From Phytophthora colocasiae (Eukaryota > Oomycota > Peronosporomycetes > Peronosporales > Peronosporaceae): a stretch of 64,000 nucleotides of DNA. Below, in pieces: positions 1 through 64,000 of this stretch (its first letter is position 1; each line of letters begins with the position of its first letter). The stretch spans positions 806,001 to 870,000 of the forward strand of contig JAGKQI010000020.1 in the NCBI GenBank assembly GCA_018806915.1. The letters run 5' to 3'. Position numbers and translations under genes: made by a program. The notes below the pieces were generated by a model. That model saw only the letters and a program-made list of their open reading frames with translations, searched no databases and was not told where the DNA came from.

Positions 1-335
1 TTGAATACAGTGCGCTATTTTCAAAAGACAGCACTGTATTAAAATAGAGTGCGGAACTTTATTCGGTATTATACGTTATAGCTGGACTAGGCTTGGAGGG
101 GCAGTGTAGTGCTGCCAAGGCATGCATATTCATGCACAGTATCCACCCAGCCAACTCCAGCCAGAGCTGCGGGAAGCCGATAACGCCAACGCTGTTGACA
201 ACAAGATTGGCGTCACGACAATGTTGATGACATAACGACAAATGTGTTGACACACACCGTGGCCAACCAAGTGCCTATGGCGCCAATGCCTCCGGCATTT
301 GGTAAACTAAGCTAGCAATTAGGAACAACCTCACT
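1..335. other. window edge, non-coding, with hairpin
   Basis: No supported gene. A 10-bp inverted repeat (AATACAGTGC at 4-13, GCACTGTATT at 31-40) forms a hairpin with a 17-nt loop. A second pair, CTATTTT (about 15-21) and AAAATAG (41-47), interleaves with it. This could be the cut end of a mobile element lying mostly outside the window, or chance. The rest reads as non-coding. Confidence 0.35.
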
Positions 336-2088
336 TTGCAATCTACCACTAGCAATACACTTCGGCAAAAACCTTCAGGGAGCTTCGCCGACTCCCCCCG
401 TGTGTCTTCGATTTCCCTGCAGACACTACAGCCTCTCTTTCTTCAGATTAAAGGGTACGTGCAGTTTGTGACGCCGCACAAGATTTCACAAGAACTGCTT
501 ACACCGGTCAACGGTCTAGAAGTCACGACTGAACTGCACAAGATATGCCCGGTAAACGAATTGTTCATGGCTGGCGCATATTGGAATGTCGCGCCAACAC
601 ATTACTATTATGTGAAAGATGGTGTATTGTGTCACTACCTCATGCCGCAGTACAATCTCCATGGTAATTATTTTCTAGGAAATACTACGGTAAAACCTTA
701 TCGTACTACCCCAGCAACGTGTAAAGACCAGAGCTACAGATTCGCGAACTACTTCTACCACGGAAGCATCGGCTATTATTCCTTTTATGCGGAAGGTGAG
801 GGCACATTCTGCGCCCTGGATAACGTTGCTTACGATATCGTGAAAGGCGTTGGGACTCTGGACATTAATGGAGCAACACTAGCTCACGACAAAGGTCGTG
901 TCGGGTATCTACGATCGTATTGGTACGCATTTACTGGTTCTACCCTGGTTGTTATCCGTTGCTGGGTCCTTCGAAGAAGTTTTATTGCATGCAAACGTTT
1001 TGCTAGACTTTGCGAGCGATTATCGGAACCTGTTCGTTTTGAGGATGCTGTTGTACACGTTCAAGAAAGTATGAGACTGTCAGCACATGGAGCTCGGAAC
1101 TACCAACGCGGTGTTCTACTCTTCTTACTACTGGACCAGGGTCTAATGAGCGATCTGTTCCTTCTCATCACGCAAGAAGGCTTTTTCGGTCGTATTCAGT
1201 GCATTTCTCTGGGTTACAATTTGGCTGGGATCATGTCGATGCTTTTTGAAATGGTTGAAGCGATGCATTGGATGAAGGAAACCTCACGTGCGGGACTAAA
1301 GAGGTTGTTGTTCAATTATGAGACGGCATTGATCGGAGAGCTGATCACATCTGCTCTGATGCAGTATTATTTAACGGTGTTGAACCGATCAAGTCTTCGG
1401 AACACTGAATCCGAGGCAAAAGCAGTCTCATACTATGTGATGAGCTTGGTTGGCCACGGGGTTATTGCGTTAGGGTGTGTTTTCATTATCATTTGTACTC
1501 GTTCATTGGGAGCCTTCGCGTTCGTACTGTGGAAATTCCGCACGTTTAAAGTTTTTATAACGCCGTGTAGTGTGGATGCTACGCTGGGGGTACGATGTAA
1601 GTTGGTGTTTTTGGGAGGATACAGGAGAACAACCAATTGTTCTACAAAGTGAGCACTCTAAAGGCATTTGGACTTTTGAGAATGGTCGAAGAAGATGGCA
1701 ACGAGTTTATTGTCTACACTAAACTCCGATGGAGAGCTCATGATCACCTTTACGTTGCCGGCGCTGTGTCTGATACAACCGTTGTGTCTTGTGACGAACG
1801 CCTGAGTACTGGTGTCGTAAGCCTATTTGATAGGGCATTGGGTGGAGATGTTATCGCAAGTAGGGTCTCTGGTAAGTCTTTACAGCAGGTAGTCATAAGA
1901 AACAAGTTCTGACCGACCTCGGTGCGTTCAGAATATACTCCTAAAGGTACCAAAGCTCGAACACACATCATCGTGTTCGGGAATTCAGTTGGACACGGCA
2001 TTGCAGACGAAGAGATGGAAGAGATGATCGAGTATGGACCACCAAAACGATATGAAGTCGCGACTACAGTAGATGATGCACTCAGTTA
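336..2088 (+). pseudogene. multi-membrane-spanning family protein, copy 1 (decayed)
   Basis: The sequence encodes about 560 codons of a membrane protein that is a clear paralogue of the gene at 47850-49903; both share FVTPHKISQ, WNVAxTHYY, YFYHGSIGYY and SLGYNLxGxxSMLFEMVE. I do not recognise a named family; oomycetes have many lineage-specific multi-TM proteins. The copy appears dead. No ATG opens the frame (the open frame begins at TTG). A frameshift near 1618-1632 moves coding from one frame (ends 1652) to another that continues LFYKVSTLKAFGLL. An in-frame TGA at 1910-1912 interrupts that frame, which then stays open to the TAA at 2086-2088. The N-terminal membrane helix seen in copy 2 is missing. 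The family resemblance to copy 2 is seen directly; loss of function is inferred. Confidence 0.75.
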
Positions 2089-2155
2089 AACAGCATGATT
2101 AAAAACGTTTCGCATGTATTGTGCTGCTAAGGCACTTGTCCCAGTAAATGGCAAC

Positions 2156-3382
2156 CTAGTCCTTCGCTGCCGAATTCATATCCTCGACAAGCCGAGAGCC
2201 GTGCTTCTTTGTAAGTCTTTCCGTGAGCATTTCCTTGAAATCGTTCATGATTGCATTCTCGCGCTGCTGTTTCTCCTCAAAGTTAATGAGCGCCAGTGCA
2301 CGCTTCTCTTCAGCTGTGTAAACTTGATTTTCCTTGCGGATGCGGACAGCATTCATGCGCTTATGACGACTACCGCTCATCACGTAGCCCAGATTCTCCA
2401 GGTTCTCAATCTCCTCGCCATTCCAGCCCACTTCACCACGACGCGGAATACGCATGTTTTTCTGAACGAACTGCGCGATAGCAGCACCTTCACCAGGAAG
2501 CAGTGCCTTACCGTAGTTTGTCGATGGAGCTGCCGTCTCATCAGCTGCAGCTACCAAAGGTTTGGGACCGATATCCTCCTCGTCTTCCTCTTGCTTGTGT
2601 ACACCCTGGACCGCCTCTTTAAATTTATCTGCTTCCTTCTTCTCGTTCTCATCGAAGTTGTCTTGGCTATCGACACTTGCTGACCTGTTCTTCTTATCAG
2701 ACACCACTGATACATCGGACTCACTGCCACTGCGACTGTCTTCACTTTCACTGTCGCTGTAAGAGCGGCGGCGTCTTTTACGTCTCTTCCTGCTCTCCTT
2801 CTTGTGCTTTTTGCTCTTTTTAGAGCTCTTCTTGCTGCGAGATCGATGCTTTGACTTGGATTTTTTCTTCCTACGTCGACGTCGCTCTTCCTCACTGTCA
2901 GAGCTGGAAACATCCGAGTCGCTGTATGATCTTGATCTAGATCTGGACCTGGAAGGCGACATGGAAGCTGATCTAGATCTAGATCTCGACCTAGATGGAG
3001 ACGGAGTAGGTTCCCTCTTCTTCTCCTTCTTGATCTTCTTCTTCATGGGTGGAGGGCTTGGAATACTCGCCCAGATGCTGAAGGTAATAGCTTCTCGTTG
3101 CCTTTTCCTCTCCTCGAAAAAGTCATCTGTCTGATCACTTCCACTATATCTACCGCCTGAGCTCCTTGACCCACGTGAGCCACTGGAAGGACCATACCGA
3201 CCCATCGGCTCACGACCTCCACGTGATTGTCGCCCTCGACGCGGAGAACGCGAACGAGAAGGAGAACGTCGACTGCTGCTACGACTGTGGCAACGTCTTG
3301 ATCTTCTGTGGGCGCTTCGGCTTCGGCTTCGTCGGGGCGATGGGGACCGATAGCGCCGTCGAGGACTGGAGCTGCGCCCCAT
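2156..3382 (-). CDS. NKAP-family nuclear protein (RS-rich)
   Basis: 408-residue protein starting at an ATG. The first about 230 residues are Arg/Ser dipeptides and Lys/Arg-rich runs ([17 protein letters not shown] near the start), typical of nuclear speckle proteins. A short acidic linker follows, then a conserved C-terminal domain from about residue 290 with [23 protein letters not shown] and [20 protein letters not shown]. That last block is the signature of the NKAP/SynMuv C-terminal domain, found in proteins of pre-mRNA splicing and transcription repression. Length matches metazoan and plant NKAP. The RS region is encoded by degenerate hexamer repeats (about 2930-3000). It runs opposite to its neighbours and appears single-exon. 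Family assignment is strong; a specific splicing role is by homology. Confidence 0.9.
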
Positions 3383-3511
3383 GTTGATTGTCTTTGCTAT
3401 TACAAGTTAAACTCGATAATGGAAGCAGATAACAAGTTTGACGGGTTGTTAAAACTATACTTGGTTTTATGTAAGAACAAAAAGGATCGGCTAACAACTA
3501 CATGTACAGCA

Positions 3512-4319
3512 TTAGGCAAGCATGGCTTGGATAGCATCGATGCGAGCGAAATATTCCTTCGTAACCTTGTTTGCGATGGCCTTGCGTAGCTGCTTCACCT
3601 CATCGTCTCCGCGGATGTCGTCTAAGAAGGATAAGACAGCTTCAAACTCGTGCTCGATGCCTTGCGAAGCAGCCAAAGCCTTCGGTCTGGTCGTCTGCGG
3701 CACCTTCTGCACGGATTTCTTAGACACAGGCAGAGATTCTGTAGCTCCTTCGCCATTTTCCTCTTTTTCGAGACGTTCCAGCTCAGCATCCACGTCGTAC
3801 GAGTCCCACTTCGTCTTGAGTTTATTACCTTGCGAGTCAAAATGGTAGTCTGCAACGAAAGCATTAGCCTAAATAGTACGCTATCGAACCGACGTATAAA
3901 ACTTCAATAGTCTTCAACGTACAGGAATTCAACGTGGAGTTGGCAGCTGGGTCCTCCTCCTCCGGTGGGTGACCAGCTTCCTTCTTCGTCTCATACTCCA
4001 CCAGCTCTTTCGCTTGCGACTCCAAGTGTATTAGACGCACCGAAACTTCCGTGGCAATGAGCTCCACTTTACGTAGCAGTTTAATAGCTTCTCGACGCTC
4101 CTTCAGCTCACTAAGCCAATGCAAGCCACACGTCCAGTCAATCGCATCATTAAAGGTTAAACCAACAAAATTGTACAGAAGTAGCCGCAGTAATTCGTAG
4201 CCAACTGCATATAAATCACTATGTTGTACATACTTGTATCGTTGATACTGCCAGCACACAAGCGGCACGGCCGCTACCGCCGCGGTTGCTGCCGCTACTT
4301 GCCACACACGGCTCGACAT
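3512..4319 (-). CDS. membrane-anchored coiled-coil hypothetical protein
   Basis: Two-exon gene of 244 residues: exon 1 4319-3923, intron 3922-3850 (GTACGT...GCAG), exon 2 3849-3512. Joining restores one frame (phase-1 junction, ...LNSYYHFDSQGNK...). An upstream in-frame TTG is not needed; ATG at 4319 gives MSSRVW. The N-terminus has one hydrophobic segment (about residues 5-22), suggesting a single anchor in a membrane, possibly mitochondrial. The middle (about 55-115) is amphipathic helix; the C-terminal about 60 residues (HEFEAVLSFLDDIRGDD...) are helical and vaguely like a BAG domain, though I would not name it so. No family recognised. The tail overlaps nothing; the 130-bp gap to NKAP suggests tandem transcription on the minus strand. 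Confidence 0.65.
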
Positions 4320-4447
4320 CTGAAGTGACAATCAAAGAATATAGCATTAGCCATTCGCTATTGCGACCGTCTACGTAATTAACCGAATCTATTTAATTCG
4401 GACTTTAACGAAGTCACTTTAAGAAACGTTTCTAAAAGCGCCAGGAA

Positions 4448-5341
4448 ATGGGCAAGAAGACTAACTGGACGTCAATTGAAGACTCGACGTTGTGCCGTGT
4501 GTGGCTGAACGTCAACGACCAGAAGACATCGGAATTCTGGAATGTGGTGCGCGATATATTCCATCAGGAAGTGGACACAGCAGTGGAGCGACCGCTGACA
4601 GGGCTCAAGGTCCGTTGGAGCCGCATCAACCGGGAATCGCAAAAGTTCGCAGCGATTTTCAACGAGATTCAGAGTAAAGGCATTAAGCAGGCGGAGGAGA
4701 ATAAAGTGCCAGGAGATGCCGCTACTGTGGCGCTTTTGTCGGAGCAGCAGTGGGTCGACGACGCCAAGACCGTTTTCCAGCAATTATACGACACCAAATT
4801 CCCCTTCGAAACCTGCTGGAGACAGCTACGATATGCTAATAAGTGGCTACAGTTATTTACCAACTCTACCAACACTCCAGCGGAGATGATGAAGGCCTTG
4901 CCTGCGTCGATGATGGAGGAGAGTACTGCTGCTGCACCGTCGCCGGCGTCGATTTGCAGCGAGGACGAAATGGCTCCAACGAGCAACGAGATGTCGACTG
5001 GTACCGGTGCTAGAGCTTCTTCAGTCGCAGCAGTAGCGGCAGTTGCTGTCGCTAGTCAAGCATCGGCGAGTGTGAACGACATTCGTTGCAAACGGCGAGC
5101 CGATGATCATACAACCAACGAGCAACTACAGCAGCAATTCGGATTGACTGCTGCGCTGGTGGAAGAGCTCAAACGACAGAACGACTTGCTGGAAGATCAA
5201 AACACCATCGCATTGCTAAAAGTCAACTCGGAGTTCCCAGATGCCGAGGCACGACAATGCTATCAGTTACTACGAGCTCGTTACATGAAGAAAGCACGTC
5301 GAAAGCATGGGCACGACCACAGCAACGACCAACTTGTCTAA
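4448..5341 (+). CDS. SANT/Myb-like, NAM-associated-type DNA-binding protein
   Basis: 297 residues from an ATG, single exon. Residues about 5-60 (NWTSIEDSTLCRVWLNV, FWNVVRDIF, LKVRWSRINRE) follow the pattern of the Myb/SANT-like domain of plant and protist proteins annotated as no-apical-meristem-associated: ED..LC.AW, FW..I, L..RW..I. About residues 95-140 (WVDDAKTVFQQLYDTKF, CWRQLRYANKWLQL) match the second half of that architecture. A serine/alanine-rich linker and a C-terminal helical segment rich in Gln/Glu (about 210-290) follow. Such proteins are often domesticated Harbinger-type transposon DNA-binding proteins; whether this one is a host regulator cannot be told. It is divergent from the gene at 3512-4319, with about 130 bp between starts. 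Confidence 0.65.
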   Translation: MGKKTNWTSIEDSTLCRVWLNVNDQKTSEFWNVVRDIFHQEVDTAVERPLTGLKVRWSRINRESQKFAAIFNEIQSKGIKQAEENKVPGDAATVALLSEQQWVDDAKTVFQQLYDTKFPFETCWRQLRYANKWLQLFTNSTNTPAEMMKALPASMMEESTAAAPSPASICSEDEMAPTSNEMSTGTGARASSVAAVAAVAVASQASASVNDIRCKRRADDHTTNEQLQQQFGLTAALVEELKRQNDLLEDQNTIALLKVNSEFPDAEARQCYQLLRARYMKKARRKHGHDHSNDQLV

Positions 5342-5485
5342 TCAAAAAGGGTTAACCCCTATAATCACAAATCATTTTAATTGTGCTTATATTCATTCGG
5401 ACGAGCGCAGGTCACCATTGAGCACCGTTGCGTCGGGTGTAGCCGTTGCCTCTAGTGCAGTTGATTTCGCTTATACAGTTGCGTA

Positions 5486-8221
5486 ATGGAGACCGAAGAC
5501 GTTGCTGACGCCGTGGCGGGTATCCGACGATATTGGGGCGCGGATAACGAATACACGGACGAAGAGATTTTTGGCCTTGCACGGTGCAAGTGGGAGATAT
5601 CGAAGGGATCAGCTAAAGCTGCGAAGGAATTTGTGCTGCAGGTGGTGGCCGGTCGATTAGAGGAGCAGCTTCTGACTTGGTTGTTGCAGTCTCATGTTGC
5701 TGACGCAGTGGAAGATATTCAAATGCTGGTTTCTGCTTGTATGCATCCGTATTTTACGTCTAAAGGGCTGGCGATGTTGATGCCGATGCTGGATACACTA
5801 CTGACACTAACGATGCTCCGAGCAACGGGATGTGATCGGGATTCTGCGGGCAGAAAGCAACGAATGGCTGACATTCTGGGGAGGATGAAAGATGGAGTGT
5901 TTACGAAAGGTAAAGCATGGCGTGTCTTACAAAATCTTAACAAGTCCGAGATGAAAAATGATGCAGAAGTGTGGATAAAATTTCTTGAGCTATCGAACGT
6001 GTTGGATCCTCGCGCTTTCAATTCACGAAGTGGTCGGACACTGATGAATGAAGCGAACCAAGTTATCTGGATGCAACAAGTGGAGTTGGCGGCTGTGCGA
6101 GGCTCAATTTCTGATGTCGAGTTAGAAAGAGTGAAGATTGCAGATGGATTGTGGGATACCGCAGAACAGTTAGTTGAATTTGTCGACGAGAAGACCGCAC
6201 GAATTGCGGAACCCCAAGATACTACTAATGATCTAGCGTTTGCTTTTGATATGACGCTTGTGACGGACTTAGAGGAATATTTGAAGGTGGAGGCTCGCAA
6301 CGCTCCGCCTGGAATGAAAGGTATGTCAGGTCACGAAACACGTATGATCAACGAAGACATTGAACTGTCGGCAACTGAGCAGCTATCAAAAATTTGCTCA
6401 TCCTTGAAGGAAGAAGAGATAGTGATATCAAGCGACATTCTTGAAAAGATTTTTGCTGAGCTCTCTGCGATAAAACGCGTTGAAACTATCTCTATCCATG
6501 TATCGTTCATTCTGGGCATGCAAATGCGGTTGAGATACTGCTTTATAGACCATTGCGAGTCTTCGAAATCTGAATTTGAACGGAGGATAAAACGAGTGGT
6601 CAATCGACTCGCGGGGAAAGACCAGGACTTGGATCATGCTGCATCTTTAATTATTTTATCTGCTTTTTGTCCTGGGCAAGTCATTCACGAGTGCATTCGT
6701 GGAGCTCGGACTGGTGTATTGCATCACGATCTGTGCTTAATGGTGTTGCAAGCCTCTCCACTGCTACTGGGATGGCACGAAGACGGGAGAGGAAATGTGT
6801 TTGAGTTTGAATTACAGACGACTGTACTTGATATTTCGAGAAACCAAGGCAGCTTCGACCGAGAAAGTCGCAATGTGGTATCATTCCTACTTTCACTTGT
6901 TGGTATTGACAGCTCTACATCATCAAAGCGAAGCACTTCACTGATAACAGTATCGAAACTTATCAGTGGACTGGTGCATCCTGTGTGGCGTTGCCTTAAT
7001 CAAAGTGTGGAGATGCAGCTGAATTTGCTTACACTGATTCAGCAGTTATTCCAACATTTCGTGGCTACCAGTGCAGAGTTGGAGATTAGTCCTGCCAGTA
7101 TACAAACATCGTTCGATCTGGCTTTCGAAGCACTGTATTCTGCTAGCACTGGCGACCAGAATGTCGGAGCTCTCATACGTGAGAGATTACTTTTGATACT
7201 CAAGAATACGATGGAGTTGATGTCTGACCCTGTATCGATGACCAGATTGGAGCGGCCGGATAACCCGCTTGACGCGTCACTGTGGACATTGATTAGTCTT
7301 TTCAGCGACGAACTTGGCAATGAAGAATTATGCAAAGGGTTAGAAGATGTGGCAGCGGTTGAAGCTTACATGCAGACGAGGTCAGTGGACGGCACAGTTA
7401 CCTTACCATTGCCAAAAGTGATATCCGCTATCCAAGCTCTACTCTGGGGATTGTTGTGGGACTCGATTCTGTCAGAAAACGTGTCTGTGGAGTCTACGAA
7501 GTCTGAGACATGGAAACTTCTCGATACCATTGCGAGTTTTGAGTTTTGTGGATCAGAACCTCCTGGTGAGACGATCAAAGGCAGCTTTCTGATAGAATCT
7601 GCAGTAGCAGAGATGGTGCTCGAGTGTGGGAATGTTCTCTTCCAAGCTCTTCTTTGCAATATTGTCCCTTTCCTACTGGAGTACGAACCTGTAGAGAATT
7701 TTCAAGAGGAGAAACTTGCGATTCCTCAATGGGCTATTGGTAAGCTGCCTGGGAATCCGGAAATTACGGAGCAAATCCCGTGTCGGTTGGTATCTACCCA
7801 TTTGATAATGCGCTATGTTGCAAAATGCTGGGGGCTTTCAAGTGTAGTCACCAGGCAGCTAAATGCACAGTCAAATATGCTGGTACTGGAAGCTCTCATC
7901 CATGTCGTAACAGCTCATGATCAAGCTATTACGGCTTCCAAGGGATCACTGTCAGGAACCTTGTTTTGCATCCAATGGCTGTGCTTTCTAGTGTCGGCAG
8001 CGTGCGAACTGCATTTCGATACGCTTTCTGCATGGTCCACCGTTCGAACACAGTTGGAGCTTTCATTTCTGCGTTTGTTGCATCAGCTCGAGCGCCTAAA
8101 GGGGGTTGTGGAGGTTGAAGCGAAGTTCAGTCAACATTTCGTGGCAGCATGGCTAGGATATTTGCCTGTCGATCAATTCGAGCAGGTATTCAAATTTATC
8201 TCGACAAAGAGAAGCAACTAA
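5486..8221 (+). CDS. large helical-repeat-like protein, unrecognised
   Basis: 911 residues, uninterrupted from ATG to TAA. I recognise no domain. The protein is almost entirely predicted helix, with leucine-rich hydrophobic periodicity, no signal peptide, no clear membrane segment and no zinc or catalytic motif. That is the profile of a HEAT/ARM-like scaffold or a cofactor such as a glomulin or ALF4-type protein, but nothing in the sequence proves it. Codon use looks like that of its neighbours, so it is probably an authentic conserved gene. Its 3' end converges on the oxidase gene at 8323 with about 100 bp between stops, so the two transcripts probably overlap in their 3' ends. Confidence 0.7.
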   Translation: METEDVADAVAGIRRYWGADNEYTDEEIFGLARCKWEISKGSAKAAKEFVLQVVAGRLEEQLLTWLLQSHVADAVEDIQMLVSACMHPYFTSKGLAMLMPMLDTLLTLTMLRATGCDRDSAGRKQRMADILGRMKDGVFTKGKAWRVLQNLNKSEMKNDAEVWIKFLELSNVLDPRAFNSRSGRTLMNEANQVIWMQQVELAAVRGSISDVELERVKIADGLWDTAEQLVEFVDEKTARIAEPQDTTNDLAFAFDMTLVTDLEEYLKVEARNAPPGMKGMSGHETRMINEDIELSATEQLSKICSSLKEEEIVISSDILEKIFAELSAIKRVETISIHVSFILGMQMRLRYCFIDHCESSKSEFERRIKRVVNRLAGKDQDLDHAASLIILSAFCPGQVIHECIRGARTGVLHHDLCLMVLQASPLLLGWHEDGRGNVFEFELQTTVLDISRNQGSFDRESRNVVSFLLSLVGIDSSTSSKRSTSLITVSKLISGLVHPVWRCLNQSVEMQLNLLTLIQQLFQHFVATSAELEISPASIQTSFDLAFEALYSASTGDQNVGALIRERLLLILKNTMELMSDPVSMTRLERPDNPLDASLWTLISLFSDELGNEELCKGLEDVAAVEAYMQTRSVDGTVTLPLPKVISAIQALLWGLLWDSILSENVSVESTKSETWKLLDTIASFEFCGSEPPGETIKGSFLIESAVAEMVLECGNVLFQALLCNIVPFLLEYEPVENFQEEKLAIPQWAIGKLPGNPEITEQIPCRLVSTHLIMRYVAKCWGLSSVVTRQLNAQSNMLVLEALIHVVTAHDQAITASKGSLSGTLFCIQWLCFLVSAACELHFDTLSAWSTVRTQLELSFLRLLHQLERLKGVVEVEAKFSQHFVAAWLGYLPVDQFEQVFKFISTKRSN

Positions 8222-8322
8222 GCCGATACAGGTACTCGTATTCAACATGAAAGTGCTGCTCTTTTGTTCACATGGTTGACGGAGCAGACTCTGCTGTAGA
8301 GGTATTCTTCACAGAGCATGAT

Positions 8323-10014
8323 TTAAGCGCACATCTCGTCCACAATGTGGTTGGAAAGAATGTGGTGAGGGTCAAGCTCATCGCGAGCCTTCTTGAACTT
8401 GTCGAGCGGGTATCTCTTTTGCAGACGCTCGCGCATTTTCTGGCGCTCATCAGCATCATCCGGCCACTCGATCTTCGCCCAGTGCTCCGTCGCTCCATAC
8501 GGCTCCATGAAGTCGCGGTACATAGCGTAGAACTCCATGAAGCGGTTCTTGATGGCTGTGCGAACCTTCTTCTCCGCCGTTGGCAGATAAAGGATAACAC
8601 CCACCCACGAGAAGATCTGGTCAGGGTTGGAGGACGATGCAGGGCTCATTAAGGAAGTGCTGCGGGTCGTCCAGCGCTGCTCGATTGGCGAGTGCGCCGG
8701 GATGTCCTCCTTGTCAATACGCTGCAGAAGCTTCTCCATGAAATCCAGATCCAGCGTGCCGGTAGTCGGGAACGAGACCTCCTCTACGAGCTGTTGACCA
8801 CCACAGTCAAAGCCGATGATATCGTCCGAGTACGCGACCCGGTACCCTTCGCTCAGCTTCCAGAACTGCTTCTCCACCTCGTTCACACGGATAACGTGCT
8901 GCTTGTTGAGAGGGTTGATCTCGAGCAGTTTGTCACGCATCTTGGTGAAGCTCCAGTCGAGATAGTCAGGCTCAGGGTTGCCCTTAGTGAGCTCTAGATA
9001 CAGCTTGCGGGGTGCCTCCATGCGCACCTTGTCGCTGTACTGCACTGGTGGGAAGCGCTTCTCGTTCAGTGGCTCATCAGCTTGAGCACGACGGCACTGC
9101 ACCACCACCACAGCATCCGTGTACGGGATCCACATGTAGCGCAAGTGCTGGAACTCAACGAGCCATCGGTTGTGGTTCTTGCGGATCTCATCCAGCGTCA
9201 TCACTGTGGTCTTCTCGATCAGCTTGTGCATGGGCACACACTGCAGAGTGACCTTCGTCACCACACCAAGCGCTCCCAAGCCACACTTGGCCAGTTCAAA
9301 TAGCTCTGGGTTCTGCGTGGCACTGAGCGTCATCTTGCCCTTTGCCGGAGTCACGATCTCCATCTCGACGATCTGGTCGTCAATGGGCGGGATGCCGGCA
9401 CCCGTTCCGTGGCATCCAGCCTGACAGATTCCACCCACCTGTTGTGGACGAATAGACGCCACGTTCTGCATGGTCATGCCATAAGCACGCAGCTTGTCCA
9501 GCAGTTCTCCGACGATCACTCCCGCCTCGACAGTCACCTGGAGCGTCTCCTTGTCCACCTTGAGGATCTTGTCGAACAGTGCCAGAGTCATAAGTGCCTC
9601 GTTGACGTCAGCTTTGCCGGGCGCTTTGCCCGAGAAGCCCAAACCATTCGGGGACACGCCGGCGCCCATGCACCGCAGCTTCTGGTTCTTGTCATGGTAC
9701 GTCTTCAGTAGTTGCTGCACCTCGTCCACAGTCTCAGGTACGTGGAAATTCTTAGGACGGCACTCGTGTGTGGCCGACCAGTTGATGAACTCGTGATGGT
9801 CCTCGCTAAGTGCCGCGTCCGTCAGACCAGCCGACAACCCCACTGCAGCCAATGCTGCGCCAGCCACAGCCAGTGTAGCTGTCCGCTTCAAAGAGTCCCG
9901 TGAGGATGAAGCGCGCTGACCAGCTGCACGTACAGAGTGGATATTGGCTGCCTGCACAGCGCCAAAGTGAGAGCGCGAGCGTAGCGCGCGGACGAGCATC
10001 GTGGGCTTCAGCAT
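8323..10014 (-). CDS. L-galactono-1,4-lactone dehydrogenase-like FAD oxidoreductase
   Basis: 563 residues if translation starts at the ATG at 10014; an upstream TTG frame extension is ignored. An Arg/Ser-rich N-terminus (MLKPTMLVRALRSRS) looks like a mitochondrial presequence. One hydrophobic segment (about 45-65, LAVAGAALAAVGLSAGL) follows, the usual layout of plant GLDH in the inner membrane. The FAD-binding domain contains GAGVSPNGLGFSGKAPG and GCHGTGAGIPPIDDQIVEM. The C-terminal aldonolactone-oxidase domain contains HWAKIEWP and ends DPHHILSNHIVDEM. The family oxidises L-galactono- or D-arabinono-lactone in the last step of ascorbate/erythroascorbate synthesis. The exact lactone and the electron acceptor (cytochrome c or oxygen) cannot be decided from sequence alone. 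Confidence 0.88.
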   Translation of the reverse strand: MLKPTMLVRALRSRSHFGAVQAANIHSVRAAGQRASSSRDSLKRTATLAVAGAALAAVGLSAGLTDAALSEDHHEFINWSATHECRPKNFHVPETVDEVQQLLKTYHDKNQKLRCMGAGVSPNGLGFSGKAPGKADVNEALMTLALFDKILKVDKETLQVTVEAGVIVGELLDKLRAYGMTMQNVASIRPQQVGGICQAGCHGTGAGIPPIDDQIVEMEIVTPAKGKMTLSATQNPELFELAKCGLGALGVVTKVTLQCVPMHKLIEKTTVMTLDEIRKNHNRWLVEFQHLRYMWIPYTDAVVVVQCRRAQADEPLNEKRFPPVQYSDKVRMEAPRKLYLELTKGNPEPDYLDWSFTKMRDKLLEINPLNKQHVIRVNEVEKQFWKLSEGYRVAYSDDIIGFDCGGQQLVEEVSFPTTGTLDLDFMEKLLQRIDKEDIPAHSPIEQRWTTRSTSLMSPASSSNPDQIFSWVGVILYLPTAEKKVRTAIKNRFMEFYAMYRDFMEPYGATEHWAKIEWPDDADERQKMRERLQKRYPLDKFKKARDELDPHHILSNHIVDEMCA

Positions 10015-10293
10015 TGGATACGTGTCAGTTGCAGTGCAACTTGGCAAATGAGCTAAAATTGTAGGGCTCTAACATCTCTTGACAGTGATTTTCCGATTAG
10101 GTAAACTTGATATTTCTGAAATGAACCTGAGCCTAACACGCAAGAGCGCTTGCATACGATGGGGTAAAGCGGCATCTGCTTCAGCAAAGGTGCTCAAAGT
10201 GGATCCTTTACATGTGCAGCGGCTGCAGATGGCTACGAATACGTGTACAAGTAGGCGTCACCTTTGATCGCTTCGAGTGGAATACCGACAAGT

Positions 10294-11049
10294 TTACACA
10301 GGGCAGTTGGTCTGGATGAACTTGACGGCGGCGTGCCACGCCTTCATGACGGCCGTCTTGGTGGCGGCGTTGTCCATGTCGCCGCGGTGCACCCAGCCGT
10401 GGTTCTGGTCAGCAAACAGCAGCACGTCCGACTTGGCACCGATGTCAGCGCGAGCCTTAAGGATCTTGTCCACGCTGCCGTCGGGCTTGACAAAGTCCGG
10501 GTCATCTCCGGCAGCCATGAGCAGCTGCGGCACCTTGACAGCCTCAGCGAGCTTGTCCACAGCGCCGTCACCCTTGAGCATGTTCTCCACGATCCACGTG
10601 GGGTGGAAAGACACGTGGCCCAGCACGACCGGGTCGGCCTGAGTAGTCTGCGTAGCACCCACCCACGAGCCCCAGCACATGCCGTAGCTGATGATGCGCT
10701 CAGCACCTGCCTCGCCCTTGAGGTAGTTGACGGCGTCCTGGATGCGCGGGACAAAGTGCTCAGCAAACGTGTATTTCTTGAACCAATCCACGAGGCCGTT
10801 CGTGTCGTTCAAGTAGTCGCCATCCGCAAGGTCCACGACCACCACAGTGTAGCCAAGCTTGCCCAGCGTGTCAGCATCAGCCTTGGTGCGGCCGCTGTCG
10901 AGGCCGTAAATGTCCGGGTAGGCGATGACGCCGGCCTTGGAGGAGGCGGGGCCCGTCACGTAGATGTTGGTGTTGCCAGCCTTCTTCATAACGCCAATGT
11001 GGGCAGCAGCATCGCGCGCAGGCTCAGCAGTCACAGGGCAGCAGCTCAT
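10294..11049 (-). CDS. dienelactone hydrolase family protein
   Basis: 251 residues, single exon, start chosen at the ATG giving MSCCPVTAEP. The alpha/beta-hydrolase fold shows the dienelactone hydrolase pattern. The nucleophile is cysteine in GMCWGSWVG (about residue 127), with a later Asp in AAGDDPDF and His in DQNHGWVHRGD (about 213), giving a Cys-Asp-His triad. The N-terminal YPDIYGLDSGRTKADADTL is also typical. Bacterial members open dienelactones in chloroaromatic breakdown; most eukaryotic members have unknown substrates, so only the hydrolase class is claimed. It is divergently arranged with the HECT ligase gene, about 240 bp start to start. High GC at third positions suggests strong expression. 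Confidence 0.88.
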   Translation of the reverse strand: MSCCPVTAEPARDAAAHIGVMKKAGNTNIYVTGPASSKAGVIAYPDIYGLDSGRTKADADTLGKLGYTVVVVDLADGDYLNDTNGLVDWFKKYTFAEHFVPRIQDAVNYLKGEAGAERIISYGMCWGSWVGATQTTQADPVVLGHVSFHPTWIVENMLKGDGAVDKLAEAVKVPQLLMAAGDDPDFVKPDGSVDKILKARADIGAKSDVLLFADQNHGWVHRGDMDNAATKTAVMKAWHAAVKFIQTNCPV

Positions 11050-11251
11050 TCTTAAGAGAGAATTTGGAGAAGGTCTTTGGCGCTTGGAGGCAGATCCAGG
11101 AATGACAACCGACAATAATGCTTACGTAGCTGCTCACTTTCTGGTGGTGTGATTGGGCAGGTGCGCGGGTTCAATATTTCTGAAATCAAAGCACTTGACT
11201 TGGCATTTATATGTGACGAAAGTCTAATTTCTGAACCCGTGTGAGTTTTTG

Positions 11252-11270
11252 CAGCCATTCCTACCACTTC
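11252..11270 (+). promoter_or_regulatory. Inr-like transcription start element
   Basis: CAGCCATTCCTACCACTTC resembles the oomycete initiator consensus (GCTCATTYYNCAWTTT) and lies about 20 bp upstream of the ATG at 11288, the usual distance in these organisms. Based on motif similarity only. Confidence 0.35.
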
Positions 11271-11287
11271 AACATTGCGGTCACACA

Positions 11288-13756
11288 ATGGGAGGCATCC
11301 TGCGCAAAGTTCCAGTCGAGGCAAAGACGACCACTAAGGCCGTATTTGCACCGTCTTCTCCAGGCAATTCACGTGTTGTAGTTCCAGCTCTGACTGACGA
11401 TGAGTTGGATCTCCAAGAAGAGCTGGAAGCTAAGAGGTTTTTTATTTAGCTGCTTTTTTATATACATTGTTTCTTACTTTGATTGCTTGGATATGAAAAT
11501 ACGCTACATAGAGAAGAGGAAGCTGCTCAGAAGCAGAAGGCAGCAGTGGCTCACGTTGTGGAGAATCTCTTCCCGTACGCACCAGTGACGGTGCAGACGC
11601 AAAAGTATCCGATCTCCAGTCCCAAAGCCGGTCAGTCTTATCTCTGGATCACAGTGGATGAGGCAGAAATCAAGCGAAGAGGAGGCGGGGAGAGCGCTGT
11701 CCGCTACCCTGTGGGTGCAGCAGTCGATGAAGACGGTAATGTATTCGTATCGGAGGCAGGTAGCACGCCTAAGGCGAACGCGAACGTGTCTGCAACGCCG
11801 TACAAGATCTCAGCTGCGAACATTATGGACTTTGCGGCAAACAAACAGGCTCCACCCGTGCTAAAACCACCCAGATTAGTGGAAGCACAGCAAACAGAGC
11901 TGGTTGTCAAGTGGAAAAAGTCAATAGACTCGACGGTTGATCGATATGAGGTTCAATACCGTCGAGCTAATAGCCTCAATAATGCCTGGGCAGGACTAGC
12001 AGTAGTCACGGCTTGGAAACACGTCAGCTTGAGCGGTATGAGGTGTCATACTCCGTTTGAATTCCGGGTTCGAGCTCGAAATGCTGGAGGATGGAATGAT
12101 TACAGTGAAGCAAGTGAGATTTTCTGGACTCTACCGGGACCGCCAGACGTTCCTCGTCAACCCATTGCCGGTGCAGTGTCGAATACTTATGCAAGTATCT
12201 TTTGGTTCCCTGTGGAAGCAAATGGAGCCCCGCCAGTGATATATTCGCTCGAGATGCGAGAAAGTGGTGGAAGCCAGCAATCATCTTTCTTACAAGTGTA
12301 CGAAGGTCCTGGAACTGGTTTCGTTGTGGGGAATCTTTCTCCAAAAACTACGTATACGTTTCGTATTCAGGCATCAAATATTGTGGGAGCGACTGGATTC
12401 GTTGAGAGTAAAGTCGTCAAAACTATGGCCTACGGCAAGCCTGAAATTGTGGAACTTACGAATGCAGAAAAAAAAGCAGCGTACGATCGGTGGGTGCAAT
12501 GCTGGGATCCCAAGACAGAGCAAGTATTCTACTTTAACAAATTTACAAGTCAACGGGTGACCGAAGAACCACCGGAACTCGCTGCTGTCCGTGAGGAAAA
12601 AGGCTTGATAAATGTTGAAGAAACACCTGAAATGCTCTTCAGACGCAAACGATTTCGTTTTCACCGCGAGGTTCGCCAAAGCCTGCAAGGTCTCAACTTT
12701 GGCAGTATTATGAAAATCGAACTTCAACGAGAGTCTATGTTTGAGGGAACGCTTAAATACTTCCAAACGCTTACGAAGGCAGATTTGGTTGCGAAGCCCA
12801 AGATTTCCTTCGAGAACGAGCCCGGAATTGACTCTGGTGGGTTATCAAAAGATTGGTTTCTGCAAGTTTCAAAGCTCGCCACACACAAAGATCGACGGCT
12901 CTTTAAACTCTGTGACGAAGGACTTTTTGCTGTGGATATTTCGTCGTCTCAAGTCTTAAACGTTGTGCAACAGTTCAAATTTCTAGGTAAATTCATTGCA
13001 AAAGCAGTGTTTGACCGGCAGACGCTAGACCTGCCGCTGTGTGATGTATTTTACAAACGATTGCTTCAACTGCCTACCGGCATGGACGATCTTCACCAAA
13101 TGGACGCACAGTACCATAAATCACTGGTATGGATGCTGGAAAATGAGATCGAAGACGTGATTGACGAGACATTTAGTGTTGAGATGGAAGGAGCTGGAAA
13201 GAAGCCCGTGGTCGTGGATCTAAAGGAGAATGGCAGAGATATTCCTGTCACGGACCTCAACAAGCAAGAATATGTCGACCTTGTGGTGCAGTGGAGGACC
13301 CAGTTTGGAGCACAAGCACAGATGGATGCTTTGGTGCAAGGTGTTACCACTCTCATTCCTCTATCTACAATCAAAGTCTTTGATTTGGCGGAGTTGAAAA
13401 TGCTAGTGAATGGAAAGCCAACAATTGATGTGGAAGAGTTACGCTCCTGTACAGTTTTTCAAGGTGGATACTACGAGCACGCACAGGTTGTGCTCTGGTT
13501 GTGGCAAGCTTTACGCGAGTTTACAACAGAATTGCGTGGACAATTTCTGAAGTTTATGACTGGTACGAACAAGATTCCTTTGGACGGGTTTGAGCCGCCG
13601 TTAAACCTGACCAAGTCTGATCTCGATCCACAAGCACTGCCACGAACTCACACGTGCTTCAACCAGCTTGTGCTACCCGAGTACACCAGCTATGAAACAT
13701 TGGTCGAGAAGATCACTTTCGCAATTACCAACGCAGAGGGCTTTGAGCTTTCTTGA
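11288..13756 (+). CDS. HECT-type E3 ubiquitin ligase with FN3 and WW-like domains
   Basis: 797 residues from two exons: 11288-11436 and 11512-13756, with the intron (75 nt, GT...TAG) restoring ...EAKREEEAAQKQK.... An N-terminal coiled region is followed by two fibronectin type III repeats (about residues 170-370; APPVLKPPRLVEAQ, GPPDVPRQPIAGAVS, TYTFRIQASNIVG). A WW-like module comes next (WVQCWDPKTEQVFYFN). The HECT domain starts near MLFRRKRFRFHREV (about 430) and runs to the C-terminus. The active-site cysteine lies in LPRTHTCFNQLVLP, about 40 residues from the end, as in all HECT ligases; FMTGTNKIPLDGF is also diagnostic. It transfers ubiquitin from E2 to a substrate probably bound by the FN3/WW part. 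FN3-WW-HECT is an unusual order compared with NEDD4 (C2-WW-HECT). Confidence 0.9.
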
Positions 13757-13848
13757 AAGACAGTCAGTCATACATGTAGAACAACCCAATTGTATTGTTG
13801 GCTATGGAGAAGCTCACACTATGTACCTGCTGCAGTTTGACTATGCGC

Positions 13849-15593
13849 TTAACTGAAGTCGATTCCCTGCGCTAGTGGAAGTTCCTTGCTGTAGTTGATA
13901 GTGCACGTCGAGCGACGCATGTACTGCTTCCACGCATCACTGCCAGACTCGCGGCCACCGCCAGTCTCCTTTTCACCGCCGAATGCTCCACCGATCTCAG
14001 CACCGCTGGGTCCGATGTTGATGTTGACGATACCGCAGTCCGATCCCAAGGGACCAGTCCACTTGAAAATTGCTGCCTGGTTCTTCGTGAACAGGGACGA
14101 TGACAAACCTTGCGGGACAGCGTTGTTCTTCTCGATCGCCTCCTCGAGTGTCTTAAACTTCAGCGCATACAAGATTGGCGCAAAGATTTCCTTTTGGACG
14201 ATCTCAGCATCGTGGGCAATGGAAACAATGGTGGGTTCGACAAAGTGACCCTCGCCTTCGATCTTCTTACCACCAGTTAAGATCTGTAAAACAAAAAGGA
14301 ACGTAAGATTAATGCAAAGTGGTAACCTCATTTTCAGCATTGCCGTGCTTACCTTTCCCCCTTGCGTTTTGATGGACTCAATGCCGTCCAGGTAATTCTT
14401 CACAGCCTGAGTGTTGTGCAGCGGTCCACATAGAACGCCATCCTTCAATGGGTCGCCAATCTTCACATTCTGGTACGCAGACACCAGACGCTGGAGGAAC
14501 TCATCGTGGATATCTTCGTGAAGGAAAAGTCGTCGGAGTGACGTGCACCTCTGACCGGCAGTTCCCACTGCAGAGAACAGCGTCGCACGCAGCGCCATTT
14601 CCAGATCTGCGTCCTTGTCCACAATCATTGCATTGTTTCCACCGAGCTCAAGAATGGTTTTGCCAAAGCGAGAGGACACCACCTCGTTCACGTGGCGACC
14701 CACCTTGGTAGATCCTGTAAAGGAAACCAACTCCATTCGCTTGTCATGCAGCATCGCTTCACCCACTTCGGCACCGCTTCCACAGATCAAAGAAGCAATT
14801 GCACCGGAATGCCCATTGTGCTCCAACACGTCAGCAATGATTTTAGTGCAAGCCACTGACGTCAAGGACAACGACTCAGACGGCTTCCAGATCTGAGTGT
14901 TACCACACACAAGACTCAACGCTGCGTTCCAAAACAGAACCGCACAAGGGAAGTTGAAGGCCGTGACAATGCCCACATGGCCCTTGAGTGGGTTGTAGCG
15001 CTCCATCATGAAGTGTCCAGGCCGTTCCGATGGGATCACTGAGCCATTCAGCGTGCGGCTAAGCCCCACGGCGAAATCGCAAATATCAATAGCCTCTTGC
15101 ACCTCACCAACGCCCTAAAACAAACAACAACAACGTTAGATCTCCTCTATGACTCGAAGAAAAAAAGCCTTGCAAGCCTCACCTCCACATAGATCTTGCC
15201 CATTTCCAGTGCAATAAGCTTTCCCAGAGCATCACGTTTGTTGCGTAGCTCCTCCCCAATCTGACGTACAATCTCACCGCGTTCAGGTGCTGGCAAGTCG
15301 CACCAGCTCGGCTTGGCGTCATCCATGGCTGCAACCACCTTCTGATAGTCCTCCTTGTTTCCAGCACGCACACTGGCAATTGTCTGTCCATTCACGGGAC
15401 TCACAGACGTGTATACGTCACCATTTCCGAACCATTTGCCATTGTACACGCCATGGTTCTCCTCCTTGAGGCCTAGTTCCGCCAGGAACGGAAACTGCGC
15501 GAGACGACCAGCCGCCACAGACATGCGGCGACGCGACAGTTGAGTCAGCACACGCGACGACTGGAGCTGATTTCCCCGGGCGAGACGTAGCAT
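13849..15593 (-). CDS. ALDH7 family aldehyde dehydrogenase (antiquitin-like)
   Basis: Three exons: 15593-15183, 15114-14353 and 14283-13849, with introns of 68 and 69 nt (GTGAGG..TTTAG, GTAAGC..TACAG). They join to about 535 residues. The N-terminus ([22 protein letters not shown]) is a likely mitochondrial targeting peptide; a further in-frame ATG at 15722 gives a longer, less likely start. Visible ALDH elements are the NAD-site [11 protein letters not shown], the catalytic base ELGGNN and the nucleophile Cys in [12 protein letters not shown]. The C-terminus ([31 protein letters not shown]) is characteristic of ALDH7A1, which oxidises alpha-aminoadipic semialdehyde in lysine breakdown and betaine aldehyde. 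Substrate is by homology. It converges on the HECT gene with a 92-bp gap. Confidence 0.92.
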
Positions 15594-15845
15594 TACACTT
15601 GATGTAGAGAGAGAGAAGAGACTTGAGCAGACGGAGGCGAAATCGATTGTGTGCAAGCAGCGAACTTCAAGAAAACGTTGGTGTGGTGCACATGAATTCA
15701 TTGTGGATGCTAGACTTGACATCCAATCCCGTGTTTACCATTTTCAGACTGCAGACTGACGTGGGCATGCAAGTCAAAGGATTTGAGGAAAAGCAAAGGG
15801 GACTCAATGAGCACTTGTGTAAGTGTTTTAAACTGTTTTCAGCTG

Positions 15846-18781
15846 CTAGTTGCCCTGGAAGGTTTGCTTCTCGAACAGATGCAGTGTTAGTGTGGACAGA
15901 AAGGCTGGAAAGGATCGACATGCAGTCAGGTACGCAAACACACGCTGGTTGATCTGAGAGCAGAATTCACTGTCCAGTAGCTCCAACGACCCATTGGCCT
16001 CCATTCGCACCAGCAGCTCGTCATCTTCGTGCTCGGCGTACACGGAGCGCAGGCGAAGCAGCTCCACGCCATTACTCTTCTTCAAGTCGACCTTGTATCC
16101 TGTTAGTAAATACACGGCCTCTCTGTATTGCCGGATTTGGTCGCCAAACACCTGCAAACAGCAAAAACTCCTGGTAAGAATGGGCGTTAAGACCAATACA
16201 CTAATTACATCTGCGCACCTGCTTTAAGCGCTGGTTGAGCTTCTTGAGGCCTTCGACTGTATCGTATGCCGTTGTGGTAGTCAGCTTATCTTCAGCAGGC
16301 GCATTCGTAGACTGCACACATAAGCAACTGATTCGTCAGCTCATAGCGCAAAAAGCAGATAAATCTACGTGAATATGGCTTACCTCAGTTTCTTCACCAT
16401 CTGTGAGCTTGTTAAGCCTCGCCCGCAGAGCCTCATTCTCTTGCCGCAGCTTCTCAATGTCACCAGACTTTGCCTTGCTTTGGATCAATTCGCGAGTTGG
16501 GTTTACAGCCAAGTGTACAATTTTCGTTGTCTCAACATTGAATTCACCTCGACCTAGACGCTTCTCGAAAATCGCCAGCTCCATCTCCGTCTTTTCAAGA
16601 TGCTTCGTCAAGTTTCCATTTTCCTGCTTGGCATCGGCCAATGCCTTCTCCAGTCGCTCGATGCGAGCCTCGTACTTCTTGACAGCAGCAGGCGTTGCCA
16701 TAGATTTTTGCGTAGACTCCATCCCCTTAATCAATTCTTGGGACTGCTTCAGCGAAGACTCCAACAGGGCAACACGTTTCGTTGACAGCTCGTTCGATTC
16801 CTGATCATCAGGATCCTTGCCGTAAGTTTCAAGAATCTCGACCAACTCCCCATTCACCTTGCGCAAATGCGTAATCACATCGTTGGATCCATTCATCTTT
16901 TGCTGAATCTCAGCCAATTGCATTTCCAGCTTCGCGCAGTTGTTGCCGGACGTGATCAAGTCGCTCTGAAGCTTTTCACACTGCTTCCCAAGCCGCCGAC
17001 GTTGAATTTCCACGTTGCTCTTTTGCTCAAAAAGAATCTCAAAGGCGTTTTGGCGTGCTTTGTATAATTCGATCACCGCCGCTGCCGGTCGATTCTTCAG
17101 ATCTTCTAACGATACACCACCTAGGATTGTACGCAAGCAATCGGTTATCACAATGGCGAAAATTATAACAATATCTACTACTCAACTTACAGTTGGCCTC
17201 CTTCACAATCTCCTCGAAGTAGTCATAGAACTGCTTATGTGCCTCTTCAACAAGCATCGCGCATTCCTGTCGGCGAAAAAACATTAGCTGAGTATCATAA
17301 AAGCTGTATGGCTTATTTCATGAACAACGTACAATGCGTTTGAGTGACTGGGAATTCCGTTCTTCACTCTGCTGCAGTTTCTGGGTCGTCTGGTATAGTT
17401 TTTCCTGTAGAATTGAAGACGAGCGAGACGCCTCGATCAAGTCTACCAACTGCGCCACATACCACAGAGTGTCAGTTATTTGCAAAAATGCAACATTGAG
17501 CAACACAACTAACCCACCTCAGCCTTGAGTTTCCGCTCTGTCGATTGTAATTGCATGATCTGTTCGTTTAACTCACGGACTTCACGGGCATTTTCCAGCG
17601 TCTCATGGGCACTGTGAAGGCTTGAAGCCGCGTGCTCTGCTTCCATACTTTTCTCCTTTAGCTGGAATTCTAGCAAACGAATCTTGGATTCAAAAATATT
17701 ATCCTCGCTCTGAGGAACATTGTAATGAGTAAATATATAGCAAAGCTGATGCTATACAAATGGCTGTACTAACCTGAGACGATGTCGATGATGAGTCTTG
17801 AGCAGCCTGTAGTTCGTCCTGCAAAAGTTGAATCTGTTGTAGAAACATACCAATTAATCATCGTAAATAAAATCCTGCTAGTGCTGCCAACACACCCACC
17901 TTCATCGCTGACTGCCTCGACTGCGTGCGAAGTTGACTCGTAGCATCAAGCGCCTTTTCCTTCCACTCGTTCAGCTTGCCCTCGACAAGATCCAGTTGAG
18001 CTTCCAGCTCTACCACTTTCTTTTCTAGCTCAAGCTTCTCAGCTGAGTGTTCATTCGTTACAGTTTTTAGCTCCTTCAGTGTTTCTTCCTCTTCCATCAC
18101 TGCAAACTTGAGTTGGCGACGCAGTTGGTCAACCTGTAAATCTCTTTCCTTCAGTTCAATCTGATGGCGCTGCACATTCGTTTCCAGCTGAATCTTCAGC
18201 ATTTGCGTTTCTCGCCTCAGTTCCTCATTCTACCAAAGCACAAAACTCTTTCGTATCAGTCTCAATATTCGTCAACCGGAGCTAGCCCTTTATAGTCCCA
18301 CCTTAGAGACCGCAATGCTCTCGATCTCAATACGTTGACGCTTGTTTATCCTCACGCTTCCAGCTTCATCATCTTGTTTTCCTATGAATTGCACCAGTCC
18401 AAAACACTGTCAGTCTCCATCGTAGGAATTATCTGCGAAATAATAGAATAAAAGTCGTCCACACCTTCTCGTTGCTCTTTCTCCAGTTCACGCACGCGCT
18501 CCTGAAGCTGTCGCACATATTCAGGTGAGAAGTTATTTCCGTTCTTACTCGGAGTGTTCATGTCGTCTAGGAAGCTGCTGCTCGATCCGCCTTTCGGCTG
18601 TATCAATGGCGAAGTATTCCGTTAGCATAAAACTACACAGAGAAGCAAGAAATACGGGATTTATCGTGGAACAGACCTGCAAAGAAGGGGTATCGTCCAC
18701 AAAGAAGACTTGAGACGGGTCTTTAGGTATCGGCGAGCACAGGAACGACGAAGACAGCGTCTTCCTCTTGCCTTCACTCAT
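15846..18781 (-). CDS. MAD1: spindle assembly checkpoint protein MAD1
   Basis: Eleven exons: 18781-18677, 18597-18465, 18381-18302, 18229-17900, 17833-17774, 17709-17518, 17449-17333, 17266-17191, 17120-16384, 16311-16219 and 16151-15846. All have GT..AG introns and consistent phase, giving 742 residues. The protein is nearly continuous coiled coil after a Ser-rich N-terminus. The C-terminal about 100 residues carry the MAD1 RWD-like domain: YREAVYLLTGYKVDL, LRLRSVYAEHEDDELL and the terminal SFPAFLSTLTLHLFEKQTF. MAD1 recruits MAD2 to unattached kinetochores and nuclear pores. The MAD2-binding segment should lie just before this domain; I see no perfect (K/R)-phi-phi-x(3)-P motif. At 11 exons this is one of the most intron-rich genes here, against 1-3 exons for most neighbours. 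The start lies 154 bp from the divergent dynactin gene. Confidence 0.9.
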
Positions 18782-18935
18782 CGCCCCCTTGGGATCACGT
18801 TTTGTATGGACTTTTGGCGCGGGGCTTGGTGCAACATTCCCAATTAATGCAACATAACAGTTAATTAGTGCAACATAATGTTTGAGGCTCGACTATGTCA
18901 CTAAAGTGATTTTCAGTACATGTAGCTTTTTAGGG

Positions 18936-20587
18936 ATGACATCTAAGGGAGACGTAGTAGATGGCGTGTGTGTCCGCTACGCGTGCAAATGTGGCCATCT
19001 GGCGCCTGTGAGCTCTCTGTTTTACAGTGAAACTTGTGACAAGTTGGTGTGCCGCCTGCCAAGCTGCAGTGTGGAGGAGTTCGAGTCCTATTACTGCGGG
19101 AACCTTCTCGTGAACCTGCCCTCGAAGGAAGCGTCCATGTACCAGAACCGTTCTAGCCGCTGCTTCAGCTGCCCCACATGCGAGACGACACTATCCACTG
19201 CATTCCACGAAAGCAAACAGCGTTTCTTCTTCCTGTGTGCGCATTGTCGCTGGGACTCACTGGAGCTGGGGCTATCGGACGACGATCCGGACGCTTTGGT
19301 CATGACTGCCATCACACGGGAGCGTCAAGCAGCCCATGAGGATGTATTCCAGGCTTTACAGTCACATTATTCGGTATTGTCAACCTCATCAACCAATGGG
19401 GGGCCAACTACAGGCCTGTCGTCAGGCTCTGGGGCTCCATTCGGACGCAGTAGCTCGCTTCAACTCCTCGCAGACTCTATGAAGGAGCTTCAACGTGAAC
19501 ATCAGATGAAGAAGTTTAAATTGCAGAGGATGGCAGAGATGGGAGGTTGGAAATACGACCAGGTTCTGGCCAAGGTGCAGGAGAAGGAGAAATGGCTGAT
19601 AGAACAGAGACGCGAGCATCAGTGGCCAGAGCTCACGAAGCAGCTTGCCACGATGCAGACCCAAGGAACGTCCTGGGGTGAAGATACAGCGGAGAAGACT
19701 CGGCAAACGGTGGAAAAACTCGCGCAGAAGAGTGATATGGACGAGGTATCGACGCTGCACCAGAGATTGTCGAATCCACTGGATCAGTCTCGTGACGCTG
19801 ATATGCTGTTCCCTTCACGCCCACTGCTACGAGTGAAGCGGACTTGGCGGTGTGTCGAGTCAATTGAGCGGGGTACAGCAGGTATCCTTGTAAAGCCTCA
19901 GATCAGTCCAATGAGTGGAGACAGCTCACTGCCTGTGTCCGCATCGTGGTTTAAGAAGGCCAACTTGGCAGCGCAGTACGTGCCCGTTGTTACGTTCCAG
20001 CAACTACCCTACCGTGTTGAAGGCACCGGTAGCGTCGAATGCGTTATGCTCGTGGAAAATCCACTGGATGATGCTATTCGCATTACCTTCCGCTCTGCAC
20101 CGGTGTCTTCAGACAATAATGATGAGATTCCTGAGGATGGACAGGTACGGGTTACAAATCTCCTGGCATGCCCGTATTGCTTTCCGAGCGCAAGCGCTAA
20201 CTGACGTTCTGTAGGTTGTGCTACAGGACCAAACTCCTATCATAATTGGACCGTATGAAGACCCGAATCTCGCGGATGCCTTCGTCGACGAGGATCCACC
20301 TTTCGGTGCTAATGGCGAGGAGCATAACACGATGCTGCTTCAAGCTACCAGAAATCTTATAAAGGTCAAGCTTCCGGTAAGAGAGCATTGTGTACTGTGA
20401 CGCAAGGAGTTAGACCTGACCTGTTTCATCTCTACTGTAGATCGCTGTCAATGTTGGCACTCCGTCTACAACTGTTTCTGCGCGGTTTATCTTGGACATG
20501 GAGAAGTTCGACGAAGACGCGAATGAAGTTATCGAGAACTCACTTTTGAGTGTTCCGGTGGTGATCACTGCACCGATCTCGCAATGA
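18936..20587 (+). CDS. DCTN4: dynactin subunit 4 (p62)
   Basis: 505 residues from exons 18936-20144, 20215-20376 and 20441-20587 (introns 70 and 64 nt). An upstream TTG frame extension is ignored; the ATG gives MTSKGDVVDG. The N-terminal half carries the dynactin p62 zinc-binding region, with paired cysteines in VRYACKCGHLAP, CDKLVCRLPSC, YYCGN, CFSCPTCETTL and FFLCAHCRWDS. A central coiled region (about 190-260) and a C-terminal beta-rich part follow. p62 sits at the pointed end of the dynactin Arp1 filament, where it helps couple dynein to cargo and membranes. Divergent from MAD1 over a short intergenic region with two copies of an 18-20 bp motif (TTAATxxxTGCAACATAA-like, 18842-18880), which may be shared regulatory sequence. 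Confidence 0.88.
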
Positions 20588-20694
20588 TTCAGACCCCAGC
20601 ATTTGAGCTGTTCGACATGGAGCTATAATACGATGCGTCGTGATTGACGATTTAGGCGTGGAGTGTGCAGAATAGTCGCGTCTTTTCAATTGAA

Positions 20695-23439
20695 ATGGAG
20701 CTGCCATCAGATTTGGACGCGTTCCACGCGATCTTGAAGCGTAGGATCCGTGATCAGAGTGAGATTGAGGACCACCGCCAGGACTTCTCTGCTGAGATTA
20801 AGGTGGCAGCACAGCGTTCGATAGCTGCACGCGTAAGGTTTTGTGGGTTTTGCTGGTATAGCTTGCCACTGATCTAAATCAACACACGTTGATATAGGAA
20901 ATCCGTCATGTTGTCGGTCAAACCGGGTGCTTTTGTCTAGATTGCCTTCTTTATCGAAAGCAGGAGTGGAGAATCGGAGACATCAACACTGCAATTGTGG
21001 GGCCAAGAGACGAATGGCAGCAGTACACGTGGGGAAATGCAGAACGCCAGTGTCTTTATTCGGAAGATTCAGTCACAACTATCGTGCCAACGCAAACGCC
21101 GTTCATCAAGGAGAAAATCCGGGTTCACGACTCCAAGGAGAGAGTTTGGACTATCGAACGGGATGCCAAATTCGTTGCCGTAAGTTCATGCTACATGTAA
21201 TCGATGCTTCATGATGACAGTTTATTCAATATTTCTACAGGTATCTTCTGGAAAATACCACACGCTTATGTTGAGTGGTAAGTCCTTGAGCGTGAAATTG
21301 AAACAGAAAGTATTGACATTTGTGATTGCATATAGAGTCTGCTGCTGTGTTTGCTAGTGGCGACAACACCTATGGCGCACTGGGAGTCGATCTTACAACT
21401 ACAAGCAGATCTATCCCAGCCAAAGTGGAAATTGGAATGGCAGATGCCGGTGTGTGTGTGAAAGCTATTGCTGCAAGTGGATTTGCATCGTTTGCTCTTG
21501 TTGGTTCGTTTTATATGTGTTCATTTTGAAGATGTTTTTTTTTCTGATGTGAGAGCCTAACGTACTCGGGTCCAGTGCTGCCAGTTCCTGATTCACCCCA
21601 GCGACCAGCTTCAAAAGAAAAGCAACAAAACCGAGGGCGGATGACATCGATCGAGAGGATGGCCCGAGGTCGGGCGCATTCTCTTCGGAGAATGTCCTCT
21701 CAAGCTAAATTGGATTATGCTATGAATGCTGCTGCTGTTAACAATCGTACGTTGTGTTGGTTTGTAGAGAGAGTTGACTTTGTTAACTTTATATCTTTTA
21801 TTGAATCAGTTCTTTCGTGGGGCCGAGGAGATTATGGGATACTGGGGCATGGAGACACCGAGTCATCCGCCGTTCCTCGCGTTTTGAAGATTTTCAATTC
21901 GATGCGAGTGACGGGTGTGAGCGCTGGCTTGCACCATGTTCTTGTTCTTACAGAACTCGACGGTGTCTACGCTTTTGGAGATGGCAGGAACGGAAAGTTA
22001 GGCATGGGTAAGCATAACACAATTTCATACTGTGGCAATAATTTGTACTCACACTTGCTAGGAGACACAAATCCTCGGTTGTCCCCCAGTCGAATCACGA
22101 GCCTTGATGGTCTTAATGTTGTTCATGTTTCAGCTGGCGATGAGCATTGTATCGTCATGACTGGTGAAACGTTCTTTAATCGACAGATCTACTCTTGGGG
22201 GATGGGGAAGAACGGGTATCGTTTGCTGCTTGCTCTAAGCATATACATGTATTGCGAAGTGTTTTCTTTACTAACGTTAAATTTATTGTAATGGTGCAGA
22301 CGCCTCGGCCACAACGACGAATTAAATCGGGTTAAACCAACGCGCATTAACTTCTTCCGTGGAAGGGTGAGAACATGTTCGCCTACGGTTTAGTATATTA
22401 GAGAAACTAACGTATTGGTGTGCAGAAAGTCATTACTGTTGTCGCTGGTGGAGCTCACAACCTAGCAACATCAGGTAAAGCAGGGATCATGCCCAATAAC
22501 GTACGTACTGCTAACAAAGCCTCTACGCGTATATTGTTGGGACAGAAATGCCTCAAGGCACATGTGTATGGTCGTGGGGATGTGGCCGCTACGGCCAGTT
22601 AGGTGCGCTGCTCGCTGGCAATAAAATACTTACAAGGTTTTGACGACACAATTTTACAGGTCATCGCGATACATGGGACGCATTTATTCCTCGATCTGTC
22701 GATGAAATTCGTTACGAAAGTATTCGCTTTATCGATGCTGGACAACGGCACTCTCTAGCAATTTCTGACACTAGACAACTTTGGGCGTGGGGCCAAGGAA
22801 TCCATGGTGAATATGATGTACCCGACCCTGATGCATCCAGCACTTCTATATTGTATCCTGTCAAAGTACGTGCGTCAATGACAATTCTGTACCAAACATC
22901 CTCGGAGCTTACATTACCGGTATCATTGCTGAATCCTCGCAGATTGACCTGCCTAAGTTAACTTTGATTAGTGCCTGTGCGGGAAGAGGTCGTACATTTG
23001 TCTGGGGTGATCGAGGTAAGGCGCCTAAACAAGCCCTTTCAATATCGTGCAGAGGTTAACATAAGCTATTGTTTGTATGACATCTGCATACTACCAGCAA
23101 TTGAGCGTGAGAAGCCTCGACCGTTTGGGGGTAGCGCAGGTAGGCTGAATGGAACTTGCAGGAAACTCAAGCTGACATGTTCAATGTTAATTTTTTAACC
23201 CAGCTGAAAGCACATGCCGCTCATTACCAGATTATGAAAGCTTGACATCAGACAGTTTCCGCATTGTTTATCGATGTGGGCCGTGCCAGCTTGATACGGT
23301 TTGCATTGGGTGCGCGCGCCACTGTCACATTCAACACCACTTAGAGCTGAGATACACCATGGAAGACACTCTTAGTCGACACTGTGATTGTTTTACCAGT
23401 TTCAAGAAATGTGTATTTGTGGGTGAAGAACAGCAATGA
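20695..23439 (+). CDS. RCC1-repeat protein with C-terminal UBR-type zinc finger
   Basis: Fourteen exons, each checked for GT..AG and phase: 20695-20832, 20898-21179, 21241-21277, 21336-21503, 21576-21746, 21810-22007, 22062-22215, 22300-22366, 22426-22474, 22546-22602, 22660-22865, 22943-23015, 23098-23139 and 23204-23439. The product is about 625 residues. After an N-terminal region with a W-rich segment (about 50-140) come RCC1 blades: VLSWGRGDYGILGHGD, VYAFGDGRNGKLGMG, IYSWGMGKNGRLGHND, VWSWGCGRYGQLGHRD, LWAWGQGIHG. The last exon encodes C/H residues (YRCGPC, VCIGCARHCHIQHH, HCDCF) in the spacing of a UBR box, which in N-recognins binds N-degrons. RCC1-like propellers act in GTPase or ubiquitin pathways. 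RCC1 plus UBR box suggests a ubiquitin-ligase adaptor; that is inference. Confidence 0.8.
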
Positions 23440-23459
23440 GGCCCCTATGAATCTGCAGT

Positions 23460-26400
23460 CTAACTTTCCTCGATAGTTGGAGCGAGGAACCGAGTTCGAA
23501 GATGCTGTAGTTGATGCCGAAGACCTGAAACCAATTGACGAGTAACATGAATACAACAGTACCAGATCCAATCCCCACCGATGAATACCTGTGTCGTCTA
23601 GGTTGGCGTATCGAAGCGCGTATAAGTGGTGAAGGAGATTTTTGTTCACCGTGATGGGGTCGTTGGCTGTTGAGTTCTGGGCGACCGATATCTCATCTGA
23701 CTCACGGTCATCTTTGAGCTTTTTGTAGGTGTGCTCGGCTTCACGGATGACTTCTGCTGGCAACCCGCACTGTGCAGCTGTCTTGATGCCGTACATATCA
23801 ATGCATGGGAAGGGCCCATCTTTTAACACGAAACGGAAGTGCGTGGAGTTCTGGTACCAGCACAAACCACTGCTTAGTCATGTTCAAAATGTAACTTCAA
23901 ACCCATTTTCGCGACTAACTCACGGTGTTTGATCCAGCTCCCATGTGATAGCAACGACAGCGAGGATACAATCGCGCAAGACGGTTGAGCTGGTGATAGT
24001 GCGTTGCGAAGCAGGTGTACGGGCCTCGGTGAATGATTTCCTCCGCGATACTCCAAGCAAGTGCAGCGCCTTCGTCATTGGCAGTGCCTCGGCCCAATTC
24101 ATCAATCAATACCAACGATTTTGACGTGCACGTTTCAAGGATGAACGCCATCTCCGTCATTTCAACTGCAAATGAACTCGCATTTTCTTCCATGTCGTCT
24201 GACGTCCCGAACCTGGTACAGATCCGATCGCGAATGGGAATGAATGCTTTAGAAGCAGGCACATAGCATCCCATCTGCGCCATGATGACTATAAGTGCCG
24301 TAGCACGCAGGTACGTCGACTTGCCTGCGCAATTCGGGCCGGTGATAACTATGCCACAAAAACAATTAACCATGCATACAGGGAAATTGCGGTCGAACAA
24401 GTTCTTACTGTGGAAGGTGCTCAGTGGATCAAAAAACTAATCAGAGAGTCGTTTGAGTTACGAAAACAAGGAGGCCAACACCGAATATACACACCCACCG
24501 TGTCACTAGAAATGTACGCTCGATCTTTCAGAACGTTCTCAACGAGGGGATGCCGACCCTTTTTGATAACCAAATTACCGTGCTGGCTAACCGTTGGTCT
24601 TGTGTCTGCTTATACACACGTTAGACCACGAATACAACCAAGCTTATGGTTGTCTTACATAGATGGTCGGGTGGTGAAAGAGCTACAACATTCACAAAGC
24701 TGTACGAAAAAAATATCAGTGCGCAACCAACTAACGAGAATGTATTACTGTACCTGATCAGCATGTCGAGCAATGCGACACTTTCAACCATTGCGTGCAT
24801 GGTAGTGGCTCGAGGACGGATCTTATCGAGAAGCTGTTGAATAACTTCGTTGGACAGCTTATAGACCGCGACGAGAGCTTCATTGAGCCTCAAATTGAGA
24901 GACACAAGTGTTTTCGTTGAGCAACATATCACTGCGGCAGGTACAGTCGAGATGGATAATTTTACAGGTCACCTCCGTAAGATACGAAAACACTTACCAG
25001 TTTTTGTTGCCACTCTCTCGATGAAGGATGCAGGTAAATCTTTTGCATTGAGAGGGACAGCAAAATGATAGCCTCTTCTTGCTCTATACACAGGCAACAT
25101 TTAGTATCCGGGTGTCGATCAAGGAATATGTGCGGACGCTATTTACGTGTAAGTAAGCCGAATAGGTATCCCAAGGTTTTCCTTGTACATGTGCACCACT
25201 TCGTGGATCTTTTCGATCGTGTCCAAGTATGTCCGTCGTGCAACATCAAGCATGCCATCAACCCCTGCACGCACAGCAAAACATTCTTGAATGCGCTTCT
25301 GGGCAACTGATCTGCATACTTTCACCCTATGCACAATTGATTTAGATGCAGTGGATAATGCAACTCCAGTATCAGTACGGCCACCTGTCGTTCACGACTC
25401 GTTCGATCTCTGCCTTGATTTCTGTGAATTGCTCATCCCGTAGACTGGGATCTCCAGGTCAGCAACTAGGTATCAAATACGCGATCAAACTTAGCGTACC
25501 TTTGGATGATGGAATTGAGTAGAAGACACGGTTGCTCCAGCTTTACTGAAGTCGTTTCTAAGCATGACACCAACTTCGGTAGGCATTCCAGCGTGTGTTT
25601 AAGAGCGATCACACTGCCTATCGCGATTCTCGAGCCCCGGGGAGTGATGACCTTTGGGACGAACACTAGTTGAGTCTTCGGAAAGCAGACAGAACCGTTT
25701 AGGATGACACTTCCAAAGCATCTCAGGTAAAGTCACCTCGAGTAGATCAAATGATAAACATACCAGCAGACGATCGAGATCAACAAATTCACGCAGCTCT
25801 TCAATAATGTCAAAGACCCAAGCAGGGTTATCAAGAAAAATTTCGACAACATCGTGTCGCGCTTGGCTGGAACGTTGCCACATAGGAGTTATGAGGTGTA
25901 GGAAGTAGAAACCTCTGACAACAAGTTGCTTACATCGTTTTAATGTGGCACGGCGGCTGCAACATCTACGATACATCGTTTTATGACACCTGAGAACACC
26001 TTCCTTAGCATTGTGCCGTCCCTACCGTTGATCGTAGTAGTCGGTTTCCAGCTGAGGTTTGCGTATTGTTCAACATTTTGCAGAGAGACTTACAAACAAT
26101 TGTAATCATGAGGACAATGTTGCTGGAGGACTATGGAACGAAATTTACCTGACTGCCGTCTTTCCCTCGTGTGCCTTGAACCAATTCCAATGCAGAAACA
26201 GTTGCTTGGTCCATGAGGAGTTTGCGGGTTGATGGGCTCAGCACGACCTGTAAAGAATCAAGTGATTAAGGCAGCAATTGCCTTTAAGTACTCGACTTTC
26301 GAACGAGGACTTCAGTAGTTAATGAAACCTACCTTCATCGAGTTCTGTGCGATGTATACACCTTGAATATACTCGATGTACTTGATCACACATGCTACTG

Positions 26401-27184
26401 AAGCCATGGTAACGTAGTTCTTTTGCAAAAAATGTCAGTAAAAAGACTTCAAAGTCACATGCAACAGGAGAGCTTACGCGTCCAATGTTAATATCAACGT
26501 TGTTCGCCATCACTCGTTTTATATCTTCCGCTCCTTTTGTCTGGCTATAAGCAAGGAAATATTTCAGAGTAGTTGTACGCAGCTGAAGCTTTATAGTGGA
26601 CTCACTCAAAATATTTGCGCGCGAGTGGCAATATGCGGCAGTTCGACCCCGCAAGTCGCTTGGAGATTTCGTCATTGATTTTGCGAGACTTTGCTGCCTC
26701 AACGACGAGAATCTCGACAGGCTGGACGGCAAAAGCAAGTACAGCATGTTAGAGCCAAATGCCAAGATCTTTGCATCGTCCTTCTCGTACTTGGTAAGCT
26801 TGAAGCAGTGAAATCGTATCCACGTAGGAGTGCGTGTCGATCACCGTCCACAACAGCAACTCATAGGGCGATGCCAAGTCAATCGCACATATCCCTAGTT
26901 AACAAGACGTCAGACGAAAGCTTGTTCGATCAATAAGCATACACACACCTACCTATTTCACGTGCGCGGTTCTCCGCCACTGCAGCGATGAGGAACGACG
27001 ATCTAGGTTCATTCTCAGTGGCTACTGATCCTCTTGATCCACCATGACTGGACAGGAAACTGTTACGACGAGAGGCAGTTTGTGTTGCAAGTACCGCAGC
27101 TCCATTTGGAGCGGGCACTGCATAGCGCGGCTGTCTCGCTGCGCCATCATCGAGCTCCATGGGAGTGTCTACGACTTGTTCCAT
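23460..27184 (-). CDS. MSH4: MutS homologue MSH4 (meiotic)
   Basis: A many-exon gene running from ATG 27184 to TAG 23460-23462. Sure exons include exon 1 27184-26953 (...SFLIAAVAENRAREIG), exon 2 starting 26894 (ICAIDLASPYELLLW), and the ATPase exon about 24350-23950. The last two exons end ...NLDDT and GLRHQLQHLRTRFLAPTIEES. The ATPase shows Walker A GPNCAGKSTYLRA, the MutS block DDMEENASSFAVEMTEM, Walker B SLVLIDELGRGTANDEG and FATHYHQLNRL. The N-terminus (lacking a mismatch-recognition domain) and the ENRAREIG..AIDL start match MSH4 rather than MSH2/3/6. MSH4 with MSH5 stabilises recombination intermediates in meiosis. Middle exons between 24400 and 26300 are short and were not all delimited. 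The stop lies 20 bp from that of the RCC1 gene, tail to tail. Confidence 0.82.
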
Positions 27185-27338
27185 TGATCACTTGGTTGGC
27201 AGCTTAAAAAATGAGAAGGAAACATAATCGAGTGCGGAAAAGAGTGATGGTCACTTCAACTATAACATGTCAACTTCAACTTCGATTATGAAAGTTATTT
27301 ATCCAAGTTAGAAAGTAAAGAAATCTGCATCGTGCCTA

Positions 27339-29786
27339 CTAAGCCGATGGGAATGGTTTGGTTTTGTTTCGCCAGTCAGTACCTACCTCAGTCCACAAAC
27401 AGACTGTGGGTCGGGACACTGAGTACGTCGTTGGATTCACGTCCCAACGCACGATCAGCACGTTGAACGTTCTTAAGATGAAGTTCGGTGCGAATCGTGT
27501 AAAGAGCAGCAAGATGACATCATCGGCACGATACAAGAACTTCCCGCAGTACACGAAGCCAGACAGCAGTACGGCCTCAGCAGTAGGAACACGAAGATTG
27601 TTCTTTTTCACGTGAGAAATGTCTTCGCAGTCGTTAAACATGAATCGGAAATGCTCACCGATGCAATAGCACTCGAACGAAGTCGCGTCTGTCAAATTCA
27701 CCACAGTAGCTCCGTGACTGAGAGTCTTTGCCTTAGGCTTGGGTGGCGGGCGAAGGGTGATTGCAAAAGCAACCTTCCACGAGATAAACCATGACATGAA
27801 GTCCGCAACAGGGTGGGGATCGTGACGGGTTCGTAGAACGTAAGCGACTGAAGCGGTTATTCCCCACACCACCATGGCAAATGCAGCGATCACTACAGCG
27901 ATATTGATACTGAAGACAATGCACGAATCCGTGAGCTTGCAGACATTCGCACCTTCACTACTTGATCGGAGTAAGGTTTTCGAGTTCATGTCGAAGATGT
28001 AACTTAGACTGGTGTAGCGAATCGAAATGAGCATGTTGGCGACAATAGCTGTGACGATTAGCAGAACCATTTCCCACGAGAGGCGGAAGTGACGATCGAG
28101 CTGCTGCTCACCTGTACGGCTTTTTACAATGTTGACAAAACTGTAGGAGAAAGCCATCACGCAGAAGGTGAGGTTCCACCCACACTCGACCGACATTGTA
28201 CCCGTGCCAAGAGCCAAGTAGTATGTGTCAGACTCGCGATACAAGTGGTAGGCAATCTGGAGCAGGTACATGGCTTGCATACGACCATTCTGGCAACGAT
28301 AAGCCCAAATTTGACTCAGAAGCACCGATTGCTTCTGACTCATCACTTGGTACATGCTGAGCATACTCATCAACAGAATCTGCATGATCACAATACCTGG
28401 AAGCACACTCATTTCAACCTTGTCGGCATAGCGCGAACGGATGGTATTGTGACTCATGATAATTTTCACTCCATTTTCGGTCGAGGCCCATTCCCACTGC
28501 GAATTGTAGTAGTTGTGCACACAAACACCTTCCGTACTACATAATGGAATATCGTCTGGAGCTTGAAGCATCAACCCGTAATCGATCCAAAGTGAACTGA
28601 TCTCACAGTTTTCGTCGATGTAAATACCAGATGTGTTAACGAGATGCACGAAGCAACCGCCGTAATAGCCGCGAAGCATTGGTTGGACGATGACATCAGT
28701 TGACTCTGCGTCACTAACTGGGGCCACCGTCCTTCCAACCGTGTTGATGACACAGGGGAAATTGTACGGGAATAAACGTAATGTTGTGGGGGCATTTCTG
28801 GTTTGATCCAGACCTTCAGATACGAACGCGCGAGTTAGCACCGTATCAGTGTCGTACGCTGCTACCTTGCGGCAAGCCAGTGCTTCCGGGAAAATAGTTA
28901 GATCCGCTGCTAGAATGGATGAGAACTCGTTAATGTGCGGAATGGGCTGGAACATGAACGTTTTCAACCGAGCTTCAATCGTCCAGCGCGAGGTGCAACT
29001 ACCTGTGACTGCTGCTGTAACCTCGGCAATCATGTCATTAGATACTGGTAGTCCTAGCACATTGACTGCCTTCACGATCAGCTTCGGGTCCGCCGATATA
29101 AAAGTGAGAGAGTCATCCCAGTCTGAAGTTCCGTCACCACACACAGCATTAGCACCGTCAAGCTCGTCAATCAAAGCTTGTGCTGCTGCACTCAAGGTTT
29201 CATTATAGTCTTCAAATGTATCCGTGCGTAAACTCCCGTAAGCTGGCTTTCCCATCATTGGGTCTTGCTTGAATTGGGCGAGTTGGAGCACGGATCGCTT
29301 GCATGAGACGCCGCAGTTAGGGCAATCGAAGGTGACGTCGGGGTTAAGCTTTTCGTAGCCCAGAAAACTCTCACTTGCAGCGCGAAAAACGTAAGGGGAC
29401 TGCAAATATGGAGAATTGACGCAAATAGCAACCAGGATGATCGGCGCCACCAGTACCTTGAAAGACATGACGATTAGCACGGCAATGGCATCATATCGTG
29501 GACCGGCTTTTGAGTTTGCTCGGGGAGATACAAACTCAAACTTCTTGTCCTCTTGTGGCTTGGTATTGCTCTCTTCTGGCGTGTCTTGGTTGTGGTGGTG
29601 GGCACCAGACACCCGGCGGTGTATCTTATCGGTGCCAGCATCGGTATTCCGACCGAACGAGTGCTGCTCTCCAGAATACGCTGCAGGTTCTTCGTTAGCA
29701 CTGTTAACAACCGCAACGGTAGCGGAAGACTGCTTCTTGCGCTTCTCCTTCGTCACCCGAGGGCTCTTGGGTTCCGACTCGGACAT
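27339..29786 (-). CDS. multi-pass membrane protein, oomycete-type
   Basis: 815 residues, no intron, with start at ATG 29786 (MSESEPKSP); a 13-codon TTG extension is disregarded. A basic, Ser-rich cytosolic N-terminus (about 1-95) precedes a first membrane helix (AIAVLIVMSFKVLVAPIILVAIC). A long luminal or extracellular region with many cysteines (CPNCGVSCKRS, CxxxWT) and beta-rich character follows, to about residue 450. At least five further hydrophobic helices lie between about 470 and 690, and a cytosolic tail follows. I do not recognise a named family; large intronless proteins of this layout are abundant in Phytophthora. No channel or transporter signature is visible. Divergent from the oxidase-ZIP gene by about 510 bp; the shared upstream DNA has no other supported gene. 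Confidence 0.7.
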   Translation of the reverse strand: MSESEPKSPRVTKEKRKKQSSATVAVVNSANEEPAAYSGEQHSFGRNTDAGTDKIHRRVSGAHHHNQDTPEESNTKPQEDKKFEFVSPRANSKAGPRYDAIAVLIVMSFKVLVAPIILVAICVNSPYLQSPYVFRAASESFLGYEKLNPDVTFDCPNCGVSCKRSVLQLAQFKQDPMMGKPAYGSLRTDTFEDYNETLSAAAQALIDELDGANAVCGDGTSDWDDSLTFISADPKLIVKAVNVLGLPVSNDMIAEVTAAVTGSCTSRWTIEARLKTFMFQPIPHINEFSSILAADLTIFPEALACRKVAAYDTDTVLTRAFVSEGLDQTRNAPTTLRLFPYNFPCVINTVGRTVAPVSDAESTDVIVQPMLRGYYGGCFVHLVNTSGIYIDENCEISSLWIDYGLMLQAPDDIPLCSTEGVCVHNYYNSQWEWASTENGVKIIMSHNTIRSRYADKVEMSVLPGIVIMQILLMSMLSMYQVMSQKQSVLLSQIWAYRCQNGRMQAMYLLQIAYHLYRESDTYYLALGTGTMSVECGWNLTFCVMAFSYSFVNIVKSRTGEQQLDRHFRLSWEMVLLIVTAIVANMLISIRYTSLSYIFDMNSKTLLRSSSEGANVCKLTDSCIVFSINIAVVIAAFAMVVWGITASVAYVLRTRHDPHPVADFMSWFISWKVAFAITLRPPPKPKAKTLSHGATVVNLTDATSFECYCIGEHFRFMFNDCEDISHVKKNNLRVPTAEAVLLSGFVYCGKFLYRADDVILLLFTRFAPNFILRTFNVLIVRWDVNPTTYSVSRPTVCLWTEVGTDWRNKTKPFPSA

Positions 29787-30297
29787 CTTGCTTGCTCTCA
29801 CCGTCCGTCCGAGCAGTTTACACAAGGTAAAACCGTCCGAGCTCTCAGTCGACTGTTAGAATGTGACGGCGCCAAACGATGAGGACGAAGGATAGCGAGC
29901 TATTTACGGAGAGTATCGCTACCCCGACAACTCAATCTGCACAGGAATGCCTTCATTATCGCTCGCAGGTAATTTTGGAACAAAATATACATGTATACAG
30001 AAATATGGTATACAAAGTGAAGAAGAAGTGCGCTCAGTCGCTAGTGCTCGGAGAATGCCAGCGCGACCGACACCATTTGTGCTTATTGGGCAAATACGCA
30101 CGCCAAGTGGTCTTGTTCCGACCATAGCTCCAAGCGGCGTGCCTCTCGTCGCCTAATATCGCAGTTTCGCCGCCGCTGAGGCTCAATTGGCTCACCGAAG
30201 CGCTGACATGTGTGGCTGGCTTGCAGTGACTGCCTCTATATCGTTGCTAGCGTAACGGTCATTTCTCGACGTACGCCGGAAGCCAGAGACTACTAGG

Positions 30298-33003
30298 ATG
30301 CGGGTACTTGCCTCGGTTCTATCGCTTACGCTCGCTACAACTGCGGTCGATGCGCTCACCAATTTAAAAAGTGAATGGGACGCATACACCAGTGCATTGG
30401 TGATCCCCGAAGTGATCGACATGACAGGCGGCGGCAACATCGAGATGCAGATCGGTCGCGCCTCGCACAACTGGACGGAGGATGGTTCTGTATCGGGTGA
30501 CATCTACGGCTACGCGCTTAAGAACGCCACACCAACGTTCCCTGGTCCAACGATCAAGGTCGCTCGTGGTGTCCCCATTTCGGTCACATGGTTTAACGAG
30601 CTGCCAGCACCACATCTTCTTGATGACTACGTGGAGACGAGTATTGCCATCGCCGAATCACATTGTTATCCGTACTGTGGTGTGCCAACTGTTGTGCATG
30701 TCCACGGACTGGAATCACCGGCCAAGTACGATGGCTTGCCGACAAGAACGATTTACAGCAACCAGTCACAAAAATTTGTGTACCTCAACAACCAGTCTGC
30801 GTCTACCAAATTGTATCATGACCACGCCAATGGACTAACGAGATTGAATGCGTGGGCGGGACTCATGGGTGTTTATATTGTCAACGACGCTGATACAGAG
30901 GCCGAAATCAACGTGGACGTGGAGACCGACATCCCTATCATGATCGCTGATCGGTTGATCAACGAGACGGGTGCGCTGATGTACTCGGACGACAACTGCC
31001 AGACCGGCATCACGCGTTGGGTACCTGAATCGTACGGTTCAGTGAATACAGTGAATGGTGTCGTCATGCCATTTGTCGATGTTCCACCGGCCCAGGTTCG
31101 CCTCCGAATCACTAATGGTGCAAACGCTCGTCATTACAATTTGACGGTGCCTTTTGCTGGTCAATGCAAGCTAATCGCCAAGGATTCTGGGTTTGTGAAG
31201 GTGCCTGAGGATGTACCGTCACAATTGGTGATCTTTCCTTTCGAGCGGGTGGAATTGTTCTGCGATTTTACAAATGAGGAGGACGGCGCGACTTATGACA
31301 TTGTCGACCTCCCAACGGTTGCGGTCACTACGACGTATGATGCCCGAGTGATGCAGTTCCGTGTTTCTGCAAATTTGAAGACGGATACTATGACAGCGCG
31401 CACCTTGCCATCAACTCTGGTGAAGCGCAAAGACCTGAAAAAGCTGTACCAGGAACTTGGCGGTAAGAACCGCTCAGTTCTTCTGGGTGAGATGGACGTG
31501 TCGTTGAACTGTCCGACGAAGAGTTTGATTCGATATCGTGGAATGGAGATCAACTCCACCACCATTAAGAACACGCTTGCTTGCACAAAAGGGAAAGTGG
31601 AGAAATGGCATTTTCAGAACCCGACGGATGATCCACACCCATTTCATTGGCACCTCGTAAATGCACAGTGTGGCGCCAGTGAAGATGAGGTCGACACTAA
31701 TGCGCTCAAAGATGTGGTGGTCATCCCAAGTGCAGGGCTGGACCGTGCCTCTACGACGGTGACTCAGATCTGCTACGTAGCTTGCACTCCCGACGAGTTT
31801 CTCGTTGAGGACAGTGATCGATCACCTACTGACTACGGATTTGACACCTCGGAACCGTATGTAGCGCACTGCCACATGCTCGAACACGAAGAAAACAACA
31901 TGATGAGTCTGTTTCAGCTTACTGATGGTGACGATGACGCGCCGAATGACGATGGATCGACCTCCACCACAAACGAAATCACGACTTCAGTGATCGTGTC
32001 TGCTATGGGCATGAGTGTTCTCGGAGCTATCGCTACATCAATGTCCATTCTTGTGATTTCAGTCGAGAAGCTCATGTTCCTAGGCAATCCACGATCTCTC
32101 TCAGTGGCGTTTGCGCTGTCTGCTGGTGTCATGATTTTCATCGCGTTTGCCGACCTGTGGATGGAAGCTGTCACGTTCTACAGAGCTGCATATACTACTG
32201 GTGGAACTGCTGACCCAGAGGCATATGAAACAGGAGCGACCTCAGCAAGTGCAGGTGTATGTGACAATACGTGTGCAGGTAATGCCTGGCTTACCACCAT
32301 GGGAGCATTCCTATTCGGAATGGCTTGTATTCTTCCTGTAGAGTACATTGTTCACATGACCGTGGAGAAAAAGGGCTCGTATTGGGATCAGCAAAACGAG
32401 AAAGAAGAGGATATCGAGGTGGCGAGTGCTAATACTTCGCCATGCGTAATGGAATCGCGTCGTAACATGAACCTGCTTGAGACGGGCAGTAATGAGGACG
32501 CCAAACTCTTGGCTGCGGCTCAGCGGCAGAAGGAGCAGTACCGACAAGCTGGCATGATGACAGGGATCGCAATTGCCATTCACAATTTCCCTGAGGGTCT
32601 AGCACTCTTTGTTTCATCGTTGCAAGGGATGGAGACTGGGATCATTCTTTCACTCGGAATCATTTTGCACAACCTGCCCGAAGGTGTGGCAATTGCTGCG
32701 CCTGTGTACTACTCTACTGGAAGCAAGCTCCAAGCGTTTAAATGGACTGCTATCAGTGGTATTGCACAACCGATGGGTGCTGCTGTAGGTTGGGCAGCTG
32801 TATCGGGTGGCCTAAGTTACGCTCTGCGAGCAACTCTATATGCTGTGGTGGCTGGTATGTTGGTGTGTATAGCAGCGAAAGAACTGCTACCAGGAGCCTA
32901 CCGGTTCGACCCCAAAGGCAAGTACTTTGTGCTATCGTTCTTCTGTGGCATCTCTATTATTGCGTGCAGCATGGTGCTGATCCATTATGCTGGTTCAGAC
33001 TAG
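30298..33003 (+). CDS. multicopper oxidase fused to ZIP metal transporter
   Basis: 901 residues in one exon. A signal peptide (about 1-20) leads into a CotA/bilirubin-oxidase-type multicopper oxidase. All four copper motifs are visible: VHVHGLES (about 132), LYHDHANG (about 173), HPFHWHL (about 448) and HCHMLEHE (about 524). A Ser/Thr/Asp linker (about 540-560) joins it to a ZIP transporter with about 8 helices. These include the paired metal-site helices IHNFPEGLALF (about 762) and LHNLPEGVAIA (about 792), with a charged cytosolic loop between. The oxidase should face outside or lumen. Oxidase plus transporter in one chain recalls the Fet3-Ftr1 ferroxidase-permease pair, so oxidation-coupled Fe, Mn or Cu uptake or handling is plausible. 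ZIP normally moves divalent metal, so the oxidase might also serve protection. Domains are certain; the coupling is inference. Confidence 0.9.
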   Translation: MRVLASVLSLTLATTAVDALTNLKSEWDAYTSALVIPEVIDMTGGGNIEMQIGRASHNWTEDGSVSGDIYGYALKNATPTFPGPTIKVARGVPISVTWFNELPAPHLLDDYVETSIAIAESHCYPYCGVPTVVHVHGLESPAKYDGLPTRTIYSNQSQKFVYLNNQSASTKLYHDHANGLTRLNAWAGLMGVYIVNDADTEAEINVDVETDIPIMIADRLINETGALMYSDDNCQTGITRWVPESYGSVNTVNGVVMPFVDVPPAQVRLRITNGANARHYNLTVPFAGQCKLIAKDSGFVKVPEDVPSQLVIFPFERVELFCDFTNEEDGATYDIVDLPTVAVTTTYDARVMQFRVSANLKTDTMTARTLPSTLVKRKDLKKLYQELGGKNRSVLLGEMDVSLNCPTKSLIRYRGMEINSTTIKNTLACTKGKVEKWHFQNPTDDPHPFHWHLVNAQCGASEDEVDTNALKDVVVIPSAGLDRASTTVTQICYVACTPDEFLVEDSDRSPTDYGFDTSEPYVAHCHMLEHEENNMMSLFQLTDGDDDAPNDDGSTSTTNEITTSVIVSAMGMSVLGAIATSMSILVISVEKLMFLGNPRSLSVAFALSAGVMIFIAFADLWMEAVTFYRAAYTTGGTADPEAYETGATSASAGVCDNTCAGNAWLTTMGAFLFGMACILPVEYIVHMTVEKKGSYWDQQNEKEEDIEVASANTSPCVMESRRNMNLLETGSNEDAKLLAAAQRQKEQYRQAGMMTGIAIAIHNFPEGLALFVSSLQGMETGIILSLGIILHNLPEGVAIAAPVYYSTGSKLQAFKWTAISGIAQPMGAAVGWAAVSGGLSYALRATLYAVVAGMLVCIAAKELLPGAYRFDPKGKYFVLSFFCGISIIACSMVLIHYAGSD

Positions 33004-33438
33004 TTTTAATATTGAAGTATCTTTGTTGGAATGCATGTTAGTGTTTTTGATAGCCAGGTGCCTAGTCTTTGCTTTGGAAGCAGTTGTTGTTGAGATTTTG
33101 TAAGAAGGTAAAACGCTAAGAGGTTGAGGACCTGCTGCGACTCGGTTGTTAACGCGAATGATACGATTCCGCGGTGTGTCCGATTGATTGAGTTGGTGGG
33201 TTGTACTGTATCAGAAGACGCGGCTGCGGTACCCACGTTGATGTCCAAATCTTCTGAAGCCAAGATCTTTGCTAAACGACTGCAACTTTGGTGCCAACCT
33301 TAGTTTCCACCTCACTTTCAAATTTGCCAAGTCATAAACAAGAGAGTCTGGACGGGGGAACCGCTCCGTGCCGTTGCAAAGGTCGTATGGACGACGTAGA
33401 CCACGGTCAGCTCTGCCTAACACGGCATTTACAAGTAA
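33004..33438. other. non-coding stretch before the Fanzor locus
   Basis: No gene supported. Short minus-strand frames here give no recognisable protein. The left boundary of the Fanzor-carrying element should lie in this stretch but I found no clear terminal repeat. Confidence 0.4.
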
Positions 33439-33618
33439 AGTAAAGTAAGCTCTGACTCTGAATGCCAAGTACGACCCAAATGCCAACGTCGCGGTGGTGG
33501 GTGGCCAGGCCTTCGTAAGCGGCTAATAGACGCGCTCCAGCAACTTCGGGTGCTCATCTTCGTTCACGTCGAAAACCCAACGAAATGCTTAGAGATACGC
33601 TTAACCCTATTGCGATAC

Positions 33619-33702
33619 AGGGGCGCTCACAGCGACCTTTAATGCCTTTTTCAAAACACGGTGAAAAATATCGCTACAAAAGGGCGCTGTGAGCGCCCTT
33701 TT
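33619..33702. repeat. left subterminal palindromes of the piggyBac element
   Basis: Two related palindromes. The outer one, 33619-33640, is imperfect (GGGGCGCTCACAGCGACC). The inner one, 33678-33702, is perfect, with 11-bp arms AAAAGGGCGCT / AGCGCCCTTTT around GTG. Counterparts occur at the right end, so these are likely transposase-binding sites. Confidence 0.7.
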
Positions 33703-33951
33703 GCATAAATTACAAAAAAAAGATATCTTGTTTTGAAAATGATTAATTTCCACCAATCAAAATGATGTGATATAAACGACGGCTTGAGCAAAGATTTAAC
33801 ATGTTGTCTTGTTGTGTAAAAACCATACCTTTCCCATCTTGACTCGTATCCTAACGCTGGAGGACCACGTATTTTATCATACAAACTTTCATATACATGC
33901 ACGAAGTGTTAGCCCATTCATTTTTTAAGATACACGCATTTTTCAAGCTGC

Positions 33952-35210
33952 ATGAGGACTAAGTTCCTCGATTGGGAAGACAAAGCGCTTGTGCAGCTAG
34001 CTGCTGAGTTCGAGCGCCAGGGAATCCGAATTACGTGGAGTTATGTAGCGCGCCGTATGGCTCAATCGAAACGAACAGGGCGTGAGCTACAACTACGTAT
34101 GGCTAGTCTGAAGCGGACACACGGACGAAGGCTGGCCCAGTTCCCGCGCTGCTTCTTCGGCAGATTCTCCACGCCCTCTTCCGGGCGTAGACAAGCTCTC
34201 GCAGATAATCAAGTGACTCGACCGTATAACCCACTTTTTGTTGGTCCAGGTGTTGCAGTCGAACTGCCAAGAAACAACGGCAGCCCAGTACCAAACATTT
34301 CTGGGCTTGTGACGGGTGCAAGACCAGCGCGTTGTGGTGAAGACCAACGTGTACGTGATTGTGATGGCAACCTCCAGAAGTGGCTTGTATCGCATCATCT
34401 GAACCACATGTATGTACGCAAGTTATCAGCCATGGAAGTGGTGAATTACGAAAATCTAGCGTCGTTCAAATTGGGAATGCTAACTGCGAAAGTGGTGTCG
34501 ATGGCTGTAGTCGTGAATCGAGCGATGGAAGAGGTGGTCGGGATGAAACCGGTGGAAAGGCTTCTAGGCGAGTCCATACTGAAGAGGAAGCTGCATGCCT
34601 ACTTCAAGCAATGTTTGGAGATGTTAGGCCCAAGGATATCCGCCAAAAGACTGGCCGGCCACAAGAAAATGCTGGAGAAATTCTACCCGCCGGTGTTGCT
34701 GTGATGATCAAGACCATTGGCCCTCTTCGACCAAGAGATGTCTTCTTAGACATCGGTGCTGGAATTGGAAATGTGCTGTGTCAAGTGGCGTTGACCACTG
34801 ACGTTGGTATTTGTGCTGGAATCGAAATGCGGAAGGAGCTCTGTGACCTAGCTACGGAACGGATTGAGCTCCATACAAAAGGCCTTCCTAGTCTGAAGAA
34901 GGTTGCACTGAAGTGCATCGATGTACGGGATGCTGCGTTATCGCGAAAATCACCAGCGAGCAATGCAACTGTGATATTTGCAAATGTCTTCCTCTTCGAA
35001 GAGGACGCGAAATTGGTCGTCACACACGAGCTTGGAGCCATGGAAAAGGCTCGAATTGTTGTTGCCACCTCATTGTTTTGTCCTAGGCACCGAGCGACAT
35101 GCACGCAGCCATTCTGTAAAAATTGGCAATTAGTCCGTCGGTTCGATGCAGCATGTAGCTGGAAATCTGCTTTGCACCCTATGTATATGTACGAACGTAG
35201 GACGGAATGA
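33952..35210 (+). CDS. SANT domain + DOT1-like methyltransferase, transposon cargo
   Basis: Two overlapping frames form one probable gene. The first (33952-34704) encodes a SANT/Myb-like domain (FLDWEDKALVQLAAEF, ITWSYVARRM, LQLRMASLKRTHGR) and a helical middle. The second takes over around 34560-34600 and encodes a class I SAM methyltransferase of DOT1 type: GRPQENAGEILPAGV, motif I VFLDIGAGIGNVLCQVAL, the acidic GIE motif and ATVIFANVFLF. The switch needs either a short intron or a one-base frameshift; I could not decide. DOT1 enzymes methylate histone H3 Lys79. A SANT domain could bring the enzyme to chromatin or to the element. TAAAATAAAGACTT just after the stop contains a polyadenylation signal. 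It lies wholly inside the piggyBac element. Histone specificity is by homology only. Confidence 0.65.
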
Positions 35211-35446
35211 AAACTAAAATAAAGACTTCAATCATCGCGGTGGTGCTTTTAATGATCTGGGTTCTTCTCATATGCCTGTTGTGCTGCCCGAGATACTCAA
35301 ATACTTGTACCAGCGAAGGCAAGGTCTAACCTCGGCAACTACCAAGTGCAACACTCGAAAACGTAAAGCTAAAAGATAGTGTGCGCAAAACTGAGTGAGG
35401 TTTGTCCAGTGTTTGGCTCGGGCCGTGCGGTGAACTCTGACAACTA

Positions 35447-36478
35447 CTACACAAGTACAACTATTAGAAGCTCTACGGGTAAAAAGGGAACGATCGCATT
35501 CAAGTCGTCAACTGCATCTTCATTAACGTAGGTGCCGTGGTGGAGGCGTCCGTGTCGAAAGTCTGGGCCTTCTCGGCTGGCCGTCTCATCGCCGACATCG
35601 CGTCCGGCACGGCCACGGGAACCATCGGCGCGGAGCTGACGCCGCCAGCACATGCGTGGCATCCTGGGTCTGGGTCTGCAGATCTCCGTGACCATCGACA
35701 TCCTGTTCCCGGCCATCACCTTCTTCTTCGCCACGAGTTCCAGCTGGCTGTATCTCCTCTTGAACGTACCAATATCATCCACACACACAAAGCACGTCTT
35801 CACTTTAGCGGGGACCACGAGCTGACTGCGTCTTCCGAACGTCTGGTTAGCCACGCGCTTCATGTTCACGTACTTCTTAAGATGTTCGAGACTCATGAGT
35901 CGCTGCCGCAGTCCTTTAGCCGCCATCCACTGGGGTACCTTTCCTTTCAAGTCTGTATACACCGCCTGTACAATATCCAGCGTCTTGCGGTCTCTCTTGC
36001 TCTCAATGAACACGATACCCAAGCGGTACATGCTTCCCCTCACAAAGCCGTGGGTCTTCTCCATATCTGGACAGCTCTTTATCTTCATCGAGTGTAAGCA
36101 ACGAGCAAAGCCCCTTCATTCATCAGGTAACGCAAAGCGGCGCTGAATCTCCAAGTAGCAGTAGTCTCTGTTGCGCAAAGTACGGTGAGCGTACTGCTGA
36201 TCAGCGAATACCAATGAACCCGACCTTGACGTTCTCCACTCGAATACTATCCATTTTCTTTGTGTATTCCCATTTGAGACCGTCCTGGAACTGCTCGTCG
36301 TCGCTATCGAGGCTAGAGCCGGTGCTGTTGAAGGCCTCTCTGGCGGAGAAGCGCAGTGACTAGAGCTGGTGCTGTCGAAGGCCTCCCCGACGGAGAAGCG
36401 CAGTAGCTCGGAGAACGACGGGCAGTTGAACTTCTTCCATTTGGGCTGCTTGGACCGGCTAAAGTGCGGGAGGGACAT
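35447..36478 (-). pseudogene. START-domain-type protein gene, broken
   Basis: Minus-strand reading gives two collinear pieces in the same frame. The first (36478-36119, MSLPHFSRSKQPKWKK ... YLEIQRRFALPDE) and the second (36088 on, IKSCPDMEKTHGFVRGSMYR ... DRKTLDIVQAVYTDLKGK) match the START-like proteins common in oomycetes. An in-frame TGA at 36116-36118 sits where a tryptophan codon would be expected (ALPDE-stop-RGFARCLHS). After about residue 200 the reading loses resemblance, so the 3' part is probably shifted. START domains bind lipids; this copy should be inactive. A 47-bp tandem duplication lies inside its 5' part (36314-36407). Confidence 0.65.
36314..36407. repeat. 47-bp tandem duplication
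   Basis: Two copies of a 47-bp unit starting TAGAGCCGGTGCTGTTGAAG and TAGAGCTGGTGCTGTCGAAG; they differ at a few positions, so the duplication is not recent. It lies in the START pseudogene. Confidence 0.75.
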
Positions 36479-36480
36479 GA

Positions 36481-36660
36481 TACAATTTGTAGTAGAGATT
36501 CATATGATATGAAACTATACAATTTGTAGTAGAGATGCATATGATATGAACCTATACAATTTGTAGTAGAGATGCATATGATGGTATTGAATATACAGCT
36601 AATAGAAGAGATGCACATGATTTATTACTTTACAATTTGTGGTATACTTGCATATCATTG
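36481..36660. repeat. 37-bp tandem repeat, three copies plus decayed remnant
   Basis: Units begin TACAATTTGTAGTAGAGAT at 36481, 36518 and 36555, each 37 bp. A degraded fourth TACAATTTGTGGTATAC lies at 36631. AT-rich, non-coding, just upstream of the START pseudogene. Confidence 0.85.
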
Positions 36661-37240
36661 CTGCCATTCAAACTTTCTTGCTAAAATACAACTCGGATCA
36701 CAAGGATGGATGCTGGCCGTCGTTCCCCCTCAGCCCAGCGCAGATCCGGTACCACCTGGCCAAATCCAATACCCCCAGATATTTAAAGTGTGCTGCTCAT
36801 GGACGTGAGCATCCTCCCTAAGAGCGCACCGATGCATTGAACGTGAACGTGGAGACAAGTGCTGTGATGCAACCAACCGTCCAAGGTGACTCATAGTCAT
36901 TGCTGGACCAGTGGAATCGTTGCTGCTTCACCGGCTAGATCTACACCATTTTGCAGCACTGCACTACGTTGATCCAAGATATCGAAAAAGAGTCAAGACA
37001 TGCAGAGGCATAGTGCATTGCTAAGGTTCTAGATTCCTCAGTGGAAGAGTGGGTATCAAATGTAGCTAAGCGATATACTTACATTTTGCTACTCCTACAG
37101 ATCCAACTGCAACCAGGAGAACGTACTCGCAACGCTGCTAAAGGAGAAGTTCTCCACAGGGTAATGCTGTGTTCTGTTGGGTCAGTGGATTCTTGTTGCT
37201 GACCGATGTGCTCTTACGTCAGACTGTTAATGGCTCGTGT
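36661..37240. other. non-coding interior of the piggyBac element
   Basis: No convincing coding sequence or RNA seen; probably the degraded 5' part of the aldo/keto reductase copy and its former flank. Confidence 0.4.
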
Positions 37241-37270
37241 GTATCAACTGCATCCCGTCTGAGGTGATCC

Positions 37271-37841
37271 ATGAGCTGCCTGGTCGACGTCATGAATAGG
37301 GAGTTAGTACACTGGGTGTCGCTCGTCATCACCACGAAAGCTTTCTTCGGAGCGAAACGATTCGACTTGGCAGATCCGAACGACCTCGGACTCAGCAGCA
37401 AACACATCGTTGGAGGTGCTAAGGGATCGCTCAAGCGCCCACAACTCGACTACGTCGACGTCATCTTCTTCCGCCAACCTGACCCGTACACGCCGATTGA
37501 GGAGACTGTACGAGCATGAAACTTCGTTATCGAGAAAGGTTTGGCGTTCTACTGGGTCATAAGCTCTTGGAAGTCGGCCTATGTCACAGGAGCGTGTGAT
37601 CGCCGACCGTTTTGGACTGATCCGTCCCATCGTGGATCAGCCCGAGTACAGTTTGTTGGAGCGGACGAGGGTGGCACACGAGTACGTGGACTTGTACCCG
37701 AAGCTGAAGCTCGGTCTTACCTCGTGGTCTCCGCTTGCTTTCGGAATCCTGATGGGGAATACAGTACTTGCACGCCCGAAGGCTCCCGCATGGAGATCAC
37801 CGGATTCTACGACCCTAAGTGAAGCACCGAAGACGAAGTAG
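37271..37841 (+). pseudogene. aldo/keto reductase (K+ channel beta-subunit-like), broken
   Basis: Fragments in at least two frames align in order with the Kv-beta-like aldo/keto reductases of oomycetes. The first piece reads [37 protein letters not shown] and [10 protein letters not shown] then [13 protein letters not shown], and ends in a TGA at 37517-37519. The next continues NFVIEKGLAFYW after the stop. The frame then shifts to IADRFGLIRPIVDQPEYSLL, VDLYPKLKLGLTSWSPLAFG. The N-terminal strand with the start is missing. Stops and shifts make it inactive. It sits between the START and transposase remnants, in the cargo part of the element. Confidence 0.7.
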
Positions 37842-37981
37842 TGCAGACGACGAGCTGATACAGGTGAAGATGAAGACGGAGGTATTCAAATGAGTTTTTT
37901 ACTACATGTTAATTTGGCGAACTGCTGTTGGTTTGTGCGCAGGTTTCGCGTCTACGACTTCGAGCTGTTGCCTCAACCTTG

Positions 37982-40715
37982 CTAGCGCTGAACTTCGACA
38001 GATATTGCCTTTGCTCGTAAAGAGCCCTTGAGGTAAATAAAATCGATGATAACGCTCCCAACAAGTCCAAGTTGTATCAGGACACGTCCACGGCTTGTGG
38101 CCTCGCGATGAACACCACTGCAGAGACACACACCGTGTGTATGACAGTAGTTGGTAATTTCTGTAGGATATCTACCTTCCCATCTGCATATAATGCAGCG
38201 GCGGCGTTTTCGACTTTTGTCTTCGTATACTTGCTTAGATGTCACCGAGGCACAGGCAATTACAGATGGACCGCTATGTCCCTGGTTGGGTCGGGAACCT
38301 AGTGGTGTAGTTCCTGTCGACTGGCCAGCCTCAATGTCATGCGGTATCCGGCTTCCAAATAGCATCTGACCTTCGCTTGCCACTTCTTTCCAATGACCAT
38401 TGATGAGTTCGTGTACGAGTTCCGTCATAAAGACGCGGTGGGGGTCACGGGTGATATAGTTCGGTCTGACAAGACGTCGCGTCAAAAATGCATTGGCCCT
38501 CGCGACATCAATCAAGGCCAGTGCCAGCTTCTTGTGCCAGCGCTTGAATGAGTGTCCATCTTCAATAGAAAACCGCCCTCGAATCTGATCCAAGCGGTCT
38601 ACGCCCTGCATGTTACTGTTATAGGCCCGAATGCATGTGGGAGCAGTAAACTCAACGTGTTCGTGGGCTACCATGCGCGTTACGGTAGATACTGAGGAAG
38701 CGTCCGCGGTCGAGACCATATTCACGATATTCCCGTCGCACCAAGAGGCTGCTACCATGCGATGCTCTAACGAGACTGCCAGGCGTAAATCTCCGCGGGT
38801 ACAATTGTCGTGATCTTTGTCAAGGATCGTGTGCCCTGGGAAATGCTTGCTGTTGGTTCGGATTGTTCCCCGTCCATAAAGGCCTTTAATTCGGAGTTCC
38901 TGGAGTAGTTGCACCGAAGTGTAGTAGTTATCCATGTTCAGCACTCGATTTGTTCCAAATAACGGGCGTGCGACCTCTAATACGTGCTGCCGAATCTTGG
39001 CGACTTTTTCCAACTCTTCTCGCAGTTGCTCCGTCTCATTCGCCGTAACCACCCCTTCAAGTCGATCCGCAATGTCAGACTTATTGCAGTGCAATCGGTA
39101 GTTTAATGCAATCCAGCTTGTAGAACAGCACAACATGTACAGCCTAAAATGATACTTTCCAGTAGGCTTCGTAGGGTTGAAAACGATGAGATGGCGACCT
39201 TGACGCGATCTACAAGCGACGCTGGCCTCATCCAAAGCGACATCACGCCCAACAACCACATACTTGTCGCCTGTCACCTTCAGTAGATTCAATAGCGGGC
39301 GGATTCGAGCAGCAGCGTCTTTGTGTAAGTTAGTGGGATTTGCGTTGAAGCTGAGACAACGTCTAAAGAGTTTGAAGCGGTTTAGACTCATTACACCATC
39401 CAGAGACGTCGTACATCCACCAAATATGCGATCTTCTGGTTGTGGTCCCCAATAGTTTGAGTATTCCCTTTGTCGTTTAAAGCCATGAAAAAAAGAATTC
39501 CAATAAACGTCATCAATTCAGGTAGCCTGAACGGGCTTGATATCCGGATCCCCTTGATGATGGCATACTGGTTCGTCTCGTGAAGGACTTGCCTCGAGAA
39601 ATACAAAGGAATATACGCGAAGAAGCACGAACAGGCCGAGCGCTCAAACATGTACTTGTACTCAGGTCGAATACGCGTCTTGGTAGTGCCATCTGCGTGG
39701 GTGTATAAATCCATCGGCTCATCAACTTAGTCATCAGGGGTAAACCGCATGTTTCGTATTGCTTCAACTTCAGCTAGGTTCGATGTAAGCTGCGCAGGAA
39801 ACTCGTACTCGTAATACTCGCCGGCTACATCCAGGTCAGCTGCATCACCAACTTCCAATACATCAGCCCCAGCCGAATCAGTCAACACGGCCCACTCCGG
39901 GTTCTTCAGGTGTGTAACCGAACGATAATTTTCAATGCCTGCTTGAACCAAGCCCACGTTGATATGCTCCACAGCGCTTTGAAAATGTGTGTCCAACCAC
40001 CGAATTTGAAACAGCGACGCAAATCTTCCTTTCGTTGGGCGACGGCAGACTCGACCGACGATAAACGCTGTTCCAATCACTCTATAACACTTCGCCTTCA
40101 TCCACTCTTCTTGTGCAGGCGAGAACGCCACCAATTTGTCAATAAAAATATCCTCCAAAAGAGTCAAAGGAGCCCTGGTAGGTGTTTCTGCAATATACAC
40201 ATGATTAGAGTAGCAACCTTTCACTAAGAAACCTCACATGTAGTTCGCACCTTGTCTGTGGCCAGTACCCGCCGGAATTCTACCAACGCTATCAACTTCT
40301 TCGGCTTCAACGTCAATGACTTCTCGTCTGTTGTGAGTTTCGTCATCCGTAGCAGCGACCCGACCGCGTCCTTCACCAACCACAGCTTCGTACGGGCCGT
40401 CGCGAGTACTTCGGCCGTCTGCCAACAGAAATCACAGTTAAAATCGTAGCGTGGTGTTCCACCCTTCACGCGTTCCTACCTTTATCCCTGCCCGTACCGG
40501 CAGAATTGCGATTGACGCCCTCAACCTCGACAGCATCAACGTCGATGATCTCACCGCCCTCGTCATGTACACCACCCGTTGCGGGGCTTCGACCTCGGAT
40601 CTGTGCGCCATTGCCGTCTAGAACTGATTCAACGTCGGTGATACCGCTGCTGTGGTCGTGTTCTCCACTCGTAGCAGTACCACGACCTCGACCTTCGCCA
40701 CGAACTCGACCGCGA

Positions 40716-40754
<39 letters not shown>

Positions 40755-41403
40755 TGGCCACCCCCACCTTCTCGTCCGCGGCCTCGTAAACGAACGTCGT
40801 CACGAGATCGATCGACGTCTATCAGCAGCAAACGCACGTTAGATTAGCAACTTTAAATGCTGCAACACTACACACCTACTCACCTCGTGCCTGGCCGGTA
40901 CTGACGGAACTGCCACCAATGCTCACAGCCACGTCTTGTTCGCCACTCGTAGCAGCAATTTGATCTCGTCTCTGACTACGTCCACCATAGCGCCCTTGAT
41001 CTTTCTGGTCTCCACGGGTACTATTGTCGTCTGTCACCAGCACACATAATGTTAGATCAGTACCTTAACGTATTCCGCATTGCATTGCACCTGTGTCCGT
41101 CGAATCAAAGAACGCTTCTGGCGTTACAAAACGTAGGACTGCTTCTTCCCCGAGGAGAAAGTCCTCTCCTTCTAACCCTCTTGGGTTTCCACCAGGCTTT
41201 ACGTAGCGATACCGACTCTCCAGTCCTGTCGGTGGCTTCGAAGTCCACCCTTCCCTTCGTAACTGGACCCAGGCATGCCTAAACTCGATCAACCCGCAGC
41301 TTGTGTTTGATGGTGTCTCCGACACAGAAGATCTGGTAACACGCGTTCGCTTGCTTGGATGGGGGGCCTGCGTCGCCTTGGTGCGCTTCCTAGTTCCAGA
41401 CAT
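37982..41403 (-). pseudogene. piggyBac transposase, multi-exon, broken
   Basis: The gene begins at ATG 41403 (MSGTRKRTKATQAPHPSKR). Three following exons encode Arg/Gly/Asp-rich, mutually similar modules (about 41041-40885, 40826-40490, 40410-40250), each joined in the same phase. The DDE domain starts near TPTRAPLTLLEDIFIDKL. The DDE_Tnp_1_7 catalytic parts are visible: VALDEASVACRSRQGRH, VLNMDNYYTSVQLLQELR, SWCDGNIVNMVSTADAS. A C-terminal Cys/His cross-brace (CIICRWEGRYP ... CHTHGVCLCSGVH) follows. Two lesions are seen: an in-frame TAA at 39727-39729 (in TPDD-stop-VDEP) and a one-base loss near 39468-39475, after which the frame reads NYWGPQPEDRIFGG and then VMSLNRFKLFRR. Without readthrough it makes no active transposase, so the element is probably non-autonomous now. 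Confidence 0.85.
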
Positions 41404-42034
41404 CTCCCTCCTGCACTTCCAGTAATGAGTAGGCAGCAGAGCCGTCAATTTTTATAAATTGTGACGGATACACTTTTTACTGTCAGTATTACGTTCGGAA
41501 AATGAATGGCATTTGATAACGGAGGTTATTAGATCCTAGAAATGCAGCTGTTGATGGTATAGAAAATTTAAAATTGATGCACATCATAAATGAACTTCAT
41601 ACTAAAGCCAAGATACATGCACCATTGTTAATGAAATCCACTGCATATCTTTATACTTTCGATAGAGCATAAAAACAATTTCCCACACAACTGGCGTGGA
41701 AGTGAATTAAATTGGCATTCTTGCACTTCATTTTACGAAGTGCTACACGCAGTGGCAGTCTGGAAGTACACGAAGCACCAGCCGAAGGCGAATCCAGCCA
41801 TCGCAACATGTCACCTCTCTACGCACTGTCAACGTCGTCAACGCAAGGTTACTTCGTTGGTCATAAACTGGTGTGGGGCGATAACTTTCAGTAAAGAAAA
41901 ATATTTTCTCTGTAAGATATGTTTTGGGTACTCTGTACCATTTATTGAGCCAATAAGCGACGAGTTCGTCTAGTCGTGCAAAAAAATAATTAAAAGCCAA
42001 TCAGATGGAGCTTAGAGTAGTACAGTGATTTTGT
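41404..42034. other. non-coding right arm of the piggyBac element
   Basis: AT-rich sequence upstream of the transposase start. No gene supported. It should contain the transposase promoter and ends in the right subterminal palindromes. Confidence 0.45.
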
Positions 42035-42163
42035 AAAAGGGCGCTCAGAGAGCGTTTAATCGTCTCCTTTTTCTACAAAGTATAGAAAACGTACGATGGT
42101 TGTGCTCTCGTAACCAAGCTGAACTACCGTGATTTTCTAAAAGGGCGCAGTGAGCTCCCTTTT
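42035..42163. repeat. right subterminal palindromes of the piggyBac element
   Basis: Two copies of GTGATTTTxTAAAAGGGCGC lead into palindromes at 42035-42058 (AAAAGGGCGCTCAGAGAGCG) and 42139-42163 (AAAAGGGCGC AGTGAGC TCCCTTTT). They are related to the left-end palindromes in reverse orientation. Confidence 0.7.
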
Positions 42164-43681
42164 AAGAGGCATTAACTTAAAATTGTATACTATACTTTAT
42201 CAAGGTGGCGCACGATAGGGTTAAGCGCCGTGTTCAGGTGGAAGACACTTGCGTGGAAGGCGCTGCTACAGCTCCAGATGACGGAACAAACCAATCTACC
42301 CAATCTTCTCCAGGAGTTGGACACGTGCCAGGAAGAGAACATTGTCACGTTACTGTCCTCGATTTTGGCTCACGTCTTGTGTGGGCATGTCAGCGAGTTT
42401 AGACCGCTCTTGAACAAGCTCCCTGCTCACCGTCGACGGTTGTTGGAAGCGTTCTTCGACGCCCACAACCTGGATACGCTCGAGCCACCGTGCAACCGAC
42501 CAGACTTTGCGTCCTGGTTTTCTTTCCAGACACAGACCAACTCGATTCCTGCGCCACTGTCTCTTCAAGACCTCGAACAATTCCCACACGTCAAAACGTG
42601 GCAGAATGACGCAGTCAAGCATCAAGAGAAATGTGCCGCTTTTGAGGACAAGGCTAGACGAGCACGTACTATCTCCAACTACAAGTCAACAATCAACATT
42701 TTAAAAGTCAACGCAGAAGACCATGCGAGTGATATCGAGTCCGCGAGGCATGAGCTGGCGTCGCTGGAGAAGGAGGAGAAGCGGATGGTTCGTCGCATGC
42801 GGAAGTATCGACTCTTCCCGACGTCGAAACAACGCAAGCTCTTGCGTCAGTTCATGGGTACATGTAGGTGGACATACAACCAAGCCGTCGCACACTTCCG
42901 TAAAACCAACGTTTACAGAGCCAATTTGCTGCGTGACCTGTACGTGACGAAAACTACCAGCAAAGATCAAGTGTATCCTGAAGACATGGGCCCGCCTCCG
43001 GAGTGGGCGTTTGATACTCCAAAAAACTTTCGCTTTAACGCGCTTCGCAGATTTCAGTCCAATGTGAGAAGCGCCTTTAGCAACAAGATGAACGGCAACA
43101 TAGCAAAGTTCAAAATTGGTTTCAAAAACAAGAAAGAGAGCCGATTCTTCACGATATGTGAGGATGCCAAAGATGCCAGGATCACCTACGTGCCAGGTCA
43201 GTCGCGTGCGTTGTTGAGCATCAGCAAACTGAAGGATATTCCGATTCGTTGCGACCCAGGGCTATCTATCGAGAACGAGATCCAGATCTTGAACGACAAC
43301 GGCTTCTGGTACGCAGCAATCCCTACATTCGTTCGCCCTAGTGATAATGTGAACCTTGGACGCGCAGTGGCCTTAGACCCCGGTCTGAAAGCCTTCATGA
43401 CTGGTATGGACCTGTGCGGGAACAGCATTCACATTGGGCGAGGGACCCGAGATCACCTGGACAAACTGCGTGGTAAAGCAGCAGACGCACAGAGGGTAAT
43501 GGCTGAGATCAAGAATCTGCACGGCCATCGTACGGGCAAGCAATGGAAAACGTTCGCGAGAGCCAAGCGAACATTTGACTGTGCTACCGCTAAGATCAAG
43601 AACTGTGTAAAAGAGCTCCACTATCAGACCTGCGCCTACCTCACGAAGCACCAGGGATAGGAAAAATACATTATCATTACC

Positions 43682-43704
43682 GGGGTCCGGACCGGGTCCG
43701 GTCC
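43682..43704. repeat. GGTCCGG-rich block, inverted mate at 46874-46890
   Basis: GGGTCCGGTCC at 43694-43704 is repeated exactly in inverse orientation at 46880-46890 (GGACCGGACCC). Both blocks bracket the recombinase gene and might mark the borders of an inner element, or be subterminal repeats of the hAT-like shell. Confidence 0.45.
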
Positions 43705-43879
43705 TCTCAAGCACTTTTTGTCAAATCAATGCGGTTATTGTGCTTTGAAGGGTTAAATAAACCGTTTATCTGACCGCGAGTCTTCTACAACTGGATAGGA
43801 TGAAAATCAGGGGATGGCGCGAAAAACCGCGACTTTTCACCATTAGACAATTTGCAGGTCACCTCCTAAGAGCAGCAAC

Positions 43880-46022
43880 ATGGAAGAGGAAGCTCGGATG
43901 CGAGTGGCCCTGAAAGAGTCCGTTCAACGAACTTACGTCAAAAGCGCAACAAAACGACCACAAAACACGCAAAGAGCTTACAACAACCGGCAAAAGGAAT
44001 TCTTAGACTGGTGTAGGTCAAAGGAATCTGCTTTTAACGACCTGACCCGATTCACAGTAACAGGGGAAAAACTACATCTCTTTCTCGAAGAGCGCGTAAT
44101 TGGAAGGACCAAACGACACAAGAATGGAAGTAAAAACTGCGATCGAGTGGAGAAGGTAGGTCGCTCTACAGTGAATTCCTACGTAGCAGCAATGGTCGAT
44201 TTGTGGAAGCAACAATCTCGGGCAAAGGTAAACGGTAACCCATCCCCCCGTGACGAGGCGGTGACCTCGCTGTTGAAGCTGACTCAGTTTGAAGAGGACG
44301 AGAGGAAGCGAAACAATTACGAGGACCGTGGAGCATCTACTCTTTTGGATGGCTACACTAGAGTAGACCAAATTAAGGAGATTGCCCAGTTTTTTTGGAC
44401 TCCAGCACGAGATGCTGGCAAGTTACTTCGGAATTTAGTTGCTTTTCTCTTGAGTCACTATGCGCTAATGAGAGGCGAATCAGCGCGGATGATGAAGTTA
44501 GCGGATTTGCACACGTTGGTTCTCGAAAATGAAGGATATAGCGCATGCAGGGCCCTCGTCATGGTGATGCGCCAAGGCAAAACGAATCAAGTTGGCCGTA
44601 TTGAAGTCGGAGCCTGCATGAGGAGTAAATATGTGGAAATCTGTCCTCACGGAATGCTGGGATTTTACTTTTTCTGGCGGTGGCATGTAGAAGGCGAATC
44701 ATTTCCTGACTTTACCTCGTCCGAGTGCTGGTACCCTATCAAATTGTTAAAAACAGGTAACGATCCTACAAAACCAATGTCGTACAAAGTACACCACGAT
44801 GCTATCACGGCTGCGCTGACGCATATTGGTATTCACAGCAAAGCGAAAACCCACGTCGGTCGTGGTTCTGGATCGCGTATGGCTGATTTGGGGGGTGCTA
44901 GCGAGTCTCAGATACGCCGCCTGGGCAGATGGAATAACCAGTCAATGGAAAAGTGCTACCTTACATCCCTTCCACGAGAGGCTATGCGAACACTGGCTGG
45001 ATTTGAACCCAGCAGAGGCAGTTTTTTTGTTGCTCGTGCTTCCGTCGACCCACCAATGTCATTGCAGAGTAAAAGTCTTTCCCCAAGTGGAGATGTGGCA
45101 GCAAGCAATTAATGCAGGATCCGCAGAACAGTCTCTTGCAGCGGGTGGATTTCTCGAGTTACTACAATATCTCCGTAGCGAAGTGCTGCAGGATGCCGTG
45201 TTCTTACAAAGCTCAACTCCAAATCACCCGATATGGCAACACGCTATTTTCCATTCACCCGAATTTTTGGAGTATAAACATGCTGCAACACAAGCCGTGG
45301 AAGGGATGGAAGACCCGGCAGAACAACGCCTCCAGAAAGCCATTCCAGTGATGAATGCTAAAATCGATGGTATACATCAGGATTTGAGAAGCTCCTTATC
45401 CCAAATTTGCACAGCGGTGCACAAAGTGGAGAATACTCTCAGTGATGTTCTGCAGGTATTGTCTCCACTACGAGGAGGAACTGCTGTCGTCCAAGTGCAG
45501 CTTCTGGCCAGTACTCAGCAAGCTTGTAGTGATGCCGCTCAGTCTCGTCGGGCAGAGGCGACACCGGTTATCAATGGTTCACTAGATTTCCCGACACCTG
45601 GGCGATCCGGGGTAAATTCAAATCAGAGTGAGCCGCAGCATTTCCCGACGTACAAACTGCGCAGAGGGTTAGTGACTGTTCCAGAGCTGTGGGGGGAGTG
45701 GATTGGATTAGGCGGAGCTGTTGCTGTGCGCGAACTGGAGACCAAGTTCGGAACAAAGTGGTGTAGTGCTGATGAACGTCGTTTCTTCAACAGGAGGCGT
45801 CCAGTGTATAGATTAATTGCAGATCTGGCAGTCGAGATTTCGAGGCTTGCTGTGGTGCCCGATAAAACGGCAACGGATCATGTTATCAGAGCTCTAGAGG
45901 AGTACCGTCAAACTCACAAAAAGTCCCTCAACTGGATAGCAAAAAACTGTGATGCCATTCAAGATATTATCAGAGCTACAGCAGCATCACATTTCCAACT
46001 CGTTTCTACGAATGACCCGTAA
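43880..46022 (+). pseudogene. Crypton tyrosine recombinase with GCR1-like C-terminus, frameshifted
   Basis: Frame 1 (43880-45112, 410 residues) is a tyrosine recombinase: core-binding part QRTYVKSATKRPQNTQRAYN, then the catalytic first Arg in HYALMRGESARM. The His-x-x-Arg box is in KTHVGRGSGSRMADL, with GRW, and the tyrosine is in MEKCYLTSLP. The C-terminal part lies in another frame (from about 45070 to the TAA ending 46022): VFPQVEMWQ, a helical region, and LWGEWIGLGGAVAVRELE..., resembling the GCR1_C DNA-binding domain common in Cryptons. The switch coincides with the AAAA run at about 45069-45072 (LQSK / KVFPQV), so a one-base insertion explains it. The catalytic part is intact, so activity without the DNA-binding tail is possible but unproven. 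Confidence 0.82.
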
Positions 46023-46179
46023 TGCGAGAATACCAACAATAAACGTATACTGTTTCCAAATCTCCATTGTTTATTGTCCATGTATGTGTACTGCAAGTGC
46101 CCGAAGGAGCGGATCGGGGGTGAAAATGTCTGCTGCTTGAAAGTAGGGCGCGGATTGACCATAGCCGTCTTGTTATACA

Positions 46180-46720
46180 CGTCTCAGTTCGTTGATGGCG
46201 ATGACGTAGTCTGCGCCCTCTGCCTTTCTTCTAGTCGCTCGCGTACACCGTGAGGTTGGTCGTGATCAACTCGCCGGCGTGTAGCTGAATATTGCGATAT
46301 TCTTGAGCTTCTTCACCTTGGCCACCAAATAATACGGAACGGCTGCGCTAAGAACAATCTCGCCGCGTCCTAGCCAGCAAACAAGCTCAAGTGCTTGACC
46401 ACCGAGATATCCACACTCACTGTGGTAGACGTCACGCTGGAGCTGCTCATTTCATGTCCGAGTATGTGAAGTCCATGTAGCTGAGATCAGGCTGAGTACG
46501 TGACGTCCATGTAGCTGAGCCCGTAGCTGAGCTCCCACTGCATCTCAAAGTAGTCTCCGAACGCGCGCTAGGTGCTTACACGCTGCCTGTATGACATCAA
46601 AGCGTTGCTGGTGTCCTTCGGGTATGTAATCGGCATGCTTCTGCTTGGGTTCACACGGTCACAGCATCAGCATCTCCAAGCTTGCTCAACAGCATAGCGT
46701 TAACCATGGCTAGCACGTCC
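46180..46720 (-). pseudogene. degraded coding remnant, possibly glycoside hydrolase 3
   Basis: Minus-strand frames give short islands interrupted by stops: MQWELSYGLSYMDVTYS, PYYLVAKVKKLKNI, LHAGELITTNLTVYASD and GADYVIAINEL. The order and the GLSY..Y core resemble the C-terminal part of family 3 beta-glucosidases, where FGxGLSYTxF is followed by a fibronectin-like domain. The evidence is thin and the reading is broken throughout. It lies inside the hAT-like shell, 3' of the recombinase. Confidence 0.3.
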
Positions 46721-47444
46721 AGAAGAACAGAACAACGTATATTGTGCTCATCCATCGTAGTGCGTGTTCTCCCGATGTGTGTGTCCTCCCTTCTACACGT
46801 GAACAACTGATTGGCTAATTATACAAAGGCCAGTTATCAGCGTCAGGGCTTGGACTCCATACATTGTAACAAAGGACCGGGACCGGACCCATACTGAGCG
46901 AAGGGATGATAACCCTTCAATATCATACGGATTGGAGGCCTTCATCCAAGCCAATAAATAATTGAGTTATTGCCACATTTTTCGGCAATGTCAACCAAGT
47001 CAGTAGGTCACATGAATATGGGACACTATGATGGGTTTCGTCTCAAGAGTACTTTTGAACGAGTTGCCCTGGATTCAGGAGGGGGGGGGGGTACCTCGAG
47101 AACCCTCCCACCGCGTCCAACCTCTCCAACCAACACACACAAGTCATAGTCCGAATTCCTCGACATCATACATACAACACACAAATCAACTGATATAATA
47201 TAATTCAGTTAGGAAATGACAAGCAACTGTAATAACCCGTGTGCCCTGTGTGCAAACGTGGCCACACAACCGGTTTGGCGATAGTTCTCGCTACCATCCA
47301 TTGCCAAAACAACCACACATGTCAACGACATTTGGCTATAGCCAAGATTGACCTGTATAAAAAATTGCATGTTATTGGGGTTGAGGAGCAATAAATTATG
47401 GCAATATGACATCGGCAATAGTTACGGAAAATTACCAAACCCTG
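46721..47444. other. non-coding right arm of the hAT-like element
   Basis: No gene supported. Contains the inverted GGACCGGACCC block, a short inverted repeat around 46970-47000 (ATTGCC..GGCAAT), a run of about 12 G near 47080, and the right terminus CCAAACCCTG. Confidence 0.45.
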
Positions 47445-47813
47445 CGAAGCACTACGACACCATTCTGCTCCCGATCTTCACGTCGAAGCAAATGGTAAAG
47501 AAGAGCTGCGCGAGAAATCATACGTTCAACAAGATGCTACTAGGTCTGAAGCACTACCAATTCCGAGAACTACTGCGAGCCAAATGCGAGGTAATGGGGA
47601 AGTCTTTGGTGGTGTGTTCTGAGATGTACACTACTCAGACTTGCGGAAATTGTTCCAGACTCCATCTGAAGATTGGCAACAAGGACGATTGTCCACACTG
47701 TGATTTCATCGCTGGTCGTGATCTGAACGCCGCGTACAACATCCTTCGTTTCACGTGCGCCGGCTCCCTGGCAGTGCACACCATCCACCAGTGAATTCTC
47801 TTTTTAAACTCGG

Positions 47814-47870
47814 GTTACAGCGAGCCCACGACAAAGTTTGCTAGTTAGACTTTGTTTGATCAACTGTAAC
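47814..47870 (+). other. nested stem structure at the Fanzor 3' end (candidate guide-RNA scaffold)
   Basis: Two nested inverted repeats follow the Fanzor stop codon by 20 bp. The outer stem is GTTACAG (47814-47820) with CTGTAAC (47864-47870); the inner is ACAAAGT (47831-47837) with ACTTTGT (47849-47855). In TnpB and Fanzor systems the guide RNA scaffold comes from this position at the element's right end. The pairing is seen; the function is inferred. Confidence 0.4.
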
Positions 47871-49903
47871 GGCTCCATACGTAGTACGACACTGCCTCAG
47901 CGACCGGCTTGGAACTTTTGAGGCTGGATTTGTTGAGTCCTGTTAAATAAAACTGCATAGCAGCGAGCTCGCCGAGAAGGGCAGTCTCATAATTAACCCC
48001 CCCCCGCTCTCAACCGTTGTATATGACTACATTAGTGGTCCACACCAGAATTGGCTTATTCTTAACATGTTGTATAATACAACATGTTAAAAACCGTGAA
48101 ATGCACGCGGGTAGGTGAATATTGTAACAAGAAAAGCCAGAAAAGTGCTAAGGCCAAGACACAGATAGATTCACTGATTTGTGACAAGAATCCTGATCTT
48201 GGTGGCCGCGTGGCCACCAAGATGCTGAGGACAGGGGCAGGAAGAAGAGAAGGAGGAGCCGCAGGAGGGAGATGAAGAAGAGAAAGAGGACGAGCAGGAG
48301 GGAGAAGAAGAAGCGAAAAAAGACGAGCAGGAGGAAGCGGAAGAGGAGGAGGTGGGCGAGGAGGAGTCGTAAGAAGCGTTAGGACGATGGTAGCGAACAA
48401 GACAAGTAGGAACACTGATGATTACAATCGCAAAGAAAAGATTGCTTGCAGCATGATGTTCAATCCCTCTGGAACTGAAGCATGGCATAGCTAGGCAAAA
48501 ATGTTTGCTCTGTGTCAACTTCAAATAAAAAGGCCCAAACCAGTCGCAGTATATACAACATACGCCCACCTGCGAGACTGGAGAAGGTGTATATGACAAC
48601 TTCGCTGGTACATAGCGCTGCGCACGATGTGCAAGCAATCAGGTTGCCTTCCCGCAGTACAGACTTTACACTCGTACTTATCACAGGTAATACAAAAATC
48701 AAGATTAGACTGTCCTTAACATGTAGTATTATACAACATGTTAAAGACTTGCCGGGGGGTCAAAATAGGCTTGAGAGCGGGGGGGTTAAAGAGCAACCGC
48801 TTAACTAGACATCGCAGTTTCTCTCCCATCCAATTCATGGTTTCAACCATTTCGAATAGCATCGACAGCACACCGGACAAATTGTATCCAAGAGAAATAT
48901 ACTGCACTTTGGCGAAGAGTCCGTCTTGCGCAATAAGCATGAACAAGTCGCTCATTAACCCCTCCACCAACAAATACAACAATGCAGCTCGATGATAATT
49001 TCTCGCACCGTGCGCCGAAAGCCTCAGACTTTCTTGAACAAACACAGCCGCATCTTTAAACAGCATCGGCTCGCGTAGACGATCGCATCGACGTCCATAA
49101 CGTTTACATGAGATGTAGCTCCGGCGAAGTAGAAGAGAGCGATATACGATCCATAGGGATCCAAACAAGCCGTACCAGTAGGATTTCCTGTAGCTGGAGT
49201 CTCCGCTATCGTTTGCTAAATTCGCGCCATTACTGTCATAGGTTCCAAGACCTCGAACGAGCACGTAGCCGATGTTATCATCAGCACACAGCGTTCCAAC
49301 GGCTTCTTCATAGAAGGCGTAGTACCCAATACTACCGTGGTAGAAATAATATTCCAGGTAGTATGAATTCTCTGAACAGCTAGATGGTGCAGTATCCGAT
49401 GGTTCTGTCAGTTCGTTCCCCCAAACGTAGTTGCCGTGGATATTATACTGCGGTACGACGAAATGGCAAACTCGACGTCCCTCTAGCTCGTAGTAATGTG
49501 TGATGGCAACGTTCCACCAGGCACCAGCGATGACTAGCCCTTCCATTGGACACAAGTTTTCCATATCTGCTGTGTTCTCCGTAACGTTAGCTGTGTTTGG
49601 GACGATCAAGTCTTGCGAGATTTTGTGAGGGGTTACGAATTTTAAGTAGCTTCTAGCTTGCAGTAGCAGCGGCACGAGGCCGACAGACATCCATACCGCG
49701 ATCAACATACGCTTGGCAGTGAGCAACCTAGGAACCGCGGCTTCCGGCTGGGTGATGACTTTGACAGGATTCTCATCGTTATTCACGCAGTAAACGACCG
49801 ACTTTTTCCCAGAGCTGTAGCGACTAACACTGGCGGACGACTTCAAACCTGGAGGCCCTTGAGTCGAGGGCCTTGGAGGGGTTTTTTGAGCATTCGTGCA
49901 CAA
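47850..49903 (-). pseudogene. multi-membrane-spanning family protein, copy 2, split by a MITE
   Basis: The 5' part (49903-48790) encodes about 370 residues: Ser-rich N-terminus, a membrane helix (MLIAVWMSVGLVPLLLQA), a luminal region like copy 1 (FVTPHKISQDL, FYHGSIGYYAFYEE) and further helices. It is cut after KRLLFN by the MITE. Beyond the MITE the frame resumes as NYETALLGELAAMQFYLTGL, exactly the continuation in copy 1 (NYETALIGELITSALMQYYL). It ends at a TGA (47860-47862) where similarity stops, apparently at the border of the Fanzor-carrying DNA. No in-frame ATG precedes the Ser-rich part (a TGA lies just upstream). Function unknown; this copy is interrupted and 3'-truncated. Confidence 0.8.
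47993..48789. mobile_element. piggyBac-type MITE (797 bp with target duplications)
   Basis: Bounded by TTAA at 47993-47996 and 48786-48789. The termini are inverted: left C9-GCTCTCAA, right the complement, TTGAGAGC-G7. Inside each end is a 29-nt palindrome, TTAACATGTTGTAT/ATACAACATGTTAA, at 48062-48090 (perfect) and 48716-48744 (one mismatched pair). No transposase. The interior is purine-rich low-complexity DNA and a hydrophobic frame remnant. Comparison with copy 1 of the target gene proves the insertion point. Its ends differ from those of the 8.6 kb element, so that element's transposase may not be its mobiliser. Confidence 0.85.
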
Positions 49904-51239
49904 CGAGATTGTTCGTCTTCAACCTCAAGGAATGAAAGGTGTCAAGTACGATGGAATGAGCTGAAAATAGTACTTGTACTTGAGCATAACGGACAACTAC
50001 AGAGTTGTTTTTCGACTAGACTTGAAGCCATTTTCGCAGATCACGGACTAGGAAACTGCTGTGAATTGCGAATGCATTGTATTCAATGCAATGTACCCAA
50101 GTCTCCGGCCCATGGTATCACTAACAATGTTTCCTGGCATCAGTAGGCGTAGGACCTGTGGCCTATGCCGTGTGCTTGACTTCAGAGCAGATGCTTGTGC
50201 TTTGCATAGAATCCAACCATCACGGCTAATTTTGTCTGTAGAACAGCACGGATGCATTAGCTGGCAGCTAATGACCTTCTTCTGCAACATGTACATGATG
50301 GCAGCTAATTCAAGGAGCTACGCCGGTGGTGGACTTGAATCAGCAAGTCCACAAGATACGACTTGAACTTGAGCTCACCAAGTGCCTCCATCTGCTCAAA
50401 ATTCATTGCGTTACCCTCGCCAGCCGTCCGCTTCTCCGACGCTTCCGTTGCAGCTGGACTAGCCGACCGGAAATGGAGGGAAGCCGCTCAGCAACTGCAA
50501 CGACTCTGCAGCGAGTTCTGGTCGGGCTCGCGCCGCCAACGCACGCTAATTTAAATCAGCAGAGCTTGTTGAGAGACGCTGGCCAGTGACCAGTGGCTGC
50601 GATGACAATCCGCTCGGAACTAGCAGTCACCTTGATGCTGACAGGGCCGCTGCTGATGAATCCGTTGCAGTGATGCCTCTTGCAGCTAAACATCACGTGG
50701 CAAAACGCGAAACTACATTGTTTCTGGGCTCCACGCTGGAGCTTATAATCTTGAGTAGAACTTCTACTAGAAGAGCACACGACCTGGACGTCTGCAGCTC
50801 GACTCGAGCCTCGAGTCTCAATTAGAGCAATCCTTGCTTTTGATTGGGTTAAAAAAGGTTGCGGCCGCGTTCGTCGAACTAGACAAGAACGAAGGCCCAT
50901 CCCAGCTGTGGCTTCGGCTGTTCCTGAGGAGAACCTCTTTATCTTTATTTGTTAGATCTGAGGCCGACTTTGTTGGCCTCTCATACTTAAGAACTGTACA
51001 CTGCCATTTGGGCTGCACACTGCTTCTGCATCATTGCTGCGTACACGATTTACGTCTCCGTCGGACATGTCTTTGAAGTTGTCGTCAAAGCCAGCTCGAT
51101 TAGCGTCCATTCGAGCAGTCACGTTTGAACCAAAATATCAAGTCGAATTGTACAGTTTTCTACGAATTTGAATATCGACATAGACAGGTCCTTTCTATTT
51201 ATGTGGAGTTTCAGACCATAGCCGCCCCTCTACCTAGGA
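49904..51239. other. intergenic, no supported gene
   Basis: Short open frames only (for example around 50360-50550 with ALADRKWREAAQQLQRL-like helical text), none with a recognisable domain or partner exon. It may hold a degraded fragment. Confidence 0.4.
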
Positions 51240-51254
51240 GCTCATTCGCAGATC
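51240..51254 (+). promoter_or_regulatory. Inr-like transcription start element
   Basis: GCTCATTCGCAGATC fits the oomycete initiator consensus GCTCATTYBNCAWTTT well and lies 45-59 bp upstream of the ATG at 51299. Confidence 0.5.
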
Positions 51255-51298
51255 TCCCCTTCAGGACGCAAGTTACAACGGAGAGAGAAGAACCAGTC

Positions 51299-52513
51299 AT
51301 GAGTAGCCCTCGCCAAGACAAAGACGAGCAGAAGCAGGAGGAAAAGCCTCTGTTCCGCACCATTACGCCCAATGACCAAGCCGATCGCCTTCAGTACCGG
51401 TCCATGGCCGTTGGAACTGCGCCACCGGACTTCGGGATGATTGGTGCCCACCCGCGGTCTCCGCTCGACACCATGGGTAGCGCCTTCCCTGGACCCATGG
51501 CGTTCAACATGGCAGCCAAGAAATCTGCTAGTGCCCCTAAGAAGCCTGAGGCTGCCGGATCTGGTACCTCGTTCGGCATGCGTGTGGACCGCACCAAGTA
51601 CGTGAACGTGACACCGCGTGATCTTCCTCCTGCCCCCTTCCGTCTGGAGATGCACACGCACTTCCACGTCAAGCTTGAGGCCACCCAGCGTGTGTGTGGC
51701 GTCGTGGGAATCAAGCTCTGCGAGCTGGACACGGACTTCGAGTTCAACGCCGACAAGTGCAAGTGGAAGGTCGAGTACCGCCGTAACGGAGGAGCTCAGC
51801 GCGTGAGCCTCAACATCGTTGTCTTCAAGACCCAGAAGGAGGAGTATGTCGTCGAAGTGCAGCGTCGTGAAGGCGACATTACCGCGCTTATGCACTTGTA
51901 CCACGAGCTCAAGTATCTGTTCCGCCGTAGCCAGCTGCTTAGCGAGAAGACCCCCACGACGAATGGCGTCAAGCGCGCTGCTCCTAAGCCGTTGCCGAAA
52001 CTGCCGCTGTCCCCGGAGAGCATCCAGGACGGTGTCTCGGCTCTTAAGGGTCTGCTGGAGAGCAAGTATGCCGACGCACAGATGCAGGGCGTGCTTGGAG
52101 CCATCTCCATGTCCACCGTCGAGGAGACTCGTTCCGGTATGGCCGGCATTGTGCCGCAGCTCGTGTCCCTTGGACAATCCAAGAACTCCAACGTGTCCCG
52201 GTTAGTGAGCGCTGCGCTTGCACAGCTATGCGATCACCCGCAGTGCCGCCAAGCATTTATTCAGTCGGATGGCTGGCAGTTTATTGTGGATTGCGCTGCT
52301 GGAGGTGCCGACGTCAAGCCAGAAGTGCAACGAGAGAGTCTTCACGTGGTAGAGACTCTTTGTCCGTTGTATCACGATGAACTTGCCAAGTCCAAGAGCG
52401 CTGGTCGCGTGCTGGAGCTGGTGCAAGAATGGCAGAAGATTGAGGACCCGCGGCTCAAGAAGCACGCGTGCAATGCTCACCGTGCACTAAAGGAGGCAGG
52501 AGTCCTCGCCTAA
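51299..52513 (+). CDS. KA1-like and ARM-repeat protein, hypothetical
   Basis: 404 residues, one exon. An upstream in-frame extension to 51125 is rejected because the initiator element lies within it. The disordered N-terminus (about 1-95) is Pro/Ala/Lys-rich. Residues about 105-205 (FRLEMHTHFHVKLEA, VCGVVGIKLCELDTDFEF, YVVEVQRREGDI) have the beta-rich pattern and closing Arg-Gly-Asp-like turn of KA1-type membrane-binding domains; this is a resemblance only. Residues about 235-404 are armadillo-like helices (ALKGLLESKYADAQMQGVLG, LVSLGQSKNSNVSRLVSAAL). Strong third-position GC bias indicates high expression. AATAAA at 52567-52572 is a probable polyadenylation signal. Role unknown. Confidence 0.75.
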   Translation: MSSPRQDKDEQKQEEKPLFRTITPNDQADRLQYRSMAVGTAPPDFGMIGAHPRSPLDTMGSAFPGPMAFNMAAKKSASAPKKPEAAGSGTSFGMRVDRTKYVNVTPRDLPPAPFRLEMHTHFHVKLEATQRVCGVVGIKLCELDTDFEFNADKCKWKVEYRRNGGAQRVSLNIVVFKTQKEEYVVEVQRREGDITALMHLYHELKYLFRRSQLLSEKTPTTNGVKRAAPKPLPKLPLSPESIQDGVSALKGLLESKYADAQMQGVLGAISMSTVEETRSGMAGIVPQLVSLGQSKNSNVSRLVSAALAQLCDHPQCRQAFIQSDGWQFIVDCAAGGADVKPEVQRESLHVVETLCPLYHDELAKSKSAGRVLELVQEWQKIEDPRLKKHACNAHRALKEAGVLA

Positions 52514-53000
52514 GTAATTTCAAGGAGAAAGAGGAGGATGCATTGGCTTTGGGTTGGGTGGGTAGCAATAAAGACCCAGTCAGCTAGCCGCTAGTACAGT
52601 AGTCTTCGCCTCTCGCCAGCCCCCGTATCTTGCTTGAAAGATATACCCACCTTCCCCAAGGTCCGCTTCATATTAGCTGTTGGGTATTGTTTGTGTGTTA
52701 TGATCAATGAACAAGAAAGCTTTCTCTTGAGTTTATCGTCCACGGTATCCGTCCCTATCACGAGATTTTGTGGGAACCCCATCGTGGAGATCGTTCTTGA
52801 GTACCATGCGCTTCAACACAGTTGACAAGCTGCCAATACCAGCCCACGCTTCCTGGAACAAAGAAAGAAAGCCCATAGGTAATGAGGAAAATGAGTGCAT
52901 TAAGACAGAAAGAGCGGCTCGGCCTGGCACTACTCGATGCCAACCCATACTTAAAGTACAAGCGTCGTAAAGTGTTCAAGGCTTATTACTATACTTCACC
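52514..53000. other. intergenic with polyadenylation signal
   Basis: Contains AATAAA (52567-52572) for the upstream gene. Nothing else supported; this is the convergent 3' flank of two genes. Confidence 0.5.
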
Positions 53001-54360
53001 CTACACGACCTCAGCACCCTCACTGGCCGGCACTCGCTTTTCCACAGACCAACCGCCTTCCAATGTCTCCGTGGTCATGGTAATGGCTGTGTCGGACACG
53101 CTGTCATCGTCAAGGAAAGTGTCCATTTCCGAGGCTTCGTCCTCTGAGAAAATTAGTTCGTGCTCGAGCACGTAGCCCAGCACCTGATTCTTTACCGACC
53201 TGGTACAGCATTCGAAAAGAAAATGTGAGCGGCTGTGACACCGTACATGTACACCATCGGCACCCTTACGTCGGGAACCAGATATTGACTGGGAGAAGCC
53301 AATGCAACGAAAATCTGCAATCCGATCCGCCGAACACTTCGCGCAGACCGAGGTTATCAGCAACCTCGCCTTTCAGGCGGTCAATTTGGGTAGTTCCTGT
53401 CGTAATGACACTGTACTGGTCGCACATCATGCACATGGTAAAGAGACCAAACAGAACAGCCTCCAGGATTAAGCACACAACTCGGATGGCTCCGTATGTT
53501 GGGCATCTACGCAAAATAAAACACACAAACAGCAACAGGAAGTTAGATACTGGGAGTTCTGACCTGACAATTTCCCACGTACGATTCGTTAATACACTTG
53601 GCGTAACGGAAGAACACGAGTGTAAGTGCGTAGGCAGACAGCACGAAAACGTAAAAGATGAACAGCAAGAAGAACTTGTGGTTCCCCAGACCCACACAGT
53701 TGTTCACCCAAGGGCAGTGGTGATCCATCTTGATGACACAGCGGTCACAGATCGAGCAGTGATGCGCTCTCCCTGGCTTGAACTGGCGGCACCGACGGCA
53801 CGTCCTGTATCTCTGTTCCTCCAACCTGCAGCAGCGAAATGATTAGCACCACTCTAGCGTCCGAAACTTCCACTGTTCACACCTCGTAATTTCGTCCTTT
53901 GATGCGTTAGCCAATGCTAGCGGCAGTGCCGATTCAGGAACTGCTCCGGGGTCCGTCAGCATAGCTGGAATACACATTACAACCAGAGACTATTAGCGTG
54001 CGTGGATCTTTCTCCCTCTTCCAGATTTTAAAAACCTTAAACCGACCTTTTCCGTGCGATACAAGAGCCAGGAAGCAAAGCCCTGTGAAGATGGCGATAT
54101 GTAGCAGCCCTAAGGGTGATAAACCCATCCAAGGGTATACAACGACACCCTACAGCGGAGAAACAACACTGGCGTTAGACAACAAAGTCGACATGTTACG
54201 CGTTTTCGGAACTTACCACGACGGTGCATTCAGCGTAGAGCACCAAAAACCAGGAGATGACAGCACACACGATTCCGCATGGGTCAGTATTGCACCACAG
54301 ACGCACATTGAAGCCCGTGCCGCACGATGCCGGCCGCTTGCGCTGCTCCAGAGACGGCAT
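53001..54360 (-). CDS. DHHC-type protein S-acyltransferase (palmitoyltransferase)
   Basis: Six exons with consistent phase: 54360-54217, 54149-54047, 53964-53883, 53825-53583, 53506-53270 and 53199-53001, giving 335 residues. Two N-terminal membrane helices ([37 protein letters not shown]) are followed by the DPG motif (LTDPGAVPE). Exon 4 carries the cysteine-rich domain, [20 protein letters not shown] to [15 protein letters not shown], whose DHHC cysteine forms the acyl intermediate. Two more helices follow ([36 protein letters not shown]). [10 protein letters not shown] stands in the place of the TTxE motif. The last exon gives an acidic Ser/Glu-rich tail. Acts in Golgi or other endomembranes; substrates unknown. 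Divergent from ANKZF1. Confidence 0.92.
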
Positions 54361-54502
54361 CCCTTACTATGACCTTCACTATGAGCTCTTCTTCACTTTA
54401 GCAGCGGTTATGGTAAAAATATGCTGTTAAATAATTCCCCTATCTTATAGCATAATTTCATGTTGACCAACACTCACCTGTTACGTATTCTGTCCTTTTT
54501 GG

Positions 54503-54520
54503 CAGTCATTTCCGCATTCC
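54503..54520 (+). promoter_or_regulatory. Inr-like transcription start element
   Basis: CAGTCATTTCCGCATTCC matches the oomycete initiator pattern (TCATTY then CATTY) and sits 14-31 bp upstream of the ATG at 54534. Confidence 0.45.
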
Positions 54521-54533
54521 AAGTGCCGCTAAT

Positions 54534-56364
54534 ATGACGACGACGAGGCCTGCTGCAACGTTTGGACGTATCGCTCTGAGCGATCTCACGCCCTCCCAGA
54601 CTTCTTCATGGACTGTACGAGCTGTTGCGGGAAGCCCGCGGCAGTTCGAGCGTCCACGTCCTCTGGACGAGAGCTCCGACGTGGCTACCACAACTTTAAG
54701 ACTGCAAACAGCAACACTGGATGAGCGCAAGAGTGTTGGTCTTCGTTGCGGAACATGTGACGTGGCAACATTTGAATCGTTGAATGAACAATATGCACAC
54801 TTTAAGTCTACAGCTCACTGTGTAAATCTCAAAAGACAGGCCAAGGGACTGTTAAGTCTGTCCGAGGAGGAGGCTCTGGAGTATCAAGAGAAGAAGGATC
54901 AGGAAAAGAACCATGAGGACGGGGGGTATAGTTCTTCATCTTCAGAGGAAGAGGAAGAGGAAGAGGAAGAAGGGAATGTTGCTATAACAACGGAGCCTGT
55001 GGTGGAGTTCTCGGACGGCACAAGCGTCTTTAAAGTGTTCAAGAACATCTTCCCCAATACAGAGGAGGAGGAGTTTAACCCGTACACTTCACTGGATACG
55101 ATTTGCTCCTCGAAATTCCGGTGGGCGATCTTTCTTTTGCGTAGTGGACGCTTTGCTGGCGCAGTGTTTGAGAAAGACAAGGCGCTGTGTCACAAGACGT
55201 TCCAAAGGTACACGACCAGAAGGAAACAGGGTGGGGCACAGTCAGCGAGCGATGCTGGTGGTAAGGCAAAGTCAGCGGGTGCTACACTGCGACGGTACAA
55301 TGAAGCAGCGTTAAAGCAGGATGTGTCAGCGCTTCTAAATGAGTGGAAGGATGTGTTGAAGGACGTGGAGCTCATCTTTTTGTCCAGTGGCAAGACCGAC
55401 CGCTCGACGTTCTTCCCAGAGAAGAATGCGGTGTTGCGCTCTGGTACGTTGGTGTACTTTGTTTTGTAGTCGATTGGTATGATGCTAATGTACTTGTACC
55501 CCAGACGACAAGAGGGTTAAGCGGATTCCATTTGCTACATTCCGGCCGACGTTTGAAGAAGTGTGCCGAGTACGTTCCGACCTGAGCAGTGTCCGCTTTT
55601 CACCACTTGAAACAGAAACTCAGTCGCCGACGGATAGCGCCAAGAAAGCGAAGAAGAAAAAGAAGAAACAATCCAGTGATCCTATGCCTGAAACAGAGGT
55701 GACGGCAGATACTTCCCAGGCGGATACCGAGGAAGAGGAAGAAGTGGTGCCTCAGATTATTGAGCTGGTGAAGGGTAACAATTTGAGTGGGATCAAGGCG
55801 CTGTTGTCGAGTTCTGAAGAGAAAGACATTGAGGTGAACGAAGTTGATGCCAAGTTTATGACAGCTCTACACCACGCTGCTGCGAACAACGCAATATCTA
55901 TCGTTGAATATTTGCTGGAACAAGGAGCCAACCCGTCGTTGTTGGACCTTCACAACCGGCCACCCTACTTTCTTTGCGGCTCGAAAGAGACCCGAAATGC
56001 ATTCCGTAGATACATGGGCGAGCATCCGGGTGCCTGGGACTACGCAGCGGCGCAAATTCCGGAGGGCCTCACAAGTGAGATGGAACAACGCAAGAAGGAA
56101 AAAGAGGCTGAGAAGCGAAAGCGAGCGCGCGAACGGAAGAAACAACAGAAAAAGGAAGCTGCCGAGCAGAAACGAGTTGAGACTGAACGTCAGGAAGAGC
56201 TGGAGCGGAAAATCGCAGCAGGTTTGGCTTGCGATTTCTGTGGTAAGTACGCGGGCAAGTCTCCATTCACACGTTTAGAGTACAAGTACTGCTCGACGGA
56301 TTGTGTCAACGGACACAAACGCAAACTAATGAGCGAAGCAGCTCTGCGTCGTCTTGGGGGTTGA
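54534..56364 (+). CDS. ANKZF1: ANKZF1/Vms1 peptidyl-tRNA endonuclease
   Basis: Exons 54534-55443 and 55505-56364 (61-nt intron) give 589 residues. Order: a C2H2-like zinc finger ([31 protein letters not shown]); an acidic Ser/Glu run; and the VLRF1 domain ([32 protein letters not shown]) with the Gln of the GGxQ-like loop, essential in yeast Vms1. Then come a Lys-rich linker, ankyrin repeats ([35 protein letters not shown]), a long charged coiled coil, and a C-terminal treble-clef zinc finger (CDFCGKYAG ... [12 protein letters not shown]). The family releases stalled nascent chains from tRNA on 60S subunits in ribosome quality control and protects mitochondria. Domain order equals that of human ANKZF1. 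Confidence 0.92.
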
Positions 56365-56500
56365 ATAATTGTGGGACGAGGAGGTTTCCATGACAAACGT
56401 GCAATAGAGGAATTGAGCTTGAATTGATAACGGTTGCGTCTTTTCACGTAGCATTTGGCTGGATCAATTGTGAGAGCTCTGGTGGTGGTGAAATTAAAAG

Positions 56501-57465
56501 ATGATGGATCTACCACTTGATGACGAGACGCTGCAACGCGTGTACGCCTGGATCGATGAAATTCCCCTGTCGCGGCCCAAGAAAAGCATTTCTCGTGACT
56601 TCAGTGACGGAATCTTGGCTGCTGAAGTCGTGGCGTTTTACTTCCCGAAGCTCGTGCAGATGCACAACTACAGCGCAGCCAACTCGCTGAAGCAGAAGCA
56701 GTACAATTGGAGCACGCTCAATCGTGAGGAATCTCACTGTAACGTTTACCAGGGCTTCATTATGACATCTTGGCTATTGATTTACAGGAAAAGTGTTCAA
56801 GAGGCTTCACATTTCGTTGTCGAAGGAAGATATTGACGATCTGGTACAGTGTCAATCAGGGGCGATTGAACATTTGCTAGTGAAGCTTCAGATAAAGGTA
56901 TGCCGTGCTGTAGCTATTGACTTCCACACTTTCACAGACATTACTGACCCTGTTTCACTGATAGATTGCGAATTATCGCGAGAAACGACCATCTTTTTCT
57001 CCAGTGCCTCAAACACCACGGGAAGCGAGTGACGCTACAGACGACGCGAGCAGTGTAGTATCGTCCAATTCTGCAATAGCTGGCACTGTAGGTAACGGAA
57101 GCCCAACCGGAGGAAGCAGTCGGGCAATGCAAACTCCAGTGGACAAGTTTGGTGATCTTTCGACACCACTTCGAGATTTGTCTTTGCAGGATGGAGATGA
57201 AGTGAGTCGATTCATGGAGCCTCCAGCCGCACCAGTGCACCCGATGGATTCCATGGGAAAATCGTACATACCAAACAGTGAAGTTTCAAAAGGTGAGCAT
57301 GTACGTCAAGAAGTGACCGAGAAGGACAACGTGATCGCAGAGCTCCGAGAGACTGTCCAGATCTTGGAGATGAAAGTCCAGAAGCTGGAGCAGCTCGTCC
57401 GACTTAAAGACGGCAAGATCCAAACTCTCGTGGCGAAATTGCGCTCCCAGAAACCACAGATATAA
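56501..57465 (+). CDS. SPEF1: SPEF1/CLAMP calponin-homology microtubule protein
   Basis: Exons 56501-56723, 56788-56897 and 56965-57465 give about 277 residues. The N-terminal CH_2 domain (LQRVYAWIDEIPLSRPKKSI, RDFSDGILAAEVVAFYFPKL, YSAANSLKQKQYNWSTLNRK, KVFKRLHISLSKEDI) is the SPEF1/CLAMP type. A Ser-rich linker and a C-terminal coiled coil (ELRETVQILEMKVQKLEQLV, LKDGKIQTLVAKLR) follow, as in animal and algal SPEF1. The protein bundles and stabilises microtubules in the ciliary central apparatus, so its presence fits an organism with flagellated zoospores. It follows ANKZF1 on the same strand by about 137 bp and converges with the double PLP gene (85-bp gap). Confidence 0.9.
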
Positions 57466-57549
57466 ACTTGATGGCGAGAAAACTCGAATAAAGAGCGCTT
57501 TCAAACTGTAAGGCTACACTTCCTCAGTGATAAGTACAATTCTAAAGAA

Positions 57550-60500
57550 CTACCCCCAGAAGGTCATGACTTGTTCTGGAGTTTCTGCTGGTTTGAGTAG
57601 CCGCATCGAAATTTGGTCTTCACGTGTTCGATAGCCATAGACGGCAGGCGCTGGTCGGCTGCAGTGTCGACTAAACATCGACATTGAGTTCGCTCCAGTA
57701 TCATGTACAACCACAAAGTCACCTCGTGAAATTGTGGGGAGCTCCACACGTCGACCAACCATGTCGCCTCCGAAACACAGCGGCCCTGCCACGTTTTGCA
57801 CTGAGATCGGAGCGTCAGAGACCATGCCACTGGAGCTGTCATTCCAAACAAAGAGAAAGCAAGGTTAGGGCACGAAACTAGCAGCACGAGCAGCCAACCG
57901 AATGATACGTACTCGTAGACGGTCATCCGGCGGGTAAAAAGATCAGGACGGTAGCATGCCCGAAGGAATAGATCCGATCCGGCGTGGATAATGGCTGTCT
58001 GACTGAGGTTATCACCGTCAACCTGCGGATGGGTCTTCACGTATTCCACTTCGCTGACTACCCAGCCAGTCTTGGAGCTGATACTGCTTCCGAATTCGGT
58101 CAGAATGGTGCGACCTGTGCGCTCAAACAACTGCGGTGCTTCACGACGAAGAACCTCCACGTACTCTGCAAATGTTGGCGAGACATCCTCGTCGTCAAAG
58201 TTGGTTGACAAGCCGCCTCCAATGTTGAGCACCTTGATGCGACTTGTGCCAGCTGCTGCATCGATTTCGTTCGCCAATTCGTTCAAACAAACAGCTCCTT
58301 GGGACAGCATCTCGAGGGAGCAGCCCTGGGATCCAACGTGCGCGTGCAGTCCAGTCATCCACGGATTCACACAGAAGAAAGCGATGATCTTAGCACGGCT
58401 CTCCGGAGTTAATGGCACGCCGAACTTGGACTGCACAGTGGAAACGCTAAGGTAAGAGTTGGTACCTGCTCCAAGCAACGGGTTGATGCGCAGGCCGATG
58501 CGAGGTAAGTTCCCAGCGTAACGTGGGGTGCATTCCGGGAAACTGGACTGGAAGATCGCCTCGGCATGTTCGCGGATGATATCGAGCTCGTCAAAATTGT
58601 CAGCGTTAACCTCCACTCCTGCATTGATAGCGAACTGCAGATCACGTCGTGTTTTGCATGGACTATCGAATACGATTCGGTGCGGTGGGCATCCCAAACG
58701 TAAAGCATGCTTCACTTCCACGATAGACGCACACTCGAGACCGACATCATTTTCAATCGCTCGCTTGATGAAGAACGCCAGTGGACACGATTTCATAGCA
58801 AATCGGTGCTCGAAGTGCACCGGGAAAGAGGTCAGCAGCGCTTGGAAGGCCATGTCAATGGAGTCCAGATCGTAGACGACAGCCAGTTTGGTTTCTTCCT
58901 CTGGTTCCTCTTCGTCTGACAACACACGTTCTGCGACCATGTACTGGACCACACGCGCGACTTCGTCATCCTTAACACTAAAGTCCCAGTCACTGAGAGG
59001 CTTGAGAGGCTCCAGTGGTGCTGGTTCGATGCACTCTTCGATGTATCTGTGGTGAAGCAGCTTCCAGTGACGCAGGATTAACGCGGTCTTTTTCAGGATA
59101 GCATTGTCATCCTCCGACAACGGCTCCATGGCTGCTGCGTAGTCGCTTTCGCCCTTGCCTCGAACGTACATATCATTCACCATATCAGCCCCCATAGCAA
59201 TACGTATGATAGCTCCACTTTTGCCGAGAGACACAGGCTGCCCTAATAAGCAACGCTTCTTGGCCAGGGCATCATCTGGTAGTGCACCTGAGACATCCTT
59301 CGCAAGCAGTTTATGAAGCGCCTTGAGAGCTGTCATATCGAGGAACTCGCCACTATCATCTCGCACCTTGAACGAGATAATCGTGTCCATGGGCTTCACC
59401 GTGCTGGTATTGTCATTCTCTGTAGGTTCCGGAGGGGTCAAGAGCTCGACCATATGCCCCCACTCAGACTGCATTTTCGACCTGCACGAGCGCATGTACA
59501 GCTTACAGATATCTGCAATATCCTTCGGAGGGATACAGCAGAATGGCTCCATATTCACAAGAGCAGTCTCCCAACGCAACAACAACCCAACGTTCATGTT
59601 CGTCCCCAGTCTCTCTCGTATGTTGCGCATTCCTTCGGGCATGTCGTATCTTGAGAAATAGTCTTCCAGACCGAGAGGAACTGCTAATTCAGAGTTACGT
59701 TCGACCGCCGCAGCTTCCATCTCGTACACACAGCGCATAGGCATCAACACAGCACCGCAAAACGGGGAGCCTCCGAAAAATTTAGAGCCCGTAGTGAGCA
59801 CAATGTAGCCTTTGGCGGCCCATTCTCGATACAATGATGTATCCACTCGCATCTGACAAGCATCCACCACAACCAACAAGCGATTCGGATATTGAGCAGC
59901 CAAAGCATCGATTAAGGGCATCGAAGGACAGGCATAACCCGTCTTGGCTCCGACAACCACGTGCAGCAGGACGACACCTCCACCACGATCCAGGTGCTCA
60001 TGCACCAATTCGTCAATATCACTGTCGATGCGGTTAATATCCCCATTATCATCCCGAGCCGGCATCGTCACCACATCCACGAGTTCAGTCGGGAACCTAC
60101 GCAATGGCTCTCCGGCTGCCCCAGGTTCCCCACTTGGTGTTAAATTGCTGAAATGCCTGCCACTCGAAGCAATGTTCGAGCCACGTCCAATCTCGCCTCC
60201 AGCCGTGATGATACTAGTGACCTTGCATTGCTCAGGACCGACGCCACCAGGCAAATTCTCCTCTTCACCCAGTCCCGAGTATAGCCTCGCCAGACCTGCA
60301 ACCGTAGCCAGCAGCTCTGCATCTGTACCGGACGGTGAGAGTAAAATCCTTAGCTGATCGTCGTGTACCAAGCCCGAAACACCCAGACAAACAGCCACAC
60401 GAGTACGAACAGCTCGCATCTTGGTATTGAATAAAGCACTGGAGCTCTTGGCATTGGGGTTAATGGACAGCGAATTCAACAACAACTCCTGTCGCAATTT

Positions 60501-61313
60501 CTCGCAGCGTTCGAACGCCTGGAGTGAAATACTGGAGCACGTGCAGCTCCCGCGTGCCACGTCCGTCGCGAACGGGATCGTAGACGCATTGTAATTGTTC
60601 GTCTTAGTCAGCGGACACAGCGCAGATCTGTCGTCCGAGCCACGAACCAGTAGAGACTCGGTCTGCTCAGCAAATGGCAGCGCATTGGCTGCAAACTTGA
60701 CAATCTCGTTCCACGCGTCGCCATGGCACGGAATGTGCAGCAGTGTCGCGAGTCTCGAAAATAATAATTCGGTGGTGTTGGCCACTGTGGCCAATTGTCG
60801 TACGACTCGCAGTTCTTCCTGTCGAATACGCGCCACGGATGCCGCTTCAAGGGGCGAAGCAGAAGTCGGCACAGCGTTGGCATAAGCAGCCAATTCGGTC
60901 TGGGAAAACGTCTCGAGGTACTTGAGTTTCGTGTACAGTAGCACCAGATCACGTGCAGTGTAGCATGGCGAGTTGCGATTGAGCTCGGGGAGACACAGCA
61001 GTCGGTCTTGTAGCTGAGCACTGAAGACTACAGCATCCAGCGGGTTCTGTAGGTTCCAGAGGCGCGTCAGATCCGGTCGAGGGCCCAAAAGAGGCAGCAG
61101 CTCTGGGCGCGTCGAAATCACTTGGTCTCGTAGTTCTGCGGTCAATTGCTCGACCTCGTCGGGTTTTACAGCGCGTTGACAACGTGCTACGCTCTGGTCT
61201 GTTGACGAAAAGGCAGACGACTTTGTCGATGGAGGAGACGCAACTCGTGGTGAATGCGTCTTGGTATTGGCCACCTGTGAGGCTACTGTGGAGAGCTTCT
61301 TCTTGTTCAGCAT
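57550..61313 (-). CDS. fusion of two PLP enzymes: aminotransferase-fold + Orn/DAP-type decarboxylase
   Basis: 1228 residues from exons 61313-57913 and 57835-57550 (77-nt intron, junction TVYDSSGMVSD). After a Ser/Thr-rich N-terminus and a helical region (about 60-330), residues about 340-700 form a fold-type I PLP domain. The cofactor Asp is in LLVVVDACQMRVD and the probable Schiff-base Lys in LTTGSKFFGGSPF (about 511), as in class V aminotransferases or cysteine-desulfurase relatives. From about 810 a fold-type III decarboxylase follows: Lys in FAMKSCPLAFF (about 840), HAHVGSQG, GGGLSTNF, and near the end PLCFGGDMVGR with the conserved Cys. Such decarboxylases act on ornithine, lysine or diaminopimelate. 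One polypeptide could carry out two successive amino-acid steps. Domains are clear; substrates are not. Confidence 0.85.
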
Positions 61314-62209
61314 GGCTGGAGATCGTGTTTCTTGCGGCCTTGGACGTCAATGGCGGAGTGAGAGACTGTAAGATCGCAGACGTCGCTTCGCTTTTATGTG
61401 ATCCACCGCGAACTACTTCTGCCCGCTGTTGCGTGCTAGCACCCTCTTCAAACAGGCGTCCAAGCAGGCGAAACGAACGCCGGACAGGCAGTGACTGGAG
61501 AAAGGAAGGGAAGTGAGCGACGAGAGGCAATGCACGTCGTGGTGGAGACACTCAGCCTACAGACAGCAACATCCTACATGGACGAGTTATAGGCTGATGA
61601 ACAGCACTAGTAGTGCTGCACTACAGAGCAGACTTTCCTGCAGATCTAGACCTCGTGGTCAGGCAGTTGATGCCGCCGTTGCAACTTGCAATGCACCTTC
61701 CGGTGATGGAGGAGGCAAAAAAGAGACACGGGTCGAGTATGATTGGGTAAAGCTCGTTGAAGTGCCACGCACATGTCGTCATGGTTATGCAGCATAACTT
61801 GCATACTGGCGATGGATATCATCCCCACTTGCCATCCACACGATCCATCATAAACTTGCATTTCATGAGCTGGTCTAGGCAACTTCAACAGCCTGCAGCC
61901 TGCTACTTAGTACTGGTCCAGTACACTACAACGGGTTGCAGTCTGCAGAGTGCTTGTAAAATCCACGTACCGGTCCGGTACAGCGAGAGTCGTACGAGTC
62001 GTAGCTCTCGAATGCTTCAGAAGAAACTCCTAGCATCAAGCAGGCTAACATGTACAGTAAATACAATCTCGGTGTTCTGCTGTAGACGTCATTGATGGTG
62101 TTTGTATGTGGACCAAATATTATTTAGTCTCAAATAGTCCATACAAAATTAAATAGACCAATCTCTTCCAAACCAGTCATCGCAAGCGTCACAAAGTGTA
62201 TCAACCAGC
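61314..62209. other. divergent intergenic region
   Basis: Separates the double PLP gene (-) and RCL1 (+). No convincing gene; presumably holds both promoters. A palindrome-like pair ACTGGTCCAGT (61912-61922) and several TGCAG/CTGCA repeats were noticed, without a defined role. Confidence 0.45.
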
Positions 62210-63313
62210 ATGGCTCCTCGCGCTTCGACCTCTCGGCGCTCCAACGTGCTGCGCTTCCAGGGCTGCGCACACTTCCGTCAACGTATTGTATGCGCAACAC
62301 TCAGTGGCCGTCCACTTATCATCGATGACATCCGCTCGGAGGACGAGAACCCCGGTTTAGCGCCTTTTGAAGCCAGTTTACTGCGTCTAGTAGACCGCAT
62401 AACCAGCGGTAGCCACTTGGAGATCAACGAGACCGGTACCAAGCTCAAGTACCAGCCAGGACTCGTATTGGGCGGCCGTGTAACCCACGACTGCGGTGTT
62501 GGACGCTCTGTGGGCTGGTTTCTGGAAGTTCTGGCGGCTCTCGCACCGTTCGCGAAGCTGCCACTGCATGCGACGCTGGACGGTATCACCAATGACCATG
62601 TGGACAGCTCGGTGGACAATTTTAAAGCCACTACGCTGCCTTTACTGCGACACTTTGGACTGGACGAGGGTCTCGACTTTGTAGTCAAGAAGCGCGGTGC
62701 TCCGCCTCTTGGAGGTGGACAGGTTATCTTCCGGTGTCCTCTGGTGAGGGAGCTCAAGGCTGTCCACTTGGTGGACGAAGGTTTCATCAAACGCGTGCGT
62801 GGTGTGGCCTACAGTACACGCGTGAGTCCACAGACGTCTAACAGAATCGTGGAAGCCAGTCGCGGACTATTCAACAAGCTGCTACCTGATGTGTACATTT
62901 ACTCGGACCACTACAAAGGCGCCGAGTCTGGACAATCTCCAGGTTTTGCACTGAGTATAGTGGCGGAAACGACGACGGGAGTGTTCTTAGGTGCTGAAGC
63001 GGCCGCAGAGCCTGGTGATCTGCCTGAAGATGTAGCCACGAGAGCCTCGCACGCCCTGTGCGAAGAGATACAGAAGGGAGGATGTGTGGATTCGACTAAC
63101 CAGGCGCTCGTGCTGCTGCTCATGGCGTTAGGACCTGAGGACGTGGCCAAGGTGCGTTTCGGGAAGCTCACACCGTACAGTATTGAGTGTCTTCGTCATC
63201 TGCGTGACTTCTTCGGCATCACGTTCAAAATCAAGCCTGACCCAGAGACCAAGACTGTCCTGCTCTCGTGTCTTGGTGTGGGTTTCAAGAACTTGTCTAA
63301 GAAGGTCACCTAA
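62210..63313 (+). CDS. RCL1: RNA 3'-terminal phosphate cyclase-like protein
   Basis: 367 residues, single exon, starting MAPRASTSRRSNVLRF. Characteristic RTC/RCL1 elements: FQGCAHFRQRIVCATLSGRP, FEASLLRLVDRITSGS, TKLKYQPGLVLGG, HDCGVGRSVGWFLEVLAALA, KRGAPPLGGGQVIFRCP and VLLLMALGPEDVAKVRFGKL. The catalytic His of true cyclases, expected in the C-terminal HxxDQ-like region, is replaced here by the STNQALVLLLMA stretch, as in the RCL1 subfamily. RCL1 works with BMS1 in the 18S rRNA processing complex of the nucleolus. Third-position GC bias suggests high expression. Confidence 0.93.
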   Translation: MAPRASTSRRSNVLRFQGCAHFRQRIVCATLSGRPLIIDDIRSEDENPGLAPFEASLLRLVDRITSGSHLEINETGTKLKYQPGLVLGGRVTHDCGVGRSVGWFLEVLAALAPFAKLPLHATLDGITNDHVDSSVDNFKATTLPLLRHFGLDEGLDFVVKKRGAPPLGGGQVIFRCPLVRELKAVHLVDEGFIKRVRGVAYSTRVSPQTSNRIVEASRGLFNKLLPDVYIYSDHYKGAESGQSPGFALSIVAETTTGVFLGAEAAAEPGDLPEDVATRASHALCEEIQKGGCVDSTNQALVLLLMALGPEDVAKVRFGKLTPYSIECLRHLRDFFGITFKIKPDPETKTVLLSCLGVGFKNLSKKVT

Positions 63314-63407
63314 GGTACCAAGTTACGATCAAGTGGATTCCTTATAGAAATGCATTGTTTTGGATATGTAGCTATGTGTTCTGCTGTTTTACTGTAGGAT
63401 TGTTTTT

Positions 63408-64000
63408 TCATTTGCGACGCATCTTGGACGACTTCACGGCCTCTCCACCAGCAGCTCCCATCTTCATAGCCGGCTTAGGGACGGGCGTGGGACCACCTCG
63501 TACTGATGGGTGAATAGCAGTCAAATTCGTCGGCAACTGGTCTCGGACGCGACCTGGTTCACGGAGTTTCTGGCGCGCAGCAATCAACCACTTCCGTGCC
63601 AACGCCGTGGAAGCGGCGTTAAGCGCTACTGGCTGACGAGTCCATTCAAAGCGATGCTGCAGAGCTTCCTCTTCGTCATCGCTCACGTCCAGTTGCTGTC
63701 GGCGTTTTCCACTCTTACCAAATAGACGGTCTTGAGCTGTACGATACCATTTCTGCAGCAGCGCATAGGACGCAGCATTCAGTGGTGTTGGCCCCCAACC
63801 TTCATCCCCTGGACCAACATCAGGACGACCTCCAAGACTACGCAGATCCCCCAGTTGACCTGTGGTTTTAAGGTGTACGATGCAGTTGAGACAGAGCGTT
63901 TTAAACTTCTGGTGCTTGGCGAAGAATTCTTTCCAAGCTACAGCGTCGAACTCTTCGGCCAGGTTTTGGCTCTCGAACTTATCACCGAGCACTTCTATCG
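63408..64000 (-). CDS. hypothetical protein, 3' part (5' end outside window)
   Basis: The last about 197 codons of a minus-strand gene that continues past the right edge; the ATG at 63992 is probably internal. Two similar segments, LNAASYALLQKWYRTAQDRL and LNAASTALARKWLIAARQKL, are spaced by about 50 residues, an internal repeat. The tail is basic (KSSKMRRK). A small Cys pair (TLCLNCIVHL) is visible. No family recognised. Converges with RCL1, 94 bp between stops. Confidence 0.6.
   Translation of the reverse strand, partial: IEVLGDKFESQNLAEEFDAVAWKEFFAKHQKFKTLCLNCIVHLKTTGQLGDLRSLGGRPDVGPGDEGWGPTPLNAASYALLQKWYRTAQDRLFGKSGKRRQQLDVSDDEEEALQHRFEWTRQPVALNAASTALARKWLIAARQKLREPGRVRDQLPTNLTAIHPSVRGGPTPVPKPAMKMGAAGGEAVKSSKMRRK

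Follow-up and report, generated by a model that had tools for sequence, protein, structure and literature searches.

The window analysed here is a stretch of 64,000 nucleotides from the Phytophthora colocasiae genome (C94:806001-870000 of 92.5 Mb in 105 contigs). It contains a transposable element of the piggyBac superfamily, in which a cargo gene with a Myb/SANT-like and a DOT1-class methyltransferase domain lies on the forward strand and a transposase on the reverse strand (Table 1).

Table 1. Features of the piggyBac-superfamily element in the window (positions within the window).
Feature	Position	Strand	Remarks
piggyBac-superfamily element, whole	33601..42224		8,624 bp; opposed perfect TTAACCCTAT ends; recurs as a unit in other copies
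Left terminal repeat, TTAACCCTAT	33601..33610	+	TTAA is the target site
Subterminal near-palindrome, GGGCGCTNNNAGCGCCC	33621..33637	+	1 mismatch; candidate binding site
Subterminal palindrome	33682..33698	+	0 mismatches; candidate binding site
Cargo gene, first frame (P0001)	33913..34704	+	First ATG at 33952
Myb/SANT-like domain	33952..34164	+	Family profile E 2e-37 (L001 1088-1300); Pfam below cut-off
Cargo gene, second frame (P0002)	34365..35210	+	Broken gene
DOT1-class methyltransferase domain	34575..35201	+	PF08123, family profile (L001 1711-2337), structure model and fold matches
Transposase, main piece	37982..39517	-	DDE_Tnp_1_7, E 1.4e-37
Transposase piece, other frame	39391..39726	-	DDE_Tnp_1_7 16.8 bits, below the 22.4 cut-off
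Transposase N-terminal piece	39727..40233	-	Severed by a stop; joined to the other pieces in C9; no Pfam match
Subterminal near-palindrome	42039..42055	+	3 mismatches; candidate binding site
Subterminal near-palindrome	42143..42159	+	2 mismatches; candidate binding site
Right terminal repeat	42215..42224	-	Reverse complement of the left repeat

The terminal sequence TTAACCCTAT has only two perfect matches in the window, one at each end of the element in opposed orientation; when up to one mismatch is allowed, eight matches are found against 1.67 expected. The 8.6-kb unit between these ends recurs with 99.3–99.5% identity on contigs C57, C22 and C9, the C9 copy missing its first 16 bp. More diverged copies are present on C31 (one) and C33 (two), and the left part of additional copies was found in the stretches read from C22 and C93. 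As expected of a piggyBac target site, TTAA is present at both ends of the copies and the adjoining bases vary between them; the terminal inverted repeats start with CCC after the TTAA at both ends, which is also a piggyBac feature. In the C9 copy the transposase is a single 777-codon frame that covers all three window pieces, and its DDE_Tnp_1_7 match extends over positions 12–349 of 349 (E 3.4e-46), identifying it as a piggyBac transposase. Judged by eye, this frame presumably also contains the catalytic Asp triad and a C-terminal cysteine-rich domain.

Joining the window element's flanks at a single TTAA recovers an uninterrupted empty site at eight other places with 90–92% identity (10 rows in the search, two of which are the window's own flanks). 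The element was therefore inserted into a repeat. Five of the eight places lie on C100 at 2.05–2.25 Mb. The insertion target adjoins a frame with a TnpB-type helix-turn-helix domain (HTH_OrfB_IS605), perhaps of a Fanzor; at 42176-46022 this frame stands next to NDC10_II/GCR1_C frames of the Crypton kind, with the piggyBac element at the edge. Several other observations concern the element and its surroundings. Five 37-bp direct repeats of falling identity lie inside it at 36480-36666. A 222-codon frame between its two genes (35447-36115, reverse strand) has no Pfam match, is partly kept in other copies and is perhaps captured host sequence. Just outside the element, a 915-codon frame (30256-33003) matches Cu-oxidase_3 and Cu-oxidase_2 (multicopper oxidase) together with a ZIP zinc transporter, an unusual fusion. 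On C22, a left part with DOT1 (C22:2730707) and a right part with transposase (C22:2750190-2755591), both of the window type, are ∼20 kb apart in opposite orientation and are perhaps one split or inverted copy.

In the window copy, the Myb/SANT-like and DOT1 parts of the cargo gene lie in different frames. The C9, C57 and C22 copies (98–100% identity) have both parts in one 432-codon frame, and because these three near-identical copies keep a single frame, the frame switch is taken as a defect of the window copy; for the same reason an intron is not favoured as its cause. The window copy is probably dead, and open-frame copies of the cargo gene are present elsewhere in the genome. P0002 matches DOT1 (PF08123) with E 3.6e-16 and 59.8 bits against a cut-off of 23, and P0001 alone matches Pfam Myb_DNA-binding with E 0.031 and 14.9 bits, below the cut-off of 24.4. 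Two relatives exceed the Myb cut-offs and carry DOT1 in the same protein, namely P0022 (Myb_DNA-bind_6, 29.7 bits against 22.9) and P0028 (Myb_DNA-binding, 25.3 against 24.4); the other eight proteins of that Pfam test score below. An earlier note on this DNA, made from the letters of the window, had proposed a SANT domain in front of a DOT1-like methyltransferase inside a transposon, with a frame switch near 34580 to be resolved by RNA-seq. Its reading holds on each of these points: both halves of the pair are present, with the window's Myb match below cut-off and those of P0022 and P0028 above it, opposed TTAACCCTAT ends bound the same 8.6-kb unit elsewhere with a DDE_Tnp_1_7 transposase within, and intact 432-codon frames exist at the level of sequence.

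The methyltransferase belongs to the DOT1 class in both family and fold, and neither cargo-gene frame has a match to a SET domain. Structural comparison of the predicted model gave DOT1 entries in all of rows 1–41, and all 20 PDB sequences that the family profile picked up at E ≤ 1e-5 are DOT1-family histone methyltransferases. These matches argue against the idea that the DOT1 fold has been turned to another substrate such as RNA, DNA or a non-histone protein, which we consider very unlikely indeed. The SAM-pocket residues of the window copy were aligned to those of DOT1L; the Gly-Glu loop, motif I and post-I Glu are each kept in 26 or 27 of the 27 transposon-type sequences and in 12 of 12 host sequences. 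The structure prediction of the SAM pocket that the earlier note had put forward as a check recovered the DOT1 fold, with the pocket residues kept in the alignment. At the NNFxF motif of human DOT1L, the window copy retains one Asn, as do 19 of 27 transposon-type sequences; the others have His (five) or another residue (three). Towards its end, the DOT1 domain has a Cys-His-Cys-Cys cluster, present in the window copy and in the host gene L039; each of its positions is kept in 25 of 27 transposon-type sequences and in all 12 host ones. The cluster is a possible zinc site, and human DOT1L has different residues at these positions. Histone H3 has Lys-79 with its usual neighbours in all three H3 loci read.

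The Myb-like domain is basic, and in a model of the relative P0016 three helices are predicted for it; the fold search with the whole model returned DOT1 chains only. According to a family profile built from eight relatives, three of which are loci of this genome and which include other copies of the window element, a Myb part lies upstream on the same strand in 25 of 34 distinct loci. The same profile found no Myb part within the stretch read at eight of 33 transposon-type loci (L013-L018, L020, L022). Four of the five palindrome matches in the window are located less than 200 bp from the element ends. The count itself is not unusual, since five matches were reached in 6 of 100 shuffles, and only the placement stands out. 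Four other copies carry similar sites at their ends; a search of three loci from other subfamilies found none. The end palindromes are candidate sites for the Myb-like domain and could equally serve the transposase.

DOT1-like genes were searched for in the whole genome with the window protein (142 matches), PF08123 (135) and a second subfamily (128). From the first search 139 of 142 rows were used, leaving out three second pieces of loci already listed; from the second, only those 18 rows that gave new places or lengthened known ones; and from the third, the 38 rows of that subfamily only. The merged searches comprise 148 loci. Piggybac-type transposase searches, merged from the matches listed minus repeats of earlier places, gave at least 238 loci. 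Judged from match coordinates, at least 110 of the 148 DOT1-like loci lie within 10 kb of a piggyBac-type transposase and at least 105 within 5 kb; 38 have no transposase within 10 kb among the matches listed. Random placement linked 7.9 loci on average and 20 at most in 2,000 draws, under a uniform null that ignores transposon clustering and contig ends. The 110 linked loci also show a bias in layout. Most (81) are convergent, the transposase lying downstream; in 21, among them the host gene with its neighbouring degenerate fragment, it lies upstream on the same strand, in five upstream on the opposite strand and in three downstream on the same strand. Random placement and the orientation bias together rule out chance co-location. 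The earlier note had suggested that transposons might seed the spread of DOT1-like genes, a suggestion that would have failed had all homologues been transposon-free; the at least 110 linked loci among 148 support it, and the gene is a transposon cargo that has been spread through this genome with its carriers.

Layout tracks kinship in a hand-picked comparison (60 of 142 and 58 of 89 rows), where all 22 pairs with at least 42% DOT1 identity are convergent and in 11 of the 17 pairs of the most distant class the transposase lies upstream on the same strand. The second subfamily is young, with nine full-length DOT1 matches at 95–100%, seven of them free of internal stops; two copies read begin with TTAACCC at a shared edge, and several copies have a distant transposase ∼3.5 kb downstream in convergent orientation. 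At locus L042, an inverted repeat of ∼1 kb (3888-4880 and 7937-8931, 98.9% identity) encloses a DOT1-like gene. Two further DOT1-family matches with 310-codon frames, C44:958362-958826 and C65:150037-150501, were found by PF08123, are absent from the window-protein list and have no transposase near among the matches listed.

The fixed and mostly convergent pairing would also suit an enzyme that aids transposition, either by methylating the transposase or by marking chromatin for synapsis or target choice. The cysteine-rich domain of PiggyMac, a domesticated piggyBac transposase, binds the H3 tail weakly, but this binding is independent of lysine methylation (PMC8086355). Moreover, among the matches listed, no DOT1-like gene lies within 10 kb of 130 of the 238 transposase loci, so that other piggyBac families in the genome go without such a gene and transposition in general does not need DOT1. 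We regard a direct role in transposition as very unlikely.

The host-type DOT1 gene (L039, C28:745855-746394) shares 97% identity with a protein of P. citrophthora. A degenerate transposase piece (C28:748899-749351) lies ∼2.5 kb from it, for which reason the host gene counts among the 110 linked loci; omitting it leaves 109 of 147. The cargo gene shares with host DOT1 and DOT1L the catalytic fold and the SAM pocket, and the Cys-His-Cys-Cys cluster is common to oomycete DOT1. That the cargo is simply the host gene is ruled out, as L039 has no Myb part in frame by the family profile and falls on the opposite side of a branch with 100/100 support. This branch, in a tree of 39 chosen sequences without an outside root (12 locus frames, P0002, 14 homologues, 11 host homologues and L039), separates 27 transposon-type from 12 host-type sequences. 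Among the best-matching candidates listed, transposon-type database relatives with names are all from Phytophthora, the others being environmental or genome entries, and host-type relatives extend to Bremia, Peronospora, Lagenidium and Albugo. The relatives found include 'histone methylation protein' entries of P. megakarya.

In six comparisons within the window subfamily, dN/dS is 0.15–0.40 for the catalytic domain, 0.06–0.46 for the Myb part and 0.35–1.02 for the linker; the transposase gives 0.20–0.27 in three comparisons, for which the open pieces from three copies were used. Changes are saturated when subfamilies are compared with each other, and a single near-identical pair reaches 2.2, a value based on very few changes. 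At the sequence level, the enzyme is under purifying selection. Several copies, the window's among them, are broken, as might be expected if a captured host gene were carried along without use to the element. Such a passenger is hardly credible given dN/dS values well below 1 in both the catalytic and the Myb parts, a pairing that persists across families with 30–50% DOT1 identity, and the 100/100 branch between transposon-type and host genes. Since they all lie on one side of that branch, the transposon-type genes are not repeated recent captures.

The sequence data establish the element, its target site and both ends, the occurrence of the gene pair across many diverged families, purifying selection on the enzyme and a DOT1 fold that keeps the SAM pocket. 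The reading we favour, to which we give an even chance, is that the Myb/SANT-like and DOT1 protein is the second gene product of a piggyBac-superfamily transposon that would be held at its own element, methylate nucleosomes there and alter host silencing of the element. In this protein, a variable linker connects a basic Myb/SANT-like domain in front to a DOT1-class methyltransferase domain behind. The Myb/SANT-like domain would tether the enzyme to the element, with the subterminal palindromes as candidate sites; the tethered enzyme would methylate nucleosomes, most likely at H3K79; and methylation would shift host silencing, more likely so as to leave the element expressible. Several observations speak against this reading: the Myb match of the window copy falls short of the Pfam cut-off, eight of 27 transposon-type sequences lack the Asn of the DOT1 motif, eight of 33 transposon-type loci show no Myb part in the stretch read, 38 of 148 DOT1-like and 130 of 238 transposase loci lack the partner gene within 10 kb among the matches listed, and the number of palindromes is ordinary. 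Anti-silencing is favoured because the carriers have spread recently, as indicated by the 99.3–99.5% copies and the 95–100% second subfamily. In the brown alga Ectocarpus, also a stramenopile, H3K79me2 is associated with repression and found on transposons (PMC11541908, PMC12477816), so that the protein may shield the element from silencing, which the earlier note had put forward along with marking of the element's chromatin or guidance of insertion, or may restrain it. A serious rival to anti-silencing is therefore that the enzyme writes repressive H3K79 methylation on its own family, limiting host damage or excluding competing elements. It would fit the Ectocarpus data and the expanded DOT1 of brown algae (PMC13076208). 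Against it, no report of the mark in oomycetes was found in the literature searched, and the near-identical full-length copies and the second subfamily indicate recent spread of carriers, with which mild restraint is still compatible; we consider self-restraint rather unlikely. That the gene pair recurs at roughly a hundred places suggests that the element supplies its own means of influencing how its DNA is packaged. A bolder and doubtful extension covers a whole clade of Phytophthora piggyBac elements, in which the Myb-like domain of each family may have co-evolved with that family's own ends and steer DOT1 to H3K79-methylate its own copies. If this is true, transposon-borne enzymes, with more than 100 copies against one clear host gene, could be a main source of H3K79 methylation in these genomes.

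To our knowledge, few transposons carry chromatin-modifying enzymes, and DOT1 has been known chiefly as an enzyme of hosts. The closest precedent is in the same host genus, where HarbingerS and MuDR DNA transposons of Phytophthora carry a SET-domain histone methyltransferase gene (Kojima and Jurka, 2014, cited in PMC12730594). These differ in having the SET fold and belonging to other superfamilies, whereas the window element is a piggyBac with a DOT1 fold fused to a Myb-like domain. Sola1-1 of Ectocarpus also encodes, on the strand opposite its transposase, an accessory protein that joins a DNA-binding part to a methyltransferase (ParB-like and DNA methyltransferase) and is suspected of modifying its own transposon (PMC12477816), but this is a predicted DNA-base modifier in another transposon superfamily. 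Arabidopsis VANDAL elements encode VANC anti-silencing proteins, which have been proposed to target noncoding DNA of their own element and to change its silencing (PMC10398659); the likeness lies in how the two may work, and VANC lowers DNA methylation in a MuDR-type element. Fungal DNA transposons with TET/JBP (PMC12730594) share the carriage of an epigenetic enzyme, in their case a dioxygenase on 5-methylcytosine in another host kingdom. The host DOT1 of P. infestans has been described as PITG_00145 (PMC4030286). In P. megakarya, expanded families of hypothetical proteins are linked to piggyBac and, as here, amplified with it in the same genus; the main text of that report does not contain the words DOT1, histone or methyltransferase (PMC7341134). 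No earlier report of DOT1-type cargo in piggyBac elements was found in the literature searched, outside which lie Repbase reports and most subscription journals. Histone methyltransferase cargo in Phytophthora transposons has its precedent in SET, and relative to these sources DOT1 in piggyBac is new.

These results make DOT1, together with a DNA-binding-type domain, a long-inherited second gene of piggyBac elements, and may explain why Phytophthora proteomes list so many proteins as 'histone methylation protein DOT1'. They open the question of whether H3K79 methylation of stramenopile transposons serves the host as a defence or the transposon as a tool, and provide a natural system of many families for testing how mobile DNA handles chromatin.
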